Shown here: positions 1-64,000 of the stretch, in pieces
How the letters are laid out: each line of letters starts with the position of its first letter
Numbering within the stretch: the stretch's first letter is position 1
Assembly (NCBI GenBank): GCA_018434945.1
Contig: JAHDOI010000016.1
Span: forward strand, 62,001-126,000
From: Selenomonadales bacterium
GTDB lineage: Bacteria > Bacillota > Negativicutes > Sporomusales > UBA7701
Direction of reading: 5' to 3'
DNA: 64,000 bases
The notes under the pieces: model-generated
Told to the model about the DNA's origin: nothing
The model's input: the letters and a program-made list of their open reading frames with translations, nothing else
Databases searched by the model: none
Program-made: the position numbers and the translations under genes

Positions 1-854
1 GCGAGGGAGTTGGCGACGTTGTGGCGGCCGGGGACGTTGATGACGATTGTGCCGAGCGGCCGGCCGCGGTGGCAGGCCAGGTAGGTGGTGGTCATGCCCC
101 GGGTTTCGATGTTTTCGGCGGTGTAGTCGGCTTCGCCGTCGAGGGCGTAGGAGATGTATCGGCGGCCGCAGCGGGCGGCGATGTCGCGGACGTGGTGGTT
201 GTCGAAGCAGAGGACGGCGAGGCCGCCATCCGCGGGCAGTTTTTCGAGGAAGGCGGTAAAGGCGGCCAGTATGTTGTCCATGGTGCCGTAATGGTCCATG
301 TGGTCGTTTTCGATGTTGGTGACGACGGCGACTTCGGGGTTTAGCTTGAGGAAGGAGGCGTCGCTTTCGTCGGCTTCGGCGACGAGCCATTCGCCGCCGC
401 CCAGTTTGGCGTTGCCGTTGAGGTAGTCGATGTCGCCGCCGATGATGATGGTGGGGTCGAGGCCGGATTTTTCGAGCATGAGGGCGATCATGGAGGTGGT
501 GGTGGTCTTGCCGTGGGCGCCGGCAACGGCGATGCCGCGCCGCTCGTCCATGAGGGCGGCGACCATTTCGGAACGGTGGTATATGGGCAGGCCCTTCGCC
601 TTGGCGGCGGCGATTTCGGGGTTGCTGCCGGCGATGGCGGTGGATACGACGATGGCTTCGGCGCCGTCGATGTTGGCGGCGTCGTGGCCGATGATTATTT
701 TGGCTCCGAGTTGCTGGAGCCTATGTATGGTTTCTGATTTGGCGATGTCGGAGCCGCTGACGGCGTGGCCCTTGGCCAAGAGAACTTTGGCGATGGCGCT
801 CATTCCCGCGCCGCCTATGCCGACGAAGTGGATGTTTTTGAGGTTGTCGAGCAA
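1..854 (-). CDS. murC: UDP-N-acetylmuramate--L-alanine ligase MurC (3' end cut by window)
   Basis: Cytoplasmic Mur ligase that joins L-Ala to UDP-MurNAc using ATP. The visible N-terminal part has the Rossmann start HFVGIGGAGMSAIA near residue 10 and the ATP-binding GAHGKTTTT loop, followed by the EADESDASF and NIENDHMDHYG motifs of MurC. The start is inferred as TTG at 854, preceded by GGGGAG seven bases upstream; no ATG gives the full N-terminus. It is the last visible gene of the dcw cluster, 78 bases after murG. The C-terminal ligase domain lies outside the window. Confidence 0.93.
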   Translation of the reverse strand, partial: MLDNLKNIHFVGIGGAGMSAIAKVLLAKGHAVSGSDIAKSETIHRLQQLGAKIIIGHDAANIDGAEAIVVSTAIAGSNPEIAAAKAKGLPIYHRSEMVAALMDERRGIAVAGAHGKTTTTSMIALMLEKSGLDPTIIIGGDIDYLNGNAKLGGGEWLVAEADESDASFLKLNPEVAVVTNIENDHMDHYGTMDNILAAFTAFLEKLPADGGLAVLCFDNHHVRDIAARCGRRYISYALDGEADYTAENIETRGMTTTYLACHRGRPLGTIVINVPGRHNVANSL

Positions 855-932
855 CGGAGTACTCCCCTTTCCTGCCTGACGGCGCCTCCAGCGCAATGTT
901 ATTGTATGCGGGGGGCGGTGGTGGTGTGAATT

Positions 933-2054
933 TTAGGCTTTCCGGTTGCCGGCGAGGTCGATGGCGAGCCTGGCGATGGCGGCGGCCGCTTCGGGCCGGC
1001 CGAGTTCTTTGCTGGTTTTCGCCATGGCGGCGAGGCGGGCCGGGTCGCCGAGCAGGGTTTCGATGGCGTCGGCGAGGCGCGGGCCGCTTAGATCGGCGTC
1101 GCGGATGACGAGGGCGGCGCCGCGGCTTTCGAGGACGCGGGCGTTGAATTCCTGGTGGTTTTCGGCCGCGTAAGGGTATGGGACGAGGATGGCCGGGATG
1201 CCGCGGGCGGTGAGCTCGGCGAGACCGATGGCGCCGGCGCGGAAGACGGCGAGGTCGGCGGCGGCGAGGGCTTGCGGCATGTTGTAGAGGTAGGGGACAA
1301 TGCTAATGTTTCCAGTTCTGGCAATGTCTATTCCGCGTTGGCCCAGGAGGCCAACTATGTTATTATACTCCCCGCTGCCGGTGGCGTGCAAGATTTGTAT
1401 TTCCGGCCGGCCGGCGAACCGGGCGTGGACATCGGCCATGGCGGTGTTGACGCTGCGGGCGCCGCGGCTGCCGCCGGCGACGAGGACGGTGAGTTTTCCG
1501 GGGGAGAGGCCGAGGGCCGCGATGCCTTCTTCGCGGGTGGCTGTGAGTACTTCGGGACGGACGGGGTTGCCGGTGACGACGACCTTGTCCTTATTGGCGC
1601 CAAAATTTTTCGCGGCTTCGGCGTAGCCGACGGCGATCTTGCCGACGAAGCGGGCGAGGATGCGGTTGGTGACGCCGGGGATGACGTTCTGCTCCTGGAT
1701 GACGGCCGGGATGCCGAGGAGGCTGGCGGTTAGGAGGACGGGGCCGCAGACGTAGCCGCCGGTGCCGACGACGACGTCGGGACGGAAACGGCGGATGACG
1801 GCGAGGGATTCGAAGAGGCCGGCGAAGGTTTTGAGGAGGTTGCGGAGGTTGCCCAGGGTAAGGCGGCGCTCGATGCCGCCGGCGGCGACGGTGGCGAAGG
1901 GGAAGCCTTCCTTGGGGACGATGTCGGCTTCGAGGCCCTGTTCGGTGCCGACGAAGAGGATGTCGGCGGGCTGTATTTCGTTGATGGCGCGGGCGATGGT
2001 GAGGGCGGGGTAGATGTGGCCGCCGGTGCCGCCTCCGGAGATTATGACGCGCAT
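933..2054 (-). CDS. murG: UDP-GlcNAc:lipid I N-acetylglucosaminyltransferase MurG
   Basis: Membrane-associated GT28 enzyme that adds GlcNAc to lipid I to make lipid II. The 373-residue protein has the N-terminal GGGTGGHIYPAL loop, the VGTGGYVCGP segment and the C-terminal nucleotide-sugar region (GAIGLAELTARGIP, then PYPYAAENHQ). The reading frame stays open to 2213, but that extension only translates a dispersed palindrome. The ATG at 2054 is preceded by GGAGAG and begins the canonical MRVIISGGGTGGH, so it was chosen. It lies between ftsW and murC on the same strand. Confidence 0.96.
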   Translation of the reverse strand: MRVIISGGGTGGHIYPALTIARAINEIQPADILFVGTEQGLEADIVPKEGFPFATVAAGGIERRLTLGNLRNLLKTFAGLFESLAVIRRFRPDVVVGTGGYVCGPVLLTASLLGIPAVIQEQNVIPGVTNRILARFVGKIAVGYAEAAKNFGANKDKVVVTGNPVRPEVLTATREEGIAALGLSPGKLTVLVAGGSRGARSVNTAMADVHARFAGRPEIQILHATGSGEYNNIVGLLGQRGIDIARTGNISIVPYLYNMPQALAAADLAVFRAGAIGLAELTARGIPAILVPYPYAAENHQEFNARVLESRGAALVIRDADLSGPRLADAIETLLGDPARLAAMAKTSKELGRPEAAAAIARLAIDLAGNRKA

Positions 2055-2083
2055 TGTATCTCTCCTCTTAGCCTGTTTAGGGG

Positions 2084-2201
2084 CAGGCCGTTGATGCCTC
2101 CGCAGGCTGCGTTGGTCCTGCGGGCGCTTGCTAGCGTACATCCGGGTACGCGTCGCTTCGCGTCCTCGGTCCGCCTTGCCTGCGAAGCCCTGAACGGCCT
2201 G
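2084..2201 (-). repeat. Dispersed palindrome, copy 1 (cassette A)
   Basis: Between ftsW and murG, with outer arms GCAGGCCGTT and AACGGCCTGC and tip GCGTAC-ccggat-GTACGC (on the element strand). The family has thirteen copies here. Element strand: left end about GGCCGTTnAGAAGnGCCCAG followed by ATGCAAGGCGCACCGG; right end about GAGGAGCAACGCCGCAGATG followed by GGCGCTTATCAACGGCC. The two ends are an imperfect inverted repeat, and the middle is one of four hairpin cassettes (A, B, C or D). Confidence 0.9.
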
Positions 2202-2240
2202 CGCACATTCCATTTTATAGAACGGTGGGCCGAAGGTTTT

Positions 2241-3344
2241 TCATTTTAAAGCGACGTAGCGAGATATGTTTAACAATATGCCGACACCGGCCAAGGTGAA
2301 GATAAGCGCCGATCCGCCGAAACTTAGAAATGGCAGGGGTATGCCGGTTACGGGCATGGAGGCGGTGACGACGGCGATGTTCATGAGCGCCTGGACGATG
2401 ATCATGCTGGTGAGGCCGGCGGCAAGGATGCTGCCGAAGACGTCGGGGGCGGCGATGGCGACTTTGAGGCCGCGCCAGGCGAAGAGGAAGAAGAGGACGA
2501 TGACGGTGACGGTGCCGATGAGGCCGAGTTCTTCGCCGAGGATGGCGAAGATGAAGTCGGTGTGCGGCTCGGGGAGGTAGAGGAATTTTTCGCGGCTGCG
2601 GCCGAGGCCGACGCCGAAGAGGCCGCCGGAGCCGATGGCGTATAGGGATTGGATGATGTGGTAGCCGCTGTCGAGGGGGTCGGCCCAGGGGTCGCTGAAG
2701 GCGAAGAGACGCCTGAGGCGGTAGGGCTCGACGATGATGGCGACGACGACGCCGGCTACGCCGGCGAGGCCGAGGGAGGCGAGGTGGGAGATTTTCGCCC
2801 CGGCGGTGAAGAGAAGGACGAAGACGGTGCCGCCGATGGCGAGGGCGGTGCCGAGATCGGGCTCTTTGAGGATGAGGCCGAAGACGACGAGCAGGATGAG
2901 GAGCTGGGGCAGGAGGCCCCGGAAGAAGTTGGTGATTTTGTCCTGGCTGCGGGCAAGGCTTTCGGAGCAGAAGAGAACCATGCTGAGTTTGGCGATTTCG
3001 GATGGCTGGATGTAGATGGAGCCGAAGCCGAGCCAGCGGCGGGCGCCGTTGACGACTTTGCCCAGGCCGGGGATGAGGACGAGGACGAGCAGGATGAGGG
3101 TGACGATGATTATCGGTTTGGAAAGGCGCCGCCAGACATGGTAGTCGATGCTCATGGTGAAGAGCATGGCCGCGATGCCGAGGGCTGCCCATACGAGCTG
3201 GCGTTTGAGGAAGTAGTAGCTGTCGTCGAAGTTGACGTGGGCCGAGACCGCGCTGGAACTGTAGACCATGACAACGCCGATCGCGAGGAGGGCTATTACC
3301 GTGAAAAAGATGACGAAGTCGGGCGACTTGGGTCTGACCGCCAC
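2241..3344 (-). CDS. ftsW: SEDS lipid II polymerase FtsW/SpoVE
   Basis: Polytopic membrane peptidoglycan glycosyltransferase of the SEDS family, acting with a class B PBP. The 367 residues hold about ten membrane segments. SEDS signatures are visible: GARRWLGFGSIYIQPSEIAKLS near residue 105, the EPDLGTA motif, the periplasmic YLPEPHTDFIFA segment and the C-terminal GIPLPFLSFGGSA. Position between murD and murG is that of ftsW or spoVE in Firmicute dcw clusters; sequence alone does not separate the two. It starts 11 bases after murD. Confidence 0.93.
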   Translation of the reverse strand: MAVRPKSPDFVIFFTVIALLAIGVVMVYSSSAVSAHVNFDDSYYFLKRQLVWAALGIAAMLFTMSIDYHVWRRLSKPIIIVTLILLVLVLIPGLGKVVNGARRWLGFGSIYIQPSEIAKLSMVLFCSESLARSQDKITNFFRGLLPQLLILLVVFGLILKEPDLGTALAIGGTVFVLLFTAGAKISHLASLGLAGVAGVVVAIIVEPYRLRRLFAFSDPWADPLDSGYHIIQSLYAIGSGGLFGVGLGRSREKFLYLPEPHTDFIFAILGEELGLIGTVTVIVLFFLFAWRGLKVAIAAPDVFGSILAAGLTSMIIVQALMNIAVVTASMPVTGIPLPFLSFGGSALIFTLAGVGILLNISRYVALK

Positions 3345-3355
3345 ATTTATTCCTC

Positions 3356-4711
3356 CTATCTCAGGCGGCGTACAAGGTCTTTGAAGATTCTCCCCCGTTC
3401 TTCGTAGTTGTTGAACATGTCGTAGCTGGCGCAGGCCGGCGAGAGGAGGACGATCTGGGGCGGGCGGGCCAGGCTGTGGGCCAGGGCTACGGCGGCCGGG
3501 AAGTCGGCGGCGCGGCGGATGTCTTTGACGCCGTGCCGTTCGGCGGCCGCGGCGAACCGCTCGGCGGCCTCGCCGATGAGGATGAGGTGGTCGACTTTTT
3601 CCCGGGCGAGGGTCATGATTTCGCCGAGGTCGGTATTTTTGTCGCGCCCGCCGGCGATGAGGATGATGTGGGCGGGGAAGGCTTCAAGGGCTTTGATGGA
3701 CGATTCGGGATTTGTAGCTTTGGAGTCGTTGTACCAGGTGACGCCGCCCAATGTTTCGACCGGCTCGATGCGGTGCTCGACGCCGCTGAAAGCGGCGAGG
3801 ACGGCGGCCATGTCGCCGGGCCGGGCGCCGGCGAAGTAGGCGGTGGCGCAGGCGGCAAGGGCATTTTCGACGTTGTGGGCGCCGGGTATTTTGAGGGCGT
3901 CGAGGGGGCAGATTTCGAGGGTTTCGTCGAGCCAGGTCAGCTTTATGAGGCCGTCTTCGACGTAGAAGCCGACAGGCAGTTTGCTGGTGCGGCTGAAGTA
4001 GACGACCTGGGAGGAGGCCCGCTGGGCCATGGCGCGCACGGCGGGGTCGTCGTAGTTGAGAATGAGGTAGTCGTCACTGGTCTGGTTGGCGAAGACGCGC
4101 TCTTTCATAGCCTGGTAGGTGGCCAGGTCGCGGTGGCGGTCGATGTGGTCGGGGGTGAGGTTCAAGATGGCGGCGATGTGGGGTTTGAAGGCGCTGACGC
4201 CTTCGAGCTGGAAGCTGGAGATTTCGGCGACGACGACGCCCTCGGGGCTGACGCCCTGGACTTCGGCGGACAGGGCCTGCCCGATGTTGCCGCCGACGAC
4301 CACTTCCCGGCCGGCTGCTTTGAGGATTTCGCCGGTGAGGGTTGTTGTGGTGGTTTTGCCGTTTGTGCCGGTGATGGCGACGATGGGGGCTTTTGTGAGG
4401 CGGTAGGCGATTTCGATTTCGCTCATGACGGCGATGCCGCGCTTGTGGGCGGCTTCGACGAGCGGGCTGTAGATGGAGACGCCGGGTGAGAGGACGAGGA
4501 TGTCGACGGCATCGAGCAGCGCTTCGTCCTGGCGGCCGAGGGCGAGGGTGACGCCGGCGGCGGTAAGGCCGGAGGTGTCGTGTTTGAGCTGGCCGGCTTC
4601 TTTGGCGTCGCTGAGGGTGACGGCGGCGCCGTGGCCGGCAAGGATGCGGGCGACGGAGATGCCGCTGACGGCGGCGCCGAGGACGAGGATTTTTTTATTT
4701 TTGAATTCCAT
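3356..4711 (-). CDS. murD: UDP-N-acetylmuramoyl-L-alanine--D-glutamate ligase MurD
   Basis: Cytoplasmic ligase adding D-Glu to UDP-MurNAc-L-Ala. The 451-residue protein shows the UDP-binding Rossmann start (KKILVLGAAVSGIS), the P-loop ITGTNGKTTTTT at about 113-124, the LNLTPDHIDRH central motif, EHRIEP and the C-terminal YNDSKATNPES and GGRDKNTDL segments of MurD. Length is normal. It begins three bases after mraY ends and is followed closely by ftsW, indicating one transcript. Confidence 0.96.
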   Translation of the reverse strand: MEFKNKKILVLGAAVSGISVARILAGHGAAVTLSDAKEAGQLKHDTSGLTAAGVTLALGRQDEALLDAVDILVLSPGVSIYSPLVEAAHKRGIAVMSEIEIAYRLTKAPIVAITGTNGKTTTTTLTGEILKAAGREVVVGGNIGQALSAEVQGVSPEGVVVAEISSFQLEGVSAFKPHIAAILNLTPDHIDRHRDLATYQAMKERVFANQTSDDYLILNYDDPAVRAMAQRASSQVVYFSRTSKLPVGFYVEDGLIKLTWLDETLEICPLDALKIPGAHNVENALAACATAYFAGARPGDMAAVLAAFSGVEHRIEPVETLGGVTWYNDSKATNPESSIKALEAFPAHIILIAGGRDKNTDLGEIMTLAREKVDHLILIGEAAERFAAAAERHGVKDIRRAADFPAAVALAHSLARPPQIVLLSPACASYDMFNNYEERGRIFKDLVRRLR

Positions 4712-4714
4712 TGT

Positions 4715-5686
4715 TTACATTCCTCCCTGGCTTGCTACGAGTGTTATAAGTCCCAGTGCGGCGAAGACGGCGCCCGCGAGCCAGAAGACGGTGACGACTT
4801 TTGTTTCCGACCAGCCGCCGAGTTCGAAGTGGTGGTGGATGGGGCTCATGCGGAAGATGCGTTTGCCGGTGGATTTGAAGGAGATTACCTGGATGATGAC
4901 GGACAGGGCTTCGAGGACGAAGACGCCGCCGACGATGACGAGGAGGAGTTCGGTTTTGGTGAGAACGGCGACGGCGGCCAGCGCCCCGCCGAGGGCGAGC
5001 GACCCGGTGTCGCCCATGAAGACTTTGGCGGGGTGGGCGTTGTAGCGGAGGAAGCCGAGGGCGGCGCCGGCGAGGGCGAGGCAGAAGACGGCCAGCGGCT
5101 GATTGCCGAAGACGAGGGCGATGACGGCGTAGGCGGCGGCGGCGATGGTGGTGGTGCCGGCGGCGAGGCCGTCGAGGCCGTCGGTGAGGTTGACGGCGTT
5201 GGTGGTGCCGATGAGGACGAGGAAGATGAGGATGTAGTAGAGCGGGCCGAAGTCGACATTGGCGCCGAGGAAGGGTATCCACAGGTCGGTGCCGCGGCCG
5301 AAGTAGGCGGTGGCGATATAGGCGAGGGCGACGGCCATGATGATCTGGCCGAGGATTTTCTCGCGGGCTTTGAGGCCGAGGTTGCGTTTGAGGACGACTT
5401 TGATGTAGTCGTCGAGGAAGCCGATGAGGCCGTGGCCGAGAGTAACGAAGAGAGCCAGCCAGACTTCGGCGCTTTTGCCGGCGAAGATTACGGCCGGGAT
5501 GGTGAGGGCGACGAGGATGAGGACACCGCCCATGGTGGGGGTGCCGGCTTTGGCCAGGTGGCGCTGGGGGCCTTCCTCGCGGATGCTCTGGCCGAATTTG
5601 AGGCGGCGCAGGGCGGGAATGACGACAGGCCCGAGGGCCAATGCGATGAGGAAGGCGACAGCCGCCGGGTAGATTAACTGTTGCAT
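4715..5686 (-). CDS. mraY: Phospho-N-acetylmuramoyl-pentapeptide transferase MraY
   Basis: Integral membrane enzyme that transfers phospho-MurNAc-pentapeptide to undecaprenyl phosphate, forming lipid I. The 323 residues hold about ten membrane segments with the family motifs GTPTMGG near residue 50, FLDDYIK, the catalytic [10 protein letters not shown] and [12 protein letters not shown], and the [13 protein letters not shown] loop with its histidine triad. Length fits. A 5740-5862 palindrome separates it from murF; murD follows after three bases. Confidence 0.97.
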
Positions 5687-5739
5687 TGAAATACCTCCAG
5701 AGATACCGTAACTAGGGTCGTATCTTTTATATACTGTGC

Positions 5740-5862
5740 GATGCTGTCTAGTAAGCTCCAGATGCTAGGCGGACCGGAGGCTGACACCGGAAGCGTACAC
5801 GAACGTACGCTGAGGATGGCAGCCGAGGAGCAACGAAGCAGCTGGACTTAATAGACAGCATC
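5740..5862 (+). repeat. Dispersed 3'-flanking palindrome, copy 2 (cassette B)
   Basis: Six bases after the murF stop. The outer arms here are GATGCTGTCTA on the left and its exact complement TAGACAGCATC on the right, unlike the GGCCGTT/AACGGCC arms of most copies. The inner conserved ends (CCAGATGCTAGGCGG and GAGGAGCAACGAAGCAGCTGG) remain recognisable. The centre is the cassette with the hairpin AGCGTAC-acgaac-GTACGCT, shared with 41784-41898 and 42961-43080. Confidence 0.9.
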
Positions 5863-5867
5863 CCCTG

Positions 5868-7229
5868 TTATTTGAAGACAGCCAGCATTTTTTCCATCTT
5901 CATGCCGCGCGAGCCCTTGACCAGTACCGTATCCCCCGGCCGGAGGAGCTTGCGCAGGGCTTCGGCGGCTTCGTCGTGGCCGGCGCAGGCGACGGCGACC
6001 TTGACGCCGCCTTCGAGGGCGGCGGCGGCGATGTGGCGCGCTTGTTCGCCGACGGTGACGACTACCTGGACGCCGCTGTCGGCGAGCTGCTCGCCGACCC
6101 GGCTGTGGGCGGAAGCGGCGTATTCGCCGAGCTCGAGCATGTCGCCGAGGACGGCTACTTTGCGGCCGCGGGCGACCATGCCGAGGGTGTCGATCGCGGC
6201 CTGCATGGAGAGGGGGCTGGCGTTGTAAGCGTCGTTGATGACGGTGTAGGGGCCGAGGGTTTCGATGGCGAGGCGCATGGCGCTGGCCTGGAAGGTGGCG
6301 AGGCCGGCGTTGATTTCGCCGGGGCTGAGGCCGAGTTCGAGGCCGACGGTTATGGCGGCGAGGGCGTTGTAGACGTTGTGTTTGCCTACGGCCGGCAGCG
6401 TGACGGGGAAGGTGCCGCCGGGGTGGACGCAGTCGAAGGCGGTGTCGCGTTCGCCGGCGGCGATGTTTTCGGCCCGCACGTCGGCGTCGGGTTCGAGGCC
6501 GTAGAGGACGACACGGGCCGCTGTTTGGGCGCGCATGGCTCTGACGAGGGGGATGTCGGCGTTGAGGATGACGAGGCCGCCGGCGGCGATGGCTTCGACG
6601 AGTTCGCTTTTGGCGGCGGCGATGTTTTCGACGCTGCCGAGCACTTCGACGTGGGTTTCGCCGACGTTGGTGATGACGGCGACGGTGGGGGCGGCGATGG
6701 CGGCCAGGCGGCTTATTTCGCCGCGGGCCCGCATGCCCATTTCGACGACGGCGGCCTGGTGGTCGGCGGCGAGGCCGAGGAGGGTCTGGGGGAGGCCGAT
6801 GTCGTTGTTGTAGTTGGCCTGGGTTTTGAGGACGCGCAGGCGGCCGGAGAGGACGGCGGCGGTCATGTCTTTGGTGGTGGTCTTGCCGTTCGAGCCGGTG
6901 ATGCCGATCACCGGGAGGATGAAACGGCGGCGGTGGTAGCGGGCGAGATCCTGGAGGGCGGCAAGGGTGTCGGGGACGAGGATGGTCGCGGTTTTCTCGG
7001 GGACGTAGGCTTCGCGGCTGGAGACGACGACGCCGGCGGCACCGTTCTCGACTGCCCTGAGGAGGAAGTCGTGGCCGTCGAAGTTTTCGCCCTTGAGGGC
7101 GACGAAGAGGTTGCCGCGCTTGATTGTGCGGGTGTCGGTGGATACGCCTTTGAACACCGAGCGGGGGGCGACGCCGGTGAGGGCGCCGCCGGTGGCTTCG
7201 AGGACCTGGCTGACGGTGAATTCGGCCAT
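5868..7229 (-). CDS. murF: UDP-MurNAc-tripeptide--D-Ala-D-Ala ligase MurF
   Basis: Cytoplasmic ligase that adds D-Ala-D-Ala to complete UDP-MurNAc-pentapeptide. The 453 residues contain the N-terminal uridine-binding domain (STDTRTIKRGNLFVALKG), the ATP loop GITGSNGKTTTKD near 110, VVEMGMRARGEI, ITNVGETH, and the C-terminal VINDAYNASPLSM and LGDMLELG motifs. Its ATG overlaps the murE stop codon (ATGA), so translation of the two is probably coupled. Confidence 0.97.
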   Translation of the reverse strand: MAEFTVSQVLEATGGALTGVAPRSVFKGVSTDTRTIKRGNLFVALKGENFDGHDFLLRAVENGAAGVVVSSREAYVPEKTATILVPDTLAALQDLARYHRRRFILPVIGITGSNGKTTTKDMTAAVLSGRLRVLKTQANYNNDIGLPQTLLGLAADHQAAVVEMGMRARGEISRLAAIAAPTVAVITNVGETHVEVLGSVENIAAAKSELVEAIAAGGLVILNADIPLVRAMRAQTAARVVLYGLEPDADVRAENIAAGERDTAFDCVHPGGTFPVTLPAVGKHNVYNALAAITVGLELGLSPGEINAGLATFQASAMRLAIETLGPYTVINDAYNASPLSMQAAIDTLGMVARGRKVAVLGDMLELGEYAASAHSRVGEQLADSGVQVVVTVGEQARHIAAAALEGGVKVAVACAGHDEAAEALRKLLRPGDTVLVKGSRGMKMEKMLAVFK

Positions 7230-8716
7230 CAGTTCATCTCCTTGATGATCTCGCGGGCCACAGCCCGGTCGTCGAAATCGATGGTTTTGTCTTTGAGGAC
7301 CTGGTAGGTTTCGTGGCCTTTGCCGGCGATGACGACGACGTCGTCCGGCTGGGCGAGGCGCAGCGCGCGGGCGATGGCGGCGCGGCGGTCGGCGATTATT
7401 TCGTAGCCTTTGGCGGCCGTCTGTTTTTCTTTGAGGCCGACTTCGATTTCGGCGAGGATGGCGGCGGGGTCTTCGCTGCGGGGGTTGTCGGAGGTGGCGA
7501 TGACGATGTCGCCGTAGTCCATGGCCAGACGCCCCATGATGGGCCGTTTTGTGCGGTCGCGGTCGCCGCCGCAGCCAAAGACGACGATTATGCGGCGGGT
7601 GGCGAACTGGCGGGCGGTGCGGAGGATGTTCTCGAGGCCGTCGGGGGTGTGAGCGTAGTCGACGATGACGGTGTAGGGCTGGCCGGCGTCGACGAGTTCG
7701 AAGCGGCCGGGGACGCTGGCAAACTCTTCGAGGGCCTGTTTGATGACAGCCGGGCCGAGGCCTTCGACGAGGGCGGCGCCGACGGCGGCGAGGACGTTGT
7801 AGACGTTGAAGACGCCGGTTATTTTAAGATTCAGCGGCAGGGCGCCGAAGGGGCCCTTGACGGTGAAGGAGGCGCCGCGGGCCTTTACGCTGATGTCGGC
7901 GGCGGTGAGGTCGGCGGGGTTTTCGACGCCGTAGGCGAGCCGCCGGCAGCCGCAGGCGGCGAACATGACGGGGGCGGCCGGGTCGTCGGTGTTGACGACG
8001 GCGGCTTTATTGCTCTTCGTCGCGCCGGGGGCCGAGACGAGGCTGAAGAGCTCGGCCTTGGCGGCGATGTAGTTTTCGAAGGTGTGGTGGAAGTCGAGGT
8101 GGTCGCGGGTGATGTTGGTGTAGACGCCGACGTCGAATTCGCTGCCGGCGATGCGGCCGAGGGCGATGGCGTGGGAGGAGACTTCCATGATGACGTGGGT
8201 GACGCCGGCGGCGACCATGTCGGCAAACAGGGACTGGAGGTCGATGACGTCGGGGGTGGTATTTTTAACAGGCAGGGTTTTGTCGCCGATGATGGTGTGG
8301 ATGGTGCCGATGAGGCCGACGCGGTGGCCGGCGGCTAGCAGGATGGCGCGGATGAGGTGGGTGGTGGTGGTTTTGCCGTTTGTGCCGGTGACGCCGATGA
8401 GACGGAGCTTGCGGCTGGGATAGTCGTAAAAGTACGGCGTGATTGCGAGCATGGCGGCGCGGGTGTCGGGGACTTTGAGGACGACGACGCCGCTTTCCAC
8501 GGGGACGTCCCTGTCGATGAGGACGGCGGCCGCGCCATGGCGGCAGGCGGCGGCGACGAAGTCGTGGCCGTCGGCCTTGGAGCCGGCGAGGGCGACGAAC
8601 AGGGCGCCGGGCTTGACGGCCCGCGAGTCGTAGGCCAGGGAGGTGATCTCCCGGTTCGCGTCGCCGGTGATATGTACGTCTTTCAGTTGCGCGGCAAGCT
8701 GCTGGATGGTTTTCAT
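7229..8716 (-). CDS. murE: UDP-MurNAc-L-Ala-D-Glu--meso-diaminopimelate ligase MurE
   Basis: Cytoplasmic ligase adding the third stem-peptide residue. The 495-residue protein shows SYDSRAVKPGALFVAL, the P-loop VTGTNGKTTTTHL near 111, MEVSSHAIALGR, TRDHLDFHHTF and the C-terminal TSDNPRSEDP. The DNPR motif is the known signature for meso-diaminopimelate rather than lysine, so the wall should be DAP type. It overlaps murF by the ATGA junction. A palindrome at 8752-8871 lies between it and spoVD. Confidence 0.97.
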   Translation of the reverse strand: MKTIQQLAAQLKDVHITGDANREITSLAYDSRAVKPGALFVALAGSKADGHDFVAAACRHGAAAVLIDRDVPVESGVVVLKVPDTRAAMLAITPYFYDYPSRKLRLIGVTGTNGKTTTTHLIRAILLAAGHRVGLIGTIHTIIGDKTLPVKNTTPDVIDLQSLFADMVAAGVTHVIMEVSSHAIALGRIAGSEFDVGVYTNITRDHLDFHHTFENYIAAKAELFSLVSAPGATKSNKAAVVNTDDPAAPVMFAACGCRRLAYGVENPADLTAADISVKARGASFTVKGPFGALPLNLKITGVFNVYNVLAAVGAALVEGLGPAVIKQALEEFASVPGRFELVDAGQPYTVIVDYAHTPDGLENILRTARQFATRRIIVVFGCGGDRDRTKRPIMGRLAMDYGDIVIATSDNPRSEDPAAILAEIEVGLKEKQTAAKGYEIIADRRAAIARALRLAQPDDVVVIAGKGHETYQVLKDKTIDFDDRAVAREIIKEMN

Positions 8717-8751
8717 GATAGCCTCCGGTATCTATGGATCTTTTACTATGC

Positions 8752-8871
8752 GCAGGCCGTTCAGGGCCTTGCAGGCAAGGCGGGCCGAGGACGTGCAGCG
8801 ACGCGTACACGGAAGTACGCTAGCAAACGCCCGCAGGACCAACACAGCCTGCGAGGTCATCAACGGCCTGC
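8752..8871 (+). repeat. Dispersed 3'-flanking palindrome, copy 3 (cassette A)
   Basis: Seven bases after the spoVD stop. Outer arms are GCAGGCCGTT and AACGGCCTGC. The next block has CTTGCAGGC paired with GCCTGCGAG where most copies have CCAGATGC/GCAGATGG, so the inner arm changed on both sides as well. The central hairpin is GCGTAC-acggaa-GTACGC, as in copies 1, 7 and 9. Confidence 0.9.
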
Positions 8872-8877
8872 CCTATG

Positions 8878-11016
8878 CTATGGATTGGGGCTTGTTATAT
8901 TATTACCACTATTACCAAAATTAGCCGGCTGGTCTTGGAAATGCACCGTTACCTTACTGCCGGCCGGGACTTTGTCGCCGGGGGGAGGATCCTGCCTGCC
9001 GGCCGGGCCGCCGCCTCCCTCCGGCTGGATGAGGAGGCCGAGTTCGGCGAGGAGGGCGGTCGCTTCGCGGGGGGCGAGGCCGGTGAGGTCGGGGATGGTG
9101 ATTTCGCCGGCGGCGTAGCGGGGGGTCTGGGTGTAGAGGAGGACGCTGGCGCCTGTGGGCACGCGGCTTGAGGGTTTTGGGACCTGGTCGGCGACCCGCT
9201 CCCCTTCCTCCTCGACCCGGGCGGCGAGACCGGCGGCTTTCAGTTCGCGGACGGCGTCGGCGACGGGGAGGTTGATGACGGCCGGCACGGAGAGGTGGGT
9301 TTCCTGGTCGTGTTTGCCGGCCGGCCCTCCATGGGGGGCGATCTGGAGGTATTGGAGGATGTCGCGCATGACGGCGCCGAAGACGGGGGCGGCGATGAGG
9401 CCGCCGTAGTAAGGGCCGACGGGTTCGTCGATGATGACGAGGAGGGCGATGCGGGGGCTGTCGGCGGGGGCGAAGCCTACGAAGGAGGCGACGTAGCGCC
9501 CCTGGGCGTAGCCCCTCTCCCCCACTTTCTGGGCGGTGCCGGTTTTGCCGGCTATGCGGAAGCCTTCGATGAAAGCGTTTCTGCCTGTTCCTTCTTCAAC
9601 AACTTTTTCCAAAATTCCTTTGACGGTTTGCGCTGTTTGCGCCTCGAGCACTCTGGCGACCGGGTCGGGAGCGAAGGCGCGGGTGACGCGGCCGCTTTTG
9701 TCGCGCACTTCCCGTACGATCTGGGGTCTGAGGAGCTGGCCGTCGTTGGCGATGGCGGCGGCGGCGGTGATGAGCTGGATGGGGGTGACGGCGATGCTCT
9801 GGCCGATGGCCATTGTGGCGATGTTGATGGGTTTTACTTTGGCATGGTCGACCATGAGGCCGCGGGCTTCGCCGGGAAGGTCTACGCCGGTGGGCTTGTT
9901 GAAGCCGAAGGCGGCGATGTGGCGGTAGAAGGCGTCGGCGCCGAGGCGCAGGCCGACGTTGACGAAGCCTACGTTGCAGGAGTTTTTGACGACTTCGACA
10001 AAGCTCTGGCTGCCGTGGCCGCCGTGGCGCCAACAATGGATGTGGCGGCCCTGTACCTCGACGGCGCCGGGGTCGAAGAACCGGTCTTCGGGGCGGACGA
10101 CTTTTTCGCCGAGGGCGGCGGCGGTGGTGATTATCTTGAAGGTGGAGCCCGGCTCGTAGGCGTTGGAGACGGCGTTGTTGCGCCAGAGCTTGGGGCTGAA
10201 GGCCGCGAAGTCGTTGGGGTCGTAGTCGGGCTTGTTGGCGAGGGCGAGGATTTCGCCGCTGGCGGGGGCGATGGCGATTATGCTGACCCGCTGGGCCTGG
10301 GTGTCGCGCAGGACTTTTTCGAGTTCGCGTTCGACGATCTGCTGGATGACGGTGTCGATGGTGAGGTAGATGTCCTGACCGGAGACTGGCGGCACGAACC
10401 GGTGGGTGGCCTGGGGTATCTCGCGGCCGCGGGCGTCGTATTCGACGACGACGGCGCCGGAACGGCCGCGCAGGTAACTGTCGAAGGTGAGTTCGACGCC
10501 GTCGAGGCCCTGGCTGTCGATGCCGGTGAAGCCGAGGATGTGGGAGGCGAGGCGGCCCTGCGGGTACTGGCGGCGGTTTTCCTGGGTGAGACCGACGCCG
10601 GGAAGACCTAGTTTGCGAATTTCGAGGGCCGCGGCGGGATCGATCTTGCGTTTGATCCACAGGAAGGACTGGCGCTGCTTGAGTTTGGCGGCCAGTTTTT
10701 CGCGGTCCAATGTCAAAATAGCAGCCAATCTGGCTGCTGTTTCCTCGGGGTTCCGTATTTCCGCGGGTATGGCGTATACCGACTCGCTGCTGACGCTGAC
10801 AGCCAGTTCGCGGCCGTGGCGGTCGTAGATGACGCCGCGCCTCGCTTCGACGGGTATTTCCCTGACCCGTTGGTCGGTGGCGCTTTCCGCAAGCCATGGG
10901 CTCCGGTAGGACTGCAGGTAGACGAGGCGGCCTACGAGGCCGACCATGACGAGAGCGACAAAAAGAAAGAGCACCGCTGCCCGTTTGCGGATGGTGACGT
11001 GCGATGCGGATACCAC
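8878..11016 (-). CDS. spoVD: PASTA-containing class B penicillin-binding protein (SpoVD type)
   Basis: Membrane-anchored DD-transpeptidase that cross-links peptidoglycan with a SEDS partner. The 712 residues contain a single N-terminal membrane anchor (about 13-33), a PBP dimer domain (RRGVIYDRHGRELA near 60), then the transpeptidase with STFK at 291-294, SCN at 346-348 and KTGT at 491-494. Two PASTA domains follow at about 578-640 and 645-705. Two PASTA domains and this dcw position point to SpoVD/Pbp2B; SpoVD is favoured because only one such gene is present in the cluster. Start is GTG at 11016 after GGAGGA. Confidence 0.92.
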   Translation of the reverse strand: MVSASHVTIRKRAAVLFLFVALVMVGLVGRLVYLQSYRSPWLAESATDQRVREIPVEARRGVIYDRHGRELAVSVSSESVYAIPAEIRNPEETAARLAAILTLDREKLAAKLKQRQSFLWIKRKIDPAAALEIRKLGLPGVGLTQENRRQYPQGRLASHILGFTGIDSQGLDGVELTFDSYLRGRSGAVVVEYDARGREIPQATHRFVPPVSGQDIYLTIDTVIQQIVERELEKVLRDTQAQRVSIIAIAPASGEILALANKPDYDPNDFAAFSPKLWRNNAVSNAYEPGSTFKIITTAAALGEKVVRPEDRFFDPGAVEVQGRHIHCWRHGGHGSQSFVEVVKNSCNVGFVNVGLRLGADAFYRHIAAFGFNKPTGVDLPGEARGLMVDHAKVKPINIATMAIGQSIAVTPIQLITAAAAIANDGQLLRPQIVREVRDKSGRVTRAFAPDPVARVLEAQTAQTVKGILEKVVEEGTGRNAFIEGFRIAGKTGTAQKVGERGYAQGRYVASFVGFAPADSPRIALLVIIDEPVGPYYGGLIAAPVFGAVMRDILQYLQIAPHGGPAGKHDQETHLSVPAVINLPVADAVRELKAAGLAARVEEEGERVADQVPKPSSRVPTGASVLLYTQTPRYAAGEITIPDLTGLAPREATALLAELGLLIQPEGGGGPAGRQDPPPGDKVPAGSKVTVHFQDQPANFGNSGNNITSPNP

Positions 11017-11041
11017 GCGCTTCCTCCCCCCATCGGTGAGT

Positions 11042-11485
11042 TTAGCGCCCTTTGCTCGCCTCCGCTTTGCTCATTGTGAGCATGCCGACCACTTTGCCGC
11101 TTTTCCCGCCGGCGACGGTGCCGGAAGAGGACGGGGCGGCGGTCGCGTAGTAGGTGTTCTGCGGGGTGACCATGCCGAGTTGGGTGGTGGCGATCTGCTG
11201 GATGCGCTGCGGCGATTTGAGCTTGGCGATCTCCAGGCGGAGAAGTTCGTTGTCCTTTTCCAGTTTGGCGGCTTGGGCTTTCATTTCGACAAGATCGTAG
11301 CCGGCGTGCACCATCACGGAGCTGTGGACGGTGATGAGCATGGCGAGGGCGGCGGCCAGCACGACGAGCTGCAGGAATTGCTTCCTGAGGCTCGGATACG
11401 GCCGTGGCTGTGCTACGACTACTGCGAGCGGGGCCCGTTCGGGTTCGGGCAGCTGCACCCACTCCTGTTTGCGATTCACTAACAT
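11042..11485 (-). CDS. ftsL: FtsL-like division protein
   Basis: Small bitopic protein of 147 residues: a cytoplasmic N-terminus, one membrane segment (about 37-55, QLVVLAAALAMLITV), then a short coiled coil (EMKAQAAKLEKDNELLRLEIAKLKS) and a flexible Ser/Gly tail. This layout and its place between rsmH and the PBP gene match FtsL, which links divisome enzymes to DivIB/FtsB. FtsL is poorly conserved, so the name rests mainly on synteny and topology. GGAGGG precedes the ATG by eight bases. Confidence 0.82.
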   Translation of the reverse strand: MLVNRKQEWVQLPEPERAPLAVVVAQPRPYPSLRKQFLQLVVLAAALAMLITVHSSVMVHAGYDLVEMKAQAAKLEKDNELLRLEIAKLKSPQRIQQIATTQLGMVTPQNTYYATAAPSSSGTVAGGKSGKVVGMLTMSKAEASKGR

Positions 11486-11527
11486 AGTATTTGCCCTCCC
11501 TGGAGATTAGAACATTATCTTCCCTGG

Positions 11528-12460
11528 TTATACCTTTTCCGCCACCCTGAGTTTGGCGCTGCGGGAGCGGGGGTTGGCCTCAAGCTCGGCCGGCGATGGG
11601 GGGACCGGCTTGCCGAGGGCCCTGACTTTGGGGATGTTGCCGCAGACGCACATGGGGAAGTCCTTGGGGCAGAGACAGCCTTTCGCCAGGTCCTGGATGG
11701 TCTGTTTGGCGATGCGGTCTTCGAGGGAATGGAAGGTTATTACGCATAACCGGCCGCCGGGGGCAAGCCGCTGGGCGGCTGTTTCGAGTGCGGCGCGGAG
11801 GATGCCGAGTTCGTCGTTGACGGCGATGCGGATGGCCTGGAAGGTCCGTTTGGCGGGGTGAGGCCCTTCGCGGCGGGCGGCGGCGGGGATGGCCTTTTTG
11901 ATCGTTTCCGCCAGCTCGCCGGTGGTGGCGAGGGGCCGGTGGGCGCGTTCGGCGACGATGGTGCGGGCGATCTTTTTCGCCCAGCGTTCTTCGCCGTAGT
12001 CGAAGATTATCTTGGTGAGACGGTTTTCGTCCCAGGTGTTGACGATTTCGTGGGCGGTGAGCGTGTCCGCGGGGTTCATGCGCATGTCGAGCGGTCCGTC
12101 CTGCATGTAGGAGAAGCCGCGTTCGGCGACGTCGAGCTGGTGTGAGGAGACGCCGAGGTCGAAGAGGATGCCGGTGACGGCCGGCACGCCGAGGTCGTCG
12201 AGAACGGCGCCAAGGGAGGCGAAGTTGCTGTGGACGACGGTAACCCGGCAGGAAGCGTTCCGCAGCCGGGTCTGGGCGGCCTTGAACGCCGCCGGGTCTT
12301 GGTCGATGCCGATGAACCAGGCCTCGGGACCGAGGCGCCCGGTGACGGCTGCGGCATGCCCGCCGCCCCCCAGGGTGCAGTCCACGTAGATGCCGGCCGG
12401 GTCGGTGACCAGTGCGGCGACCGTTTCTGCGAGGAGAACGCTAGTGTGTTGAAAGTCCAT
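11528..12460 (-). CDS. rsmH: 16S rRNA (cytosine1402-N4)-methyltransferase RsmH
   Basis: SAM-dependent methyltransferase modifying C1402 of 16S rRNA in the decoding centre. The 310-residue protein starts FQHTSVLLAETV and has the SAM-binding DCTLGGGGHA loop near 28-37, GIDQDPAA, FDLGVSSHQLD and the C-terminal ITFHSLEDRIAKQ and NPRSRSAKLRVAEK typical of RsmH/MraW. It is 12 bases after mraZ, with GGAGG five bases before its ATG. Confidence 0.97.
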   Translation of the reverse strand: MDFQHTSVLLAETVAALVTDPAGIYVDCTLGGGGHAAAVTGRLGPEAWFIGIDQDPAAFKAAQTRLRNASCRVTVVHSNFASLGAVLDDLGVPAVTGILFDLGVSSHQLDVAERGFSYMQDGPLDMRMNPADTLTAHEIVNTWDENRLTKIIFDYGEERWAKKIARTIVAERAHRPLATTGELAETIKKAIPAAARREGPHPAKRTFQAIRIAVNDELGILRAALETAAQRLAPGGRLCVITFHSLEDRIAKQTIQDLAKGCLCPKDFPMCVCGNIPKVRALGKPVPPSPAELEANPRSRSAKLRVAEKV

Positions 12461-12472
12461 GTCAGCCTCCGG

Positions 12473-12904
12473 CTAGATGCCGAGGTCCACCAGGTTTTCG
12501 GCGATGGTGGCGACTTCGGGGCCAATTTTGGCGTTATACTCGTCCCAAGCTTCTTTGCCCCATATTTCGATGCGGGTCGACACGCCGATGACGACGACGT
12601 CTTTGTCGAGTTTGGCGTGTTCCCTGAGGTTGGCGGGCAGGAGCACCCTGCCCTGCTTGTCGGCTTCGAGCTCGGCCGCGCCGGCGAAGAAGAAGCGGAC
12701 GAAGGCGCGGGCCTCGGGTTTGGCGAGTGGCAGTTGCTTGAGCTTGTTCTCTAGGATGGCCCACTCTTCGGGGCTGTATACGAACAGGCAGTTGTCGAGG
12801 CCTTTGGTGGCAATGAACTTTTCGCCAAGATCCTCGCGGAACTTGGCCGGAAAAATGAGGCGCCCTTTGTTGTCGATGGTATGGAGGTATTCCCCCATGA
12901 ACAT
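12473..12904 (-). CDS. mraZ: Transcriptional regulator MraZ
   Basis: AbrB-fold DNA-binding protein that controls the dcw cluster from its own promoter. The 143-residue protein has two SpoVT/AbrB-like halves, beginning [24 protein letters not shown] and, in the second half, [20 protein letters not shown], each carrying the family's DxKGR/DxQGR loop. It is first in the cluster. The start MFMGEY is the usual one for the family. The likely operator lies at 12934-12963. Confidence 0.96.
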
Positions 12905-12933
12905 GGCCTCATCACCACCTCGGTGGATTTTTC

Positions 12934-12963
12934 AACCACTTTACACCACAATCCACCACTTTT
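12934..12963 (-). promoter_or_regulatory. MraZ operator: three 10-bp direct repeats
   Basis: On the coding strand of mraZ, three consecutive 10-mers AAAAGTGGTG, GATTGTGGTG and TAAAGTGGTT lie 30-59 bases before the ATG. MraZ proteins are known to bind several tandem GTGG-containing (TGGG or AAAGTG) boxes spaced one helical turn in their own promoter. The exact 10-base period and position fit an autoregulatory site. A possible -10 (TACATA) overlaps its upstream edge, but I see no good -35. Confidence 0.75.
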
Positions 12964-12986
12964 ATGTACTTTTTCTCGACAAATTG

Positions 12987-13019
12987 AAAAAATCCTTCAT
13001 ATTTTTGAAGGATTTTTTT
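12987..13019. terminator. Symmetric hairpin terminator upstream of mraZ
   Basis: AAAAAATCCTTC (12987-12998) pairs with GAAGGATTTTTT (13007-13018) around an 8-base loop, with A and T runs on both sides, so it can terminate in either direction. It would insulate the dcw promoter from transcription of the upstream minus-strand gene at 13548-14381. Confidence 0.75.
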
Positions 13020-13295
13020 GCTTTTATTATTTGTCTGCGGCCTTTGGCTTTAACAAATAAGCATCAGGCACAAGATATTGTGGTCACCCGTTGATCAGCC
13101 CCAATATATGCACCTCGACAGACAATTTATGACAGAAAATATTTTTTAATTTTTTTTGAAAATTGGCTACGGAGGCTCGAAATACTTGAGTTGGAAGTCC
13201 TTTTCCGGGGGTTGGCAGGATTGCGGAGGGACACTTATCTGGCACAAGGGGTTGTGGTAGAAGATAATGCGCGGATCGGATTTGTACAAACTAGA
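13020..13295. other. AT-richer non-coding stretch
   Basis: No open frame with a credible start is seen here. Base composition is lower in GC than the surrounding genes, and includes a T-rich tract at about 13140-13160. Nothing further could be assigned. Confidence 0.5.
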
Positions 13296-13400
13296 GGCCG
13301 TTAAGAAGTGCCCAGATGCAAGGCGCACCGGATAAGCAGACACACAACGCTTTAGCGTTGATGTGATCGCTTATACCCGAAAGGGTGCGAGCGCGCCGCG
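13296..13400 (+). repeat. Dispersed palindrome, copy 4 (cassette D, right arm missing)
   Basis: Starts GGCCGTTAAGAAGTGCCCAG and contains the long cassette with the hairpin AACGC-ttta-GCGTT and CCC-gaaa-GGG, but stops at GCGCGCCGCG. The usual right half is absent. Copy 5 begins 19 bases further on, so this looks like a tandem insertion or a deletion between two copies. Confidence 0.85.
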
Positions 13401-13418
13401 CAAATAGTTGAAGCCAGA

Positions 13419-13541
13419 GGTCGCTTAGGAGTCCCCAGATGCAAGGCGCACCGGAGGATGGCCCTCGACGGCGTACTTGGTTGCGTACGTCGAGTGGGCC
13501 ATCCGAGGAGCAACACAGCAGATGGGGGCTAATAAGCGGCC
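13419..13541 (+). repeat. Dispersed palindrome, copy 5 (cassette C)
   Basis: Seven bases after the stop of the 13548-14381 gene. Outer arms are GGTCGCTTAGGAGTCCCC and GGGGGCTAATAAGCGGCC. The centre is a long hairpin in which GGATGGCCC pairs with GGGCCATCC; the same cassette occurs only at 50086-50208. Confidence 0.9.
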
Positions 13542-13547
13542 GAGTTT

Positions 13548-14381
13548 TCACTGACGTAAGGAGGCGAAGTAGGTATCCATATCTTTGGCAAACCACCCCA
13601 TCGGCACGCGGAAGGTGGCTAGAAAGGCTTTGTCGGGGTCGGCGCCGTGGTGGAGCTGCTGGTAGAAGTAGACGACCTTGTCGAAGCCGGCGTCTTCGAC
13701 GAGCTTGCTGAGCATGAGGGTGGACATGGCGTAGACGGGGTAGCCTTTGCCGGCTAGGCCGCTGAAGACGGCGTAGTTTTTGCTGGCGAGTTCGGCTGCG
13801 CTGGGGATGGCTTTGGCGTGCCTGATTTTTAGCGTTTCCATGGCCAGGTAAACGCCGGCGGGGGCGAAGCCGGCCTTTTCGGAGGCTTTGATGCGGAAAA
13901 GTTCGGGAGCGGCTTCGACCATCCAGTTGACGGTGCCGAGCTTGCCCCATTGACTCTGGACCTGGTGGAAGAGTTCGTGGGGGAGGACGCGGTATACTTC
14001 CTGGCGATCGCGCCTCAAGGCGTCGCTGCCTTTGAGGATGATGACCGGCCGTTGGCCAAGGCTGACGCCGGCGCTTTGTTTGGCGGTCTGCTCGGCTTTC
14101 TCGCGGGTGTAGCCGTAGCTCGTCAGGATGCTGACATAGCCTGCGTGGTCGGCGGAGACGATGACGGTGATGGGGCGGGTGAGGTAGATGCGGTATTCTG
14201 TCAGCAGGTCGGCGACGGTGTCGAGGCTGGCTTCGACGTTGTCGCGGAGCTGTTGGGGCGCGCCTGGGTCGTAGGTGACTTTGACCCACGACCGCTCGGC
14301 GGCGAGGGCGGGCACGGCGGCGGCAAGGATGAGCAGGGCGGAAAGCAAGGCCAGAAGCGGCCGGCGGAGGTGCAAGGGCAT
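13548..14381 (-). CDS. Secreted HExxH protein (peptidase MA-like)
   Basis: Probable exported metalloprotein of 277 residues. A signal peptide is seen at 1-28 (LLALLSALLILAAAVPALAAE). The zinc-binding motif HELFH is at 135-139, with a downstream Glu in NWMVEAAPELF about 20 residues later, which is the gluzincin arrangement of the MA-like peptidase family. About 130 residues of N-terminal domain precede it. Substrate unknown. It is transcribed alone, divergent from the MORN genes; GGGGAG lies before the ATG. Confidence 0.75.
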   Translation of the reverse strand: MPLHLRRPLLALLSALLILAAAVPALAAERSWVKVTYDPGAPQQLRDNVEASLDTVADLLTEYRIYLTRPITVIVSADHAGYVSILTSYGYTREKAEQTAKQSAGVSLGQRPVIILKGSDALRRDRQEVYRVLPHELFHQVQSQWGKLGTVNWMVEAAPELFRIKASEKAGFAPAGVYLAMETLKIRHAKAIPSAAELASKNYAVFSGLAGKGYPVYAMSTLMLSKLVEDAGFDKVVYFYQQLHHGADPDKAFLATFRVPMGWFAKDMDTYFASLRQ

Positions 14382-14542
14382 GGCGGTCTCCCCTCTCCCC
14401 TATTATTATCTTGTGGTTAGTATTCTGCGCGCGGGCGGCGCCTTCCTTTTCGGACCGGGGGCGCGGATGCCGTGTTTTGCAGGATTTTGGCGAAAACATG
14501 AAGAAGGGGAAATTATCGTAATATTCGCTGGAGGTAATGACG

Positions 14543-15538
14543 ATGCTTACGAAGCGGCTGATGATGTTTTTGACGGTGGCCACGGTGTTGTGCGCGCTGG
14601 CGGGAACGGCGCTGGCGGCGGAGTCGTGGGCGACCGACCCGAAGACGGGGGCGAAGGTGGGCTTTGTCCATCCTTTTTACGTGCTCACGGCGGCGAGTTG
14701 GTCCGGCCCGGTGGCGGACGGCAAGGCGGAGGGCAGCGGGACGCTGGTCGCGACCGTCCGCGCCGGCAAAACGGTCTATACCATCCAGGTGCAGGGCGAG
14801 ATGCACGCCGGCCTGCTGAACGGCAAGGCGAGCGGCAAGTGGTCGGACGGCGATACGTTCGAGGTGAATTTTATGAACGGCGTCGGCGAAGGCCGGGGCT
14901 TCATGAAGTACGCGTCCCGCGGCGGCCGCGTTTATGAGGGCGATTACAGCAACAGCCTGCCGAACGGCCACGGCGTGTATAAGGAGGCCAACGGCAAGGT
15001 GATCTACGAGGGGGAGTGGAAGGACGGCGCGCCGGTGACGAGGCCGCTGCTCGATAAGGTGCTGGGCATCCCCTGGGGAGCGACCGAGGATGAGGTGAAG
15101 AAGGCGATGCTGGCGCGGCCGAAGACTTCGCTGCAGTGGTCCGGCAAGGAGGATAACGCGACGGTGCAGCGCTTCTGGGGCCCGTTCAATAATGAGGATC
15201 ACTGGATAACGGCCTATTTCATCGACGGCAGGCTTTTTCTGGTAGAGATCACGCGACTGGTGCCCGAGGCCAAACTGGACGAGGCGATGGCCAAGTTCGA
15301 GGCGGTGCGCAAGGGCCTGACGGAACGATACGGCCCCCCCGACGAGGAGAAGGGCAAGTATATGGATACGGTGCTTTGCTGGTATTGGCCGACGAAGTAC
15401 GCGATCCGCGTGCTGGTGGACAGGCTGGCCAACGCGAATCCGCCGGTTTTCGGGCTGCGGCTGATTTATATGGAGGCTGGCGGCTACCTGAAGTATGAGG
15501 AGAAGTCGGCCCCGGCGAGCGTGAAGTCGGAGTATTAG
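14543..15538 (+). CDS. Secreted MORN-repeat protein (paralogue 1)
   Basis: Exported protein of 331 residues with signal peptide (about 1-25, ending ALAAES). Residues about 50-165 carry MORN-like repeats (KWSDGDTFEVNFMNGVGEGRG, then GRVYEGDYSNSLPNGHGVY and GKVIYEGEWKDG). The C-terminal part (LDKVLGIPWGATEDEVKKAM onward) is a separate domain seen in exported bacterial proteins of unknown role. GGAGG at 14530 sits eight bases before ATG 14543; the ATG at 14537 is too close to it. The next gene is a tandem paralogue. Confidence 0.78.
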   Translation: MLTKRLMMFLTVATVLCALAGTALAAESWATDPKTGAKVGFVHPFYVLTAASWSGPVADGKAEGSGTLVATVRAGKTVYTIQVQGEMHAGLLNGKASGKWSDGDTFEVNFMNGVGEGRGFMKYASRGGRVYEGDYSNSLPNGHGVYKEANGKVIYEGEWKDGAPVTRPLLDKVLGIPWGATEDEVKKAMLARPKTSLQWSGKEDNATVQRFWGPFNNEDHWITAYFIDGRLFLVEITRLVPEAKLDEAMAKFEAVRKGLTERYGPPDEEKGKYMDTVLCWYWPTKYAIRVLVDRLANANPPVFGLRLIYMEAGGYLKYEEKSAPASVKSEY

Positions 15539-15573
15539 CAGTACGGATAGAAACTGTTGGCGGAGGGATTTTT

Positions 15574-16569
15574 GTGCGGAAAGCGCGGTTTTTGACGGTG
15601 ATATTGGCGATTGTGGCTACGCTGGCTTCTGCCGGGACGGCGCTGGCGGCGGAGTCGTGGGTGACCGACCCGAGGACGGGGGCGAAGATCGGCTGGGATT
15701 CGTCGTCTATGACGCTGACGTCGGCGAGCTGGTCGGGTCCGGTGGCGGACGGCAAGGCCGAGGGTAAGGGAACGCTGGTGATCGCGACGACAAATACGCT
15801 TACCGGCGAAACCTCTACCGGGCAGCTGGAGGCCGAGATGACGGCCGGAAAGCTGAACGGCAGGGTCCGCGGCAAGTGGTCGAACGGCGATACCTTCGAC
15901 GGCAATTACACCGACGGGCGCGCCGACGGCAAGGGTATTTACAAGTGGGCCGCGCGGAACGGCCGCGTCTACGAGGGCGAGTTCAGAAACGGCCTCCAGG
16001 ACGGACAGGGTGTTTATAAGGAAGCGAACGGCAAGGTGATCTACGAGGGGCAGTGGAAGGACGGCGTGCCGGTGACACGGCCGAACCTCGACAAGGTGCT
16101 GGGCATTCCCTGGGGGGCGACGCAGGACGAGGTGAAGAAGGTCATGCTGGCGCGGCCGAATACCTCTCTGCGGTACGCCTGGAAGGAGGGCGCGCGCAAC
16201 GTCCAGCAATACTGGGGCCCGTTCAACGACAGATTGCACTGGATTTTTTTCTGGTTCAACGAAGACAGGCTGTACTCTGTGGCGGCTCATGTCTCGGCGC
16301 CCGAGGCCCAGGTAGACCAAGTGATGGAGATGCTGGAGCTGACCCGCAAGGGGATGGCGGCACGCTACGGCCCGGCGGATACGGAGACAGGCAAGTATTT
16401 GGACACTAAGCTGTACTGGTTCTGGCCGGGCAAATACCGGATCACGCTGTCGATCGAACGGCAGAGCGCGCCGGTGCCGGGGTTCGGCATGTGGCTGCGC
16501 TACGCGGATGTGGCGGCGCTTTTCAAGGCTGAAGGCAAGCCGGCGGCCGCGGCGAAGAACGATTTCTAG
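15574..16569 (+). CDS. Secreted MORN-repeat protein (paralogue 2)
   Basis: 331-residue tandem duplicate of the preceding gene, 35 bases after it, starting at GTG after GGAGGG. The signal peptide ends ALAAES as in the first copy. MORN-like units are seen at about 95-165 (KWSNGDTFDGNYTDGRADG, GRVYEGEFRNGLQDGQGVY). The C-terminal block starts with the same LDKVLGIPWGAT sequence and is well conserved, whereas the N-terminal 40 residues after the signal and the distal third diverge. Function unknown; MORN repeats usually mediate lipid or protein contacts. Confidence 0.78.
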   Translation: MRKARFLTVILAIVATLASAGTALAAESWVTDPRTGAKIGWDSSSMTLTSASWSGPVADGKAEGKGTLVIATTNTLTGETSTGQLEAEMTAGKLNGRVRGKWSNGDTFDGNYTDGRADGKGIYKWAARNGRVYEGEFRNGLQDGQGVYKEANGKVIYEGQWKDGVPVTRPNLDKVLGIPWGATQDEVKKVMLARPNTSLRYAWKEGARNVQQYWGPFNDRLHWIFFWFNEDRLYSVAAHVSAPEAQVDQVMEMLELTRKGMAARYGPADTETGKYLDTKLYWFWPGKYRITLSIERQSAPVPGFGMWLRYADVAALFKAEGKPAAAAKNDF

Positions 16570-16583
16570 GGACAAATGAGAAG

Positions 16584-16618
16584 AACCCGTTGCCTACCGG
16601 CAGCGGGTTTTATACATT
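16584..16618 (+). terminator. Rho-independent terminator after MORN pair
   Basis: AACCCGTTGCC and GGCAGCGGGTT form a stem around TACC, followed by TTATACATTTT. It ends the plus-strand MORN transcript just before palindrome copy 6. Confidence 0.8.
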
Positions 16619-16628
16619 TTGACGCAAA

Positions 16629-16804
16629 GGCCGTTCAGAAGGTGCCCAGATGCAAGGCGGACCGGATAAGCAGACACACAACGCTTTAGCGTTGATGTGA
16701 TCGCTTATACCCGAAAGGGTGCGAGCGCGCCGCGCCGCGTACTCGTATGTACGCAAGCAAGCGCTCTGAGGACCAACGCCGCAGCTGGGCGCTGGTGGGC
16801 GGCC
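16629..16804 (+). repeat. Dispersed 3'-flanking palindrome, copy 6 (cassette D, full length)
   Basis: Ends two bases from the stop codon of the minus-strand deacetylase. It spans 176 bases because the extra segment GATAAGCAGACACACAACGC and following hairpins is inserted before the GCGTAC...GTACGC tip. Left end GGCCGTTCAGAAGGTGCCCA; right end GCTGGGCGCTGGTGGGCGGCC. Confidence 0.9.
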
Positions 16805-16805
16805 G

Positions 16806-17630
16806 TCAGTTCTTGAAGATGCTTAGCCGTTCCAGGAGCGGGGCCGCGGTCAGCCGGCAGTAGAAGCTGCGGAAGGTTTTGCCGCTGTGGTAGATGGGGA
16901 TGCGCTCGAGGGCGTAGGGGTCGCTCTCTAAGCCGACCTGGCCGAAGCGGGTGGTGAAGGCCGCCCGGTAGCCCGCCTGGCGGACGAGTTCTTCGATCCT
17001 GAGGGTGTAGGCGCCGGTGGGATAGACGAAGTAACGGGGTTTGACGCCGAGGTGGCGCTCGAGTTCGGCGGCCGATGCGGCGAGGTCGGCGGCTGCTTCC
17101 GCGGGCCTGAGTTCGGTGAGTGGCTGGTGGCTGACGGTGTGGGAGCCGAAGACGAAGCCGTTTTTGTGCATTTCCCGCACCTGGTCCCAGGTCATGTAGC
17201 GGTCGTCGGCGCCGATGAAGCCGGTGATGAGGAAGATGGTGGCGGTGAAGCCGTATTTCCTGAGGATGGGGTATGCGTTGGCGTAGTTGTCGGCGTACCC
17301 GTCGTCGAAGGTGATGAGGACGGGCTTGGCGGGCAGGGCGCGGCCGTATTTGAGGTAGCCCATGAGTTGGTCGGGGGTGATGGAGTTGTAGCCGTTTTCG
17401 GCGAGATGGCGGATCTGGTCTTCGAATTCGGCGGGGGTGAGCGACAGGCCGTGGTCGACGGTGTCGATCTTGTGGTAGTTGAGGACAGAGACGTCGGTGA
17501 TTTCGAGCGGCAGGTGCTGGCGGCCGGCGACGGCGCTGGTGCCGGCGAGAGATGAGGCGAGGAGGACGAGGAGGAGTAGGGCGGCCAGGCACGCCAGGGC
17601 TGTGCGGTTTTTGAAGTAGCTGGTGTACAT
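16806..17630 (-). CDS. Secreted polysaccharide deacetylase
   Basis: Carbohydrate esterase family 4 protein of 274 residues, probably acting on wall or biofilm glycans outside the membrane. An N-terminal membrane or signal segment lies at about 12-33. The NodB domain has LITFDDGYADN (catalytic and metal Asp pair), SHTVSHQ (metal His pair) and a YPTGAYTLRIEEL C-terminal motif. The frame is open to 17690, but that part translates palindrome copy 7; the ATG at 17630 has AAGGAGAGG just upstream. Confidence 0.88.
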   Translation of the reverse strand: MYTSYFKNRTALACLAALLLLVLLASSLAGTSAVAGRQHLPLEITDVSVLNYHKIDTVDHGLSLTPAEFEDQIRHLAENGYNSITPDQLMGYLKYGRALPAKPVLITFDDGYADNYANAYPILRKYGFTATIFLITGFIGADDRYMTWDQVREMHKNGFVFGSHTVSHQPLTELRPAEAAADLAASAAELERHLGVKPRYFVYPTGAYTLRIEELVRQAGYRAAFTTRFGQVGLESDPYALERIPIYHSGKTFRSFYCRLTAAPLLERLSIFKN

Positions 17631-17670
17631 GCCTCTCCTTCCTCTCCCAAGTTTCATCTCGAAAACAATG

Positions 17671-17789
17671 GAATTCGTTAAAAAATCCATCTACGGCGTT
17701 GCTCCTGCGGGCGCTTGCTAGCGTACGCCCGAGTACGCGTCGCTGCACGTCCTCGGTGCGCCTTGTATCTGGAGCTTTTTAACGAATTC
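17671..17789 (-). repeat. Dispersed palindrome, copy 7 (cassette A, divergent outer arms)
   Basis: Thirteen bases after the stop of the YbaK-like gene. Outer arms are GAATTCGTTAAAAA and TTTTTAACGAATTC, perfectly complementary but unrelated to the GGCCGTT arms of other copies. The inner ends and the hairpin GCGTAC-gcccga-GTACGC are conserved. Confidence 0.9.
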
Positions 17790-17801
17790 GTATAAACCAA
17801 A

Positions 17802-18260
17802 TTATTTACACACGTCTATGACTTGAGCCCCGGTAATTTCCTTTAATCTGTCAGGGCTGACGGGCAGGGCCGAATTGGCCGTCCCCGCGGCTGCGTAGAC
17901 GATGTCGAAGTCCCACAGGCTGCGGTCGAGGTAGAGGGGTACGCCGGGGAGGATGCCGACGGGGGAAACGCCGCCCGGCGGGAAGCCGGTTTCGTTCTGG
18001 ACTGTTTCGGCGTCGGCGAAGCGGATTTTTCTGGCGCCGAGTTCGCGGGCAAGGGCTTTTGTATCGGTTTTTTTGTCGCCGCAGGTGGTCAGGAGCACCG
18101 GCCGGCCGTCGGCTAGGAAGCAGAGCGTTTTGGCTATCTGGGCGGGGGTGACGCCGAGGGCCTGGGCGGCCAGCTCGGAGGTGTGGGTGCTGCTGTCGAA
18201 GAGGATAATCTTCAGGTCGGGAAATTGGCTGAGAAAGTTTTTGACGCGTTCGAGGGGCAA
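17802..18260 (-). CDS. YbaK/EbsC-type aminoacyl-tRNA deacylase
   Basis: Cytoplasmic editing-domain protein of 152 residues, the family that hydrolyses mischarged aminoacyl-tRNA (for example Cys- or Ala-tRNA-Pro). The fold is recognised from KTLCFLADGRPVLLTTCGD (conserved Lys), KIRFADAETV, GFPPGGVSPVGI and the C-terminal NSALPVSPDRLKEITGA. Start is TTG at 18260 after AAGGAGGT. It lies 13 bases after lgt on the same strand. The tRNA substrate cannot be told from sequence. Confidence 0.85.
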   Translation of the reverse strand: MPLERVKNFLSQFPDLKIILFDSSTHTSELAAQALGVTPAQIAKTLCFLADGRPVLLTTCGDKKTDTKALARELGARKIRFADAETVQNETGFPPGGVSPVGILPGVPLYLDRSLWDFDIVYAAAGTANSALPVSPDRLKEITGAQVIDVCK

Positions 18261-18273
18261 GGTTGGTACCTCC

Positions 18274-19041
18274 TTATTGTTCCTCTGCCGGGGGACGGCG
18301 GCCGCAAAGCAGCAGGCCGAGGGCGGCGGCCAGGATGCTGAAAAGGCGGGCGAGGCTGACGCCGCAGACGGTTTCGCCGTCGAGGCGCAGGCCGGCGAAG
18401 TAGTAGTGCCCGGCCGCGTAGAGGATGATGTATGTGAGGAAGAGGGCGCCGGCCGGGAGGCTCCTGAGAGCCCTGCCGGCGGCGAGGAGCGCTAGCAGGA
18501 GGAGCAGGTTCCAGGCCGATTCGTACAGGAATACGGGATGGAAGTAGTCGAACTGGTCGAAGCCCGCCGGCCGGAGGGCGTAGTCGATGTAGATGCCCCA
18601 GGGAAGACCGGTTGGGTGGCCGAAGGCTTCCTGGTTGAAGAAGTTGGCCCATTGGCCGACAGCCTGTCCGCCGGCGAGGGCGGGGGCGGCGAGGTCGGCC
18701 CACGTCCAGAAGCGGATGCGCCGCCACCGGGCGTAAAGAAAGAGGACGATGATGAAGGCGAGCAGGGCGCCGTGGACAGCAAGCCCGCCCTGCCAGAGGC
18801 GGAGAGCGTCGAGCGGGTTGTCCCGGTAAATGTGCCAGTTGGCGGCGACGTAATAGGCGCGGGCGCCGACTACGCCGGCCGGCACGCTCCAGAGGAGAAT
18901 GTCGAAGACGGTCGCGGCCGGCAGGGACAGCCGCCTGGCCCGCCACAGGGCAAGGAGAGAAGCGGCGATAATTGCGGCGGCGATGATCAGTCCGTACCAG
19001 TAAAAATGCAGTGGTCCCAGCGCGAATGCGATTTTGCCCAT
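18274..19041 (-). CDS. lgt: Prolipoprotein diacylglyceryl transferase-like protein (divergent Lgt)
   Basis: Seven-helix membrane protein of 255 residues. Lgt attaches diacylglycerol to the lipobox Cys of prolipoproteins. The family is clear from GGLAVHGALL (conserved His loop), GQWANFFNQEAFGHPT and HPVFLYES. Two positions look abnormal by eye: the GRxGN motif reads GQWAN, and the conserved RFxxE near the C-terminus reads HYYFA. In E. coli both Arg residues (R143, R239) are reported to be needed. It may be an altered paralogue; a normal lgt could exist elsewhere. An unusually weak ribosome site precedes the ATG. Confidence 0.82.
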   Translation of the reverse strand: MGKIAFALGPLHFYWYGLIIAAAIIAASLLALWRARRLSLPAATVFDILLWSVPAGVVGARAYYVAANWHIYRDNPLDALRLWQGGLAVHGALLAFIIVLFLYARWRRIRFWTWADLAAPALAGGQAVGQWANFFNQEAFGHPTGLPWGIYIDYALRPAGFDQFDYFHPVFLYESAWNLLLLLALLAAGRALRSLPAGALFLTYIILYAAGHYYFAGLRLDGETVCGVSLARLFSILAAALGLLLCGRRPPAEEQ

Positions 19042-19195
19042 TTCTTCATGTCACCTTCGTGTCGGCCGGTGTCCTAACGGGGGCGGTCCATTTTTCCGAT
19101 AGTGTAATTTTACCTCCTGTCCAAAAAAATTACTAGCGTTTTCGCCGTATAATTGTGTGCATCAAGGCCATAATAACAGCGAGGGTTCGTAATGG
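19042..19195. other. Non-coding stretch before degenerate repeats
   Basis: Lies between lgt and the repeat block. No gene or clear promoter is seen. Together with the following block it makes a gap of about 600 bases whose GC content is below that of the flanking genes. Confidence 0.4.
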
Positions 19196-19489
19196 TCGAG
19201 CCAAGATCGGTATCGGATCCTGCGCCGGGTTCGGTATCGGTCGGCCAAAGATTGGTGTCAGGTCTGTCGGGCTTGGCATCAGTCGGCGGGCAGATCGCTG
19301 TGTGTCTTGTAAGGCTGTACGGCAGCCCAACTGTTGTCGTGTGGTCAAAAGGGATGTGCAGCGGTCGAGCTAAGACTGCCAAGGGTTCCGTAGATCTTCC
19401 GGGAATCTTGCAGGGGTCTGCCGTTGTCGGGAGACTGCGGCAGGTTTCGTAGGTATCTTTGGCAGTCGAGCAAAGGTCGGTGTTGGTTG
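19196..19489 (+). repeat. Degenerate 24-bp repeats in an intergenic region
   Basis: Four imperfect units beginning TCGRGCYAAGRTYGGTRTYR are at 19196, 19241, 19365 and 19466, with shorter fragments (TCGGTATCGG, TTGGCATCAG) between them. Spacing is irregular (45, 124 and 101 bases). A minus-strand frame runs through it (Thr/Asp/Pro-rich) but has no credible start or family, so it is treated as non-coding. Confidence 0.5.
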
Positions 19490-19604
19490 TGTAATGCTTG
19501 TGCGTAGCCGAAAGGTTGCGTATAGGTATGTAGTGATCAGCATCGGCTGTAGCGTAGATCATTACGGGCTCTCTTCATTTTCTCGCTATGAAATTTTCTT
19601 CCTT

Positions 19605-19616
19605 TTGTGGTATAAT
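19605..19616 (+). promoter_or_regulatory. Extended -10 promoter for DUF1858 gene
   Basis: TGGTATAAT, an extended -10 (TGnTATAAT), ends at 19616, 42 bases before the start codon. The region 17 bases upstream has no good -35, as is common for extended -10 promoters. Confidence 0.6.
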
Positions 19617-19658
19617 GTCTTTGCGTTGCCAAACTTGTCCCGAAAGGAGGAACAATCG

Positions 19659-19892
19659 ATGGTCATTGACAAAAGCATGAGCATCGTCGAGGTGGTCCAG
19701 AAATACCCGAAAACCGTGGAGGTTTTCCGCAACTACGGTATGGGCTGCCTGGGCTGCGCCGCCGCCCGCTTCGAGAATATCGAACAGGGTGCGACCGCCC
19801 ACGGCATCGACGTGGAAGCGCTGATCGCCGACCTGAACAAGGCTCTCGGCGAAGCAGGCTGCAGCGGCGGATGCTGCGGCTGCGGCAGCTGA
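19659..19892 (+). CDS. DUF1858 redox-disulfide small protein
   Basis: Cytoplasmic protein of 77 residues with the DUF1858 fold (IDKSMSIVEVVQKYPKTVEVF), the family also called hybrid-cluster-protein-associated redox disulfide domain. The conserved CLGC pair is at about residues 30-33, and a Cys/Gly-rich tail (GCSGGCCGCGS) adds four more Cys that could bind metal. AAAGGAGG lies eight bases before the ATG. It is monocistronic, with its own promoter and terminator. Confidence 0.88.
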   Translation: MVIDKSMSIVEVVQKYPKTVEVFRNYGMGCLGCAAARFENIEQGATAHGIDVEALIADLNKALGEAGCSGGCCGCGS

Positions 19893-19902
19893 TAAGGCTG
19901 AC

Positions 19903-19937
19903 GAAAAAACAGGGTGCTTAACCCTGTTTTTTTTTGT
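19903..19937 (+). terminator. Rho-independent terminator of DUF1858 gene
   Basis: AACAGGGT and ACCCTGTT form a stem around GCTTA, followed by a run of T. The A run on the other side lets it also serve the convergent ABC-F gene. Confidence 0.88.
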
Positions 19938-19945
19938 TTGCCTGT

Positions 19946-21568
19946 TTATGCCTTTGTCTGCGCCAGCAGTTGCCGGTATTCCCTGTCCAGCCTGCCGGCC
20001 TCGTCCTTGTCCCGGGTTACCGACAGCCTGGCGAGTATTTCCGCGAGGCGGTGGTCGCGGACGATTTGGCTCACATTTGCCGCATCGGGGGGCGGGGCCT
20101 GCTGCCTGTCGAGGTATTGGCGGTAGCTGCCGGCGAAGGGACGGAGTTTGCCGGCGTCGATGAATAGCAGGCGGGTCGCCACTCTGTCGATGAACCGCCG
20201 GTCGTGGGAGACGAACAGTACCGTTCCCCCGTAACCGGCCAGGACTTGCTCGAAAGCCTCCAGCGAGGACAGGTCGAGGTAGTTGGTCGGTTCGTCGAGC
20301 AGCAGGACGTTGGCGTCGCTGACGATGATCTTGGCCAGGCTTACCCTCGTCCGTTCGCCGCCGCTGAGTACTCCCGCCGGTTTGAATACGTCCTCGCGGC
20401 GGAACAGCAGCCTGGCGAGCAAGTTGCGCACGGTGGCCTCGTCGTGCACGCTGCCGGCCATTACGTTGGCGAGCAGCGTTTTTGCGGGGTCGAGACCGCC
20501 CATCACCTGGGCGAAGTAGCCGATGCGGGCCTGGGGAGCCACACTGATCCGCGCCTCGCGGCCGACGATCATGTTGAGGAGGGTGCTTTTGCCGCAGCCG
20601 TTGTCGCCGCAGAGCGCGACTTTCTGGCCGACCGGGAGGGTGAATTCAGCCTTGTTGAATATGATCCGGGTGCCGAAACGCTTATCGAGCCCCTCGCCGC
20701 GGACGGCGATTTTGCCGGGCAGGTCGCAGGTGGTACCGAAGGGGAACGCTATCGCCGGGCCGGTTTGCGGTTTTTCGACGACAGGCAGCTTTTCGAGCCG
20801 CGACTCCATGGCTTTGACGGCTTTGTCGAGGTTGGCCTTCGCTTTTTGATTGCCCATTTTGTGCAGCCGGGCTTCGGAGTTGCCCATCCTGGCGGGGGTT
20901 TTTCGCGTGGCGGCCGAGCGGGATTTGCGGTCGGCGATCGCGGCTTGCAGCTGCTTTTTTTTGTCGGTGTATTGCTCGTATTCCCGTTCGTGGTGCTTCC
21001 TGGCATTCTCCTTTTGCCCGAGGTAAGCGGTGTAGTTGCCCCGGTATACCTGCAGGACGCCATTTTCTATTTCCCAGATGGTGTCGCATACCGCGTCGAG
21101 GAGCAGGCGGTCGTGGGATACGAGGACGAGCGTGCCTCGGAAGCCGCGCAGTTTGGCCTCGAGGAGCTCCCGTCCTTTTATGTCGAGGTTGGCCGCTGGC
21201 TCGTCGGCCAGGAGGAGCGGGGCTTCCTCGCTCAGTGCGGCGGCGATTTTTAAGCGGGTCTGTTCGCCGCCGCTCATGTGTCCGGTGTTGATGGCGGCGA
21301 CGGCGAATTCGCTGGCGGCGAGCGGGTCTATCGTTCGCCCGGGAATGGGAGGACCGAGCTGGGAGATCGAGGAGAACGGGCAGTTTCTGCGGATGCGGCC
21401 TTCATCGGGCTGTCCTTCGCCGGCCAGTATCGCCAGCAAGGTGGATTTGCCGACGCCGTTGCGGCCTACGACCCCGATCTTATCACCCTTGTTGATTTTC
21501 AGGTTGTCTATTTTAAGGAGACGACGGTCGTTCACGTATTTGACGACATCTTCGAGTTCGAGCAACAA
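19946..21568 (-). CDS. ABC-F ribosome-protection ATPase (Vml/Vga/Sal-like)
   Basis: Soluble protein of 540 residues with two ABC cassettes and no membrane domain. Such ABC-F proteins bind the ribosomal E site; the antibiotic-resistance group dislodges lincosamides, streptogramins or pleuromutilins. NBD1 is short: Walker A GRNGVGKST at 35-43, SGGEQTRLKIA, LLLADEPAANLD. A basic linker follows (EYEQYTDKKKQLQAAIADRK), then NBD2 with GDNGCGKST, LSGGERTRVSLA and LLLDEPTNYLD. Short NBD1, long linker and C-terminal helix resemble Bacillus VmlR. The start is inferred as TTG at 21568, seven bases after GGAGG. Drug specificity is unknown. Confidence 0.85.
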   Translation of the reverse strand: MLLELEDVVKYVNDRRLLKIDNLKINKGDKIGVVGRNGVGKSTLLAILAGEGQPDEGRIRRNCPFSSISQLGPPIPGRTIDPLAASEFAVAAINTGHMSGGEQTRLKIAAALSEEAPLLLADEPAANLDIKGRELLEAKLRGFRGTLVLVSHDRLLLDAVCDTIWEIENGVLQVYRGNYTAYLGQKENARKHHEREYEQYTDKKKQLQAAIADRKSRSAATRKTPARMGNSEARLHKMGNQKAKANLDKAVKAMESRLEKLPVVEKPQTGPAIAFPFGTTCDLPGKIAVRGEGLDKRFGTRIIFNKAEFTLPVGQKVALCGDNGCGKSTLLNMIVGREARISVAPQARIGYFAQVMGGLDPAKTLLANVMAGSVHDEATVRNLLARLLFRREDVFKPAGVLSGGERTRVSLAKIIVSDANVLLLDEPTNYLDLSSLEAFEQVLAGYGGTVLFVSHDRRFIDRVATRLLFIDAGKLRPFAGSYRQYLDRQQAPPPDAANVSQIVRDHRLAEILARLSVTRDKDEAGRLDREYRQLLAQTKA

Positions 21569-21573
21569 AAAAA

Positions 21574-21592
21574 CCCCTCCTTCGCGGAGAGG
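21574..21592 (-). promoter_or_regulatory. Hairpin that masks the ABC-F ribosome binding site
   Basis: On the coding strand CCTCTCC pairs with GGAGGGG (one G-U) around GCGAA, so the Shine-Dalgarno sequence is buried in the stem. Upstream in the same leader are a 14-codon open frame (21672 down to 21628) without a clear ribosome site, and a second hairpin CCAGG-ccttcat-CCTGG. Leader attenuation is known for vmlR- and vga-type genes. Confidence 0.55.
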
Positions 21593-21826
21593 ACGGGCTA
21601 TAGACAAACGGGCGTAAAAAAACGCGCCTACAGCCAATCCCCTTTAGAATCGCAGATAAGCATGCAAAACATCCAGGATGAAGGCCTGGTTGTTTTTTAT
21701 GCTTTCCGAAATTGCTAAAAAGAATTGTTTAGCGCATTTCTGCTCCTTTTCCGCCCGTTGTGATGATTTCATTATAGCCGACAGTGATGAGAGACGCAAG
21801 GCGGCAATAGATGTCAGGAGGGATTT

Positions 21827-22051
21827 TTATGGACGGCCGATTTTGATGCTGGCGGCGATCTCTTTGTCGATCGCCAGGATGGTATGCCCAACCGCGAGTA
21901 CATATACGGGGAAGGTTTGGAGGATCGAGATTTCGGTGCCGGGCAGGATGCCGAAGGCAAGCAGCCTGGCCAGGTCCCGGCGGGCGGCCGGCAGGACGGC
22001 GACGAGCGCTTTTTCGCCGGGGCGCAGGCGGGTGAGCGGTATCTCCTCCAT
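21827..22051 (-). CDS. feoA: Ferrous iron transport protein FeoA
   Basis: Small cytoplasmic SH3-like protein of 74 residues thought to regulate or assemble FeoB. The FeoA core is visible as LTRLRPGEKALVAVLPAARRDLARLLAFGILPGTEISI and the Gly-His-Thr region. It follows feoB by 18 bases on the same strand, the reverse of the common feoA-feoB order. No Fur box was found near it. Confidence 0.88.
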   Translation of the reverse strand: MEEIPLTRLRPGEKALVAVLPAARRDLARLLAFGILPGTEISILQTFPVYVLAVGHTILAIDKEIAASIKIGRP

Positions 22052-22069
22052 TTACTCCCTTCTTTCCGG

Positions 22070-23989
22070 TCAGATGAATAAGGGTGCTATGAGGTTCGCC
22101 ACCCAGGCGGCCGCCATGGCGACGGCGGCGATGATGAGCGTCATGACGGCGGCGGCGACAGGGCCGCGCTCTTTGACGATAACCATGAACTGGGCGAGGC
22201 AGGGGACGAAGAGGGTGAGGGCGACGGCGGCGACGAGGAGCTGGCGGGAGTCGAGGAGGCCGGCGGCAGCCATGTCGTAGAGGCCGGCGGTGCCGTAGTC
22301 GCGGCGGAAGAAGCCCAGCAGGAATATCTGGGCGGTGGCGGCCGGGAGGCCGAGACCGGCCATCAGGGGCTCCACCGCTTTTATAATATATGTCAGCAGG
22401 CCGCTGCGGTCACCAAGCCAGAGGAGAAAGCTGGCGAGGAAGAAGACGGGAATTATTTCCACGAAGTACCAGATCATGCGGGTGTAGGCTTTGTGGATGA
22501 CGTTGGCGGGGTCGGGGAGCCTGAGGGGAGGGAGTTCGATGTAGAAGGGGCTGCGTTCGCCGGGCAGGAGACGGGCGGTGAGCCAGCCGGCGAGGATGAA
22601 GACGGCGAGGATGAAGGCTGCCCACAGGGCGACGGACCGGCCGTCGCCGGCGAGGATGGCGAGGACGACGCCGAGCTGGGCGGAGCAGGGGATGGTAAGC
22701 GACAGCAGGAAGGTGGCGAGGATGCGCTCGCGCCTGGTTTCGAGGGTGCGGACGACGAAGACGGCCATCGTGCCGCAGCCGAGCCCGAGAGTGACGGGGA
22801 TGACGGCCCGGCCGTTGAGGCCGAATTGTTTGAAGAGGCCGTCGACGAGCATGGCGAGGCGAGGCAGGTAGCCACAGTCTTCGAGAAGGGCGAAGGCGAG
22901 AAAGAATGTGCCGACGATGGGCAGGACGATGGCGACGGCGTAGCGGAGGCCGAGGGTGAAGAGGCCGTAGTCGCCGGCGAGGAGGGACCGGAGCCATTCC
23001 CAGGGCACCCACTGCCGACAGGCGTAGTCGACGGCGGGGGTGATGACGCGGGTGAAGACATTTTCGTCGATGTAGTCGACGAGGACGTCGGCGCCGAAGC
23101 CGCCGACGAATTTGTAGAGCCCCCAGTAGAGGACGAGGGCGAGGATGGGGATGCCGGTGAGGGGATGGCGGGTGAGCCGGTCGAGGAAGCCGGCCAGCCG
23201 GCGCCGGCCGGCCGGGCCGTGGCGGGTGGCCGCCGCGGCAAGGCGGTCGGCCTGAACCTGGCGTTCGGCGGCGATACGCAGGGCGAGGGGCTGGGGGCTG
23301 CGGGCGACGGCGGCTTGGGCGGCGGCGGCGATGCCCGCGTAGGCGGGGTCGTTTTTGAGGAGGGCGTGGCTGGCCGGGTCGCCGGCGAGGAGGAGGAGGG
23401 CAAGGATGCGGGCGGCGGGGCGGCGGGCGCCGAGCCGGTCGACGACGGCCGCGGCGGCGGCTTCGAGATCCGGGCTGAGGAGGAAGGGCGGCTGCGGCCG
23501 CGGCCGGGGGGCGGCTATGACGGAGCGGAGGCGGTCGAGGCCGATTTTTCTGACGGCGGCGGTGGCGACGACGGGGATGCCGAGGAGGTCGGCGAGGCCG
23601 GCGGTGTCGAAGGCGAGCCCGGCGGCGGCGGCTTCGTCGATGAGGTTGAGGACGAGGACGACAGGCAGGCCGGCGTCGATGAGGGAGAGGGTGAAGGGCA
23701 GCGAACGGGCGAGGTTTTTGGCGTCGGCGACGTGGACGACGAGGTCGGGCTGCCCGGCAAGGAGGAATTCGCGGGTGACGCGTTCTTCGTCGGTAACGGT
23801 GGCGAGGGAGTAGATGCCTGGGGTGTCGACGATTTCGCACGGCACGCCGCCGATGCGGGCGTAACCGCGGGCGACTTCGACGGTGGTGCCTGGGTAGTTG
23901 GATACGTTGACGTATTTGCCGGTGAGGTTGTTGAAAATGACGCTTTTACCAACATTCGGGGCCCCGACCAGGATGATGCTGCGCTGCAT
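22070..23989 (-). CDS. feoB: Ferrous iron transporter FeoB
   Basis: GTPase-coupled Fe2+ importer of 639 residues. The N-terminal G domain has G1 GAPNVGKS (9-16), the G2 region YPGTTVEVARG, G3 DTPG, and NLID in place of the usual NxxD G4. A helical GDI-like region follows, then about ten membrane segments with the family's paired gates (VTLGLGCGTMAV and LFVPCLAQ). The protein is a little shorter than E. coli FeoB, mostly in the linker. It forms an operon with feoA. Confidence 0.95.
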   Translation of the reverse strand: MQRSIILVGAPNVGKSVIFNNLTGKYVNVSNYPGTTVEVARGYARIGGVPCEIVDTPGIYSLATVTDEERVTREFLLAGQPDLVVHVADAKNLARSLPFTLSLIDAGLPVVLVLNLIDEAAAAGLAFDTAGLADLLGIPVVATAAVRKIGLDRLRSVIAAPRPRPQPPFLLSPDLEAAAAAVVDRLGARRPAARILALLLLAGDPASHALLKNDPAYAGIAAAAQAAVARSPQPLALRIAAERQVQADRLAAAATRHGPAGRRRLAGFLDRLTRHPLTGIPILALVLYWGLYKFVGGFGADVLVDYIDENVFTRVITPAVDYACRQWVPWEWLRSLLAGDYGLFTLGLRYAVAIVLPIVGTFFLAFALLEDCGYLPRLAMLVDGLFKQFGLNGRAVIPVTLGLGCGTMAVFVVRTLETRRERILATFLLSLTIPCSAQLGVVLAILAGDGRSVALWAAFILAVFILAGWLTARLLPGERSPFYIELPPLRLPDPANVIHKAYTRMIWYFVEIIPVFFLASFLLWLGDRSGLLTYIIKAVEPLMAGLGLPAATAQIFLLGFFRRDYGTAGLYDMAAAGLLDSRQLLVAAVALTLFVPCLAQFMVIVKERGPVAAAVMTLIIAAVAMAAAWVANLIAPLFI

Positions 23990-24051
23990 GCCTCTCCCCC
24001 GCCCTTCTTGCCTGTAATGGTATCTCCTATTCGCGAGGCGGGGGGATTATG

Positions 24052-24086
24052 AAAAAGAAAAACCGCGAACCTTGTAAGGCGCGCGG
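24052..24086 (-). terminator. Terminator of thioredoxin gene
   Basis: On the minus strand CCGCG...CGCGG with an inner CCTT-aca-AGG stem is followed by TTTTTCTTTTTC. It separates trxA from feoB. Confidence 0.75.
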
Positions 24087-24099
24087 TGAGTGAAAGATT

Positions 24100-24423
24100 T
24101 TACAGGTGGGGCTTGATGCGGTCGGCGAGGTTGGCCTTCGGCAGGAAACCGACGATTTTCTCGGCCTGTTCGCCTTCTTTGAAGAGGATCATGGTGGGCA
24201 GGCTCATGACGCCGTATTTCTGCGCCAGGGAGCGGTTCTGGTCGACGTTGATCTTGACGATCTTGAACTGGCCGCCGGCCTCGCCGGCGAGTTCGTCGAG
24301 AATGGGGGAAAGACGCTGGCAGTAGCCGCACCACGGGGCCCAGAAATCGGCTAGTACGGGGACGGCCGCGTCGAGCACTTCTTCTTGGAAGTTCACTTCG
24401 TTGACATCCTGAGCGTTGGCCAT
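24100..24423 (-). CDS. trxA: Thioredoxin
   Basis: Cytoplasmic disulfide reductase of 107 residues. The active site reads WAPWCGYCQRL rather than the usual WCGPC, the Pro being replaced by Tyr. The cis-Pro motif MSLPTMILFKEG and the C-terminal GFLPKANL segment are normal. Two in-frame ATGs lie two codons apart; the second, at 24423, is eight bases after GGAG and was chosen. A CoA-binding protein lies 34 bases upstream, so they may share a transcript. Confidence 0.92.
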   Translation of the reverse strand: MANAQDVNEVNFQEEVLDAAVPVLADFWAPWCGYCQRLSPILDELAGEAGGQFKIVKINVDQNRSLAQKYGVMSLPTMILFKEGEQAEKIVGFLPKANLADRIKPHL

Positions 24424-24457
24424 TTTCATCTCTCCTTTGTATTTGGGTTTCGCCCGG

Positions 24458-24856
24458 TCATTCCATGATGCCGCGTTTGCGGCATTCGGCCATGATGCAG
24501 GCCTTTATGACAGTCAGGCCGAGGTCTTCGCCGAGTTTGGCGACCGCCGGCGCGTCGGCGCCGGGCTGGAGCCATACGTACTTTATGCCGGCTTCGGCGC
24601 AGTCGCGCATTATCTGTTCGCCGACTTTCGGCGGTACGACTACGTCGACGACGTCGGGTTTTACCGGCAGGTCCTTGAGGCCGGGATAGCACTTATGGCC
24701 CATGACTTCGTCCAGGCCGGGGTTGACGGGGTAGACTTTGAACTGGCCGGTGCCGTCCATGAATTTGAATATTTTGTAGCCGAACTTGTCTTTGTTGTTG
24801 TTGGCGCCGACCACCGCCCAGGTTTTGAGGTCGAGGGTCTTTTCGATGTCGGTCAT
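24458..24856 (-). CDS. CoA-binding domain protein (YccU-like)
   Basis: Cytoplasmic Rossmann-fold protein of 132 residues of the CoA-binding (DUF/COG1832) family. The pattern is KTWAVVGANNNKDKFGYKIFKFM, YPVNPGLDEVMGHKCYPGLKDLP, VDVVVPP and GIKYVWLQPGADA, ending in a Cys-containing CIMAECRKRGI that is typical. AGGAGG lies six bases before ATG 24856; an earlier in-frame ATG at 24892 lacks one. Role unknown, possibly CoA-dependent regulation. Confidence 0.87.
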   Translation of the reverse strand: MTDIEKTLDLKTWAVVGANNNKDKFGYKIFKFMDGTGQFKVYPVNPGLDEVMGHKCYPGLKDLPVKPDVVDVVVPPKVGEQIMRDCAEAGIKYVWLQPGADAPAVAKLGEDLGLTVIKACIMAECRKRGIME

Positions 24857-24940
24857 GAGGTCCTCCTGATTCAGATTTAGCTCCATTTTCATTATATTGC
24901 CAGGATGGCATAAAGGTCAATGATGGACAAAAAGGGCGGG

Positions 24941-26539
24941 TTATTCTATGTAGGCTTGTTTCAGGTAGACGATGCCGATGCTAGTGCGGACATGGTCTTT
25001 GACGGCGGGGCGGATCATGACGGGGTTGGTGCTGAAGAACAGGGGGCAGACGACGGCTTCGTCCATAATTATTTTTTCGGCGGCGTGGAGGGAGGCGGCG
25101 CGCGACACGGGGTCCGAGGACTGACGGGCGGCGGCGAGGTGACGGTCGTAGACCGGGCTGGAGTAGCCGGGGCTGTTGTTGCCGTTGCCGGTTTCGAACA
25201 GTTCCAGGAAGGTGGTGGGGTCGACGTAGTCGCCGATCCAGCTGTCGATGGCGAGCTGGAAGTTGTGTTTGTCGAGGTTGTCGTAGAATACTTTGAGTTC
25301 CTGGTTGCTGAGCTGGACGGTGACGCCGAGGGAGCGCTTCCACATTTCCTGGACGGCTTCGGCGATCAGTTTGTTGCTTTCGCCGGTGTTGTAGAGGAGG
25401 GTGACGGGCGGCAGGCCTTTCCCTCCCGGGTAGCCGGCCTCGGCGAGGAGTTTTTGGGCGGCGGAGATATCGTTGTCGGCGAAGTATGAGCCGCCTTTGG
25501 CGCGGAAGTCGCTGCCGGCGGCGTCGACGACGCCGGGGGGCACGAAGGCGAGGGCGGGCGTCTGGCCGCCGCGGGCCACCTGGTCGACGAGGGTGCGGCG
25601 GGCGAGGGCAAGGGTGAAAGCTTTGCGGACCCTGACGTCGTCGAAGGGGGCCTTTTTGACGTTGAAGGGGAAGTAACTGACACCGAGGAAGGGGAATATT
25701 TTGAGCCTTCCTTCCTTCTGGAGGCGGGGGATTTCGCTGATCGGCGGGTTGTCGGCCATGTCGAGCTGCTTATTTTCGAACATGACGAGCCGGGTGGCGG
25801 CCGAGTCGATGAGGATGATGTCGACCCTGGCCATGCGGACTTTGCCGGCGTCCCAGTAGTGCTCGTTCCTGACGAGCTCCATCTTGTTGTCGTGGACCCA
25901 GTTGGTCAGCCGGAAAGGGCCGTTGCCGACGAAGGTTTTTGTGTCGGCGGCCCAGCGTTCGTTGGCGGCGGCGTTGCGGTTGACAGGGTAGTAGGTGCGG
26001 AAGGCGGCGAGGGAGAGAAAGAAGGGGGTGGGCCTTTCGAGGGTGACTTCGAGGATGTCGTCGCCCCGGGCTTTGACGCCGACCGAGTCGGCGGCTGCTT
26101 TATTTTCGTTATAGGCGCGGCCGTTTTTGAGGTAGAATAACTGGTAGGCGTAGCTGGAGGCGAATTCGGGGCTGAGGGTGGATTTCCAGGCGAATTCGAA
26201 ATCGGCGGCGGTTACCGGCTCGCCGTTCGACCATTTCGCGCCCTTGCGGAGGTGGAAGGTGTAGACGAGACCGTCGGCAGATATTTCCCACCGCTCGGCG
26301 GCGGCCGGCACAGGGGTGCCGGAGGCGTCGAGGGCGGTGAGGCCTTCGAACAGCTGAGCGGCGACGATGCCGGCCGGGATGCTGGTGGATTTGCGGGGGT
26401 CGAGGGTTTCGGGCTCGGCGGCGACGGCGTAGCGCAGGTGTTTGGCGTCTTTTTTGGCGCCGAACCAGCCGCAACCGGGCAGAAGGGCGCCGGCCGCCAC
26501 CGCGGCGATAAGGATGAGGGCGATGCTTTTCCTTGTCAA
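24941..26539 (-). CDS. Oligopeptide-binding lipoprotein (OppA/DppE family)
   Basis: Extracytoplasmic solute-binding protein, family 5, of 532 residues. The signal peptide ends in a lipobox (LLPGCGW), so it should be lipid-anchored. The SBP_bac_5 pattern is seen in RYAVAAEPETLDPRKSTS, the GLVYTFHLRKGAKWSNGEPVTAADFEFAW block and the C-terminal KAYTE-like end. Start is TTG at 26539 after AAAGGAG. No permease or ATPase lies nearby, so it probably serves a transporter encoded elsewhere. Divergent wall-peptide hydrolases suggest murein peptides as ligand. Confidence 0.88.
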   Translation of the reverse strand: MTRKSIALILIAAVAAGALLPGCGWFGAKKDAKHLRYAVAAEPETLDPRKSTSIPAGIVAAQLFEGLTALDASGTPVPAAAERWEISADGLVYTFHLRKGAKWSNGEPVTAADFEFAWKSTLSPEFASSYAYQLFYLKNGRAYNENKAAADSVGVKARGDDILEVTLERPTPFFLSLAAFRTYYPVNRNAAANERWAADTKTFVGNGPFRLTNWVHDNKMELVRNEHYWDAGKVRMARVDIILIDSAATRLVMFENKQLDMADNPPISEIPRLQKEGRLKIFPFLGVSYFPFNVKKAPFDDVRVRKAFTLALARRTLVDQVARGGQTPALAFVPPGVVDAAGSDFRAKGGSYFADNDISAAQKLLAEAGYPGGKGLPPVTLLYNTGESNKLIAEAVQEMWKRSLGVTVQLSNQELKVFYDNLDKHNFQLAIDSWIGDYVDPTTFLELFETGNGNNSPGYSSPVYDRHLAAARQSSDPVSRAASLHAAEKIIMDEAVVCPLFFSTNPVMIRPAVKDHVRTSIGIVYLKQAYIE

Positions 26540-26653
26540 GGCGGTCTCCTTTCGGTATCCGTCAGGGATAATTTGCGCTTCCGGGCGCCAAACAATACCC
26601 ACGGGCAAGGGTTTTGCCTGCCGGCGGCGAAAAACAGCGTATAGGAAAACGGG

Positions 26654-27466
26654 GTGATATGTTTGACAGAACGGTATGAGGCCGGTCTGGAGGAGGCTAT
26701 GGCGGCGGCGGTGGCCGGCGAGCCGGGCGTGTATTCAGCGGCGGCGATCGAACCGGCGAGCGGCCGGCGTTGGCTGCTGAACAACCGGCGGCTGCGGTCG
26801 GCGAGCCTGATAAAGATTTTTATCCTGGCCGAGGCGTTCCGCCGCGCCGGCCGGGGCGAGCTCGACCTGGAGGAGGCGGTGGCGGTCCCGGCGGCGGCAA
26901 TCGTCGGCGGCGCCGGACAGCTGGAGTTCGCCGCGCCGGGAACGGTGCGGACGTGGCGCCAGCTGCTCGAGGTGATGATCGTCGAGAGCGACAATACGGC
27001 GACGAATATGGTGATCGACCGCCTGGGGATGGAAAGCGTGAACGCGCTGGCGGCGGCGCTGGGCTGCCGTGACACGGCGCTGCGCCGCAAGATGATGGAT
27101 TTCGCGGCGGCGGCGGACGGGCGGGAGAATTATACGACGCCGGCCGAGGTGGCGGCGGTGCTGGCGAGGTTGTACCGGTGCGAGTGCGTGTCGCCCGCGG
27201 CTGACGAGGCGATGGTGGCCATCCTGCTCCGCCAGGAGGACCGCTGCAAGCTGCCCCTCCTCCTCCCCGCCGCGTCGCGGGTGGCGTGCAAGTCGGGGGA
27301 GCTGGAGGGAGCGGAGCACGACGCCGGCATCGTTTACGGCGAAAAGCGCGATTATGTGCTGGCGGTGATGAGCGACGACCTGCCGGACGAGGAGCGCGGC
27401 CGGGGGGTGATCGCCCGGTTGTCGCGCACCGTTTACGATTGGTTTCATAGTAATATACCAGAGTGA
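26654..27466 (+). CDS. Class A beta-lactamase-like serine hydrolase
   Basis: 270-residue member of the serine beta-lactamase/DD-peptidase fold. SLIK (51-54) is the SxxK site, SDN is at 112-114 and KSG at 213-215. The class A omega-loop glutamate (ExxLN) is not seen; the region reads MMDFAAAADGRENYTTP. There is no signal peptide, so it is cytoplasmic or leaderless. A murein-peptide or esterase activity is as likely as beta-lactam hydrolysis. Start could be GTG 26654 or TTG 26663. It is 18 bases before the next gene. Confidence 0.78.
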   Translation: MICLTERYEAGLEEAMAAAVAGEPGVYSAAAIEPASGRRWLLNNRRLRSASLIKIFILAEAFRRAGRGELDLEEAVAVPAAAIVGGAGQLEFAAPGTVRTWRQLLEVMIVESDNTATNMVIDRLGMESVNALAAALGCRDTALRRKMMDFAAAADGRENYTTPAEVAAVLARLYRCECVSPAADEAMVAILLRQEDRCKLPLLLPAASRVACKSGELEGAEHDAGIVYGEKRDYVLAVMSDDLPDEERGRGVIARLSRTVYDWFHSNIPE

Positions 27467-27484
27467 TTTCCGGAGGACTGCTGT

Positions 27485-28393
27485 ATGAGCGAATATTTTG
27501 CGGCTGTCAATGTGGCGGCGGCGATGCTGTGGTGTGAGCCGGGGCCGAAACGGGACCACGACCGGCTTATGCTGGGGGCGGCGACCGAGCCGGCGGCGTG
27601 GGCGGACGGCATGGACGAGGAGATGCGGCTGTGGCTGGTGGGCAAGGTGGAGTCGCAGCTGTTGTACGGGGAACGGGTTGTTGTGCTGGACCGCGCGGGC
27701 GGGTGGCTGCGCGTGGCGGCGGCGGAGCAGGCGACGGGCCGCGACGGACGCGGCTACCCTGGCTGGCTGCCGGCCGTCCAGGTGAGCGATAACGGGATTT
27801 TTCAGGCGGAAATGGCCGCTCTGCCGCTGGCGGTGGTGACGGCGCCGCGGGCGACACTATGCGCCGACGCGGCGGGGTGTGAGGCGCTGGCGGAGCTGAG
27901 CTGGCAGACGCGCCTGCCGCTGCTGGCGGCGGAGGGCGCGAGGCTGAAGGTGCGCCGGCCGGACGGGGCTGTGGGCTACATCGCCGGCTCTGCGGCGGCC
28001 CCCCTCTCCCCCGCTCCGTTCGACGGGGCGAGGCTGACGGCGGAGGCCAGGATGTTCGCCGGCGTGCGCTACGTGTGGGGCGGAACGGCGGCGTGGGGAT
28101 TCGACTGTTCGGGGTTCGCGCTGCGGCTGTACCAGTCTCAGGGGGTGGCCATCCCCCGCGACGCCGACGAGCAGGCGGCGGGCGGGACGGCGGTGGACGC
28201 CGGCGGGCTGCTGCCGGGCGATCTGCTGTTTTTCGCCGGCCCGGGCGGCCAGGGCGATATCCACCATGTGGGGGTGTTCGCCGGCGGGACGACGATGATC
28301 CACGCCCCCAACAGCCGGTCGGCGATCCGCGAGGACGATTTCACCGCGGGTGTTTACGGCGCGGAGTTCTGGGGCGCGCGGCGCTACAGGTAA
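27485..28393 (+). CDS. NlpC/P60 gamma-D-glutamyl endopeptidase (YkfC-like)
   Basis: 302-residue protein with two SH3-like N-terminal regions (about 45-105 and 110-170) and a C-terminal NlpC/P60 domain: Cys208 in WGFDCSGF, His261 in HHVGVF, and a third polar residue near His273. YkfC cleaves after L-Ala-D-Glu in free murein tripeptides in the cytoplasm, and the lack of a signal peptide here agrees. It is the second gene of a probable two-gene operon with the serine hydrolase, divergent from the oligopeptide-binding lipoprotein. Confidence 0.87.
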   Translation: MSEYFAAVNVAAAMLWCEPGPKRDHDRLMLGAATEPAAWADGMDEEMRLWLVGKVESQLLYGERVVVLDRAGGWLRVAAAEQATGRDGRGYPGWLPAVQVSDNGIFQAEMAALPLAVVTAPRATLCADAAGCEALAELSWQTRLPLLAAEGARLKVRRPDGAVGYIAGSAAAPLSPAPFDGARLTAEARMFAGVRYVWGGTAAWGFDCSGFALRLYQSQGVAIPRDADEQAAGGTAVDAGGLLPGDLLFFAGPGGQGDIHHVGVFAGGTTMIHAPNSRSAIREDDFTAGVYGAEFWGARRYR

Positions 28394-28410
28394 AATTTTT
28401 GCGTGAGCCT

Positions 28411-28439
28411 CCGATGCCAACAGGCATCGGGGTCTTTTT
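28411..28439 (+). terminator. Terminator after YkfC-like gene
   Basis: CCGATGCC and GGCATCGG pair around AACA, followed by GGTCTTTTTA. It lies between convergent genes and overlaps the stop of gluQ. Confidence 0.85.
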
Positions 28440-29397
28440 ATGTGAAAATGTCGTTTTCGATGATAACCGGTCCTCGGGGCAGTTTGGCGAGGGAGAAGGC
28501 GGCGACGAGGTCGCGGGGGGCTGTGGGCCGATAATCGGGTATAAGGCCGGCACGGTGGGCGAGGAGGCCGATTATCTCCGGGGCGGTGACGCCGCGTTCC
28601 CGCAGGGAGCTGAGGGCGAGGTCCTGCTGGCGCTTGGAGAGGCGGTGGCCGTCGGGGCTTAAGAGGAGCGGGACGTGGGCGAAGACGGGCGGCGTGTGGC
28701 CGAGGAGGCGGTAGAGGTAGAGCTGGCGGGGGGTGGAGGACAGAAGGTCGTCGCCGCGCAGGACGTGGGTTATGCGCATGGCGGCGTCGTCGACGACGAC
28801 GGCGAGCTGGTAGGCGTGGACGCCGTCGGCGCGGCGGACGATGAAGTCGCCGCAGGACGCGGCAAGGTTCTGGGCGACGAGGCCGTTGAGGCCGTCGGTG
28901 AAAGCGACTGTTTCGTCGGGGACGACGAGCCGCAGGGCCGGACGGCGACCGTCCGGGGGCGCGTCCGCCCCGCCGAGGTAGCGGCGGCAGGTACCGGGAT
29001 AGGCGCCTTCCGCGTCCGCATCGCCGGCATGGGGGGCGGAGGCGGCGGCGCGGATCTCGGCACGGGTGCAGTAGCAGGGGTAGACGAGGCCGCGGGCGGC
29101 GAGGCTTTCGAGGGCTGCGGCGTAGAGGTGGCGGCGCTCGTCCTGGCGGTAAGGGCCATAGGGGCCGCCGATGTCGGGGCCTTCGTCCCAGTCGAGGCCA
29201 AGCCAGGCGAGGTCGGCGATTATCCGGGCGGTGTACTCGGGGCGGCAGCGGTCGGGGTCGAGGTCTTCGACCCTGAGGACGACGGCGCCGCCGAGGCTGC
29301 GGACCTGGAGCCAGGCGAGCAGGGCCGTCCAGATGTTGCCGAGGTGCATTTGTCCTGAGGGAGATGGGGCGAATCTGCCACGAATGTCATTATTCAT
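28438..29397 (-). CDS. gluQ: Glutamyl-Q tRNA(Asp) synthetase
   Basis: 319-residue class I synthetase-like enzyme lacking an anticodon-binding domain; it attaches Glu to queuosine in tRNA-Asp. Motifs: FAPSPSGQMHLGN (HIGH box, 18-21), RVEDLDPDR, the zinc site CYCTR plus a Tyr and GTC later, HVLRGDDLLSSTPRQ, and RLSKR in the KMSKS position. The last part corresponds to the short C-terminal tail of the family. Start is ATG 29397 after TGGAGT. The frame is open further upstream through palindrome copy 8, which is not coding. Confidence 0.93.
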   Translation of the reverse strand: MNNDIRGRFAPSPSGQMHLGNIWTALLAWLQVRSLGGAVVLRVEDLDPDRCRPEYTARIIADLAWLGLDWDEGPDIGGPYGPYRQDERRHLYAAALESLAARGLVYPCYCTRAEIRAAASAPHAGDADAEGAYPGTCRRYLGGADAPPDGRRPALRLVVPDETVAFTDGLNGLVAQNLAASCGDFIVRRADGVHAYQLAVVVDDAAMRITHVLRGDDLLSSTPRQLYLYRLLGHTPPVFAHVPLLLSPDGHRLSKRQQDLALSSLRERGVTAPEIIGLLAHRAGLIPDYRPTAPRDLVAAFSLAKLPRGPVIIENDIFT

Positions 29398-29425
29398 ACG
29401 AACTCCATCGTTCTCTGAATTGTGC

Positions 29426-29550
29426 GCAGGGCGTTCAGGGCCCCCAGATGCTAGGCGGCTCCGAGGACGCGAGCGCAGACAGTACACGGAAGTACGGCAA
29501 GCGAGCGCCCGCAGGAACAACAACGCAGATGGGGGTCATCAACGTCCTGC
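29426..29550 (+). repeat. Dispersed palindrome, copy 8 (cassette A variant); contains an MFS stop codon
   Basis: Outer arms GCAGGGCGTT and AACGTCCTGC pair with one G-U. The right arm contains the last codons and TGA of the minus-strand MFS gene, whose C-terminus reads AGR. Tip hairpin is AGTACAC-ggaa-GTACGG-like and more degraded than in the other copies. Confidence 0.85.
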
Positions 29551-30711
29551 CTCTGCAGGATTATCATTTTCAGTGTATATGGCGAAAAGAATAATCCCCG
29601 CCACCAAGATAAAACCTGCTGTTACGAACATTGCGCCGAACCCCGCCCTCTCCCCCACCTGGCCGAGCAATACCGAACCGGCGGCGATGCCCATGTCCAT
29701 GAAGGAGGTGAAGAAGCCGAGGGCGCTGCCCCGCTCGGCTGGCGGCGTTTTGTCGACAACGAGGGCGTTGAGGGTGGGCATGAAGGCGCCGAAGCCGAAG
29801 CCGAAGGCCAGGCCGATGAAGACGAGGAGGAAGAGGCTGTCGAGGAAGGGCAGCAGGAAGACGCCGACGGCCAGGAGGGCCATGAAGGGCAGGACGACGC
29901 GGCGACGGCCCCAGCGGTCGGAGAGTTTGCCGGCGAAGATGCGGCTGGCGAGGGTGGCGGCGGCGTAGGCGGTGAAGAAGATGCCGAAGTCGAGCAGGCC
30001 GCGCTGGGGGGCGAAGACGGGCAGAAAGGCGATGACGGTGCCGTAGGCGGCGGCGCCGGCGAATAGGGCCAGGGACGGCACGATGACGGCCCGCCGCCGG
30101 CCGACGGCCAGCAGGCTGACAGTTTTTTTGCCGCCGTCGTGGGCGCTTATTTCGTCCGCGGCCGCGACGGCCAGGAAGGCTGCCGCCGCCGTTGCGGCCG
30201 AGCAGGCAAATAGGACGGTGAAGCTTTGCGTATACTTGATGATGTCGATGCCGATGGCGGGGAATATCGCCATGGCGACGACGCTGGCGGTGCCGTATAT
30301 GCCGATAACTTCGCCCCGCCGCCTGGCGGGCGCCAGGTCGGCGATGTAGGCGGCCGAGGCGGCCAGGAAGGAAGCGTGGGCGAAGCCGTGGGCGATACGG
30401 AGGATGTATAGGAGTTCGACGTTCTGAAGGAGACCGTAGAGGGGAAAGAGCAGAGCGAAAAAGCCGGTGCCGATGAGCATGAGGCGTTTGCGCCCGCGGC
30501 GGTCGGCGAGTTGTCCGAGGTGGGGCCGGACGATCACGGCCGCGAGGCTGAACGTCCCCATGACGAGGCCGATCTGGCCGGGGGAGCCGCCGAGACCTTC
30601 GACGTACTGCGGCAGGGTGGGGATGAGGAAGTAAAAGCTGCCGAAGTAGAGGAAGGTGGCGGCGCAGATACAGACGAAGTTGCGTGAGGTGAGGCGGAAT
30701 TGTTCGTTCAT
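29539..30711 (-). CDS. MFS transporter
   Basis: 390-residue major facilitator with 12 membrane segments. The loop 2-3 motif GQLADRRGRKRLMLIG and its repeat GKLSDRWGRRRVVLP in the second half are the drug/proton antiporter type signatures. Substrate unknown. The start is ATG 30711 with GGGAGG close upstream; the frame extends back through the acetyltransferase gene but without support. It follows a GNAT gene by 13 bases, so they form an operon. Confidence 0.85.
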   Translation of the reverse strand: MNEQFRLTSRNFVCICAATFLYFGSFYFLIPTLPQYVEGLGGSPGQIGLVMGTFSLAAVIVRPHLGQLADRRGRKRLMLIGTGFFALLFPLYGLLQNVELLYILRIAHGFAHASFLAASAAYIADLAPARRRGEVIGIYGTASVVAMAIFPAIGIDIIKYTQSFTVLFACSAATAAAAFLAVAAADEISAHDGGKKTVSLLAVGRRRAVIVPSLALFAGAAAYGTVIAFLPVFAPQRGLLDFGIFFTAYAAATLASRIFAGKLSDRWGRRRVVLPFMALLAVGVFLLPFLDSLFLLVFIGLAFGFGFGAFMPTLNALVVDKTPPAERGSALGFFTSFMDMGIAAGSVLLGQVGERAGFGAMFVTAGFILVAGIILFAIYTENDNPAEAGR

Positions 30712-30724
30712 AGGGCCTCCCGCG

Positions 30725-31510
30725 TCAGATGTTGAGGACATAGGCGTCCATGGGGCAGTATTCGGCGAAGTGCAGCCGGCGGTAAACTTCGTAGCCCGCG
30801 GGGCTAGCTTCGAGGACGAGCAACCGGCAGCCGCGGGCCGCGGCATGGCCGATGAGGGCGCGGGTGAGGGCCGAGGCGGCGCCGCTGCGGCGGGCGGGGC
30901 CGAGGGTGGAGATGAAGTAGGCACCGGCGACGCCGCCGCTGCCGATGAAGACGCTGGCGGTGGCGACAGGCTGGCCGCCGTTGAGACCGAGGAAGTAGGC
31001 GATGCTGGCGGTGGCGAGGCTGGCGAACACGGTCGGGAAGTCGCGGGCGACGCGGTCCGGCATCGCGAAGCCGACGGCGGCCGTCCTGCCCCAAGCGGCG
31101 ATCCCTTCCGGGTCGCTGACCTGGCGGATCTCCAGTCCGGGTGGCGGATCGGCGGCCGGGGCCGGTCCGTCCAGTGCGAGGGCCATGCCCCGCCAGTGCA
31201 TCTGGTGTCTGAAGCCGTGGCCGAGGAGACGCCGGCCGAGGTCGGCGGGACGGTCTTCCGGCCCGGTGATCCAGGTAAGGGGGCGGTCGCCGAAGGCTGC
31301 GGCCAGTTCTTGTATCGCGGCGTCGGCCCCGCGGTCAGAAAAGCGGGCGGCGAGCACGCGGTTCAGGGCGGCGGTGCCTGTATCTACCCAGGTGACTTCT
31401 CCGTCGCCGGAGCTCTTCCCTCCCGGCACGCGGCCGGTATGGAGGGCGTATTCGCGGAGATTCGCGGCGATGGCGGCGGCGATGGCTGATGAGGCTTTTC
31501 CTGCGGGCAT
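30725..31510 (-). CDS. GNAT-family N-acetyltransferase
   Basis: 261-residue protein with a divergent N-terminal half and a C-terminal GNAT domain at about 130-255. The acetyl-CoA loop appears as LGPARRSGAASALTRALIGHAA, followed by LLVLEASPAGYEVYRRLHF, a GNAT motif B region. Substrate unknown. AGAGGTG lies before the ATG. It is the first gene of an operon with the MFS transporter and is divergent from pfkA, so the pair could detoxify and export a compound, but that is only a guess. Confidence 0.8.
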   Translation of the reverse strand: MPAGKASSAIAAAIAANLREYALHTGRVPGGKSSGDGEVTWVDTGTAALNRVLAARFSDRGADAAIQELAAAFGDRPLTWITGPEDRPADLGRRLLGHGFRHQMHWRGMALALDGPAPAADPPPGLEIRQVSDPEGIAAWGRTAAVGFAMPDRVARDFPTVFASLATASIAYFLGLNGGQPVATASVFIGSGGVAGAYFISTLGPARRSGAASALTRALIGHAAARGCRLLVLEASPAGYEVYRRLHFAEYCPMDAYVLNI

Positions 31511-31620
31511 GTGACACCTCTTCCTGCTTGTTGGGCTGTTTTCACGGTAGCAGGGACTTTTCGCGCGCCTTTTTTACTTTCCACGGCGCGGGGGGCAACT
31601 CCTGCCGCCCTCGGCGCCCC

Positions 31621-31649
31621 TTGTCCCGGGGGCGAATGTATTATATACT
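31621..31649 (+). promoter_or_regulatory. SigA-type promoter of pfkA
   Basis: TTGTCC at 31621-31626 and TATACT at 31644-31649 with a 17-base spacer, 41 bases before the start codon. Confidence 0.7.
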
Positions 31650-31690
31650 TTTGCCAGACGATGATATTTTATTATCAAAGGAGCGATACT

Positions 31691-32779
31691 ATGGCCACCT
31701 TCAAGAACGTAGGCGTACTGACCGGCGGCGGCGACTGCCCGGGCCTCAACGCCGTAATCCGCAGTGTCACCCGCGCGTGCTTCAGCCACGGGATTAGGGT
31801 GTGGGGGATCAAGAACGGCTTCGGCGGCCTGGTGGAGAACGATATCAGCGAATTGGCGGACCGGGATATTTCCGGCATCCTGCCCCGCGGCGGGACGATC
31901 CTCGGCACGACGAACCGCGACAACCCGTTCAAATACGCGGTGCCGCATGACGGCGGTTATGTTTATAAAGATATGTCGCAGCAGGCGCTGGCGAATCTGA
32001 AGACAAGGGGCATCGAGGCGCTGGTGGTGATCGGCGGCGACGGCAGCCTGCGGATCGCCAACGAGTTCGGTCTGCTGGGGCTGCCGGTGGTGGCGGTGCC
32101 GAAGACGATCGACAACGATATCCCGATGACGGAACGGACGTTCGGCTTCGATACCGCGGTGGCGTGCGCCAGCGAAGCGCTCGACAGGCTGCACACCACG
32201 GCCGAGTCTCACCACCGGGTGATGCTGCTGGAGGTGATGGGCCGTTATGCCGGCTGGATCGCCTTCCATTCCGGCATGGCGGGCGGCGCGGACGTCATCC
32301 TCATCCCGGAGGTGCCTTACAGGATCGAGGCGATAGTGGCCGCTATCAAGGCCCGCAGGGCGCGGGGCAAGCTGTTCAGCCTGGTGGTGGTGGCCGAGGG
32401 GGCTTTCCCGGTGGGCGGCGAGATGACGGTGGCCCGCATCGTGGAGAACAGCGCCGAGAAGGTGCGCCTCGGCGGGGTGGGCGAGAAGCTGGCCCGCCAG
32501 CTTGAAGACCTGACGGGGTTCGAATCCCGCTGCACGGTGCTGGGGCATCTGCAGCGCGGCGGCAGTCCGACCGCCTTCGACCGCATCCTGGCGACGCGCT
32601 ATGGGGTGGCGGCCGTGGATGCGCTGGTGGCGGGCGAGACGGGCACGATGGTGGCTCTGCAGAAGAACAGTATCGTGACTGTGCCGATAAAGGATATCGC
32701 CGGCCAGCCGAGCAATGTGCCGCTCGACGCTCTGCACGTGGGGCGGTCGATAGGCATCCGCTTCGGCGACGAGGCGTAG
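31691..32779 (+). CDS. pfkA: 6-phosphofructokinase (mixed ATP/PPi-type group)
   Basis: Glycolytic kinase of 362 residues, cytoplasmic. The N-terminal GVLTGGGDCPGLN, GGDGS (115-119), PKTIDNDIP (137-145), the catalytic TIDND Asp, MGRYAGW and the C-terminal LGHLQRGGSPTAFD identify it. The Gly in GGDGS is the ATP-type residue, whereas the Lys in PKTIDND is the one usual in PPi-dependent enzymes, placing it in the mixed-type subgroup. Start ATG follows AAAGGAG. It is monocistronic with its own promoter and terminator. Confidence 0.93.
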   Translation: MATFKNVGVLTGGGDCPGLNAVIRSVTRACFSHGIRVWGIKNGFGGLVENDISELADRDISGILPRGGTILGTTNRDNPFKYAVPHDGGYVYKDMSQQALANLKTRGIEALVVIGGDGSLRIANEFGLLGLPVVAVPKTIDNDIPMTERTFGFDTAVACASEALDRLHTTAESHHRVMLLEVMGRYAGWIAFHSGMAGGADVILIPEVPYRIEAIVAAIKARRARGKLFSLVVVAEGAFPVGGEMTVARIVENSAEKVRLGGVGEKLARQLEDLTGFESRCTVLGHLQRGGSPTAFDRILATRYGVAAVDALVAGETGTMVALQKNSIVTVPIKDIAGQPSNVPLDALHVGRSIGIRFGDEA

Positions 32780-32785
32780 ATAAGG

Positions 32786-32820
32786 AAATCCCTCCGCAAG
32801 TTGCTGCGGAGGGATTTTTG
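32786..32820 (+). terminator. Terminator of pfkA
   Basis: AAATCCCTCCGCA pairs with TGCGGAGGGATTT around AGTTGC, then T run. It sits immediately before the convergent DMT gene stop. Confidence 0.88.
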
Positions 32821-32821
32821 T

Positions 32822-33763
32822 TTACGCGGCGGAGGGTTTTTCAGCAGGCGTTTTTGCCCGAACATCAAACAAGGTTATGAGCAACAGGCCGGCGATTATC
32901 AGCACCGCGCCCGCCATGTGGGCGAGAGTGACCGGTTCGCCGTAGAAGACGGCGGCGATCCAGATGGCGTTGACGGGCATGAGGTTGATGTAGGCGCTGG
33001 CCCGGCTGGCGCCGATGCGCTTGATGCCGACGTTGAAGAGGAAGTAGGCGACGACCGAGGGGAAGATGACGAGGTAGGCCATTTCCCAGATCGTCTGGGG
33101 GCTGGCGGCGGGCAGGCGCGACCAGCCGTCCTCGGTGAAGGAGGCGAGCACGAGCATGACGGCGCCGGCCAGGGTGGAGGCGCCGGTGGCCAGGAGGGGC
33201 GGTACGTCTTTCATTACGACTTTGCCGAGGGTGGTGTAGGCCGTCCAGGAGATGACGCCGCCGACCATGAAGAGGTCGCCGCTGGAGAAGGTCAGCGAGG
33301 TCAGAAGGGCTAGGGAGCCTTTGGTGATGGTGGTGAGGACGCCGAGGAAGCACAGGGCGACGCCGGCGACGAGGCGCCAGCTCCACGGCTCGCCGAGGAG
33401 GGTGACGGCTACGAGGGCGGTGGTGACGGGGTTGACGACGATGACGAGGGCGGCGTTGATGGCGGAGGTGTATTGGATGCCGACGGTAAAGAAGTAGTTG
33501 TAGGCGAGGACGCCGGTGACGGCGAGCAGCATGAGGCCGCCCCAACGGCGTTTGATAGGGGCCCAGTCCCACCCGCCGCGGGCGACGACCCAGGCGACCA
33601 TTAGCAGGCCGGCGAGGAAGAAGCGCAGGGCGGCGACGGTGAGGGGCGGTATTTCGGTGACGACGTGTTTGGTGACGCCGAACGCCCCGCCCCAGAAGAG
33701 GGGGACGAGCAGGAGGATGAAGTAGATGGCGTTGGGGTGGGCGGATTGGGCGGGTTTTATCAC
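32822..33763 (-). CDS. EamA/DMT-superfamily permease
   Basis: 313-residue membrane protein with ten predicted segments in two EamA halves (about 15-140 and 160-300). Features include VPLFWGGAFGVTKHV at the start, the ALRFFLAGLL helix and the repeated LLGEPWSW / FYGEPVTL motif ending each half, typical of drug/metabolite exporters. Substrate unknown. The start is GTG 33763, about nine bases after AAGGAG. It follows the next MFS gene by about 30 bases on the same strand. Confidence 0.85.
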   Translation of the reverse strand: MIKPAQSAHPNAIYFILLLVPLFWGGAFGVTKHVVTEIPPLTVAALRFFLAGLLMVAWVVARGGWDWAPIKRRWGGLMLLAVTGVLAYNYFFTVGIQYTSAINAALVIVVNPVTTALVAVTLLGEPWSWRLVAGVALCFLGVLTTITKGSLALLTSLTFSSGDLFMVGGVISWTAYTTLGKVVMKDVPPLLATGASTLAGAVMLVLASFTEDGWSRLPAASPQTIWEMAYLVIFPSVVAYFLFNVGIKRIGASRASAYINLMPVNAIWIAAVFYGEPVTLAHMAGAVLIIAGLLLITLFDVRAKTPAEKPSAA

Positions 33764-33795
33764 AAGGTCAGCTCCTTAACGGGATCAGGATGGTA

Positions 33796-34968
33796 TTACT
33801 GGACTTTGCTGCCGGGGCCGGAGGCGGCGGGGAGAAAGCCGCGCCGGAGGGAGAGCCAGGCGCCGGCGAGGCCGGCGAGGCCGATGACGAGGAAACCGCT
33901 GTCCAGGTCGAGCCAGCCGGCGATATACCCGGTGAGCACCGGGCCGATGAACATGCCGACGGCGTAGGCGGCCTGGTAGAAACCCATGGCGGTGGCCCGC
34001 TTTGCAGGCGGGTAGTTTTTGATGCTGAGACCCATGAGGAGGGCCATTATCAGGCCGCGGCCGAAGCCGGCGGCCATCTGGGAGATAAAGAGGGCGGTCA
34101 GGGTGGTGCACAGCGGAATGGTGACGCTGGACAGGCCCATGAAGACGAAGCCGCCGGCGAGGGTGCCCGCTTCGCCGAAACGGCGGCGGAACACGGTGCC
34201 GCTGAGGGCAGCGGCGGCGATGGAGGGCAGGATGGCGACGGTGGTGAGCAGGCCTAGTTCGAAGCCGCCGGCGCCGAGCGCTTTGGCGGCCAGCGGCGAG
34301 AAGCCGAAGACGGTGGCGAATGTGAGCACCTGGAAGAGGACGCCGAGGAAGCACAGGCGCAGGAAGGGGCCGTCGCGGGCGATTTCGGCTAAGGAGCCGG
34401 TGTCGACCGGCTTGGCGGGCGTGACTTCGTCGACGACGAAGAAGCTGAGGATGAGGGCGACGCAGCCGCCGGCGGCCGCGAGCAGGAAGGGTTCGGCCAG
34501 CCCGTACCATTCGACCGCCAGGCCGCCGAGGAACATGGCGCTGACCTGGCCGACGGCGGCGGCGGAGTTGATGTAACCCATGGCTTTGGGGCTGTCGTTG
34601 GCCGGGTAGTAGCCGGCGAAGAGGACGGTGTAGGCGACCCAGGCGGCCGCGGCGGCGCCGGACAGGGCGCGGTAGAAGAGCAGAGCCCAGGCGTCGGGCT
34701 GCGCCCACATGCCGAAGGCGCTGGCGGCCGCGAGGGCGGCGCCGGCGATGACGAAGACCTTGCGCCGGCCGAGGGCGTCGGAATAGAGGCCGACCGGCAC
34801 GCGGAGGAGGAACTGGACGGCGCCGTACGAGCCGAGGATAAGGCCAATCAGGTCGTAGGAGGCGCCGAGGGTCTGGGCGTACGGCCCGAGGGTGGGTACG
34901 TAGGTGTAGGCGGCGAACCAGAAGAAGACGGTGATGACGAGCAGCAGCGAGCGCCGGTGATTTTGCAT
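33796..34968 (-). CDS. MFS transporter
   Basis: 390-residue major facilitator with 12 membrane segments. The conserved loop reads GLYSDALGRRKVFVIAG and the second half has a weaker copy (GTVFRRRFGEAGTLAGG). Substrate unknown. Start is ATG 34968; an upstream in-frame ATG at 35004 would add 12 residues but lacks a ribosome site. It is probably co-transcribed with the DMT permease. Confidence 0.85.
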   Translation of the reverse strand: MQNHRRSLLLVITVFFWFAAYTYVPTLGPYAQTLGASYDLIGLILGSYGAVQFLLRVPVGLYSDALGRRKVFVIAGAALAAASAFGMWAQPDAWALLFYRALSGAAAAAWVAYTVLFAGYYPANDSPKAMGYINSAAAVGQVSAMFLGGLAVEWYGLAEPFLLAAAGGCVALILSFFVVDEVTPAKPVDTGSLAEIARDGPFLRLCFLGVLFQVLTFATVFGFSPLAAKALGAGGFELGLLTTVAILPSIAAAALSGTVFRRRFGEAGTLAGGFVFMGLSSVTIPLCTTLTALFISQMAAGFGRGLIMALLMGLSIKNYPPAKRATAMGFYQAAYAVGMFIGPVLTGYIAGWLDLDSGFLVIGLAGLAGAWLSLRRGFLPAASGPGSKVQ

Positions 34969-35044
34969 GGAAGAGCCTCGCAGAACAAAGTACGTATTAT
35001 ACACATTTTAGCCGCAATAGTGACGGTGGACAAGGTAAAATACC

Positions 35045-35077
35045 AAAAAAAGCCGGCATGGCCGGCGTATTTTTTGC
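35045..35077. terminator. Bidirectional terminator between namZ and MFS gene
   Basis: GCCGGC-atg-GCCGGC with seven A on the left and six T on the right. On the minus strand it ends the namZ operon after palindrome copy 9. Confidence 0.85.
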
Positions 35078-35091
35078 GTTTCGAATTGCCG

Positions 35092-35213
35092 CGGTTGGCT
35101 AGAAGGCCCCAGATGCAAGGCGCACCGGAAGAGCGCGCTGCGACGCGTACTCGAACGTACGCTAGCAAGCGCTCTGAGGAGCAACGCCGCAGATGGGGCC
35201 TTATCGCCAACCG
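35092..35213 (+). repeat. Dispersed 3'-flanking palindrome, copy 9 (cassette A)
   Basis: Six bases after the namZ stop. Outer arms CGGTTGGC and GCCAACCG are complementary but differ from other copies. Tip GCGTAC-tcgaac-GTACGC; below it AGAGCGC pairs with GCGCTCT. Confidence 0.9.
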
Positions 35214-35218
35214 TTTTG

Positions 35219-36472
35219 TTATTGGTACAGGTAATACGGTTTGGCTTTCTCCTTGAATTCCTGCGCCTCTTTGTCCCATTCGGCGAGGAGTTCTTCCATG
35301 GTGTAGCGGCCGAGGCGGAGGCCGTTGTCGCCGACGGTGAGGTCGATGTAGGGGATGCCGGAGCTGCGGAAGCCGAAGGCGAAGTTGTCGCCGCCGATTT
35401 CCTGGATGGTGTAAAGGAGGGTTATGCCGGTGCGGACGGCCTGGTAGGCGTGGCGGTCGGTGATGTGGAGCTGGACGCCGCCGAGGGTTTTGCCGGTGTT
35501 GCCGCCGAAACGGGGACTGAAGTAGGCCGGGCGGAAGTAGACGCCGGGAAGGCCCTTGGCGTTCATTTTGGCGGCAAGATCTTCGGCGTTCAGCCAGGTG
35601 GCGCCGACAAGCTCGAAGGGGCGGGTTGTGCCGACGCCTTCGGAGACATTGGTGCCGCCGAAGATGCCGGTGCCGGAGTAGACGAGGGCGGCGTCGGGGG
35701 TGGGAATGTTGGGCGAGGTCATAACCCAGGGGAGCCCGGTGTCGTCCCAGTGCATGTCGCGCGTCCAGCTGGTGAGGGGTACGACGGCGAGGTCGCAGCC
35801 GATGGCGAATTCTTTGTTGAAGTAGCGGGCCAGTTCGCCGACGGTCATGCCGTGGCGCAGGGGGATGGGGTACATGCCGATGAAGGATTCGTAGCCGGGT
35901 TTGACGAGGCCGCCTTCGACCATGCCGCCGACGGGGTTGGGGCGGTCGAGGACGACGAAGGTTTTGCCGTTTTCCTTGGCGGCCTGCATGGCGTAGGCCA
36001 TTGTGTAGATGTAGGTGTAGGGGCGGGCGCCGATGTCCTGGATGTCGAAGGCGAGGATGTCGATGCCTGCTAGCATTTCGGGGGTGGGCTTCTTGGTGGC
36101 GCCGTAGAGGCTGTAGATGGGCAGGCCGGTTTTGGCGTCGGTGGCGTGGCCGATCTGGTCGCCGGCTTTTACGGCGCCGCGGATGCCGTGCTCGGGGGCG
36201 TAGAGGGCGACGAGGTCGACCTTGGCCTTGAGGACGTCGACGCTGCTTTCGAAGTTGCTGTTGATGCCGGTGGAGTTGGTGATGAGGCCGACCCGCTTGC
36301 CCTTGAACAGGTCGAGGTGGTTGTCGATGTTGTCGATGCCGAGGCGGACGCTTTCGCGCGCCGGGGCGGGCGCGGGCGGGGCGCTGGCGCAGCCGCTGCC
36401 GAAGAGGGGCATGACGAGCAGGGCGGCAAGGACGACGGTCAGTTTTGTGAAGAGACTTCGGCTTTGGCGCAC
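35219..36472 (-). CDS. namZ: Exo-beta-N-acetylmuramidase NamZ (DUF1343) lipoprotein
   Basis: 417-residue exported protein. NamZ removes MurNAc from the non-reducing end of peptidoglycan fragments. The signal peptide ends LFGSGCAS, an imperfect lipobox, so lipid anchoring is likely. The DUF1343 domain fills the rest: VGLITNSTGIN, LYAPEHGIRG, GLPIYSLYG, FDIQDIGARPYTYIYTM and LDRPNPVGG. Start is GTG 36472 after AGGAGGT; the frame is open to 36511. As last gene of the sugar operon it would release MurNAc for uptake. Followed by a palindrome and terminator. Confidence 0.93.
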   Translation of the reverse strand: MRQSRSLFTKLTVVLAALLVMPLFGSGCASAPPAPAPARESVRLGIDNIDNHLDLFKGKRVGLITNSTGINSNFESSVDVLKAKVDLVALYAPEHGIRGAVKAGDQIGHATDAKTGLPIYSLYGATKKPTPEMLAGIDILAFDIQDIGARPYTYIYTMAYAMQAAKENGKTFVVLDRPNPVGGMVEGGLVKPGYESFIGMYPIPLRHGMTVGELARYFNKEFAIGCDLAVVPLTSWTRDMHWDDTGLPWVMTSPNIPTPDAALVYSGTGIFGGTNVSEGVGTTRPFELVGATWLNAEDLAAKMNAKGLPGVYFRPAYFSPRFGGNTGKTLGGVQLHITDRHAYQAVRTGITLLYTIQEIGGDNFAFGFRSSGIPYIDLTVGDNGLRLGRYTMEELLAEWDKEAQEFKEKAKPYYLYQ

Positions 36473-36504
36473 TGGGGTACCTCCTGTGATTTTTTGGGGG
36501 ACGG

Positions 36505-36518
36505 CTATCAACGGCCGT
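36505..36518 (+). repeat. Palindrome right-end remnant
   Basis: TATCAACGGCCGTC matches the right end of the dispersed palindrome, including the stop codon of the HPr gene. No left half is present. Confidence 0.45.
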
Positions 36519-36777
36519 CCTGGAAATCGGCTGCAATAAGGGCAATCACCGCTTCCAAGGCTTCATCCTCGTCTTCTCCCGACGCGCGGACGGTGATGGT
36601 GTCGCCGCCCTTGATGGCGGCGCTCATGACGGCGAGCATGCTTTTGGCGCTGACGGTTTTGTCGCCTTTGACAAGGGTGATGTCGCTTTTGAAAAGCGTG
36701 GCGATTTTGACGAGCAGGGCGGCCGGCCGGGCATGGAGGCCGATTTTGTCGGTTATTTGCAGGGTCTGTTCACGCAT
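36508..36777 (-). CDS. HPr-family phosphocarrier protein
   Basis: 89-residue PTS phosphocarrier. GLHARPAA contains the phosphorylated His near residue 13, and KSMLAVMSA has the Ser at the position of regulatory Ser46 in Gram-positive HPr. Other parts (DKTVSAKS) fit. ATG 36777 is eight bases after GGAG; the earlier ATG is too close. No enzyme I gene lies nearby, so this is probably an accessory HPr dedicated to the operon. Its last codons (DGR, stop) coincide with the sequence TATCAACGGCC, the right end of the dispersed palindrome. Confidence 0.9.
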   Translation of the reverse strand: MREQTLQITDKIGLHARPAALLVKIATLFKSDITLVKGDKTVSAKSMLAVMSAAIKGGDTITVRASGEDEDEALEAVIALIAADFQDGR

Positions 36778-36794
36778 TGGCATGGCTCCTTCGG

Positions 36795-37550
36795 TCAGGG
36801 TGTGTGGAGGGCGGCGAAGCTTACTAGTTCGACGCCTTCGGCGGCGAGGAAGTCTTTGACGGCCGGGTCGGTGAGGATGGCGAGTTCGCGCAGGCGCTCG
36901 CCGCTGTAGGAGCTTGTCTGCGCGAGGGTGTCGTCGGCTGCGGCGGGGTGGGACATAATTTCGAGGACGCCGGCGCGGTGGGCGCCGATGATGGCCCGGA
37001 GGTTGTCCGCGGTGGCGCCGGGGCCGTAAAAGGCGTCGGAGAAGGCGTCGGGGGTGGGGATGCCGAAGGCGACGATGCGGGCGCGGACGGCGGGGCCGGT
37101 CTGGCGGAGGGGCACGCCGAGCTGCCGGGCGAGGCCGATGGCGACGTCGAGGATTTCGGGGTAGGAATGGGCGTGGTGGTGGCTGTCGAGGTGGGTCAGG
37201 GCGAGACCGGTAGCGAGGAATTTCTCGACCTGGGCAGTGAACTCCCGTTCGGCTTCGCGCGGTTCGCAGACGGCCACGACGCGGTTTACGGGGCGGTGGA
37301 AGGAACCGTCGGGCTCGACGAGGCTGGCTACGTCGGCGCCGGCAAGGAGCGGCCGGCCGTATGTGAGGTTGAGGTGCAGGCCGGCGGCGAGGCCGTGGGC
37401 CTTGAGGAGGGCGACGGCGTCGGCGGTGTGGGCGGTGTTGACCATGAGGGTGGTGTCGCTGACGACGCCGGCGGTCATGGCTTTAATAATGCCCTGGTTG
37501 CAGCCGGGGGTGAGGCCGAGGTCGTCGGCGTTTATTATCAGTTTTCGCAT
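36795..37550 (-). CDS. chbG: ChbG/YdjC-type carbohydrate deacetylase
   Basis: 251-residue metal-dependent deacetylase; ChbG in E. coli removes an acetyl group from chitobiose-6-phosphate before hydrolysis. Metal and catalytic motifs are intact: IINADDLGLT near 6-14, GLHLNLTYG, and DSHHHAHSYPE. ATG 37550 follows GGAG by five bases. It overlaps no gene but lies 11 bases after the GH4 gene, in the same order (F, G) as in the chb operon. Confidence 0.9.
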   Translation of the reverse strand: MRKLIINADDLGLTPGCNQGIIKAMTAGVVSDTTLMVNTAHTADAVALLKAHGLAAGLHLNLTYGRPLLAGADVASLVEPDGSFHRPVNRVVAVCEPREAEREFTAQVEKFLATGLALTHLDSHHHAHSYPEILDVAIGLARQLGVPLRQTGPAVRARIVAFGIPTPDAFSDAFYGPGATADNLRAIIGAHRAGVLEIMSHPAAADDTLAQTSSYSGERLRELAILTDPAVKDFLAAEGVELVSFAALHTP

Positions 37551-37561
37551 GGTGTCTCCGT

Positions 37562-38881
37562 TCATTGCTGCCCGAAGAAGCGGGGCAGGTATTGGCGGTT
37601 GGCGTCGAGGATTTCGGCAAGCAGGCCGGCTGTGTCAGCCGCCGCGGGCACAAGGGGGTTGGCGGCGAGGGCGGCGAGGGCGGCGGCGCGGTCGCCGCTG
37701 ACGGCGGCCGCGATGGCGAGGCGCTCGTAGGCTTTGACCTGTTGTACGAGGCGGAGGGCGTCGTCAGGCAGGTCGCCGACCGGCAGGGGCTCCGCCCCTC
37801 CCTCCCCCACCCGGCAGTTGACTTCGACGACGGCGTCGGCGCTCAGGCCGGCGATGGCGCCGTTATTGCGGGTGTTGACGGCGTGGATTTCGCGTTTGTC
37901 GTTATGGATGGCGCTGATGAGGGAGACGGCGGCCTCGGAGTAGTAGGCGCCGCCGCGTTTTGCGAGCTCGGGGGGCTTTTCGGCGAGGTTTTCGTCGCGG
38001 TAGCGGGCGAAGAGCGCCTCTTCGACGGCCTGGACCTGCTCGGCGCGGGTGCCCGGCCCGCCGGGGGCGGCGGCGGCCTGTTCCTCGACGAGGAGGCGGC
38101 CAGTCATGTAGTAGTAGCGATGGTAGGGGCTGGGGACCATGCCGAGTTTTTTGAGGAAGGCGGCGTCCCATTTGAGGTCGGGGATGTTGTTCATTGTGAG
38201 GGCGGCGCCGTCGGCGAGCTTGTCGAGGATTGCGGCGGTGACGTCTTGCCCTTTGAGGCGGACGGCGCGGCCCCAGACGAGGTGGTTGAGGCCGGCGAAG
38301 TCGATGGCGACGTCGGCGGCCTCGGCGCCGAGGAGCTTGGCGGCGGTCATGACCATGTTGATGGGGACGTTGCAGAGGCCGATGCATTTTACGGCGCTGT
38401 GGCCGAGGACGGCTTCGGTGACGAGGCCGGCGGGATTGGCGAAGTTGATGAGCCAGGCGTCGGGGCAGAGGGCTTCGATGTCGCGGCAGATGCCCAAGAT
38501 GACGGGGACGGTGCGCAGGGCGTTGGCGAAGCCCCCGGGGCCGACGGTCTCCTGGCCGAGGATGCCGTATTTAAGGGGGATGCGTTCGTCGCGGACGCGG
38601 GCGGCGAGGCCGCCGACGCGGATCTGGGTGACGATGTAGTGGGCGCCGTCAAGGGCCTGGCGCCGGTCGAGGGTGGTATGGACGGTCATCGGCGAGCCGG
38701 CACGCGCGGCCATGCGTCTGGCGAGGGCGGCGACGACGGCGAGCTTTTCTTCGCCGGCGGGGATGTCGGCGAGCCACAGTTCGGCGACCGGCAGTTCGCC
38801 GCCGCGGCGGAGGAGGCCGTCGACGAGTTCGGGGGTGTAGCTGGAGCCGCCGCCGATGACGGCGACTTTGAGGCCGTTCAT
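37562..38881 (-). CDS. chbF: Family 4 glycosidase (6-phospho-beta-glucosidase, ChbF/LicH type)
   Basis: 439-residue cytoplasmic GH4 enzyme that splits PTS-imported phospho-disaccharides by an NAD- and metal-dependent mechanism. The NAD loop is VAVIGGGSSYTPELV at 7-21. Further marks are QIRVGGLAARVRDERIPLKYG, GQETVGPGGFANALRT, INFANPAGLVTEA and the metal Cys in IGLCNVPIN, plus GLNHLVWG. The ATG overlaps the end of the IIA gene. Substrate is inferred from the operon: chitobiose-6P or a MurNAc-containing disaccharide phosphate. Confidence 0.92.
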   Translation of the reverse strand: MNGLKVAVIGGGSSYTPELVDGLLRRGGELPVAELWLADIPAGEEKLAVVAALARRMAARAGSPMTVHTTLDRRQALDGAHYIVTQIRVGGLAARVRDERIPLKYGILGQETVGPGGFANALRTVPVILGICRDIEALCPDAWLINFANPAGLVTEAVLGHSAVKCIGLCNVPINMVMTAAKLLGAEAADVAIDFAGLNHLVWGRAVRLKGQDVTAAILDKLADGAALTMNNIPDLKWDAAFLKKLGMVPSPYHRYYYMTGRLLVEEQAAAAPGGPGTRAEQVQAVEEALFARYRDENLAEKPPELAKRGGAYYSEAAVSLISAIHNDKREIHAVNTRNNGAIAGLSADAVVEVNCRVGEGGAEPLPVGDLPDDALRLVQQVKAYERLAIAAAVSGDRAAALAALAANPLVPAAADTAGLLAEILDANRQYLPRFFGQQ

Positions 38882-39210
38882 CGGATAGCCTCGAGGCGGG
38901 CGGCGAGGTCGCGGATGGTTTTCTCCTGGTCGATCATGTGGCTGATGAGGTTTTTTTCGGCGATGGCGGTCATGAGGTGATCCTGGGCGTGGACGACGAG
39001 GAGGGATATGTCCTGCTTCTCGCCGGCGGCTTCGCGCTGGATGGTGTCGGCCTGGGCGCGGTGGGCGACGCCGATCTCCTCCTCCGCCCTCTTTAGGTGG
39101 CCGGCGGCTTTGGCGAAGTCGCCCGCCTTGGCGGCGGCGAGGGCGTCGTAGGCTTCGGCGCGGGCGTTGCCGGCGTGAAGGATGATTTCGAAGATGACGG
39201 TTTCGGTCAT
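38878..39210 (-). CDS. chbA: PTS lactose/cellobiose-family IIA component
   Basis: 110-residue cytoplasmic phosphotransfer protein of the all-helical PTS IIA Lac family. VIFEIILHAGNARAEAYDAL starts helix 1 and LLVVHAQDHLMTA contains the phosphorylated His (about residue 74). It overlaps both the IIC gene (four bases) and the GH4 gene (four bases), showing tight translational coupling. It would receive phosphate from HPr and pass it to IIB. Confidence 0.92.
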   Translation of the reverse strand: MTETVIFEIILHAGNARAEAYDALAAAKAGDFAKAAGHLKRAEEEIGVAHRAQADTIQREAAGEKQDISLLVVHAQDHLMTAIAEKNLISHMIDQEKTIRDLAARLEAIR

Positions 39211-40463
39211 TGGCTGTCCTCCTGCTCGGACTCTTTGAGGAGTTTGCGCTCGTAAGCTTTGAAGAAGGGGTAGTAGATAACTGTGGCGAGGGTGATGTTG
39301 ACGGCGACGAGCACGATGGCCCGCCAGTCGCCGCCGGTGGCGAGGTAGGCGCCGATGGGCGCGGGCAGCGTCCAGGGGACGAGGATGTAAGGTTTTGTGA
39401 CGAGGCCGAGACTCAGGGCAAACCAGGTGATGATGCCCATGAGCACCGGTCCGGCGACGAAGGGGACGACGAGGAGCGGGTTGAGCATGATGGGGGCGCC
39501 GAAGATGACCGGTTCGTTGATGTTGCAGACGCCGGGCAGGAAGGCCGCCTTGCCGACGCCGCGCAGGTAGGCTGATCCGGATAGCATCATGAGGCAGACG
39601 AGGCCGATGGTGGCCCCGGAGCCGCCGATGAAGACGAACCACTGGAAGAAGGGCTCGGGGGCGATGTTGGGTATGGGCTGGCCGGCGGCGGCGGCGGCGA
39701 TGTTCTGGTCGAGGAGGACGAGCCACATGGGGCGGGCGACGGTGCCGACGACGGAGTCGCCGTGGATGCCGGTGGCCCACAGGAGACTGATGAGGATTAT
39801 GGGGACGAGGACGCCGGCGAGGGTATTGCCGGCAGTGACGAGGGGGGCGAAGAGCTGGGTGACGGCGTGCTGGATGTCGAAGCCGGCCAGGTGGCGGACG
39901 CCCCAGACGAGGGGGATGATGATGCCGGCCGGAACAAGGGCTTCGAAGGAGCGGGCGACCGAGTCGGGGACGCCTTCGGGCATGCGGATGGTTATTTTTT
40001 TCTCTTTAGCGAAGCGGAGTATTTCGACGGCGACGATGGCCATGATGATGGCGACGAACATGCCGCCGCCGCCGAGGTTTTCCATGAGGAGGGCGAGCCC
40101 TTTGCCTTCGATGGCGACCGGCAGGCTGGTGAGGAGGAAGGCGGCCAGCGCCAGGGTACCGCCGGCGACGCCGTCGAGTTTGTAGGAGCGGGCCAGGTGG
40201 TAGCCGATGCTGTGGGCGGCGTAGAGGGCCATGAGGCCCATGGTGAGGCGGAAAGGCAGCAGGATCTGGGGGGCGTAAGGTTTGACGAGGGCGGCGAGGG
40301 CTGGCACTGGTGGGAAGGCGATGATGAGAAAGAAGCTGCCGACGATGATGAGGGGGATGGTGGAGATGATGCCGTCGCGCACGGCCCGGAGGTGCCGCTG
40401 CTCGGAGAGCCTGGTCATGAAGGGGATGAGGTTGCGGTCGAGCCAGGCGAAGATTTTATCCAT
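39207..40463 (-). CDS. chbC: PTS lactose/cellobiose-family IIC permease
   Basis: 418-residue membrane sugar channel with about ten segments. The family is identified by SEQRHLRAVRDGIISTIPLIIVGSF at the start, LWATGIHGDSVVG with the sugar-site His, GGSGATIGL, and NINEPVIFGAPIMLNPLL. AGGAGG lies before the ATG. It sits between IIB and IIA. Ligand is probably an N-acetylated disaccharide or MurNAc; the sequence does not decide. Confidence 0.93.
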   Translation of the reverse strand: MDKIFAWLDRNLIPFMTRLSEQRHLRAVRDGIISTIPLIIVGSFFLIIAFPPVPALAALVKPYAPQILLPFRLTMGLMALYAAHSIGYHLARSYKLDGVAGGTLALAAFLLTSLPVAIEGKGLALLMENLGGGGMFVAIIMAIVAVEILRFAKEKKITIRMPEGVPDSVARSFEALVPAGIIIPLVWGVRHLAGFDIQHAVTQLFAPLVTAGNTLAGVLVPIILISLLWATGIHGDSVVGTVARPMWLVLLDQNIAAAAAGQPIPNIAPEPFFQWFVFIGGSGATIGLVCLMMLSGSAYLRGVGKAAFLPGVCNINEPVIFGAPIMLNPLLVVPFVAGPVLMGIITWFALSLGLVTKPYILVPWTLPAPIGAYLATGGDWRAIVLVAVNITLATVIYYPFFKAYERKLLKESEQEDSQ

Positions 40464-40476
40464 GGGCCCTCCTGTG

Positions 40477-40782
40477 TTAGCCTAAAATCTTGTCGACTTC
40501 GGCGAGAATCACCGCGCCGCCGAGGGGGCTGTACCCCTGGGGCGGGATGAGGGCGGCCGGCACGCCGGCCTCGGCTGCGGCGGCCTGGAATTCGGCGATG
40601 CGGTGGCGGACCTGGGGGGCGACGAGGGCGATGTCCCAGCCGCCTTTGACGGCTTCGGCGAATTCGCCGCTGCCGACCGATTTGACGGTGACGGCGCGGC
40701 CGGTTTTGGCGGCCTGCTGTTCGATGGCTTTGACGACGATGGCGGTGGACATGCCGCCGGAGCAGACTAAGAGTATTTTCAT
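40477..40782 (-). CDS. chbB: PTS lactose/cellobiose-family IIB component
   Basis: 101-residue cytoplasmic protein with the phospho-Cys loop LLVCSGGMSTAI at 4-15 (Cys7), VGSGEFAEA, and IALVAPQVRHRIAEF, characteristic of chitobiose/cellobiose IIB. ATG 40782 is preceded by AGGAGG. It lies 20 bases after murQ and 13 bases before the IIC gene. Confidence 0.92.
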   Translation of the reverse strand: MKILLVCSGGMSTAIVVKAIEQQAAKTGRAVTVKSVGSGEFAEAVKGGWDIALVAPQVRHRIAEFQAAAAEAGVPAALIPPQGYSPLGGAVILAEVDKILG

Positions 40783-40802
40783 TTTTCCTCCTGGGATGCG
40801 GT

Positions 40803-41711
40803 TTAGAGATTTTCTATTTCTATCGCTTTGGCGACGAAGCCGTCCGCTTCTTTTAGCCGCCGCTCGGCTTCTTCGGGGGAGCAGCCGGCCTTGAGCATAA
40901 CGATGGCAGTTTTGGCGTTGTGGCCGCAGAGGTTGAGGGCGTCCTCGGCTTCTTTTTTGGAGACGCCGGCGGCCTCGGCGACGATGCGTTTGGCCCGCTC
41001 CCACAGTTTGACGTTGGTGGGTTTGAGGTCGACCATGCGGTTGCCGTATACTTTGCCGAGCCTGATCATGGCGGCGGTGGTGAGCATGTTGAGGACGAGT
41101 TTGGCGGCGGTGCCGGCTTTGAGACGGGTGGAGCCGGCGATGACCTCGGGGCCGACGAGGGGCGTTATCGCCAGGCGGGCGGCGCCGGCGACCGCCGCTC
41201 CGGGGGTGGAGCAGACGGCGATGGTTAAGGCGCCGAGCGTGTTGGCGTATTCGAGGCCGGCTATGACATAAGGTGTCCGGCCGCTGGCGGCGATGCCCAC
41301 GAGAACGTCGGCGGCCGAGAAGTCGATCTGGCGGAGTTGGCCGACGGCCGCGCCGACGTCGTCTTCGGCCCCTTCGGCCGATTTGGTTAGAGCGGTCTCG
41401 CCGCCGGCGATGAGGCCGACGACCAGACCGGGATCGGTGCCGAAGGTGGGCGGGCATTCGGCGGCGTCAAGGACGCCGAGGCGGCCGCTGGTGCCGGCGC
41501 CGATGTAGACGAGCCGGCCGCCGCTTTTCAGCGCGGCGACGATGGCATCGACGGCGGCGGCGATGGCGGGCAGCTCCTTTTCGACCGCGAAGGCGACGGT
41601 TTTGTCCTCGTCGTTGACGAGGCGCAGGATTTCGGCGGTGGCGAGGCGGTCGATGCCGGCGGTGGCGGGGTTTGACTGTTCGGTGAGGATATCTTCGAAG
41701 TTGAAGAGCAT
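40803..41711 (-). CDS. murQ: N-acetylmuramic acid 6-phosphate etherase MurQ
   Basis: 302-residue cytoplasmic SIS-domain lyase that splits MurNAc-6P into GlcNAc-6P and D-lactate. Motifs: TEQSNPATAGID near the start, YIGAGTSGRLGVLDAAECPPTFG with the catalytic Glu region, GIAASGRTPYV, and LKAGTAAKLVLNMLTTAAMIRLGKVYGN. The C-terminal helical tail (SKKEAEDALNLCGHNAKTAIVML) is typical. ATG 41711 follows GAGAGGT. Being next to a chitobiose-like PTS rather than a MurP is unusual. Confidence 0.96.
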   Translation of the reverse strand: MLFNFEDILTEQSNPATAGIDRLATAEILRLVNDEDKTVAFAVEKELPAIAAAVDAIVAALKSGGRLVYIGAGTSGRLGVLDAAECPPTFGTDPGLVVGLIAGGETALTKSAEGAEDDVGAAVGQLRQIDFSAADVLVGIAASGRTPYVIAGLEYANTLGALTIAVCSTPGAAVAGAARLAITPLVGPEVIAGSTRLKAGTAAKLVLNMLTTAAMIRLGKVYGNRMVDLKPTNVKLWERAKRIVAEAAGVSKKEAEDALNLCGHNAKTAIVMLKAGCSPEEAERRLKEADGFVAKAIEIENL

Positions 41712-41783
41712 ATATGTACCTCTCAGATTAGTACTTACCAACAGGCGGCCAGAAGGCTTCGGATTGATGAAAGGCGCTCAACA

Positions 41784-41898
41784 GGCGCTAGAAAGATTCA
41801 GATGCAAGGCGCACCGGAGGCTGACACCGGAAGCGTACACGAACGTACGCTGAGGATGGCAGCCGAGGAGCAACGCCGCAGATGGGCTTTATAGCGCC
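41784..41898 (+). repeat. Dispersed palindrome, copy 10 (cassette B); contains a kinase stop codon
   Basis: The outer arms GGCGCTAGAAAG and CTTTATAGCGCC are complementary apart from the central base. The right arm contains the last codons and TAA of the BadF-type kinase gene. A second partial left end (GGCGGCCAGAAGGC) at about 41745 may be an older fragment. Confidence 0.85.
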
Positions 41899-42860
41899 GT
41901 CTTATCGGACTTAAGATAGTCATATCCAATTTTTAGGGCTCCCATAACCGGCTCCGGCCCCGGCGGGAGAAGTTCGGCCTGGCCGGCGAGCAGGCCGGCG
42001 AGCCGCTTCGTCAGACCCGGGTTGCCGAGCAGAAGGCCGCCGTAGAGGGCCACAGGCACCGGACCGGGGCCGGGAAAGCCGCGGGCGATGACCGAGCAGA
42101 CGAGGCCGGCGAGTTCGACGGCGGCGTCGGCGAGGATGGCGGCGGCAAGTTCGTCGCCTTCGGCGGCGGCGTCGGCGACCGTCGTTGCGAGGGCGGCGAT
42201 ATCGGCTTTGGCGGCGGCGGGGCTGTAGATGAAGGCGATGAGGCCGGCGATGTCGGCCACGCCGAGCCGGGCGATGATCTTGTCGAGGAGGGGCGAGGGG
42301 ATGTCCCGCCCTTCGGCGGCTTTGAGGCCGCGGGCAATGGCCTGGCGGCCGATGTCGTAGCCGCTGCCTTCGTCGCTGACGAGGTGGCCCCAGCCGCCGG
42401 CGCGGATGATCTCGCCGCCGCGGGTGCGGCCGTAGGCGATGGAGCCTGTGCCGGCAATGAGGACGATGCCCTCTCCCCTGTCTCCCAGCCCGGCGGCGAG
42501 GGCGATGCGGGCGTCGCTGCCGACCAGGCAGGGACAGCCCAGACCGGCCAGGGCGCCTAGGAGAAGTTGGCGGTCGCGGTCGCGATCGGCGCCGGCCAGG
42601 CCGAGGCTTACGAGGGCGAGGTCGGCCCTGGCGAATCCGGCGGCGGCGGCGAGGTCGTCGACGATGCCACCGACGAGGGCGGCGAAGGCGGGCAGGCCGA
42701 TGGTGTGGTAGTTGGCGGCGCCTTTCTCGACCCGGGCCAGCAGACGGCCAGAAAGGTCGGCGGCGCAGGCGACCGTTTTTGTGCCGCCGCCGTCGATGCC
42801 GATGAGCCAGCGCATCCTCTCCCCCACCCTTCCGTGCGTTATTTCCACTTTATTTGACAT
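41889..42860 (-). CDS. BadF/BadG-type amino-sugar kinase (MurNAc/GlcNAc kinase-like)
   Basis: 323-residue ASKHA-fold kinase. The phosphate loop is LIGIDGGGTKT, then GSDARIALAAG, the adenosine segment IAGTGSIAYGR and GGWGHLVSDEGSGYDIG. Relatives phosphorylate GlcNAc or MurNAc. It is the first gene of the amino-sugar operon, so it could make MurNAc-6P for MurQ or GlcNAc-6P. The start is uncertain: ATG 42860 (AGGAAAGAG upstream) or ATG 42815, which gives the more usual N-terminus. Confidence 0.87.
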   Translation of the reverse strand: MSNKVEITHGRVGERMRWLIGIDGGGTKTVACAADLSGRLLARVEKGAANYHTIGLPAFAALVGGIVDDLAAAAGFARADLALVSLGLAGADRDRDRQLLLGALAGLGCPCLVGSDARIALAAGLGDRGEGIVLIAGTGSIAYGRTRGGEIIRAGGWGHLVSDEGSGYDIGRQAIARGLKAAEGRDIPSPLLDKIIARLGVADIAGLIAFIYSPAAAKADIAALATTVADAAAEGDELAAAILADAAVELAGLVCSVIARGFPGPGPVPVALYGGLLLGNPGLTKRLAGLLAGQAELLPPGPEPVMGALKIGYDYLKSDKTAL

Positions 42861-42909
42861 TATCGGCGCTCTTTCCTTTTCTCAGCCGGCAAAGTAATAA
42901 TTGGTAAGC

Positions 42910-42934
42910 AAAAAGCGGGCGATTACTCGCCCGC
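42910..42934 (-). terminator. Terminator of DD-carboxypeptidase transcript
   Basis: On the minus strand GCGGGCGA-gtaa-TCGCCCGC is followed by TTTTTG. Palindrome copy 11 lies between it and the gene. Confidence 0.85.
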
Positions 42935-42960
42935 CCGCCGTTATTTTTTATAAAGCCGAA

Positions 42961-43080
42961 GGCCGTTCAGAAGTGCCCAGATGCAAGGCGCACCGGAGGC
43001 TGACACCGGAAGCGTACACGTACGTACGCTGAGGATGGCAGACGAGGAGCAACGCCGCAGATGGGCGCTTATCAACGGCC
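42961..43080 (+). repeat. Dispersed palindrome, copy 11 (cassette B); contains a stop codon
   Basis: Best-preserved copy, with ends GGCCGTTCAGAAGTGCCCAG and GGGCGCTTATCAACGGCC. The right arm contains the final codons (GGC CGT TGA) of the minus-strand carboxypeptidase. Tip AGCGTAC-acgtac-GTACGCT. Confidence 0.93.
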
Positions 43081-43884
43081 GCTTACCACTGAGAACCCGT
43101 AGTCGAGGAGCTTTGCAGCATCCCCCCACCGCTCATCATCGTTGAGCAGCACGACGATGAGCTGAACGCCGCCGCGTCTGGCGGAGGCCACGAGGCAGTC
43201 GCCGGCCGCCTGGGTGTACCCTGTTTTGACGCCGCTGGCCCCGGGATAAGACTTGAGGAATTTGTTGGTGTTGCTGATTCTGACGGGGCCGCGGTTCTTG
43301 AAGGGGACGGCGTAGTCGCGCGTGGCGACGATCCTGGCGAATTCGGGATTATGCAGAGCCTGGGCGGTGATGAGGGCGAGGTCTTTGGCGGAGCTGTAGT
43401 GGTTGTTGGGGTCGGGCAGACCGTGAGGGTTGGCGAAGTGGGTGTTGATGAGGCCCATCTGCTGGATTCTGGCGTTCATCAGGTCTACGAAGGCGGGCAC
43501 CGAACCGGCGATATGCTCGGCGACCGCTTCGGCGGCGTCGTTGCCCGATACGAGCATCAGGCCGTAGAGCAGGTCGCGGAAGCTGAGGCGGTCGCCGGCC
43601 CGGAGCTCGAGGCTTGAGCCTTCGCAACTGGCGGCACGGCCGCTGACGGTGACTAAGGAATCCGGTTTGCCCCGTTCCAGGGCGACGAGGGCGGTCATGA
43701 TTTTGGTGGTGCTGGCGGGGTACATGATGGCGTCAGGGTTGATGGCGTACAGTATCCGTCTTGTGCCGGCGACCATGAGCACGGCCGCTTCGGCGTCGAC
43801 TTTGGGGGCCGGTGGCGCCGCGAGGACAACGGTCTGGCAGAGAAGCACGATTATGGCGATCAGCGGTATGAGACGGCGGCGCAT
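43072..43884 (-). CDS. dacF: D-alanyl-D-alanine carboxypeptidase (PBP5/DacF family)
   Basis: 270-residue exported penicillin-binding protein that trims the terminal D-Ala of stem peptides. Signal peptide 1-22. Catalytic motifs: STTK in MYPASTTKIMTAL, SGN in LMLVSGNDAAEA, and KTG in SGVKTGYT. It lacks the C-terminal domain and membrane anchor of PBP5, so it may be soluble outside the membrane. DacF in Bacillus is spore-specific; expression here is unknown. Its last two residues and stop lie in palindrome copy 11. Confidence 0.92.
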   Translation of the reverse strand: MRRRLIPLIAIIVLLCQTVVLAAPPAPKVDAEAAVLMVAGTRRILYAINPDAIMYPASTTKIMTALVALERGKPDSLVTVSGRAASCEGSSLELRAGDRLSFRDLLYGLMLVSGNDAAEAVAEHIAGSVPAFVDLMNARIQQMGLINTHFANPHGLPDPNNHYSSAKDLALITAQALHNPEFARIVATRDYAVPFKNRGPVRISNTNKFLKSYPGASGVKTGYTQAAGDCLVASARRGGVQLIVVLLNDDERWGDAAKLLDYGFSVVSGR

Positions 43885-43981
43885 AGAACTACCTCCACTT
43901 ATGCAGGCCCAGAGCGTTGTGCTGCGGGTTAGTTAACAATAATATTCGGACAGGGACTGACATTTCCTGCAAGCACGCGAC

Positions 43982-44018
43982 AAAAAATGCTGTGCGCCGG
44001 CGGGGGGCCGGCGGACAG
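43982..44018 (-). terminator. Terminator after second deacetylase gene
   Basis: On the minus strand CGCCGGC-cccc-GCCGGCG, extended by TGT/ACA, is followed by CATTTTTTG. Confidence 0.75.
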
Positions 44019-44020
44019 GA

Positions 44021-44719
44021 CTATTGCCTGACCTCGTAGTATTGAAGCAGTTCCCCCACGGTGACGAATTCGTACCCTTCGGCGCGGAGGCGGTCGATAA
44101 CGGCGGCGACAGCCGCCGGGGTATTGGCGGCGCATTCGCCTTCGTGGAGGAGGACGATGCCCCCGGGTTTTGCCTGACGGACGATGGTGTTTGCTATCTG
44201 CGCCGAGCTTCGCCGTTCCCAGTCGCGGGGGTCGATCGACCAGAGGATGGTGGCGTAGCCCCGCACGGCGAGGTCGGCGACGAGCAGGTCGTTGTAGCCG
44301 CCGCCCGGCGGCCTGAACAGGTTGGGCCGCGCGCCGACGGCGGCTACGACCGTTTCGAACTGCGCCAGGTCGGCGTATAATTCTTCGCGGGGCTGTTTGT
44401 TGGGGAACTGGTGGCGGTAGCCGTGACTGGCGATTTCCTGTCCGCCGGCGGCTATGTCTGCCAGCAGGTCGGGATATTTGACGGCGTTTTCGCCGAGCAG
44501 GAAGAAGGTGGCCCGCGCGTTTTTGGCGGACAGCACCGCCAGGAGCTCCCGGGTGGTAAAAGGATGCGGCCCGTCGTCGAATGTGAGGGCGATTATTTTG
44601 TGGCTGGTGGGCACTTTTTTTATGGCCCGGCTATGGTCCTGGAGGGCGTGGCTGACGGCCAGCAGGGCGACGAGCACCCCGACGGCGAGAAAGAATCCCC
44701 ACGATTTCCTGCGCTTCAT
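44021..44719 (-). CDS. Polysaccharide deacetylase (PdaB/CE4-like), membrane-anchored
   Basis: 232-residue exported CE4 enzyme. An N-terminal membrane segment (about 8-25) anchors it. The NodB domain has ALTFDDGPHPFTT (metal Asp), ASHGYRHQFPN (His pair), RPPGGGYNDLLVADLA and LHEGECAANTPAAV. The complete set of motifs suggests activity on peptidoglycan or another amino-sugar polymer. The start is ATG 44719 after GGGAGGGA. It is distinct from the deacetylase at 16806-17630. Confidence 0.9.
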   Translation of the reverse strand: MKRRKSWGFFLAVGVLVALLAVSHALQDHSRAIKKVPTSHKIIALTFDDGPHPFTTRELLAVLSAKNARATFFLLGENAVKYPDLLADIAAGGQEIASHGYRHQFPNKQPREELYADLAQFETVVAAVGARPNLFRPPGGGYNDLLVADLAVRGYATILWSIDPRDWERRSSAQIANTIVRQAKPGGIVLLHEGECAANTPAAVAAVIDRLRAEGYEFVTVGELLQYYEVRQ

Positions 44720-44819
44720 TGTCGTCCCTCCCTCCGGCAATTTCCCGGCCGCAGCCGGCGGCCTGGTCCTCATAGGGAAGCATATGCCGGCGGGCAGGGA
44801 GGTATGATTTCACCCGCCC

Positions 44820-44850
44820 AAATGAAAGAGCCCGGCGTGTGCCGGGACTC
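44820..44850 (-). terminator. Terminator of the small Tyr/Pro/Cys gene
   Basis: On the minus strand CCCGGC-acac-GCCGGG is followed by CTCTTTCATTT. Confidence 0.65.
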
Positions 44851-44879
44851 CGGGCGCTGATATTCGGCGGCCTTGCCCG

Positions 44880-45104
44880 CTATACCGGGGTACATGGCCG
44901 CGGCATGCAGAAGCGGCGCGGGAAGCAGTTCCAGCTTTGATACTTGTATCCTTGATAGATCGGATAGTTTGCGGGGTAGTAGTCGGTCTCGATGAAGCTT
45001 ACCAGTTCGGGGTTGAGTTCGATGAACACTTCGGTGGGGATGAGGGGGTTGAAGGCTTCGGTCGGTATCTGTCGGCACGATTTTGACGGCTCTTTTGGCG
45101 GCAC
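44880..45104 (-). CDS. Small Tyr/Pro/Cys-rich protein of unknown function
   Basis: 74 residues with no recognised family. The C-terminal half is aromatic and Cys-rich (ETDYYPANYPIYQGYKYQSW, then CFPRRFCMPRPCTPV). It has no signal peptide or membrane segment. It is considered real because GTG 45104 is preceded by AAGGAGGGAG and a terminator follows. Composition resembles small spore-coat or morphogenetic proteins, but that is only a resemblance. Confidence 0.6.
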   Translation of the reverse strand: MPPKEPSKSCRQIPTEAFNPLIPTEVFIELNPELVSFIETDYYPANYPIYQGYKYQSWNCFPRRFCMPRPCTPV

Positions 45105-45276
45105 CGGTTTCTCCCTCCTTGTCGGTGGGCTTCTCTATTATCTTATGCGCGTCGGTGGCAGGGGACTACATAAAACGGTGGCGGATCAATATTTGCGCAG
45201 GCGGCCGCAGGAGGTGCGGCAAAATAGCGCGTCGAAGCATAGGATTATATAGTAATTACGGCAAGGAGGTTGTGCG

Positions 45277-45795
45277 ATGAAGGAAGACAAGGGCTGGAAC
45301 CCTTACGTGGCCGGGGCGCTGAGCGGCCTGGTGTCGATCCTGTCGGTGTGGGTCGCCGGCAAGTACCTAGGGGTCTCGACGACGTTCGTGCGGACGACCG
45401 GGATGATCGAGCAGCTGTTCGGCGCCGAACGGGTGGCTAAGATGGAGTATTTTATCCGCGAGGTACCGAAGTTCGACTGGCAGTGGCTGTTCGTGGCCGG
45501 GATTTTCGTCGGGGCGTTCCTGGCGGCCCGGACGGCGGGCGAGTTCCGCCTGCAGGCGGTGCCCGATATGTGGCGCGAGCGCTTCGGGGCGTCTGCCTGG
45601 CACCGGGGAGCGGTTGCGTTCGTCGGCGGGATCGTGGCAATGTTCGGCGCCCGCCTGGCCGACGGCTGACCGAGCGGGCATGGGCTGAGCGGTTCGCTTC
45701 AGCTGGCGGTCAGCGGTTATATCGCGCTGGTGTGCTTCTTCGTAGGCGGCCTGATAATGGCCAGGATTGTGTACGGGGGAGGCGGCGGCAAATGA
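45277..45795 (+). CDS. YeeE/YedE-family transporter subunit with in-frame UGA (probable selenocysteine)
   Basis: Membrane protein of 172 residues read through one in-frame TGA (45667-45669, codon 131). The N-terminal 130 residues carry three membrane segments and end GARLADG; after the TGA the frame continues PSGHGLSG, another helix and stops at 45795. Members of the YeeE/YedE (thiosulfate/sulfur-compound import, TsuA) family have GARLADGCTSGHG-like sequence there, so the TGA replaces the conserved Cys. A hairpin with bacterial SECIS geometry follows at 45684-45703. The final stop overlaps the ATG of the partner gene (ATGA), which also favours read-through. Start follows AAGGAGG. Confidence 0.8.
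45684..45703 (+). promoter_or_regulatory. Bacterial SECIS-like hairpin
   Basis: GCTGAGCG pairs with CGCTTCAGC, leaving a single bulged T at 45698 and a GTT apical loop at 45692-45694. The loop begins 23 bases after the TGA, within the 16-37 base window used for bacterial SECIS, and has a G at its first position. Confidence 0.65.
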
Positions 45796-46367
45796 CTGAG
45801 TTATTGTACGGGTTCGTCACTGGGGTGTTGTTCGGGTTTTTCCTGCAGAAAGGACGGGTGCTCCGCTACGATAAGCAGCTGGGGGCGCTGCGCCTGGTGG
45901 ATTTCACGATTGTAAAGTTCATGCTGTCGCACGTGGTTGTGGCGATGGTGGGTGTTTACCTGCTTTATGACCTCGGTCTGGTGAAGCTGGCGGTGAAGCC
46001 GACCATTCTGGGCGGCGTGGTGATCGGCGGCCTGATCTTCGGCCTGGGCTGGGGGCTGGTTGGTTACTGCCCGGGCACGGCGGTGGCGTCGCTGGGCGAG
46101 GGCCGTCTGGACGCGGCGTGGGCTATCCTGGGCATGCTTGTGGGCGCCGGCCTTTACGCTGAGGCGTTCCCGTGGCTGAAAACGACGGTGCTGACGTGGG
46201 GCAATTACGGCAAGGTCACTCTGCCCCAGGCGCTGGGCGTCAACCACTGGGCGGTTATCGCGGCTGTGGCGGCGCTGACGCTGCTGCTGTTCTGGCAGTT
46301 GGAAAGATATGAGGGTGCGAGACCGGCCCTGAAGCTGCAGAAACGCACGGGCCAGGGGATAAGGTGA
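45792..46367 (+). CDS. YeeE/YedE-family partner subunit
   Basis: 191-residue membrane protein, the second half of a split YeeE/YedE transporter, with about five or six segments. GFVTGVLFGFFLQKGRV at the start and GLGWGLVGYCPGTAVASLGEG in the middle are family marks; the latter keeps its Cys as TGC. It begins at an ATG overlapping the stop of the preceding gene. A radical SAM gene follows after 42 bases. Substrate is inferred to be a sulfur or selenium compound. Confidence 0.85.
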   Translation: MTELLYGFVTGVLFGFFLQKGRVLRYDKQLGALRLVDFTIVKFMLSHVVVAMVGVYLLYDLGLVKLAVKPTILGGVVIGGLIFGLGWGLVGYCPGTAVASLGEGRLDAAWAILGMLVGAGLYAEAFPWLKTTVLTWGNYGKVTLPQALGVNHWAVIAAVAALTLLLFWQLERYEGARPALKLQKRTGQGIR

Positions 46368-46409
46368 CTCCGGGCGTCAGGACCTCCGGATAGGAAGATG
46401 GGGTGACGC

Positions 46410-47471
46410 ATGACTGTCATGACCGACGCCGAGCTTTGGCCGGCGGAGTATCTGGGCGACAGCCGACCGCCGCGGTCGCTGTCGATGCCCTGGCAGATGA
46501 ATGTTGCGCTGACGACACGCTGCCCGCTGAACTGCCCGCAGTGTTATGTGAAGGCGGAGGAAGCGCGGGACATCGATTGGGATGTGCTGGCGGCTTTTAT
46601 CGCCGAGGCTTCGGCGCTGAAGGTGCATGAGCTTAATCTGAGCGGCGGCGAGCCCCTCTCTTACCCCCGGCTGGTGGAGGCGGTCAGGCTGGCGACGGCG
46701 GCGGGGATCGGGACGGCGGTGGCGACGAGCGGCGTGGGATTGACTGCCGAGCTGGCGAAGGAGCTGAGGGATAGCGGCCTGGGCAGCCTGTGGCTGTCGC
46801 TGAATGGGTCGCGGGAGGAAATCCACTCCCTGTCGCGCGCCTGCTTCCGTGAGACGGTGGCGGCGGCCGAGCTGCTGCGCAGCCTGGGCCAGCCCTTCTA
46901 TATAAATTGGGTGGCCCGCCGCGACAACGCCGGCGATTTTCCCGCCCTGGTGACCAAAGCGAAGGAACTGGGGGCGGGAGGCATAGTCGTCCTGGTGCTG
47001 AAGCCCGATTCCCGCCACAACGCCGAGGCGGTCCTGACAGGCGAGGCTTTCTTCCGGCTGGCGGCGTTCCTGCGCGGCTACGACGACCCGGCGATGCCGA
47101 TCGAGGTAGAGAGCTGTTATCCGGCGCTGCGGCTGGCGGTGTACGGGAAGTGGACGACAGGCATCGAAGCAGGCTGCAGCGCGGGGCGCGACGCGGTGGC
47201 GGTGGATGTGGACGGCCGGCTCAACCCCTGCCCGCACCTGGATTATCCCGAGGCCGGGCTGACGGTCAGGGAGTATTGGCAGAATTCGCCGGTGCTGGCG
47301 GCTTTAAGAGCGACGGAGGAGGCGATCGGCGCCCCCTGCAACCGGTGCGGGCATACCCCCTACTGCCGGCCGTGCCGGGCGAAGGCGGTCAAGGTGTACG
47401 GCGACCCGTCGGCCGGCGACCGGCAGTGCCCGGTGGCGCTGCGGGAGTTGACGGGACGCCTGTTCGGGTAA
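46410..47471 (+). CDS. Radical SAM/SPASM-domain protein
   Basis: 353-residue cytoplasmic Fe-S enzyme. The radical SAM cluster motif is Cys38-x3-Cys42-x2-Cys45 (RCPLNCPQCYVKAEEA), followed by LNLSGGEPLSYPRL. The C-terminal SPASM region supplies further Cys: DVDGRLNPCPHL, then APCNRCGHTPYCRPCRA. SPASM enzymes often modify peptides or act in cofactor assembly. Its neighbours are the YeeE/YedE pair upstream on the same transcript and the NHLP peptide cluster downstream, so the substrate could belong to either. Start ATG follows GGTGA. Confidence 0.85.
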   Translation: MTVMTDAELWPAEYLGDSRPPRSLSMPWQMNVALTTRCPLNCPQCYVKAEEARDIDWDVLAAFIAEASALKVHELNLSGGEPLSYPRLVEAVRLATAAGIGTAVATSGVGLTAELAKELRDSGLGSLWLSLNGSREEIHSLSRACFRETVAAAELLRSLGQPFYINWVARRDNAGDFPALVTKAKELGAGGIVVLVLKPDSRHNAEAVLTGEAFFRLAAFLRGYDDPAMPIEVESCYPALRLAVYGKWTTGIEAGCSAGRDAVAVDVDGRLNPCPHLDYPEAGLTVREYWQNSPVLAALRATEEAIGAPCNRCGHTPYCRPCRAKAVKVYGDPSAGDRQCPVALRELTGRLFG

Positions 47472-47477
47472 GATGAT

Positions 47478-47490
47478 GATTATCAACGGC
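47478..47490 (+). repeat. Palindrome right-end remnant
   Basis: TGATTATCAACGGCC-like sequence six bases after the radical SAM stop codon, matching the right end of the dispersed palindrome. No left half is seen. Confidence 0.5.
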
Positions 47491-47505
47491 CGCTAACGAA
47501 CGGAA

Positions 47506-47534
47506 AAAACCCGGCGAGTAATCGCCGGGTTTTC
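47506..47534. terminator. Bidirectional terminator between radical SAM and XRE genes
   Basis: AAAACCCGGCGA pairs with TCGCCGGGTTTT around GTAA, serving both convergent genes. Confidence 0.85.
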
Positions 47535-47543
47535 TGCAGGGAA

Positions 47544-47882
47544 TCAGTCGGAACCGGAGGTTCGACCCTCCGGCGCATTTGCCGCCGCCTCAAGTTGTTC
47601 GAGGAATCGCGACAACAGTTCCCGCTGCTGCGGCGTGAGCCGCTGGGCGGCTTCCACCAGGCGCTCGATGTCAGGCGGCAAAAGGATGCCTGGCGAAAAA
47701 AACTCCGCCAAAGTGACACCAAGCGCTTCGCAGATGCGGTAGAGGGTTTCGATGGAAGGGGTTTTGATGTCGCGCTCTATCTGGCTTATGAAGGGCTGCG
47801 AGAGGTCAGTCGCCCGCGCCAGCTCCTCGAGGGTGAGCCGGTTAGCCTTGCGGAGACGCCTGATCCGTTGTCCGATATCCAT
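47544..47882 (-). CDS. XRE-family transcriptional regulator
   Basis: 112-residue DNA-binding protein. The helix-turn-helix is at about 4-60: IGQRIRRLRKANRLTLEELA, then ATDLSQPFISQIERDIKTPSIETLYRICEALGV. A short C-terminal helical region (RLVEAAQRLTPQQRELLSRFLEQL) resembles dimerisation tails of SinR-like regulators. It follows the NHLP precursor genes by about 100 bases on the same strand and may control them. Start ATG 47882. Confidence 0.88.
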   Translation of the reverse strand: MDIGQRIRRLRKANRLTLEELARATDLSQPFISQIERDIKTPSIETLYRICEALGVTLAEFFSPGILLPPDIERLVEAAQRLTPQQRELLSRFLEQLEAAANAPEGRTSGSD

Positions 47883-47981
47883 ATTACCACCGCGCTTCTC
47901 TAAATTGAGACACAACACTATTATGGCAAAAGAGCGAATAAGATGCAACCGAAATGCTTGTCGTCTGCAGACGGTTTATGT

Positions 47982-48668
47982 TTACCAGCGCCGGTGGAAG
48001 ATGCTGGCGACGGCGTGCGCGGCCTTGGATACTCCCGAGCCGACTGCTTTTGCGGCGGTGGCGATGCCTTGACGGACATCGCCGTCGGCGATGAGCCCGC
48101 CTATCCCCGAGATGATAAGAGGTGCGCCGAATATGACGCCGCCAGGAAGAACCGACATGGCGGCACCGGCGACAATCGAGCCGCCGCCTACGCCGTACTG
48201 GACTTTCTGCAGCGTACTTGTGCCGCCGGCGACCTGGTCGAGCTCGGCGTCGGTGAGGCTGGGCGGCCGCTGGGGGATGACGATATAGTAAGTGTTTTCG
48301 GTCTGCTCGACGACTTTGAGGGCGGGCTTGTCAGGCAGCGTGTAGTTGAGATGATCCCGGAAAGCGGCCTTGGGGTCGGCGAGGAGGGCGGCCTTGAAGG
48401 GAGATTCGGCCCAGGCCTTGGCGGAGATGCGCACCTGGACGTCCTGCTCGTCGTCCGCGGAGAGCATCGCGGGCGGTATGAGGACGAGGTGCTCGGTGTC
48501 GGGGGTGTCGAAGAGAACTTCGACGTTGGTGCCGGCGGGTAAGTCGAGGCCGAATTCGCCGGCGATGATGCCCTTGGGGTCGGCGGCGAACTGGCGCCGG
48601 TAATCGGGGCTGGACCAGACGCGGGCGAGGAGCTCGGCCCGCTTGTTCTCAATGGCGGTGTTGTCCAT
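47982..48668 (-). CDS. NHLP-family peptide precursor with two leader domains (core A)
   Basis: 228-residue precursor for the NHLM export system. Two tandem nitrile-hydratase-alpha-like leader units are at about 1-65 (KRAELLARVWSSPDYRRQF...) and 76-147 (RISAKAWAESPFKAALLADP...). They end LDQVAGG at 148-149, the double-Gly processing site. The 79-residue core is hydrophobic and Gly-rich (YGVGGGSIVAGAAM), then amphipathic and cationic, ending IFHRRW. The core has no Cys. GGGAGGT precedes the ATG. It lies 34 bases after its paralogue and shares its promoter. Confidence 0.87.
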   Translation of the reverse strand: MDNTAIENKRAELLARVWSSPDYRRQFAADPKGIIAGEFGLDLPAGTNVEVLFDTPDTEHLVLIPPAMLSADDEQDVQVRISAKAWAESPFKAALLADPKAAFRDHLNYTLPDKPALKVVEQTENTYYIVIPQRPPSLTDAELDQVAGGTSTLQKVQYGVGGGSIVAGAAMSVLPGGVIFGAPLIISGIGGLIADGDVRQGIATAAKAVGSGVSKAAHAVASIFHRRW

Positions 48669-48702
48669 TTTAATACCTCCCTGTTTGACCTTTTCGTGCG
48701 GC

Positions 48703-49380
48703 TTACCAGCCGTGGAAGACTTTTTTGGCGGCGTGGCCGATGGATTTGCCGATTTTCTTGCCTTCGTGGCCGATCCATTTGGCATCCGCTTTCACGGTGT
48801 CGCGGTCTTGATACATTGTCAGACCGATCGTAGCGACCGAAGCCGGAGTCATCCACGGCTCCACGATAGCGGCGCCTCCCCATAATGCGATGGTGACGCC
48901 CATATCGATGTTTTGTTGCTCTGTCTTGCTCATGCCGCCGGCGACTTTGTCGAGGTCGGCGTCGGAAAGAGTAGCGGGGCGGACGGGGATTATACCGTAG
49001 ACGTGGTCACCGGTTTGCTCGACGACTTTAATGTGGACGCCGGGGTTGATTTTAGCGGCGAAAGCGGCGGTTAGGGCGGCGGCGGGGTCGGCGAGGAGGG
49101 CTTTTTTGAAGGCGGGGTCGGTCCAGGCTTTGGCGAGGATGGCGGCCTTGGGGCCGGCCTTCTCTTCGTCAGGCAGATCGTCCGGGTCGACGAGAACGAG
49201 ATGGACGGTGTCGGCAGTGTCTTCGAGGATGGTTACGGTGATGTCGGCGGGCAGGTCGAGGGAGAATTCGCGGGCGATAATTTCCTTGGGGTCGGCGATG
49301 AGGGCTTCGCGGTACCCGGGATCGGTCCAGGCCTTGCTTATCACCGCTGCGCGCTTGTGGACGATGTCGCTCTTCTCCAT
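48703..49380 (-). CDS. NHLP-family peptide precursor with two leader domains (core B)
   Basis: 225-residue paralogue of the next gene, with the same layout: leader units at about 1-65 (KRAAVISKAWTDPGYREAL) and 78-147 (KAAILAKAWTDPAFKKALLADP), and LDKVAGG ending at 148-149, the identical position. The 76-residue core starts MSKTEQQNIDMG, has a hydrophobic middle, and ends in a Lys/His-rich amphipathic helix (KKIGKSIGHAAKKVFHGW). No Cys in the core. First gene of the operon, with a near-consensus promoter at 49445-49474 and GGAGGG before the ATG. Confidence 0.87.
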   Translation of the reverse strand: MEKSDIVHKRAAVISKAWTDPGYREALIADPKEIIAREFSLDLPADITVTILEDTADTVHLVLVDPDDLPDEEKAGPKAAILAKAWTDPAFKKALLADPAAALTAAFAAKINPGVHIKVVEQTGDHVYGIIPVRPATLSDADLDKVAGGMSKTEQQNIDMGVTIALWGGAAIVEPWMTPASVATIGLTMYQDRDTVKADAKWIGHEGKKIGKSIGHAAKKVFHGW

Positions 49381-49444
49381 TGGGCTCCCTCCTAAAATCG
49401 CGGCGTGTTAACCATAAGTAAAAATGCTATTCCCTTTTGAGCAA

Positions 49445-49474
49445 ATTATAGCTCTTGGTTAAATATTGTGTCAA
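49445..49474 (-). promoter_or_regulatory. SigA promoter of the NHLP precursor operon
   Basis: On the minus strand TTGACA (49474-49469) and TATAAT (49450-49445) with an 18-base spacer, both hexamers at consensus. It is the strongest promoter seen in the window. Confidence 0.85.
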
Positions 49475-49592
49475 GTTAATTTTTTCCTCGCCGGCCAAAT
49501 TTTTGTCGATTCCAGCGATTGCGGAAAGCTGTCCAGGGAGAAATGTGTCGCTATTTTGACCGTTTTATCGCTTTCCGGCGGGAAAATAGTGC

Positions 49593-49621
49593 TTGCCAAA
49601 AGGAAGAATTTGTGAAATAAT
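49593..49621 (+). promoter_or_regulatory. SigA-type promoter of the Nif11-leader/NHLM exporter side
   Basis: TTGCCA at 49593-49598 and AATAAT at 49616-49621 with a 17-base spacer, 62 bases before the GTG. It is divergent from the precursor promoter. Confidence 0.7.
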
Positions 49622-49683
49622 AACTGTGAGTTATATTTATTCTTTTACATGCGCGGGTATTGATTTGTCGGGAGGCGACGAGG

Positions 49684-50034
49684 GTGGAGGAGCGCAAGCT
49701 GCAGTTATTCATGGATAAGGCGGTAAACGAGGAGCTGTTCCGCCGGCGCATGGAGCAGGCGTCTTCCCTGCAGGACGCTCTGGCGGTACTGAAGGGCGAG
49801 GGCCTGGAGATGGGCGCGGAGGAGTTCCGTTCGGCCCTGAGGCTGCTGCTGTATGTGGTGAAGGCGGCGAAGGGCGAGCTGAGCGAGGACGACCTCGATT
49901 CGGTGTCGGGCGGCGTGGGTGTTTTGGCCGCGACGTTCCTGCGGCAGGGCGCGTACGGCACGGAACCCGGCAGGCAGGCCGCGGCAACGATGGCCGGCGT
50001 GCTGGCGGAGAAGTTTTTGGCGGGACGCGGGTAA
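49684..50034 (+). CDS. Nif11-type leader peptide precursor
   Basis: 116-residue small protein. Residues 1-75 resemble a Nif11-like leader (LQLFMDKAVNEELFRRRMEQASSLQDAL..., ending ELSEDDLDSVSGG) with the double-Gly at 76-77. The 39-residue tail (VGVLAATFLRQGAYGTEPGR...) is Ala/Gly-rich with no Cys. Start is GTG 49684, eight bases after GGAGG. It lies upstream of the NHLM exporter genes with palindrome copy 12 between. If processed, it would be a third peptide with a leader class different from the two NHLP precursors. Confidence 0.75.
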   Translation: MEERKLQLFMDKAVNEELFRRRMEQASSLQDALAVLKGEGLEMGAEEFRSALRLLLYVVKAAKGELSEDDLDSVSGGVGVLAATFLRQGAYGTEPGRQAAATMAGVLAEKFLAGRG

Positions 50035-50085
50035 TTCGAGCTAGCTCGCAAAGCTGTAATGATTAAGGCCTTACTCGCATAGAAA

Positions 50086-50208
50086 GGCCGTTCAGAAGCG
50101 CCTGGATGCAAGGCGCACCGGAGGATGGCCCGCGTCGGCGTACTTGGTTGCGTACGTCAAGCGGGCCATCCGAGGAGCAACGCCGCAGACAGGTGCTTAT
50201 CAACGGCC
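50086..50208 (+). repeat. Dispersed palindrome, copy 12 (cassette C)
   Basis: 52 bases after the Nif11-type gene. Left end GGCCGTTCAGAAGCGCCTGG and right end CAGGTGCTTATCAACGGCC; the inner arm changed from CCCA/TGGG to CCTG/CAGG on both sides. Centre GGATGGCCC paired with GGGCCATCC. Confidence 0.9.
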
Positions 50209-50230
50209 GAAACCCCGAGGAGTGGATGGC

Positions 50231-51199
50231 TTGGACGACGGCCTGTTCCGCAAAATCGCTCTGGACCGACTTTCGTCGCCGGAGCAGCTGGATCAACTGA
50301 TGACGGTGACGACGCCCCGCGGCTGGCTGGTCCTGCTGGCGATGATCGTGCTGCTGGCGGCCGCCCTCGGCTGGGGATTCCTCGGCAGCGTGGCGACGAC
50401 GGTGACCGGCCAGGGGCTGCTGGTTTCTTCCGGCGGCGTTTTCAATATCGCCCATCATGCCGAGGGCCAGGTCCTCGATATCGAGGTCGCTCCCGGGGAT
50501 TTCCTGGCGAAGGGACAGAGCGTCGCCCTGGTGGCCCAGCCCGATCTGGTGCTGGCGATAAGGCAGGCGAAGAGCGAGCTCCGCGTGGCGACCAGCCAAT
50601 CCGAATACAGCGCCAAGCTGGCCCAGATCCAGACGCTCGAGACGAAGCTGAGCGATTATATGAGGGTTATAAGCCCGGTCTCCGGGATGGTGCTCGAAGT
50701 CAAGATCAACCCCGGCGAGTATATCAAGCCGGGGCAGGCGATCGTGAGCATCAATCTGGCGGATGCCAATACCGGCCAGATTTCCCGCGAGGTGGCGATG
50801 TATGTGCCTGCGGAGGAAGGCAAGCGGGTGGTGCCGGGTATGGAGGTCCGCGTCAGCCCGGCGATGGTGAAGAAGGAGGAGCACGGTTATATCCTGGGCA
50901 AGGTCCGTTCGGTGTCTGAGCTGCCTGTGACGGCGGACGGGATGCTGCGGGTGCTGGGCAGCCGCGAGCTTGTCCAGAAGTTCCTGGCCGGCACGCCGGC
51001 CGTGCTGGAACTGAGGGTGGAGCTGCTGTCCGATGAGACTACCCCGAGCGGTTACCTGTGGTCTTCGCGGCGCGGTCCGAACCTGAAGATCGGCGACGGC
51101 ACGATCTGCAGCGGCTCGATCGTTGTGAAGCGGCAGCGGCCGATCAGCCTGGTGCTGCTGGAGATGGACCAATTGCTGCGGAGCGTAACCGACCGATGA
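50231..51199 (+). CDS. NHLM system membrane-fusion (HlyD-like) secretion protein
   Basis: 322-residue inner-membrane adaptor. One N-terminal membrane segment (about 33-55) precedes a biotinyl-lipoyl-like half (SSGGVFNIAHHAEGQVLDIEVAPGDFLAKGQSVA), a short helical hairpin and the second half (SPVSGMVLEVKINPGEYIKPGQ). It matches the secretion protein that accompanies NHLM ABC transporters. Start is inferred as TTG 50231, eight bases after GAGGAG. Its stop overlaps the ATG of the next gene. Confidence 0.85.
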   Translation: MDDGLFRKIALDRLSSPEQLDQLMTVTTPRGWLVLLAMIVLLAAALGWGFLGSVATTVTGQGLLVSSGGVFNIAHHAEGQVLDIEVAPGDFLAKGQSVALVAQPDLVLAIRQAKSELRVATSQSEYSAKLAQIQTLETKLSDYMRVISPVSGMVLEVKINPGEYIKPGQAIVSINLADANTGQISREVAMYVPAEEGKRVVPGMEVRVSPAMVKKEEHGYILGKVRSVSELPVTADGMLRVLGSRELVQKFLAGTPAVLELRVELLSDETTPSGYLWSSRRGPNLKIGDGTICSGSIVVKRQRPISLVLLEMDQLLRSVTDR

Positions 51200-53403
51200 A
51201 CAGGTGGCTGGATAAGTTCGAAGCTTTCCTGAGCGGCGGCGATTATAAAAAAACCCCCACCGTCATCCAGATGGAGGCGGTGGAGTGCGGGGCGGCGGCG
51301 CTGGCCGTCGTGCTGGGCTTCCACGGCAAGACGGTGCCGCTGGAGGAGCTGCGCGTGGTGTGCGGCGTGTCGCGCGACGGCAGCAAGGCGAGCAGTATGG
51401 TGAAGGCGGCCCGCGCGTACGGATTGGTGGCGCGGGGGGTGCGCAAGGAGCCGGATGAGCTGCGCGAGCTGCCCTTGCCGATGATCGTCCACTGGAATTT
51501 CAACCATTTCCTGGTCGTCGAGGGCTTCGGGAAAGACCGGGTTTTCCTCAACGACCCGGCCAGCGGACGGCGGACGGTGTCGACGGCGGAGTTCGACCAG
51601 GCTTTCACCGGCATCGCGCTGCTGTTCGAGCCGGGCCCGGATTTTACGCGCAGCGGTTCCCGGCCCAGTATTATTGACAGTTTACGCCAGCGTCTGGCGG
51701 GCTACCGGACGACGGTGGCTTTTTTGGTGTTGGTGGGCTTCTGCCTGGTGGTTCCGGGGCTTGTGGTGCCGGCGTTCACGCGCATTTTCATCGACGATGT
51801 CCTCGTGGCCGGCAACCAGGACTGGCTGAGGGCGCTGCTGTTCGGGATGCTGGTGACGGTGGGCGCCCAGATGGTGCTGACGTGGTGCCGCGAGCATTAT
51901 CTGCTGCGGTTCGAGACCAAGCTGGCGGTGAGCACTTCGGGCAGTTTTTTCTGGCATGTGCTGCGCCTGCCGATGGAGTTTTTCACCAATCGCTACGGCG
52001 GGGATATAATTTCCCGGGTGCAGATAAACGATGCTGTCGCCCAAATGCTGGCCGGCCAGGTGGCGTCGGTGTTTCTCGATTTTATGATGATCGGCTTCTT
52101 CCTGGCGGTGATGCTGTACTACGATGTCGCCCTGACGCTGGTGGGCGTGGTTATCGCCGCCCTCAATCTGGCGTTTCTGCTGGGGGTGGCCAGGTGGCGC
52201 AAGGACCAGAATATGAAGTTTCTCCAGGATCAGGGCAAGCTGGCCGGGGTGTCGATGGGCGGTCTGCAGATCATCGAGACGGTGAAGGCGGGCGGCAACG
52301 AGGCCGATCTGTTCGATAAGTGGGCCGGTTACCAGATAAAGCTGATGAACGCCGAGCAGCGGCTGGCGGTTTATAATGAGATGCTCGGCGCGGTGCCGTT
52401 GTCGCTGATGACGCTGAACACTTCGGCTATCCTGGTGCTGGGCGGGTATAAGGTCATCGCCGGCCAGATGACGATCGGCGCGCTGATGGCTTTCCAGACG
52501 CTGATGGCGAGCTTCCTCGGGCCGGTGAACCGCCTGGTGGGCTTCGGCGGGGTGCTGCAGGAGATGGAGGGCGACCTCCGCCGCCTGGATGATGTCATGA
52601 AGTATCGCGTCGACCCCCAGACGGAGTCCGACGAAGCCCTGACGGCGGCGACGAAGCTGGAGGGGGCGGTGGAGTTTACGGCGGTGACGTTCGGCTATAA
52701 CAGGCTGGAGGCGCCGCTGCTGGAGGATTTCAGCCTGACCGCGCGCCCCGGCGAGCGTATCGCGCTGGTGGGCGGCTCGGGGAGCGGCAAGTCGACGGTG
52801 GCACGTCTGGCCGCCGGCCTGTACCAGCCGTGGAGCGGGGAAATCAGCCTCGACGGGCGGCGGCGGGATAAGCTGCCCCGCGAGCTGATCACGAATTCGC
52901 TGACGTCGGTCGATCAGGATATCTGCCTGTTCGAGGGGACGGTGCGCGAGAATCTGACGATGTGGGACACGACGGTCCCTGACGCCGATCTGTTCGCCGC
53001 CGCCCGCGACGCGGCCATCCACGACGATATCATCGCTTTGCCGGATGCCTACGACTACCGTATGTCCGAGGGCGGCCGCGATTTCAGCGGCGGCCAGCGG
53101 CAGCGCCTGGAGATCGCCCGGGCGCTGGCGACAAACCCTTCGGTCGTTATTCTCGATGAGGCGACAAGCGCGCTCGACCCGGTGACCGAGAAGACCGTGA
53201 TGGAGAATATCCGGCGGCGCGGCTGCACGTGCCTGATCGTTGCCCACCGGCTGAGCGCGGTCCGCGACGCGGACGAGATCATCGTGCTGGAATACGGGAA
53301 GATCGTCCAGCGGGGCCGCCACGAGGAACTGATCGCCGTGGACGGCCTGTACCACGACCTTGTGGGGTCGACCGCGGGCGATTCCGGGGAGAAAGGCGGA
53401 TAG
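51196..53403 (+). CDS. NHLM peptidase/permease/ATPase ABC transporter (C39 type)
   Basis: 735-residue exporter that should cut the double-Gly leader and export the peptide. The C39 domain (1-150) has Gln25, Cys31 (VIQMEAVECGAAALA), His104 (WNFNHFLVVEG) and Asp120 (NDPASGRR). About six membrane segments follow (150-450). The ATPase has Walker A GGSGSGKST at 526-534, FSGGQRQRLE near 630 and Walker B VVILDEATSALDP near 650. All catalytic positions are intact. Its ATG overlaps the preceding stop. Confidence 0.93.
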   Translation: MNRWLDKFEAFLSGGDYKKTPTVIQMEAVECGAAALAVVLGFHGKTVPLEELRVVCGVSRDGSKASSMVKAARAYGLVARGVRKEPDELRELPLPMIVHWNFNHFLVVEGFGKDRVFLNDPASGRRTVSTAEFDQAFTGIALLFEPGPDFTRSGSRPSIIDSLRQRLAGYRTTVAFLVLVGFCLVVPGLVVPAFTRIFIDDVLVAGNQDWLRALLFGMLVTVGAQMVLTWCREHYLLRFETKLAVSTSGSFFWHVLRLPMEFFTNRYGGDIISRVQINDAVAQMLAGQVASVFLDFMMIGFFLAVMLYYDVALTLVGVVIAALNLAFLLGVARWRKDQNMKFLQDQGKLAGVSMGGLQIIETVKAGGNEADLFDKWAGYQIKLMNAEQRLAVYNEMLGAVPLSLMTLNTSAILVLGGYKVIAGQMTIGALMAFQTLMASFLGPVNRLVGFGGVLQEMEGDLRRLDDVMKYRVDPQTESDEALTAATKLEGAVEFTAVTFGYNRLEAPLLEDFSLTARPGERIALVGGSGSGKSTVARLAAGLYQPWSGEISLDGRRRDKLPRELITNSLTSVDQDICLFEGTVRENLTMWDTTVPDADLFAAARDAAIHDDIIALPDAYDYRMSEGGRDFSGGQRQRLEIARALATNPSVVILDEATSALDPVTEKTVMENIRRRGCTCLIVAHRLSAVRDADEIIVLEYGKIVQRGRHEELIAVDGLYHDLVGSTAGDSGEKGG

Positions 53404-53406
53404 CGT

Positions 53407-56025
53407 ATGCGAGTGCAGCTGACAAAGGCTACCGGGCCTATCCGCCTCGACGCGCCGGATACGATGTGGATGGTGCTGGCGGGGACGGTGGCGGTGACGG
53501 CGCGGCGTCTGGCGGACGGCCAGCCGGACGGACGGCCGCTGGGCCTGTTCACCGCGGGCCCCGGCCAGGCGCTGTTCGGCCTGGGCGCGGCGGATGTCGC
53601 CCTGTTCGCGGCCGGTGAGGACGCGGAGCTTGAAGAGCAGCCCCTCGATCGGGCGGCGGCGCATGATCTGACGCGGCTGACGGCCGAGTGGACGGCGTCG
53701 CTGGCGGCCGCGCTGGCGGACGACGCCGCACTGCCGCAGGAACCGGGCGGTGACGGCGCGCCGGCCGATTGGCCGACGGCGCTGAGGCTTTACCATCAGG
53801 AGGCGGCGGCCGGCCTGGCGGCGGGCATTGCCGCCGCCGAACGGCGGGACCGGGAGCGGCTGGCCAGAAGGCGGGAGCGGGATATCCGCACCGCCCAGGA
53901 GGCGTTCGCCCGCCTTTCGAGGGTCATCGAGCCGGGCGGCGCCCCCCCGCTGGCCACAGAGGCCGGCGATCCGCTGCTGGCGGCCTGCCGGCTGGTGGCG
54001 GCGTCGATCGGTGTGGATGCGGATACCGTCCATTCCCCCGGCCACCGGAGCGGGGACGCCGACGGCAACCTGAAGCTGCTGGCCCAGGCGTCTCGCCTCA
54101 AGTGCCACCGGGTGCTGCTGCGGGACGACTGGTGGCGCCGGGACAACGGCCCGCTGGTGGCTTTCCGCGGCGAAGGGCGGCCGGTCGCGCTGCTGCCGGC
54201 AAGTCCGGAACGTTATGATCTCGCCGACCCGCAGACGGGCGAGACGATTCCGGTGACGGCGGCGATCGCCGGCGAACTGCTGAATGATGCGTATATGTTT
54301 TTCCGCCCGCTGCCGGACAAGGCGGTCGGTGGCAAGGATATAATCCTGTTCGCGCTTCGCAGCTGCTGGCGGCGCGATCTGCTGATGATCGTGCTGATGG
54401 GGGTCGCCGGCGGCCTGCTGGGGATGGTCTCCCCCATCGCCACAGGCATTCTGATGAGCGATATCATCCCGTCCGCCGATCTGGACGGCATGCTGGTGAT
54501 GGCCGGTCTGCTGCTGGCACTGACGATGTCCGGGTTCCTGTTCGAGTTCTCGCGGTCGCTGGCGATCATCCGCAGCGAGAACCGGATGAACATGGCGCTC
54601 GAGGCGGCGGTCTGGGACCGGCTGCTGGGCCTGCCGGCGCCTTTCTTCCGCCAGTATACCGTCGGCGATCTGGCCACCCGGGCCGGCGGCATCAACGCCA
54701 TCCGCCAGCTGCTGTCGGGCGTGGCGCTGTCGTCGATCATGTCGGGAATCTTCTCGTTCTTCAATCTCGCCCTGCTCTTTTATTACAGCGCCAAACTGGC
54801 CCTGATCGCCATTGTCCTTGTGGCCGTTTTCCTGGTTATCATGGTGCCGGTCTGTTATATCGAGTTCCGCTACCGCCGCCAGTTGATGGAGATCGCCGGC
54901 AGGCTCGCCGGCACGATGCTGCAGATCGTCGGCGGGATCGCCAAGTTCCGCATGACGGGAACGGAGAACCGCGCTTTTTTCTTGTGGGCCAAGGATTTTT
55001 CCCGCCAGCGCGAGGTGGCGGTGCGGGCGCGCGTCGTTGCTTATTCGATGGCGGTCTTCAACGCCGGTTATCTGATCTTCACCCAGGCGGTGATCTATTA
55101 TTCCGTGTCCGGCCCGGCGTCCGGCGTGGCACCTGCCCAGTTCATCGCCTTCAACGCCGCGTTTTCGAGCTTTTTCGGCTCGGCTGTCGCCCTGTCATCT
55201 TCCCTGCTGGCGGTCATGGATATCATCCCGCTGTACGAGCGGACGCGGCCGGTGCTGGAAACGCTGCCGGAGGTGAGCGAGGCGCGGCGCGATCCCGGCA
55301 CGCTGGCGGGCGAGATCCGCGTCGACCGTGTCAGCTTCCGTTACCGCTCCGAGGGGGCGATGGTTCTCGACGACGTGAGCCTGCGGATCGGCAAGGGCGA
55401 GTTCGTGGCGATCGTCGGGCCGTCGGGCAGCGGCAAGTCGACGCTGCTGCGCCTGCTGCTGGGCTTCGAGAAGCCGGCGGCCGGGGGCGTGTATTACGAC
55501 GGACAGGACCTGAAGGAGCTTAATGTGCGGGCCGTCCGCTCTCAGCTGGGGGTCGTGATCCAGAACGGCCAGCTGATGGCCGGCGATATATACGGCAATA
55601 TCGTGGGGTCGGCCAACCTGCCGGTGGACGCCGCCTGGGAGGCGGCGACGATGGCCGGCATCGACGAGGATATCCGCCGTATGCCGATGGGGATGTTCAC
55701 GATGATCAGCGAAGGCGCGGCGACGATCAGCGGCGGCCAGCGCCAGAGGCTGCTGATCGCCAGGGCGCTCATCAAGCGCCCGCGCATCGTCTTTTTCGAC
55801 GAGGCGACAAGCGCCCTCGACAACAGGACACAGGCGATCGTGAGCGCGAGCCTGGAGAGGCTCCAGGCGACGCGGGTGGTGATCGCCCACCGCCTGAGCA
55901 CGGTGATGGGCGCTGACCGCATCTATGTGCTCGATAAGGGCGGCATCGTGGAGAGCGGCACTTTCCGCGAACTGATGGACAGGCAGGGGCTGTTCGCCGA
56001 GCTCGCCCGCCGCCAGATGGCATGA
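53407..56025 (+). CDS. NHLM system second ABC transporter
   Basis: 872-residue membrane ABC protein. The first about 300 residues resemble a cyclic-nucleotide-binding-like sensor with long linker, without a peptidase motif. Six membrane segments follow at about 330-610. The ATPase has Walker A GPSGSGKST near 671, ISGGQRQRLLIA near 774 and Walker B IVFFDEATSALD. This domain set is that of the second transporter of NHLM bacteriocin systems. It lies three bases after the first ABC gene. The reason for two ABC proteins is unknown. Confidence 0.9.
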   Translation: MRVQLTKATGPIRLDAPDTMWMVLAGTVAVTARRLADGQPDGRPLGLFTAGPGQALFGLGAADVALFAAGEDAELEEQPLDRAAAHDLTRLTAEWTASLAAALADDAALPQEPGGDGAPADWPTALRLYHQEAAAGLAAGIAAAERRDRERLARRRERDIRTAQEAFARLSRVIEPGGAPPLATEAGDPLLAACRLVAASIGVDADTVHSPGHRSGDADGNLKLLAQASRLKCHRVLLRDDWWRRDNGPLVAFRGEGRPVALLPASPERYDLADPQTGETIPVTAAIAGELLNDAYMFFRPLPDKAVGGKDIILFALRSCWRRDLLMIVLMGVAGGLLGMVSPIATGILMSDIIPSADLDGMLVMAGLLLALTMSGFLFEFSRSLAIIRSENRMNMALEAAVWDRLLGLPAPFFRQYTVGDLATRAGGINAIRQLLSGVALSSIMSGIFSFFNLALLFYYSAKLALIAIVLVAVFLVIMVPVCYIEFRYRRQLMEIAGRLAGTMLQIVGGIAKFRMTGTENRAFFLWAKDFSRQREVAVRARVVAYSMAVFNAGYLIFTQAVIYYSVSGPASGVAPAQFIAFNAAFSSFFGSAVALSSSLLAVMDIIPLYERTRPVLETLPEVSEARRDPGTLAGEIRVDRVSFRYRSEGAMVLDDVSLRIGKGEFVAIVGPSGSGKSTLLRLLLGFEKPAAGGVYYDGQDLKELNVRAVRSQLGVVIQNGQLMAGDIYGNIVGSANLPVDAAWEAATMAGIDEDIRRMPMGMFTMISEGAATISGGQRQRLLIARALIKRPRIVFFDEATSALDNRTQAIVSASLERLQATRVVIAHRLSTVMGADRIYVLDKGGIVESGTFRELMDRQGLFAELARRQMA

Positions 56026-56032
56026 GGGATTC

Positions 56033-56051
56033 GGGCGCTTATCGAACGGCC
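56033..56051 (+). repeat. Palindrome right-end remnant
   Basis: GGGCGCTTATCGAACGGCC, eight bases after the stop of the second ABC gene, matches the right end of the dispersed palindrome with one insertion. No left half is present. Confidence 0.6.
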
Positions 56052-56071
56052 GTTTATGGGGAGGGTACGCG

Positions 56072-57184
56072 GTGTTTCTTGACAGACGGACAATAATCTA
56101 TGCGGTTGTGGCAGCGCTGGTGGTGGCGGGCCTGTTGGCATTTTTGGCGTGGCGCATCGCCGATAATTACAGCGTCAGCCGGGACCGGGCAGAGCGCCTT
56201 TCCGCGACCAACGTGGCGGTACAGGCGGCCGCGGTGACGCAGCGCGATATCGCCGCGAGGTATTCGTTCACAGGCAAGCTGGAACCGGCCTGGACCATCG
56301 ATGTGAGTCCGCAGATCGAAGGCCGCATCGAGAAGCTGCTGGTGGCCGAGGGGGATGTCGTCAGGGCCGGGGCGACGGTGGCTATCCTGGATACGCGGGA
56401 ACTCGCGGGGCAGGTAGCCGCGGCCGAGGCCAGCCTGGCGGCGGCCCGCGGCAGCCAGGCCCAGGCGGAGGGCGACCTGAAGAGGTCGCAGGGGCTTGAC
56501 GCTTATAACGCGGTGTCGAAGCAGACGCTGGAGAACGACCGCATCAAGGTGCAGATCGCCAAAGCCCAGGTCGAGGCGGCCGCGGCCAACGCGGCTTCGG
56601 TCAGGGCCCGCCTCAACAACGGCCGGGTGGTGGCGTCGCGGAACGGTGTCGTGGTGAAGCAGTACCAGGGCGAGGGCGCGTACGCGCGGCCCGGTCTGCC
56701 GATCATTAACCTGGCCGGCGAGGACGAGATGGTCGCCCGCCTGGTGGTGACCGAGCCGGTCGCCAAGGTGCTGGCACCAGGGGCGGCGGTGCAGATGCGG
56801 GTGGCCGCGCTCGGCCGGACGATAACCGGCAGGGTTGCGCGGCAGGTGGCGCTGTCCGACCAGATCGAGCTGAATTACGCGGTCACGGTGACGTTCGCCA
56901 ACGCCGACCGGCGGTTGAAGTCGGGCATGGAGGTGAGCGGCGAGGTTTCCGGCCCGACGGTGCGGAACGCGGCGGCCGTCCCCGCCCAGGCGGTCATTTC
57001 CCGCGAAGGGCGCAAGACGGTTTTCGTGGTCACGAAGGACGGCGTGTCCGACCAGCGGAAAATCAAGGCCGGAGTGAGCGACGGCGTGTGGGTCGAGGTG
57101 CTCGAGGGCCTTGCAGCGGACGAACGGGTTGTTGTGTCCGGGTTGGATAAGATGCAGGACGGCATGCGCGTTAATGTGCAGTAA
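56072..57184 (+). CDS. RND-type membrane-fusion protein
   Basis: 370-residue adaptor with an N-terminal membrane segment (about 7-27), a lipoyl-like half (VSPQIEGRIEKLLVAEGDVVRAG), a coiled-coil hairpin (AEASLAAARGSQAQAEGDL...), the second half (VVASRNGVVVKQYQGEGAYARPG) and beta-barrel. This resembles adaptors of RND and MacB-type export rather than the NHLM HlyD. GGGGAGGG precedes GTG 56072. Directly after the NHLM ABC genes, so it probably completes the exporter. Confidence 0.88.
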   Translation: MFLDRRTIIYAVVAALVVAGLLAFLAWRIADNYSVSRDRAERLSATNVAVQAAAVTQRDIAARYSFTGKLEPAWTIDVSPQIEGRIEKLLVAEGDVVRAGATVAILDTRELAGQVAAAEASLAAARGSQAQAEGDLKRSQGLDAYNAVSKQTLENDRIKVQIAKAQVEAAAANAASVRARLNNGRVVASRNGVVVKQYQGEGAYARPGLPIINLAGEDEMVARLVVTEPVAKVLAPGAAVQMRVAALGRTITGRVARQVALSDQIELNYAVTVTFANADRRLKSGMEVSGEVSGPTVRNAAAVPAQAVISREGRKTVFVVTKDGVSDQRKIKAGVSDGVWVEVLEGLAADERVVVSGLDKMQDGMRVNVQ

Positions 57185-57193
57185 AAACGAAGG

Positions 57194-57368
57194 CGGCCGT
57201 TAAGAAAGCCCCAGGTGCTAGGCGCACCGGATAAGCAGACACACAACGCTTCAGCGTTGATGTGATCGCTTATACCCGAGAGGGTGCGAGCGCGCCGCGA
57301 CGCGTACTCGGATGTACGCTAGCAAGCGCTCTGAGGAGCAACAACGCAGATGGGGCTTTATCAACGGT
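57194..57368 (+). repeat. Dispersed 3'-flanking palindrome, copy 13 (cassette D)
   Basis: Ten bases after the membrane-fusion gene stop, before its terminator. Left end GGCCGTTAAGAAAGCCCCAG and right end GGGGCTTTATCAACGGTC. Same long cassette as 16629-16804, with AACGC-ttca-GCGTT and CCC-gaga-GGG. Confidence 0.9.
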
Positions 57369-57372
57369 CTGA

Positions 57373-57400
57373 GGGCAGCGGCAAGGCCGCTGCTTTTTTT
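57373..57400 (+). terminator. Terminator of the NHLM exporter operon
   Basis: GGCAGCGGC-aag-GCCGCTGC followed by seven T, with palindrome copy 13 upstream. Confidence 0.88.
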
Positions 57401-57403
57401 GCC

Positions 57404-57568
57404 TTAATGGCCAAATATGAGACGGTACAGCGGCAGGCCGAGGCAGAGGGCGGCGAGGCTGTAGGCGAACAGCGCCCCCGCCTTGTTGCCCTGCTTGCCG
57501 AGCCACAGGCCGAAGGTGGCGGTGTGGACGGCCGCGCAGGCGACCACGGCGACGTAGACGATATCCAT
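57404..57568 (-). CDS. Small membrane protein in the ger operon
   Basis: 54 residues with two hydrophobic segments (IVYVAVVACAAVHTATFGLWLG and GALFAYSLAALCLGLPLYRLIF), no known family. ATG 57568 lies one base after the gerC stop and has AGGAGGG eight bases upstream, inside gerC. A small extra gene at the end of ger operons is known in some spore formers (gerD-like or gerX), but similarity was not seen. Confidence 0.68.
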   Translation of the reverse strand: MDIVYVAVVACAAVHTATFGLWLGKQGNKAGALFAYSLAALCLGLPLYRLIFGH

Positions 57569-57569
57569 G

Positions 57570-58841
57570 TCAGCGTCCCTCCTGCCCGGCCGCCGGGTTT
57601 TTATAAGGAGTTGTCCGCCACATGAGACCGGAACGGCGGAGGCTGGTCGTAACCGACACGTGGACGGCGGCGGCGGGATAGAGACTCTCGGCATCGGCCT
57701 GGACGAACTTGTCGTATGTGATGAAGTGGGCGCGGAGGAAGCGGCCGAAGCCGAAGACGTCGCTGCCGAGCTTCTGGGTGTGGCTGATGAAGTCGGCGAT
57801 GTCGCGGGTGACGAGCGCGGAAACACGTTCTTCGAGCAGTTTGCGTTTTTCGCCCTTTTCGTAGTTGATGCCGCTCGGGTTTGAAATGAGCTCCGCTTCG
57901 AGGAATACGTCCACCCTGATGGACATCCGGCCGTCGACGAGGGTGGCGTCGATGTCCGGCTTGGCGCCGTTGCGCAGCATCAGGTGGATTATCTTGCCGG
58001 GCTGGAGCGGGTCGTCGACGAGAAAACGGTTGTTGCGGTATCTGTCGCGGAGGATGGCCAGGGTACGCACCTCGGTGGTGTCGAGGACGCCGACCAGCCG
58101 GTCGGCGGCGAAGACGGCGAGACCGGCGACCTCGGCAGGGTTGCCGGTGCCGGAGCGGGGGATGCCGCCGGCGATGTAAGGGTCGGTCCTCGTGCCTGGC
58201 GAACGCGTGCCGGACGGCTGGTCGCGGCCGGTGAGGGGGTTGACGGCCAGATAGGTGGCGCAGGCGGCGCGGCCGGGGTCCTTGAGCCCGAGATAGAGGG
58301 CGTGGACATCGGTGCGCGTTGAATAGTTATTCTCGGTGCTCGACAAAACCATGGATTCGTACCATTTAGACGGGAGATAGTCGACTATGGGGATGTTCTT
58401 GTGGATGAAGTTTTCGGCGGTACCGCCGACTACGAAGACGAAGATGGTGTCGCGGTATTCGCGAAAGCGGGTGAAATGGGCGATGACGTCGCCTATGCCG
58501 GCGCGGGCGAGGTCTTCGCCGATGAGGATGGCTTTGAGGTGGGATGCGTCGGAGTAACGCGACATGGTGGAGGTGAGAAGGTTGCGGGCTTCCGCGACCG
58601 ACGGCGCGACGATGACGGTCGTAACAGCGGGACCGTCGACGGCGGCCGGCGTACCGCCCCCGGAGTAGCCGAGGGCACGGGGGATCTCAATCGTGTAGGT
58701 GAACTTGACTTTGCCGTCTTCGGCCCTGTCGATGCCGAGGGCGGTGATGAAGGCGGTGTCCTCGGTCTCGCGGGCGCCGTGGCAGCCGGCGAGGAGGACG
58801 GCGAGGCAGATGACGACAAGGATGGCAGGCGTTCTAGCCAC
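57570..58841 (-). CDS. gerC: Spore germination lipoprotein GerC
   Basis: 423-residue lipoprotein of a germinant receptor at the inner spore membrane. Lipobox LLAGCHG near residue 20. The GerC-family pattern is seen in AFITALGIDRAEDGKVKFTYTIEIP and in the C-terminal HTQKLGSDVFGFGRFLRAH. Start is GTG 58841 after GGGAGGGAGGA, eight bases before the gerB stop. Last of the three receptor genes. Confidence 0.92.
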   Translation of the reverse strand: MARTPAILVVICLAVLLAGCHGARETEDTAFITALGIDRAEDGKVKFTYTIEIPRALGYSGGGTPAAVDGPAVTTVIVAPSVAEARNLLTSTMSRYSDASHLKAILIGEDLARAGIGDVIAHFTRFREYRDTIFVFVVGGTAENFIHKNIPIVDYLPSKWYESMVLSSTENNYSTRTDVHALYLGLKDPGRAACATYLAVNPLTGRDQPSGTRSPGTRTDPYIAGGIPRSGTGNPAEVAGLAVFAADRLVGVLDTTEVRTLAILRDRYRNNRFLVDDPLQPGKIIHLMLRNGAKPDIDATLVDGRMSIRVDVFLEAELISNPSGINYEKGEKRKLLEERVSALVTRDIADFISHTQKLGSDVFGFGRFLRAHFITYDKFVQADAESLYPAAAVHVSVTTSLRRSGLMWRTTPYKNPAAGQEGR

Positions 58842-59931
58842 GGGCGGTCCTCCCTCCCCCATTTTTCAGGTACAGGGCGGTGAGCAGGACGGCCGGGATG
58901 GCGGCGACGGCGAGCGTCTGGACCCGCCCCTCGACTATCAGGCTGATTTCGACGGCGGTGGTGAGGTCGGGGATGAGCAGGGCGGCGTGGATGGCGACGA
59001 CGACGAGCGGGACGGCGAGGGGGCGGAGCGTCGGCAGGGCGAAAAGACGGGCGAGCAGAAAAGCGGCGAGGTAGAGGTTGACGGCGATCATCGTCATGCC
59101 GGCGAAGACCCAGAAGAGGATGAAGAAGCTTTCGACGCGCTGGATGAAGCGGTTCAGATAGATGAGGCGGGCCAGTTCGAAGAAGGGCAGGACTTTCTCC
59201 TGGCCGACGGCGACGCCGAATACACCGGTATAGACGAACAGCGAGGCCGAGCGGAGGGCGGTGGCCAGCCCGATGCCGGCGAGAGCGGCTTTCTTCATGG
59301 TGGATACGGTCTGGAAGGAGGGGGCGAGGATGGGGATGATAAATGTCCCCAGGAAGACGCCGATCGTTTCGAAGCCGATCCTGGCGACCGGCAGGCCGCT
59401 GCCCAGCCACGGCATGAGGTTGTAGATGTCGAAGCGGTCGTATAGAGCGACGAGGCCGGTAAACCACAGGAATATACCTAAAGGGAAGACAAGGCGGGCG
59501 GCGCGGGCGAGCGGCTCGATACCGGCGAAGACGGCGGCTGCTGCGCCCAGGCCGAACCAGCCGAGGGCGAGGGTGATATCGACGGCCGGCAGGGATGTGA
59601 GGAGGGTGTTCTCGGCGAACTGGCGGAGCTGGAGGATGGCGGTGGTGAAGAAGCAGCCGGCCAGATAAACGGCGACCAGCCGGGCGGCGAAGGTGCCGAG
59701 GAGGGCCTCGACGACAGCGAAGAGATCGCCGGGAACGCGGGCCATGACGTGAAAGATGGCGAACAGCGCGGCCACCAGACTGGAGCCGGTGATGAGGGGC
59801 GTCAGCCAGGCGCCGGTGGCGGCGCGTTCGAGGACGATCGACCAGATGGACAGGAATACGGGGGTGATGCCGATGGCCAAGGCGAGCGCCGTCCCCTCGG
59901 CGATGCCCATAGCGCCGGGTTTATAGCTCAT
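58834..59931 (-). CDS. gerB: Spore germination protein GerB (amino-acid permease-like)
   Basis: 365-residue membrane protein with ten segments, the APC-superfamily subunit that binds germinant. GVFLGTFIIPILAPSF, GIEPLARAARLVFPLGI and IYLNRFIQRVESFFILFWVFAGMTMIAVNLYLAAF are family features. ATG 59931 lies within the end of gerA, so the two are coupled. Germinant is unknown. Confidence 0.9.
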   Translation of the reverse strand: MSYKPGAMGIAEGTALALAIGITPVFLSIWSIVLERAATGAWLTPLITGSSLVAALFAIFHVMARVPGDLFAVVEALLGTFAARLVAVYLAGCFFTTAILQLRQFAENTLLTSLPAVDITLALGWFGLGAAAAVFAGIEPLARAARLVFPLGIFLWFTGLVALYDRFDIYNLMPWLGSGLPVARIGFETIGVFLGTFIIPILAPSFQTVSTMKKAALAGIGLATALRSASLFVYTGVFGVAVGQEKVLPFFELARLIYLNRFIQRVESFFILFWVFAGMTMIAVNLYLAAFLLARLFALPTLRPLAVPLVVVAIHAALLIPDLTTAVEISLIVEGRVQTLAVAAIPAVLLTALYLKNGGGRTARG

Positions 59932-61789
59932 CGCCGGCCCCCCCTCCCCCATCTTCGGGGTCGGTCTGCGACCACTTGCGGCTGACGGTCGGCTGGCGGC
60001 GACGGTCCAGGGGGCTCAGGGCGTCGGGGCGAAATTCCTGTCCGTAGACCGGAGCGCGGACTATTGTGTCGCCGCCGGGTTTGACCATCGGAGCGAGCTG
60101 GGCCATGATGGACACGCCGAAGGATTTCAGCGAGCAGACGACGAGCGCGCCCAAAAATATGAGGCCGGCGACGCCGACGAGGCCGAGCAGGGCGGCGGCG
60201 ACGAGGAAAGCGAATCGCGACTGGCGGATGACCATGCCGACGCGGTAATCGGGGATGGAGAAGGAAGCGAGGGCGGTGACGGCGACGATGACGACGGTGA
60301 CGGGGCTGATGAGGTTGGCGGTGACGACGGCCTGGCCGAGGATGATGCCGCCGACGATGCCGGTGGCTTCGCCGAGAACGCCGGGGACGCGGGAAGAGGC
60401 CTCGCGGACGAACTCCAGCGAGAGTTCCATGACGAGCACCTCGAGGAAGGCAGGGAATGGGATGCGTTCGCGGGCGCCGGCGATGGCGAGCAGGAGGTCG
60501 GTGGGCAGCGCCTCGGGGTGGTAGTAGACGATGGCGATATATAGGGACGGCAGGAGGGCGGCGAGGAGGGCGGCGACGAGGCGGAGGAGACGCATGAATG
60601 TGCCGACCGGCGGTTTGAGGGCGAAGTCCTCGGGGGAGTGGAGGAGGGTGAATAAGGTGGAGGGCACTATGAGGGCGAAGGGGTCGCCGTCGAGGAGGAG
60701 GGCGACGCGGCCTTCGGCGAGGTGGGCGGTGACCCGGTCGGGCTTTTCGGTGGAGAGGATCTGCGGCACAGGGATGCCGGGGTGATCCTCGATGAACTGT
60801 TCGAGCGTACCAGGGGAAATATAGTCGCTGCTGATGGCGGCGAGGCGGCGCTTGACCTCGGCGACGAGCGCGGGGTTGGCGACGGAGGCGAGGTACATGA
60901 CGGCGCAGTCGGCATGGCCGCGGGCGCCGAGGGGGACGATGTCGGCGACGAGGTCGGCGGCGCGAAAGGAGCGTTTGACGAGCGAGATATTGATGCGCAG
61001 CGTGTCGGTGAAGGCGGACTGGTTGCCGCGGATGGTCTGCTCGATGGCGGGGCGGCTGATGGCGCGGTGCTCGTAGCCTTCGGTCTCGATGAGCAGGGCA
61101 CCGGCGGCGCCGTCGACGAACAGGACGGTGTCGCCGACGGTGACGGCGCGGACGACGGCGCGGAAGTCACGGGCTTCGGCGGTGTCGTTGACCGGCAGGT
61201 GACGGGAGACGAGAGCGGCGAAAATGCCGTCGCCGCCGGCGGCTATTTTTTTTGCGCCGAGAAGGGGCAGGAGGATGGAGGAGTTGATGTCTTTCTTGTC
61301 GGCAAGCTCCTTGCTGAAGACGAGGGCGGCGTCGAGCGGAGGGTTCGCCGGGATGACGAACCGCCGGACGACGATTCTGTCGTTGGCGGGGAACCGGAAG
61401 AGCTTCGCTACGGTGCGGAGGTTCTCCTCAAGGCTGGCGCTGATGTTGGCGTCTTCCCGCCTGGTGGCGCCGGCGTAGGCGAGGAGGAGCGGCGAGAGTT
61501 CGGCCTGCCGTTTCTCCAGGGCTTCGGCCTGCGCCTGAAGGGCCTTGATGGCGTCGGGACCGGGTTTTGCCGCAAGCGCCGTTCTGGCTTCGTTCATAAA
61601 GCGCTGCAGACGGCGGGCGTGGCGGAGCAGGGCGCCGAGTTCGCCGGCCCGGCGGATGAGGACGGGCGGCGGGGCGGTCCCCCCCACCTCCTGCCCTTCT
61701 TCGAGGACGAAGGGCGGCGGAGAGGACGGAGGGCGGTATATGAGCAGTTTTTTCAGCGCCGCCAGGGCGGCGGTAAGCGGATTCGACAT
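59921..61789 (-). CDS. gerA: Spore germination protein GerA
   Basis: 622-residue receptor subunit with a large cytoplasmic N-terminal domain and four or five C-terminal membrane segments. Family marks: VVRAVTVGDTVLFVDG, SFRAADLVADIVPLGARGHADCAVMYL, PGIPVPQILSTEKPDRVTAHLAEGRVALLLDG, FALKPPVGTFMRLLRL and EASSRVPGVLGEATGIVGGIILGQAVV. First gene of gerA-gerB-gerC. A perfect inverted repeat ATTCCCC-ggcggc-GGGGAAT lies in its leader at about 61828-61847. Promoter not identified. Confidence 0.93.
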   Translation of the reverse strand: MSNPLTAALAALKKLLIYRPPSSPPPFVLEEGQEVGGTAPPPVLIRRAGELGALLRHARRLQRFMNEARTALAAKPGPDAIKALQAQAEALEKRQAELSPLLLAYAGATRREDANISASLEENLRTVAKLFRFPANDRIVVRRFVIPANPPLDAALVFSKELADKKDINSSILLPLLGAKKIAAGGDGIFAALVSRHLPVNDTAEARDFRAVVRAVTVGDTVLFVDGAAGALLIETEGYEHRAISRPAIEQTIRGNQSAFTDTLRINISLVKRSFRAADLVADIVPLGARGHADCAVMYLASVANPALVAEVKRRLAAISSDYISPGTLEQFIEDHPGIPVPQILSTEKPDRVTAHLAEGRVALLLDGDPFALIVPSTLFTLLHSPEDFALKPPVGTFMRLLRLVAALLAALLPSLYIAIVYYHPEALPTDLLLAIAGARERIPFPAFLEVLVMELSLEFVREASSRVPGVLGEATGIVGGIILGQAVVTANLISPVTVVIVAVTALASFSIPDYRVGMVIRQSRFAFLVAAALLGLVGVAGLIFLGALVVCSLKSFGVSIMAQLAPMVKPGGDTIVRAPVYGQEFRPDALSPLDRRRQPTVSRKWSQTDPEDGGGGAGDEL

Positions 61790-61875
61790 TCGTTACCACC
61801 GAAGGTGAATATTTCCTGTCGAAATTATTCCCCGGCGGCGGGGAATATATTTACTGCGTCCCGATTCCGGCGGGC

Positions 61876-61904
61876 GCATAAAAACTTCACCGCGTCCCAT
61901 GCTA
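61876..61904 (+). promoter_or_regulatory. Sigma-G-like promoter
   Basis: GCATA (61876-61880) and CATGCTA (61898-61904), spacing 17, fit the forespore sigma-G consensus (GMATR and CATNMTA) and lie 20 bases before the start codon. Confidence 0.55.
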
Positions 61905-61924
61905 GTGTCAACGGAGGGATCAAT

Positions 61925-62299
61925 ATGGCGGAAAACAGCGGAAAGCAGGGCGCCCAGGCACAGCAGGGAAAAGGCGGACAGGTGAAAGGCCAGCAGGGCG
62001 ACGGCCCGCAGGCCGGCGACCGCCAGGGGGCCGGGGTGCCGCTCAGCGCCGGCGAGCAGCAGAGGGCGCAGCAGCTGGAGGAGCAGATACGGGCCATCGA
62101 GCAAAAACTTGAGGGGATGTCGAACAGCGAGCTGCAAGATATCGCCACGAAGCTGGAGGCGGTGGAGCGGGCGGCGCTGCTGGAGAAGATCGACAACGAG
62201 CTGCACACGCTCAAGGAGACGATCGTCAAGCCGGGCGACGCGGCGTCGACGGCCTCGGCCGGGGCGGCGGCGGCGGCGGCGGTGGTGGTGAACGAGTGA
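61925..62299 (+). CDS. Gln-rich small protein, probable forespore product
   Basis: 124 residues, no known family. The N-terminal third is a Gln/Gly-rich low-complexity segment (KQGAQAQQGKGGQVKGQQGDG), followed by a coiled coil (EQQRAQQLEEQIRAIEQKLEGM... to about 105) and an Ala/Val-rich tail. GGAGGG precedes the ATG. The promoter looks like sigma-G and the gene is divergent from gerABC. Gln-rich composition recalls gamma-type small acid-soluble spore proteins, but no homology is claimed. Confidence 0.65.
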   Translation: MAENSGKQGAQAQQGKGGQVKGQQGDGPQAGDRQGAGVPLSAGEQQRAQQLEEQIRAIEQKLEGMSNSELQDIATKLEAVERAALLEKIDNELHTLKETIVKPGDAASTASAGAAAAAAVVVNE

Positions 62300-62302
62300 A
62301 CG

Positions 62303-62336
62303 CAAAAAAGCAACGGCGAAATGCCGTTGCTTTTGT
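62303..62336 (+). terminator. Terminator after the Gln-rich gene
   Basis: AAAAAAGCAACGGC pairs with GCCGTTGCTTTT around GAAAT; it can act in both directions between the convergent genes. Confidence 0.85.
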
Positions 62337-62351
62337 CTGCGCGCATCTGCT

Positions 62352-63707
62352 TCAACAATGGAAAACGCCTGCGACGTTCGCAATGCCTTCCAAGCCGGAC
62401 GCGGCTGTGCGCAGCGCGTCCACCGTTTCCGGCGCGCAGACGACACCGGCGAGGGCACGGAATTTTTCCTCCGTCTCAGCATAGGCGACCGGGTTCTGCG
62501 GGTCGCCCTTGGGGTAGCCGACGTATTGCTGGAAGCGTTCGCCGTCGGCCATGGTAACGATGACGAGGGTCGACCATTTTTCGGGATTGCGCTTGTACTG
62601 TTCGTCGAGCTCGGGGTCGACTTCGACGGCGACAGAGCCCATCAGGCGCCTTAGTTCGCCGTCGCCGGCCCTGTCGGCGGCGAATTCCTCGACGCCGACG
62701 CGGCCGAAGCGCAAGGCGGCGGCGACGCAGTACTGGAGGCTGAATTTGCTGCCGTAGGCGTTCTGGGGGGCGGGATTGTCGACGAGGTTAGCGGCGACGG
62801 AATTTGTGCGGACGACGATCGAGCGGAGGCGGCCGGCGTCGAAGCCGGGGGCGCGGAGCAGGAGCTGGGCGGCGTTGATGGCCGGGTGGCAATGTTTGCA
62901 GGCCGCGTAGGGCTTGAAGGAGTTTTCGTTTATCTTGTAAGTGCCGCCGCCTAATCCGGCGGTGAGTTTTTCGGGCCGGGGCGACGGGGAGACGGCGCGA
63001 CAGAAGCCTTTTTCCCCTTCGAGGATGGCGGTGGCGCCGGTGAAGCCCTCGCGGGCGAGGACGGCCGCGAGGATGCCGTTCAAGGCCGCCTTGCCGGCGT
63101 GGAGGGTTTTGCTCATCGCGCCTTCGCGGAGGAATTCCCACAGGCCGGCGGCCTGGCTCCCGGCCGAGCCGAAGCAGTGGGCGGTCCGCCCGGCGTCCAG
63201 GCCGAGAAGGCTGGCGGCGGCGGCGGCGGCCCCGAATGTGCCGGCGGTGCCGGTGGTGTGCCAGTAGAAGTAGGATTCGGGGTTGACCGCCTCCCCCACC
63301 CTGGCGCCGACTTCGTAGCCGGCGACGACGGCGGTGATTAAATCGGGGCCGGAGGCGCCGGTCTGTTCGGCGACCGCCAGGGCGGCGGGGACGACAACGG
63401 TGCCGAGATGGATGATGGAGGCGTTGTGGAGGTCATCCATGTCGAGAGCGTGGGAGCTGGCGCCGTTGGCCAACGCGGCCTGGAGGGCGGTGGTGCGGAA
63501 GGGGGCGGCGCCGAAGACGGTGGCCTCCTCCCTGCCGCCCTGGGCGGCGACGAGCCGCCTGATTATCTGTCCAGGCGGCTCAGCCGAGCCGCGGATGCAG
63601 CAGGCGAGCCAGTCGAGGATGCATTGCCGGGCCATGAGGCGGGTGGCGGGCGCGAGGTGCTCGTACTTGAGGCCGGCTGTGAAGGCGGCCAGTGCCCTGG
63701 TGGGCAT
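62352..63707 (-). CDS. MmgE/PrpD-family protein
   Basis: 451-residue cytoplasmic protein of the 2-methylcitrate dehydratase (PrpD) family. HALDMDDLHNASIIHLGTVVVPAALA near 90 and SYFYWHTTGTAGTFGAAAAAASLLGLD are characteristic, with the substrate region KINENSFKPYAACKHCHPAINAA. Many members dehydrate citrate analogues, others are uncharacterised. ATG 63707 is eight bases after AGGAG, nine bases from the GTG that opens the frame. It follows a B12-binding mutase subunit by 11 bases, so a propionate or methylmalonyl context is plausible. Confidence 0.87.
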   Translation of the reverse strand: MPTRALAAFTAGLKYEHLAPATRLMARQCILDWLACCIRGSAEPPGQIIRRLVAAQGGREEATVFGAAPFRTTALQAALANGASSHALDMDDLHNASIIHLGTVVVPAALAVAEQTGASGPDLITAVVAGYEVGARVGEAVNPESYFYWHTTGTAGTFGAAAAAASLLGLDAGRTAHCFGSAGSQAAGLWEFLREGAMSKTLHAGKAALNGILAAVLAREGFTGATAILEGEKGFCRAVSPSPRPEKLTAGLGGGTYKINENSFKPYAACKHCHPAINAAQLLLRAPGFDAGRLRSIVVRTNSVAANLVDNPAPQNAYGSKFSLQYCVAAALRFGRVGVEEFAADRAGDGELRRLMGSVAVEVDPELDEQYKRNPEKWSTLVIVTMADGERFQQYVGYPKGDPQNPVAYAETEEKFRALAGVVCAPETVDALRTAASGLEGIANVAGVFHC

Positions 63708-63718
63708 GTCTGTCACTC

Positions 63719-64000
63719 CTATCGGGCGTTATTCCTGATGAATTCGGCGACAGCGGCCGTGCTGGCGCCCGGGGTGAATATCTCGGCTACGCCGACCGCT
63801 TTGAGGGCGGGGATGTCGGCTTCGGGGATGACCCCGCCGCCAATGACGAGGATGCCGCCGAGACCCTTTTTCCTGAGCAGCTCGACCACCCTGGGGAAGA
63901 GGTAGGTGTGGGCGCCGGACAACAGGCTGAGGGCTACGACGTCGACGTCTTCCTGGAGGGCGGTTTCGACGATCTGCTCGGGGGTCTGCCTGAGGCCGGT
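63719..64000 (-). CDS. Methylmalonyl-CoA mutase-type B12-binding protein (5' end cut by window)
   Basis: C-terminal 93 residues of a cobalamin-binding domain. [37 protein letters not shown] and [10 protein letters not shown] follow the B12-domain pattern of methylmalonyl-CoA mutase and related acyl-CoA mutases. The start and the cobalamin His motif (DxHxxG) lie outside the window, so a stand-alone small subunit or fused enzyme cannot be told apart. Confidence 0.85.

Follow-up and report, generated by a model that had tools for sequence, protein, structure and literature searches.

The 13 copies of one repeat in the window, as I call the whole stretch of 64,000 nucleotides analysed here (G000:C10:62001-126000, in the genome G000, hereafter the own genome), belong to what I take, with a probability of about 0.6, to be a non-autonomous family of small interspersed hairpins with two layers of movement, replacement of the interior and insertion of the whole element. 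The element reads as mobile and modular because its middle is swapped between copies and its youngest copies have duplicated signals at gene ends. A modular mobile element of this kind has hardly been described so far. All 13 copies of the original prediction were recovered:

Copy 1, 2082..2203, minus strand: core 2101-2184 with 19-base outer arms; cassette A1; core ends CGCAGGC/GCCTGCG, not CAGATGC/GCAGATG.
Copy 2, 5740..5863, plus strand: core 5759-5844; cassette B; no element detectable here in the relatives.
Copy 3, 8753..8872, plus strand: core 8772-8853; cassette A1; variant core ends.
Copy 4, 13294..13401, plus strand: left part only, with outer left arm, core, insert I1 and the start of cassette A (a truncated D).
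Copy 5, 13417..13543, plus strand: core 13436-13524; cassette C, complete, with its own outer stem; one A-type element at the corresponding site of the relative G060.
Copy 6, 16628..16806, plus strand: core 16647-16787; cassette A2 plus insert I1 (D).
Copy 7, 17669..17790, minus strand: core 17688-17771; cassette A1; outer stem unique, GAATTCGTTAAAAAG/TTTTTTAACGAATTC.
Copy 8, 29426..29550, plus strand: core 29445-29531; cassette G (CAGACA-GTAC/GTAC-GGCAAGCG).
Copy 9, 35091..35214, plus strand: core 35110-35195; cassette A1; best match of the covariance model R1.
Copy 10, 41780..41903, plus strand: core 41799-41884; cassette B; in G060, A1 within the same outer stem.
Copy 11, 42959..43082, plus strand: core 42978-43063; cassette B; in G060, another cassette plus insert I2 within the same outer stem.
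Copy 12, 50084..50210, plus strand: core 50103-50191; cassette C; in G060, A2 within the same outer stem.
Copy 13, 57193..57371, plus strand: core 57212-57352; cassette A1 plus insert I1 (D).

Every copy is a single long imperfect hairpin, about 125–130 bases in length and longer where inserts are present, in which an outer stem of some 19 bp is followed inwards by a core, a cassette stem and a GTAC-loop-GTAC tip. The conserved core reads CAGATGC-AA-GGCGCACCGGA on one side and GAGGAGCAACGCC-GCAGATG on the other; copies 1 and 3 have the complementary pair (C)GCAGGC/GCCTGCG in place of the CAGATGC/GCAGATG ends. The folds of three window copies, computed for both strands (six folds), lay 4 to 8 standard deviations below those of shuffled sequence. 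Among 60 aligned copies, standard pairs occupied 83.4% of the pair cells, versus 73.0% after shuffling and at most 39.5% after sliding, the covariation score was 0.288 versus 0.127 for shuffled sequence, and both sides changed in 32 of 44 pairs. The outer stem looks like flanking sequence and varies from copy to copy, yet it pairs within each copy, with a median of 16 Watson-Crick pairs and a pairing score of 11.7, as opposed to 5.3 when the arms are swapped between copies (133 copies). Compensatory changes preserve this outer stem.

With up to two mismatches allowed, 129 matches to the 20-base left core are present in the own genome, versus none for the reversed control, and R1, which was made from 60 own copies, finds at least 150 places there. 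The own sequence that was examined comprised 59 stretches and the window, 1.145 Mb or about 30% of the genome, with 132-133 usable copies. Taking the E-values of R1 as rough, the model has matches in 42 of 60 relatives (E ≤ 0.001), in 8 of 159 genomes sampled from the phylum, the own genome included (E ≤ 1e-6, strict filters), and at 31 places in a Geobacteraceae MAG (E ≤ 1e-4). In distant copies the core is retained and the tip is GTAC or GTAT; viral contigs gave no exact match to the right core. For stretch L079 (JARKQJ010000244.1; label Paludibaculum sp.), the six copies in the bin equal own copies in their match to R1, and these contigs are probably of this genus and wrongly binned. At position 7323 of L073, on the minus strand, lies a minimal copy without a cassette, the right arm of whose outer stem carries a different, two-hairpin insert.

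The original prediction recognized four interchangeable cassettes, A to D, between the same ends. A tip of the form GTAC...GTAC, also foreseen there, was readable in 251 of the 262 copies from three related genomes (the own genome and the relatives G060 and G061). When the tip-side stem signatures of these copies were clustered they fell into 12 groups, of 149, 53, 16, 9, 7, 6, 4, 2, 2, 1, 1 and 1 members, and the pairwise identities of the 251 signatures were bimodal, as opposed to the single hump given by column-shuffled signatures. The cassettes are thus discrete and interchangeable types, as had been proposed, and not a continuous spectrum of central sequences. The scheme itself needed amendment. 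The largest cluster holds A1 (GAC-GC / GC-TAGC) and A2 (GCC-GC / GC-AAGC) together, into which A divides; copy 8 (29445), formerly counted as A, has a type of its own that is found again elsewhere (CAGACA-GTAC / GTAC-GGCAAGCGAGCG); the insert that distinguishes D from A measures 55 bases (141 vs 86) and not about 60; the ends are not the same in copies 1 and 3; and the genome holds further cassette types, E, F and H. The two-sided change between A1 and A2 is linked in nearly all copies of the three genomes and is no plain Watson-Crick swap.

At least four insert modules, I1 to I4, form further hairpins at a few fixed joints in the element. I1, the D insert, either follows ACCGGA on the 5' side or lies on the 3' side; I2 occupies three joints; I3 is found on the 3' side of all the main cassettes, inverted in B; and I4 stands before the tip in A and B. 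Nearly all placements are inside the element, with one possible free I2 in L079 (by eye); the remaining matches outside it are apparently chance or weak ones, or copies whose cores the script missed (by eye). Tips in the own genome have the form GCGTAC n GTACGC, and the loop is hypervariable, 42 copies with the same A2 stems having 31 different loops. Loops between GTAC and GTAC vary even among near-identical young copies (TGTGGGAC, TTTGGGAC, TTCGGGAC, TGAGGGAC and others), as if the tip of the hairpin mutated faster than the remainder. Outer-stem type and cassette type show no clear linkage (mutual information p = 0.073, n = 110, with the young subfamily described below left out).

That the interior is exchanged at fixed loci emerges from the comparison with G060 (the MAG of the JARKNV records) and G061 (that of the JARKPR records), both syntenic with the own genome, with flanks that are mostly 75–95% identical. 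The 133 own copies gave 73 comparisons in which both flanks were present in a relative; the relative's site held an element in the same orientation in 36, an element in reverse orientation in 8 and no detectable element in 29. Outer arms could be compared at 30 of the 36 co-occupied sites, the six sites without full outer arms or a strict match being dropped. Across these 30, outer-stem identity averaged 0.76, versus 0.51 for random pairs, and cassette plus inserts were equal at 6, versus 12% by chance, a generous count, since three of the six show differences in the lower stem (by eye). At the 12 sites where outer identity exceeded the 95th percentile of random pairs, cassette and inserts agreed in 4. 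In the window itself, copies 10, 11 and 12 carry B, B and C, and their G060 counterparts carry A1, another type with I2, and A2. Stem positions 6-19 are conserved and positions 2-5, beside the core, are more variable (26 pairs, 4 of the 30 having been left out), which indicates that the exchanged unit extends some 5 bp into the stem. Within the conserved positions there are 14 pair-keeping double changes versus 2.4 expected; single changes that break an outer pair between orthologues number 39.

The converse pattern is seen too: at W:41799 (in the window), L102:4225, L116:4969 and L136:842, interiors of 66 bases are identical, loop included, within outer stems that are only 0.29-0.46 identical. 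Groups with identical interiors number 5 among 117 copies in the own genome and 3 among 89 in G060, some of the stems being related (young subfamily left out). Outer stems kept around different cassettes at orthologous sites, together with identical interiors in unrelated stems, mean that exchange of the interior takes place at loci that themselves stay fixed. The replaced unit comprises core, cassette and some 5 bp of stem; the remaining outer stem is kept. The earlier suggestion that cassettes are swapped by recombination or nested insertion therefore holds as regards the swaps and the nested modules. The pair at 13296-13541, from which it had been drawn, does not bear it out; the evidence comes instead from different interiors in the same compensated outer stem and identical interiors in unrelated stems. 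The pair is a real tandem all the same, spanning 13294-13543: an old, truncated "A plus insert" copy, of which the left part is present (13294-13401), precedes a C copy (core 13436-13524). The C copy alone is complete, since of the two left arms it is the second that pairs with the right arm they share (GGTCGCTTA/TAAGCGGCC, by eye).

Could different cassettes in two species arise with no exchange at all? They could if different members of the family had repeatedly and independently hit the same small sites, after stop codons and at terminators. The reverse-orientation elements indicate that independent re-insertion at favoured sites does happen, and the sites with no detectable element, the recurrence of the truncated-plus-full arrangement of the window tandem at three further sites in G060, and a strong positional preference are all in keeping with such hot spots. 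A home-made gene finder placed a single one of the 133 copies within a gene; in 97 of the other 132 the next gene points at the element, its stop falling at the hairpin foot, some 20 bases away from the core. GC-rich hairpins of at least 9 bp occur within 80 bases upstream of 40 of 133 copies and downstream of 27 of 133, as compared with 14 of 150 random intergenic places. A fresh insertion would, however, bring its own outer stem, so the sharing of stems counts against hot spots: at L142:10789, L149:9739, L157:8756 and L150:361, unusual outer stems are common to the orthologous sites, with their changes compensated, around interiors that differ. Identical interiors within unrelated outer stems also speak against repeated hits, and as the general explanation of the cassette differences I consider them unlikely.

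Under exchange, the likeliest means is ectopic gene conversion, which would take place between dispersed copies through their common 20-base core motifs. Conversion would probably start with a break or a template switch at the tip of the extruded hairpin, which would account for the variability of the tip loop as well. Against conversion, nearest-neighbour distances between interiors are no smaller within the own genome than between it and G060, so that concerted evolution genome by genome is not evident.

The second layer of movement is visible in a young subfamily, class ii, recognized by its outer stem (CAGACTGG...) and represented by 14 own copies with both ends. Twelve of the 14 are flanked by two copies of the local intrinsic-terminator hairpin (by eye). 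When flank pairs were scored for 129 own copies (copies sharing a 70-base key having been dropped), 11 reached at least 19.5, versus a maximum of 14 for shuffled pairings. Nine of these 11 strong duplications belong to class ii and only two to others: L119:18177, which has another outer stem and lies at a terminator, and L151:14568, which has an ordinary outer stem and lies at an AT-rich palindrome. In most older copies a target duplication is not visible. Empty orthologous sites of L109, L117, L133, L151:13950 and L151:14568 (the last by eye) hold one copy of the hairpin or palindrome. The class ii left end also occurs in G002 (24 matches), G003 (3), G004 (12), G005 (17), G008 (2) and G012 (2), with no match in G001. 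For 20 such loci, 13 of 19 scored matches reach at least 14, with the reservations that four of the 13 are own copies already counted, that L265 just equals the shuffled maximum of 14 and that one locus is counted twice among the 19. Insertion in the young subfamily takes place next to an intrinsic terminator or another palindrome, and the entire palindrome is duplicated. The right junction is near-exact, the left tail varies from 5 to about 20 bases, and the duplication measures 14-41 bases. The insertions would be made by an enzyme acting in trans. Tentatively, the family may represent a kind of bacterial mobile element not recognised before, a hairpin defined by its structure that inserts beside a terminator by copying all of it to the far side of the element, and whose resident copies serve as sockets, continually re-plugged by copy replacement from a genome-wide library of discrete hairpin cassettes and nested modules.

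Two neighbouring arrangements deserve mention. At L142:16200-16250 (G000:C72) a hairpin consisting of the outer stem only (CAGGATGGTGAGAAAG|GGCCTTTATCGCCAGACTG), with no core or cassette, stands right after a terminator (L142:16224); it is either an unfilled socket or what is left of an element whose interior was exactly lost. At L132:1560 (G000:C53) the element adjoins a terminator, which is followed by a T-box-like GGTACC motif.

A SINE-like retroelement, whose RNA, in the strand as written, is reverse-transcribed at the terminator and whose cassettes are exchanged by template switching, would predict a 3' end that is exact, a 5' end that varies and target duplications of differing length. 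The junctions just described, near-exact on the right and ragged on the left, with duplications of up to 41 bases, agree with this. So does the outer stem, where G.U pairs on the strand as written far outnumber A.C (127:22, or 59:17 with similar stems removed) in every gene context. A function in flanking mRNA was rejected as the cause of this bias, which is equal where the strand lies outside the mRNA of its neighbours (-- contexts, 66:8; ++ contexts, 19:4). By contrast, the interior alone folds no better on the strand as written (46 vs 85), and the strand evidence comes entirely from the outer stem, since interior folding energy shows the opposite or nothing. Neither does a promoter inside or before the element recommend itself: there is no positioned -10 box, just a T-rich stretch 29-37 bases upstream. 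Finally, RVT_1 is absent from the class ii carriers G003 (87% complete), G004 and G005 (87% complete) and from the element-rich genomes G001 and G013. A SINE-like origin thus appears rather improbable.

The other candidate enzymes fared no better. RVT_1, Y1_Tnp, DUF772 (presumably the IS1182/IS5-type transposase) and IS110 were each considered as the partner, and none tracks the element or its young subfamily; DUF772 and IS110 are absent from the own genome. The proposal that a protein or RNA might recognize each cassette found no candidate. An autonomous version with the same left end was likewise sought, and in the scanned stretches of the own genome, G060, G061 and the named records the class ii left end never occurs without the core. 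For a REP-like element moved on its folded single strand by a Y1 (HUH) transposase, one could cite the one-strand bias of the outer stem, the palindromes and the intergenic position; but Y1_Tnp is not found in G002 and G003, which hold at least 56 copies each, the own genome has a weak match only, and clear target duplications are present, which HUH transposition of this type is not known to leave. Such a mover is therefore very improbable. Equally hard to credit is a family of cis-regulatory elements or small-RNA genes diverged in place, which would fit the strong structure, the compensatory change at each locus and the fixed position beside stop codons, but not the discrete cassettes common to unrelated loci and three species, nor a strand bias independent of the direction of neighbouring genes, nor the identical interiors at unrelated loci, which refute local mutation as the origin of the cassettes. 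The element may still have a role as an RNA.

Small dispersed hairpins are common in bacteria, and how they move and why they keep their shape is mostly obscure. The present family offers young insertions with clean target duplications, unoccupied orthologous sites, and dozens of orthologous loci at which interior exchange is naturally recorded, so that both mobility and exchange can be put to the test.

No match over the gathering score was obtained for the window with Rfam, and the matches at E ≤ 5 in L109, L148 and L149 fall outside the element copies. One of them, to STnc490 at L109:15297-15405 near a contig end (55.7 bits, gathering score 56), is a separate sequence 5 kb from the element, which I take to be probably the 5' end of an IS200-like element. 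As to mobile elements, the family resembles MITEs in being short, non-coding, bounded by terminal inverted repeats and present in many copies, with target duplication in the young subfamily. It differs from them in that its "terminal repeats" vary freely with compensation rather than forming a conserved transposase site, and in that its duplication is an entire palindrome of 14–41 bases; no parental transposon was found, and in the stretches scanned the terminal repeats were not shared with an autonomous transposon. The attC sites of integrons are imperfect hairpins whose structure is conserved while the sequence, and the terminal part in particular, is variable, features that the present element shares; the copies inspected, however, do not lie beside an integrase or gene cassettes and have no attC boxes by eye. 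With REP/BIME sequences and TnpA_REP it has in common intergenic palindromes near gene ends and a mosaic arrangement. REP sequences measure 20-40 bp according to the consulted part of PMC3733652. The present element, at about 125 bases and more, is longer and is without a Y1 partner.

The accessible text of the literature, PMC2700814, PMC2996986 and PMC2267715 included, contained no account of such an element exchanging cassettes or duplicating terminators. The nearest description found, within the portion available, is that of 24 predicted short RNA elements in the Geobacter metallireducens genome paper of 2009 (PMC2700814, Additional file 4 Figure S1), which are likewise intergenic, multicopy hairpins with a central palindrome. 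What could be seen of that paper describes no cassette types, exchange, target duplication or link with Negativicutes. The published palindrome, GRCGTAGCGCTGCTACGCC, does not occur in the window copies; tips in the own genome have the GCGTAC n GTACGC form instead. The element on contig L097 of the Geobacteraceae MAG, however, has the exact 20-base left core of the present family, and its tip, read on the other strand, equals GRCGTAGCGCTGCTACGCC at 18 of 19 positions (by eye). As far as the consulted part of PMC2700814 allows the comparison, an uncharacterised "short RNA" family of Geobacter would in this way be tied to a widespread element of the Negativicutes.

Follow-up and report, generated by a model that had tools for sequence, protein, structure and literature searches.

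Gene organization of the island

The locus lies in a 64,000-nucleotide stretch of a Selenomonadales genome, here called the window. It carries a radical SAM/SPASM gene, a regulator, two NHLP-leader precursors, a Nif11-leader precursor and exporter genes, with the following coordinates:

46410-47471, plus strand: radical SAM/SPASM protein, 353 aa (Pfam Radical_SAM, 6.7e-19), the proposed maturase
47544-47882, minus strand: Cro/CI-type HTH regulator, 112 aa (Pfam HTH_3, 1.9e-17), syntenic in G003 and G004
47982-48668, minus strand: precursor A, 228 aa (TIGR03793, 95 bits, two matched stretches); unit 1 at 48453-48668, unit 2 at 48222-48452, core at 47985-48221
48703-49380, minus strand: precursor B, 225 aa (TIGR03793, 114 bits, two matched stretches), with orthologues in G003 and G004; unit 1 at 49165-49380, unit 2 at 48934-49164, core at 48706-48933
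49408-49474, minus strand: B-A promoter, TTGACA-18-TATAAT at 49445-49474, matching 12 of 12 consensus positions
49408-49414 and 49456-49462: dyad at the B-A promoter, TTAACCA and TGGTTAA, a block conserved in three species
49593-49621, plus strand: promoter-like site of the Nif11 precursor, 10 of 12 positions, in a block invariant in three species
49621-49633, plus strand: palindrome TAACTGTGAGTTA, within the 49593-49633 element of the Nif11 precursor
49684-50034, plus strand: Nif11-leader precursor, 116 aa, GTG start at 49684, with VSGG followed by a 39-aa core without Cys
50144-51199 (approximate start), plus strand: HlyD-like membrane fusion protein of the NHLP exporter (TIGR03794, 306 bits, cut-off 156)
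51196-53403, plus strand: PCAT, comprising C39 peptidase, permease and ATPase (TIGR03796, 1076 bits, cut-off 853; Peptidase_C39, 3.6e-36)
53407-56025, plus strand: second ABC half of the NHLP exporter (TIGR03797, 930 bits, cut-off 709)
56072-57184, plus strand: RND-type periplasmic adaptor (TIGR01730, 198 bits), inside the presence/absence island

On the minus strand, precursor B precedes A across a 34-nt spacer, and the two probably form one short operon driven by a strong, probably HTH-controlled promoter that matches the sigma-70 consensus. The 3 kb contain five promoter-like sites, against 0.9 in shuffles, and the dyad's right half-site has one mismatch in G003. A 267-aa frame of A opens at an in-frame ATG at 48785, within B; the start is placed at 48668 because this position has a good ribosome site and is identical in sister species. 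The Nif11 precursor is divergent from B-A. The first-pass annotation was right to place it beside the NHLP pair: it scores 25.2 bits with Pfam Nif11 (gathering 23.8) and 31.5 bits with TIGR03798, just under the cut-off of 32.3. Its core sequence diverges quickly among species. Searches of the island for known RNA elements found none.

The NHLP export system is complete, with all three TIGR families above their cut-offs, and these matches support the earlier proposal that the peptides would leave through it. An RND adaptor also adjoins exporter genes in G019. In G001 the sulfur transporter gene directly borders MmgE, an empty site from which the radical SAM gene is missing, while in G003 the segment from the radical SAM gene through the RND adaptor is inserted between the same two genes. 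Because of this empty and filled pair, the segment is judged to be one presence/absence unit; the comparison is that of G001 with G003, since the right-hand neighbours are different in this genome (G000) and in G004, being spore germination genes. The HTH regulator may be older than the island, because in G002 a gene whose product is 76% identical adjoins the sulfur transporter gene and the rest of the island is absent. A dispersed intergenic repeat of about 120 bp occurs in the window at 13435, 35091-35213, 41780-41902, 42959-43081, 50084-50209 and 57193-57362; one copy comes straight after the Nif11 gene and another lies at the island's right edge.

Profile searches recognised no immunity gene among the island genes. 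LanC has no match in the genome, and YcaO none in the island and one on another contig. This only YcaO of the genome (605 aa; L020 3628-5445, G000:C8) sits beside motAB-like genes with no precursor recognised; having no link to the locus, it was rejected as an enzyme for the island.

Precursor peptides A and B

Both precursors exceed the TIGR03793 cut-off of 50.9 bits, and in each the two matched stretches lie within a single open frame, confirming that the duplicated unit described earlier aligns to the NHLP leader profile. On a profile built from these very units and their orthologues, unit 1 scores 95-104 bits and unit 2 111-118 bits. The leader is 149 residues long in A and B, with two units as against the usual single unit of about 70-85 residues, and it ends in VAGG at residues 146-149 (VVGG in G003), the GG-type cleavage site that had been proposed. 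The complete cleavage motif, LxxxxL plus GG with Leu at -12 and -7, is confined to unit 2; unit 1 ends in LPDEE or an LSADD-like sequence without GG.

The cores are 79 aa (A) and 76 aa (B), free of Cys and Trp-ended as first described, with the C-termini FHRRW and FHGW, and consist of a Gly-rich part followed by an amphipathic part. Their net charge is mildly positive (+4 and +2), so that "cationic", the term used initially, fits the C-terminal stretch and less so the entire core. With no Cys in either core, Cys-based modification is excluded for A and B, and Cys-based RiPP types such as sactipeptides do not describe the cores of this genome. XYG occurs in two cores of the window, those of A and of the Nif11 precursor. 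Splicease-type substrates were rejected since XYG is absent from core B and is not retained in the Nif11 cores of the sister species. The PDB holds no convincing core homologue, and the core models are of low confidence (pLDDT under 50-65 for most of the core), so their fold is left uninterpreted.

The locus recurs in two sister species: G004 has A, B and the Nif11 precursor, and G003 keeps B, the Nif11 precursor, the radical SAM gene and the exporter without A. Downstream of B in G003, a 21-nt stretch similar to the end of A (E 0.002) is perhaps a remnant of A. The earlier two-peptide proposal therefore fares unevenly: A and B adjoin each other in two species, but the lack of A in one sister species casts doubt on a strict two-peptide mode. 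G004 also encodes a third two-unit precursor, an orphan away from the locus with a different core ending in HGW. Both units and the cores evolve under purifying selection across the three species. In A, dN/dS is 0.20 for unit 1, 0.20 for unit 2 and 0.24 for the core; in B it is 0.13-0.45; overall, units span 0.13-0.33 (unit 1, 0.18-0.33) and cores 0.24-0.45.

A two-unit profile run over 398 phylum genomes finds two-unit leaders in this genome alone, with one-unit matches in the remaining 13 genomes that match, and full two-unit leaders among 28 genomes of the order occur in this genus alone (3 genomes); these figures describe samples, and rarer two-unit cases in other phyla may exist. G019, of the same order, has a shorter NHLP leader of roughly 1.7 units. 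In GTDB 220, with one genome per species, full-length identity among the matches listed is to the G003 assembly alone. No leader relatives were found on viral contigs, and the open-access literature yielded no description of two NHLP units ahead of one core.

Two other NHLP loci of the order are recorded here in their own right. Three species of the genus carry an orphan one-unit NHLP precursor (L019 9522-9887, L023 9488-9859, L025 9472-9840). Its core is short (...DIVMTGGGPGPxSxPFVFK...), and no exporter lies nearby. In G019, a polytheonamide-like cluster (L146, G019:C1:1634000-1653900, 2234-13387) encodes a PoyD epimerase (439 bits), a B12 radical SAM methyltransferase (544 bits) and a precursor of 176 aa, in which about 1.7 NHLP units are followed by a core rich in Val, Ala and Asn and free of Cys. 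Its HlyD, PCAT and RND adaptor are of the same kinds as in the island, and a 961-aa frame occupies the expected place of the second ABC half.

Predicted leader fold and kinship to nitrile hydratase alpha

The unit profile matches twice, at similar spacing, in 70 of 70 nitrile hydratase (NHase) alpha frames retrieved, and NHase alpha is therefore itself a tandem of the NHLP unit. In these frames (L066-L139) the two copies flank the CxxCSC loop. In the 2010 description, by contrast, NHLP was taken for an NHase from which 63 residues had been deleted (PMC2887384).

In the AlphaFold models of A and B, the order helix-helix-helix-strand-strand occurs twice. VIA-align superposes A on NHase alpha with Z 7.6-9.0 over 132-151 residues, mostly at about 4 A, the aligned residues including a few of the low-confidence core, so that leader-only coverage is somewhat smaller. 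For B, Z is 9.1-10.4 over 138-154 residues; with one-unit NHLP structures Z is no higher than 2-3. Middling Z values are common with this method, but sequence homology to NHase alpha is support independent of the structure models. The two units are thus predicted to fold jointly as an NHase-alpha-like two-repeat domain without the metal loop. The first-pass annotation assigned no use to the duplicated leaders; the fold prediction now suggests what they form, and we infer a use for this domain below.

Judged by profile scores, the favoured origin of the tandem is that an NHLP unit was duplicated. For both units the best-scoring profile is the one-unit NHLP and neither NHase half, and on the usual NHLP pattern unit 1 scores 55 bits and unit 2 88 bits. 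In sequence searches unit 1 pairs with NHase repeat 2 and unit 2 with NHase repeat 1, a reversed order, and a tree of the units gives no decision between old inheritance and duplication. Stand-alone NHLP-like domains found near the radical SAM gene elsewhere were tried as an in-trans unit 1 and rejected; they are ordinary NHLP-like domains (hhalign probability 96%, against 1% for unit 1).

Radical SAM/SPASM enzyme and its relatives

The radical SAM/SPASM protein has a CX3CX2C motif and seven SPASM cysteines. These cysteines do not vary among eight relatives at the positions covered. Its gene stands 1 kb from the precursors, inside the island, and is co-inherited with them: an orthologue occurs in exactly 3 of 28 genomes of the order, those with two-unit precursors, and is absent from the other 25. 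None of the named radical SAM/SPASM maturases in NCBIfam scores above its cut-off, the best being PqqE at 97 bits against 381, and two relatives likewise fall far below the NCBIfam cut-offs. The island enzyme matches no PoyD-type or B12 radical SAM model; the PoyD family has no match in the genus, and control genomes gave none either.

Relatives outside the genus number 12, five in the 398-genome phylum sample (E 1e-72 to 1e-86) and seven more from a class-wide search. In 9 of the 12 genomes (G178, G104, G174, G290, G465, G462, G438, G437 and G451), GG-type NHLP/Nif11 precursors occur at the locus of the relative, together with exporter genes where covered; in G104 the precursors are on a separate short contig. 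By the profiles used, 3 of the 12 loci have no precursor: the stretches of G469 and G442 are truncated, and G054 has exporter genes and a small GG-containing protein that the profiles missed. No relatives were found on plasmids. The enzyme thus belongs to a family without a curated name that is linked repeatedly to NHLP/Nif11 clusters.

These observations change the view of modification at the locus. The absence of lanthionine synthetase and YcaO holds for the island, but the question of modification enzymes had been framed too narrowly around YcaO and LanM, given the radical SAM/SPASM gene 1 kb away. The option of radical SAM-modified peptides gains support from the position of this gene, whereas "largely unmodified" finds no support beside an adjacent, co-inherited enzyme whose relatives occur in NHLP/Nif11 clusters. 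The refuting condition set out earlier, that modification enzymes for these cores be encoded elsewhere, thus applies in part: the proposed maturase is present, and these cores are its putative substrates.

Distribution of the Trp-ended cores

In the relatives' clusters, the Trp end is found in all 24 Nif11-type precursors, which come from nine genomes of related species and include paralogues and so are not independent, and in none of 7 NHLP precursors. In this genus it is found in 5 of 5 two-unit NHLP precursors of the island and in 0 of 3 Nif11 ones. Among NHLP precursors without this radical SAM gene, 9 of 30 end in Trp, so that the enzyme may have a target other than the Trp end; the figure for proteins in general is 7 of 184. 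Core B resembles a Nif11 core from G178 that also ends in Trp (z 7.4, matched by 0 of 200 shuffles, with Trp held fixed and about 30 cores tried), and this similarity suggests a single core type borne by both leader kinds, Nif11 and NHLP. Core B also resembles the orphan core of G004 (z 8.8); compared directly, cores A and B give z 1.3, which is not significant.

Two groups of clusters are noted alongside. L172, L174 and L175 (also L155, L158 and L171) are multi-precursor clusters whose Nif11 cores end in RSRW, RGRW, DARW or GRRW and whose one-unit NHLP cores bear a G-W-x-W-P-like motif. Of these, L155 gave scored matches for a peptide arginase-like gene and for additional enzymes. In Terracidiphilus gabretensis (L062, 5514-7556), five one-unit NHLP precursors in tandem have hydrophobic, Cys-free cores, all Trp-ended, with no radical SAM gene noticed within 13 kb.

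Proposed pathway and alternative explanations

The locus is best explained, with modest confidence, as a modified NHLP/Nif11 RiPP island in which Trp-ended cores stand behind a two-unit NHase-alpha-like leader. The folded leader would hold the unusually long, membrane-seeking core inactive and offer a docking surface to the radical SAM enzyme, which would modify at least one island core at a non-Cys residue, perhaps near the C-terminal Trp. PCAT would then cleave after VAGG, and the second ABC half, HlyD and the RND adaptor would export the peptide. By analogy, the exported peptide would act as an antibacterial, probably a membrane-active one. The substrate of the radical SAM enzyme could be the Nif11 core alone. 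Counting against this explanation is the reversal described above, since relatives place Trp-ended cores behind Nif11 leaders and not behind NHLP leaders. That the locus presents both a new leader kind, a two-unit NHase-alpha-like holder and docking domain acting in cis, and a new radical SAM family working on Trp-ended, Cys-free cores, with the core type moved between leaders, is possible and is advanced tentatively.

A and B may instead be unmodified, class II-like (two-peptide) bacteriocins, the radical SAM enzyme acting on the Nif11 core only or elsewhere. Cys-free cores that are Gly-rich and then amphipathic, adjacent genes in one operon in two species, and an island without YcaO in a genome without LanC all suit this view. 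It is nevertheless rather unlikely, given an enzyme that is co-inherited with the precursors and whose family is tied to NHLP/Nif11 clusters, the entire machinery with B and no A in G003, and the absence of a recognised immunity gene. A polytheonamide-like proteusin, in which PoyD-type enzymes and B12 radical SAM enzymes would epimerise or methylate residues, is very improbable. The NHLP leader would fit, as would the cluster in G019, where both enzymes accompany a leader of about 1.7 units, along with exporter proteins of the same kinds and an RND adaptor; the island enzyme, however, fits no such model, PoyD is matchless in the genus and the controls alike, and the cores lack the Val/Ala/Asn-rich character.

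The leader itself admits two other accounts. Unit 1 could be a neutral remnant from a duplication within the gene, with the leader acting as an ordinary one-unit NHLP. Retention of the cleavage motif in unit 2 only and the greater distance of unit 1 from the usual NHLP pattern speak for this, but purifying selection on unit 1 and its retention in A, B and the orphan of G004 make it improbable. Alternatively, the leader could preserve the full NHase alpha architecture, ancestral to one-unit NHLPs, with no later duplication. The two copies in every NHase alpha frame and the superposition of both halves agree with that, yet the NHLP-best scores and the wrong repeat order go against it and the tree is indecisive. 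Collinear retention is accordingly not favoured and appears quite improbable.

The favoured reading, a modified RiPP island, matters in two respects. It describes a natural precursor with a leader predicted as a full two-repeat, enzyme-like fold, which opens to testing the question of why the nitrile hydratase fold was taken up by RiPP precursors at all. It also brings forward an uncharacterised radical SAM/SPASM family with a substrate pattern, namely Cys-poor cores that are Trp-ended in all Nif11-type precursors outside the genus, through which new peptide chemistry can be searched for with defined substrates.

Comparison with known systems

NHLP/Nif11 RiPPs with a dedicated exporter have been known as a kind since 2010 (Haft et al. 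2010, PMC2887384). The island shares with the NHLP proteusin type (TIGR03793; PMC2887384) its leader family, GG motif, adjoining exporter and Nif11 precursor in the cluster, and differs in having two leader units instead of one, no Cys and no YcaO or LanM. In a survey of anaerobes, NHLP leaders measure 66-85 aa and cores 14-59 aa (PMC4289311), against 149 and 76-79 aa here. The Burkholderia-type pairs of TIGR03795 (fused in Delftia and Acidovorax; PMC2887384) likewise consist of NHLP-related precursors in pairs, some of the pairs in a single polypeptide. There, however, the fusion joins two precursors, a cyclodehydratase is close by and this exporter is missing; the present proteins have two leader units ahead of a single core.

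Nitrile hydratase alpha likewise has two tandem units at similar spacing and a predicted common fold across both halves, but the precursors lack its metal-binding CxxCSC loop and end in a cleavage site and core peptide. The one-unit leaders MprE7 (8TB1) and DprE2 (9CJX) combine helices and strands as predicted here, and MprE7 has LxxxxL ahead of its cleavage site in the same way (PMC10858898, PMC12455567). Both have one unit, and MprE7 was studied with YcaO and brominase enzymes, not with a radical SAM enzyme. Closest in enzyme are the clusters with the same radical SAM family (L155, L156, L158-L160 and L171-L176), alike in a radical SAM protein of about 40% identity, the same exporter wherever covered, and Trp-ended cores of Nif11 type. 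In those clusters the Trp-ended cores stand behind Nif11 leaders, with no two-unit leaders, and extra enzymes are present: a peptide arginase-like protein, a second radical SAM enzyme and DUF7005.
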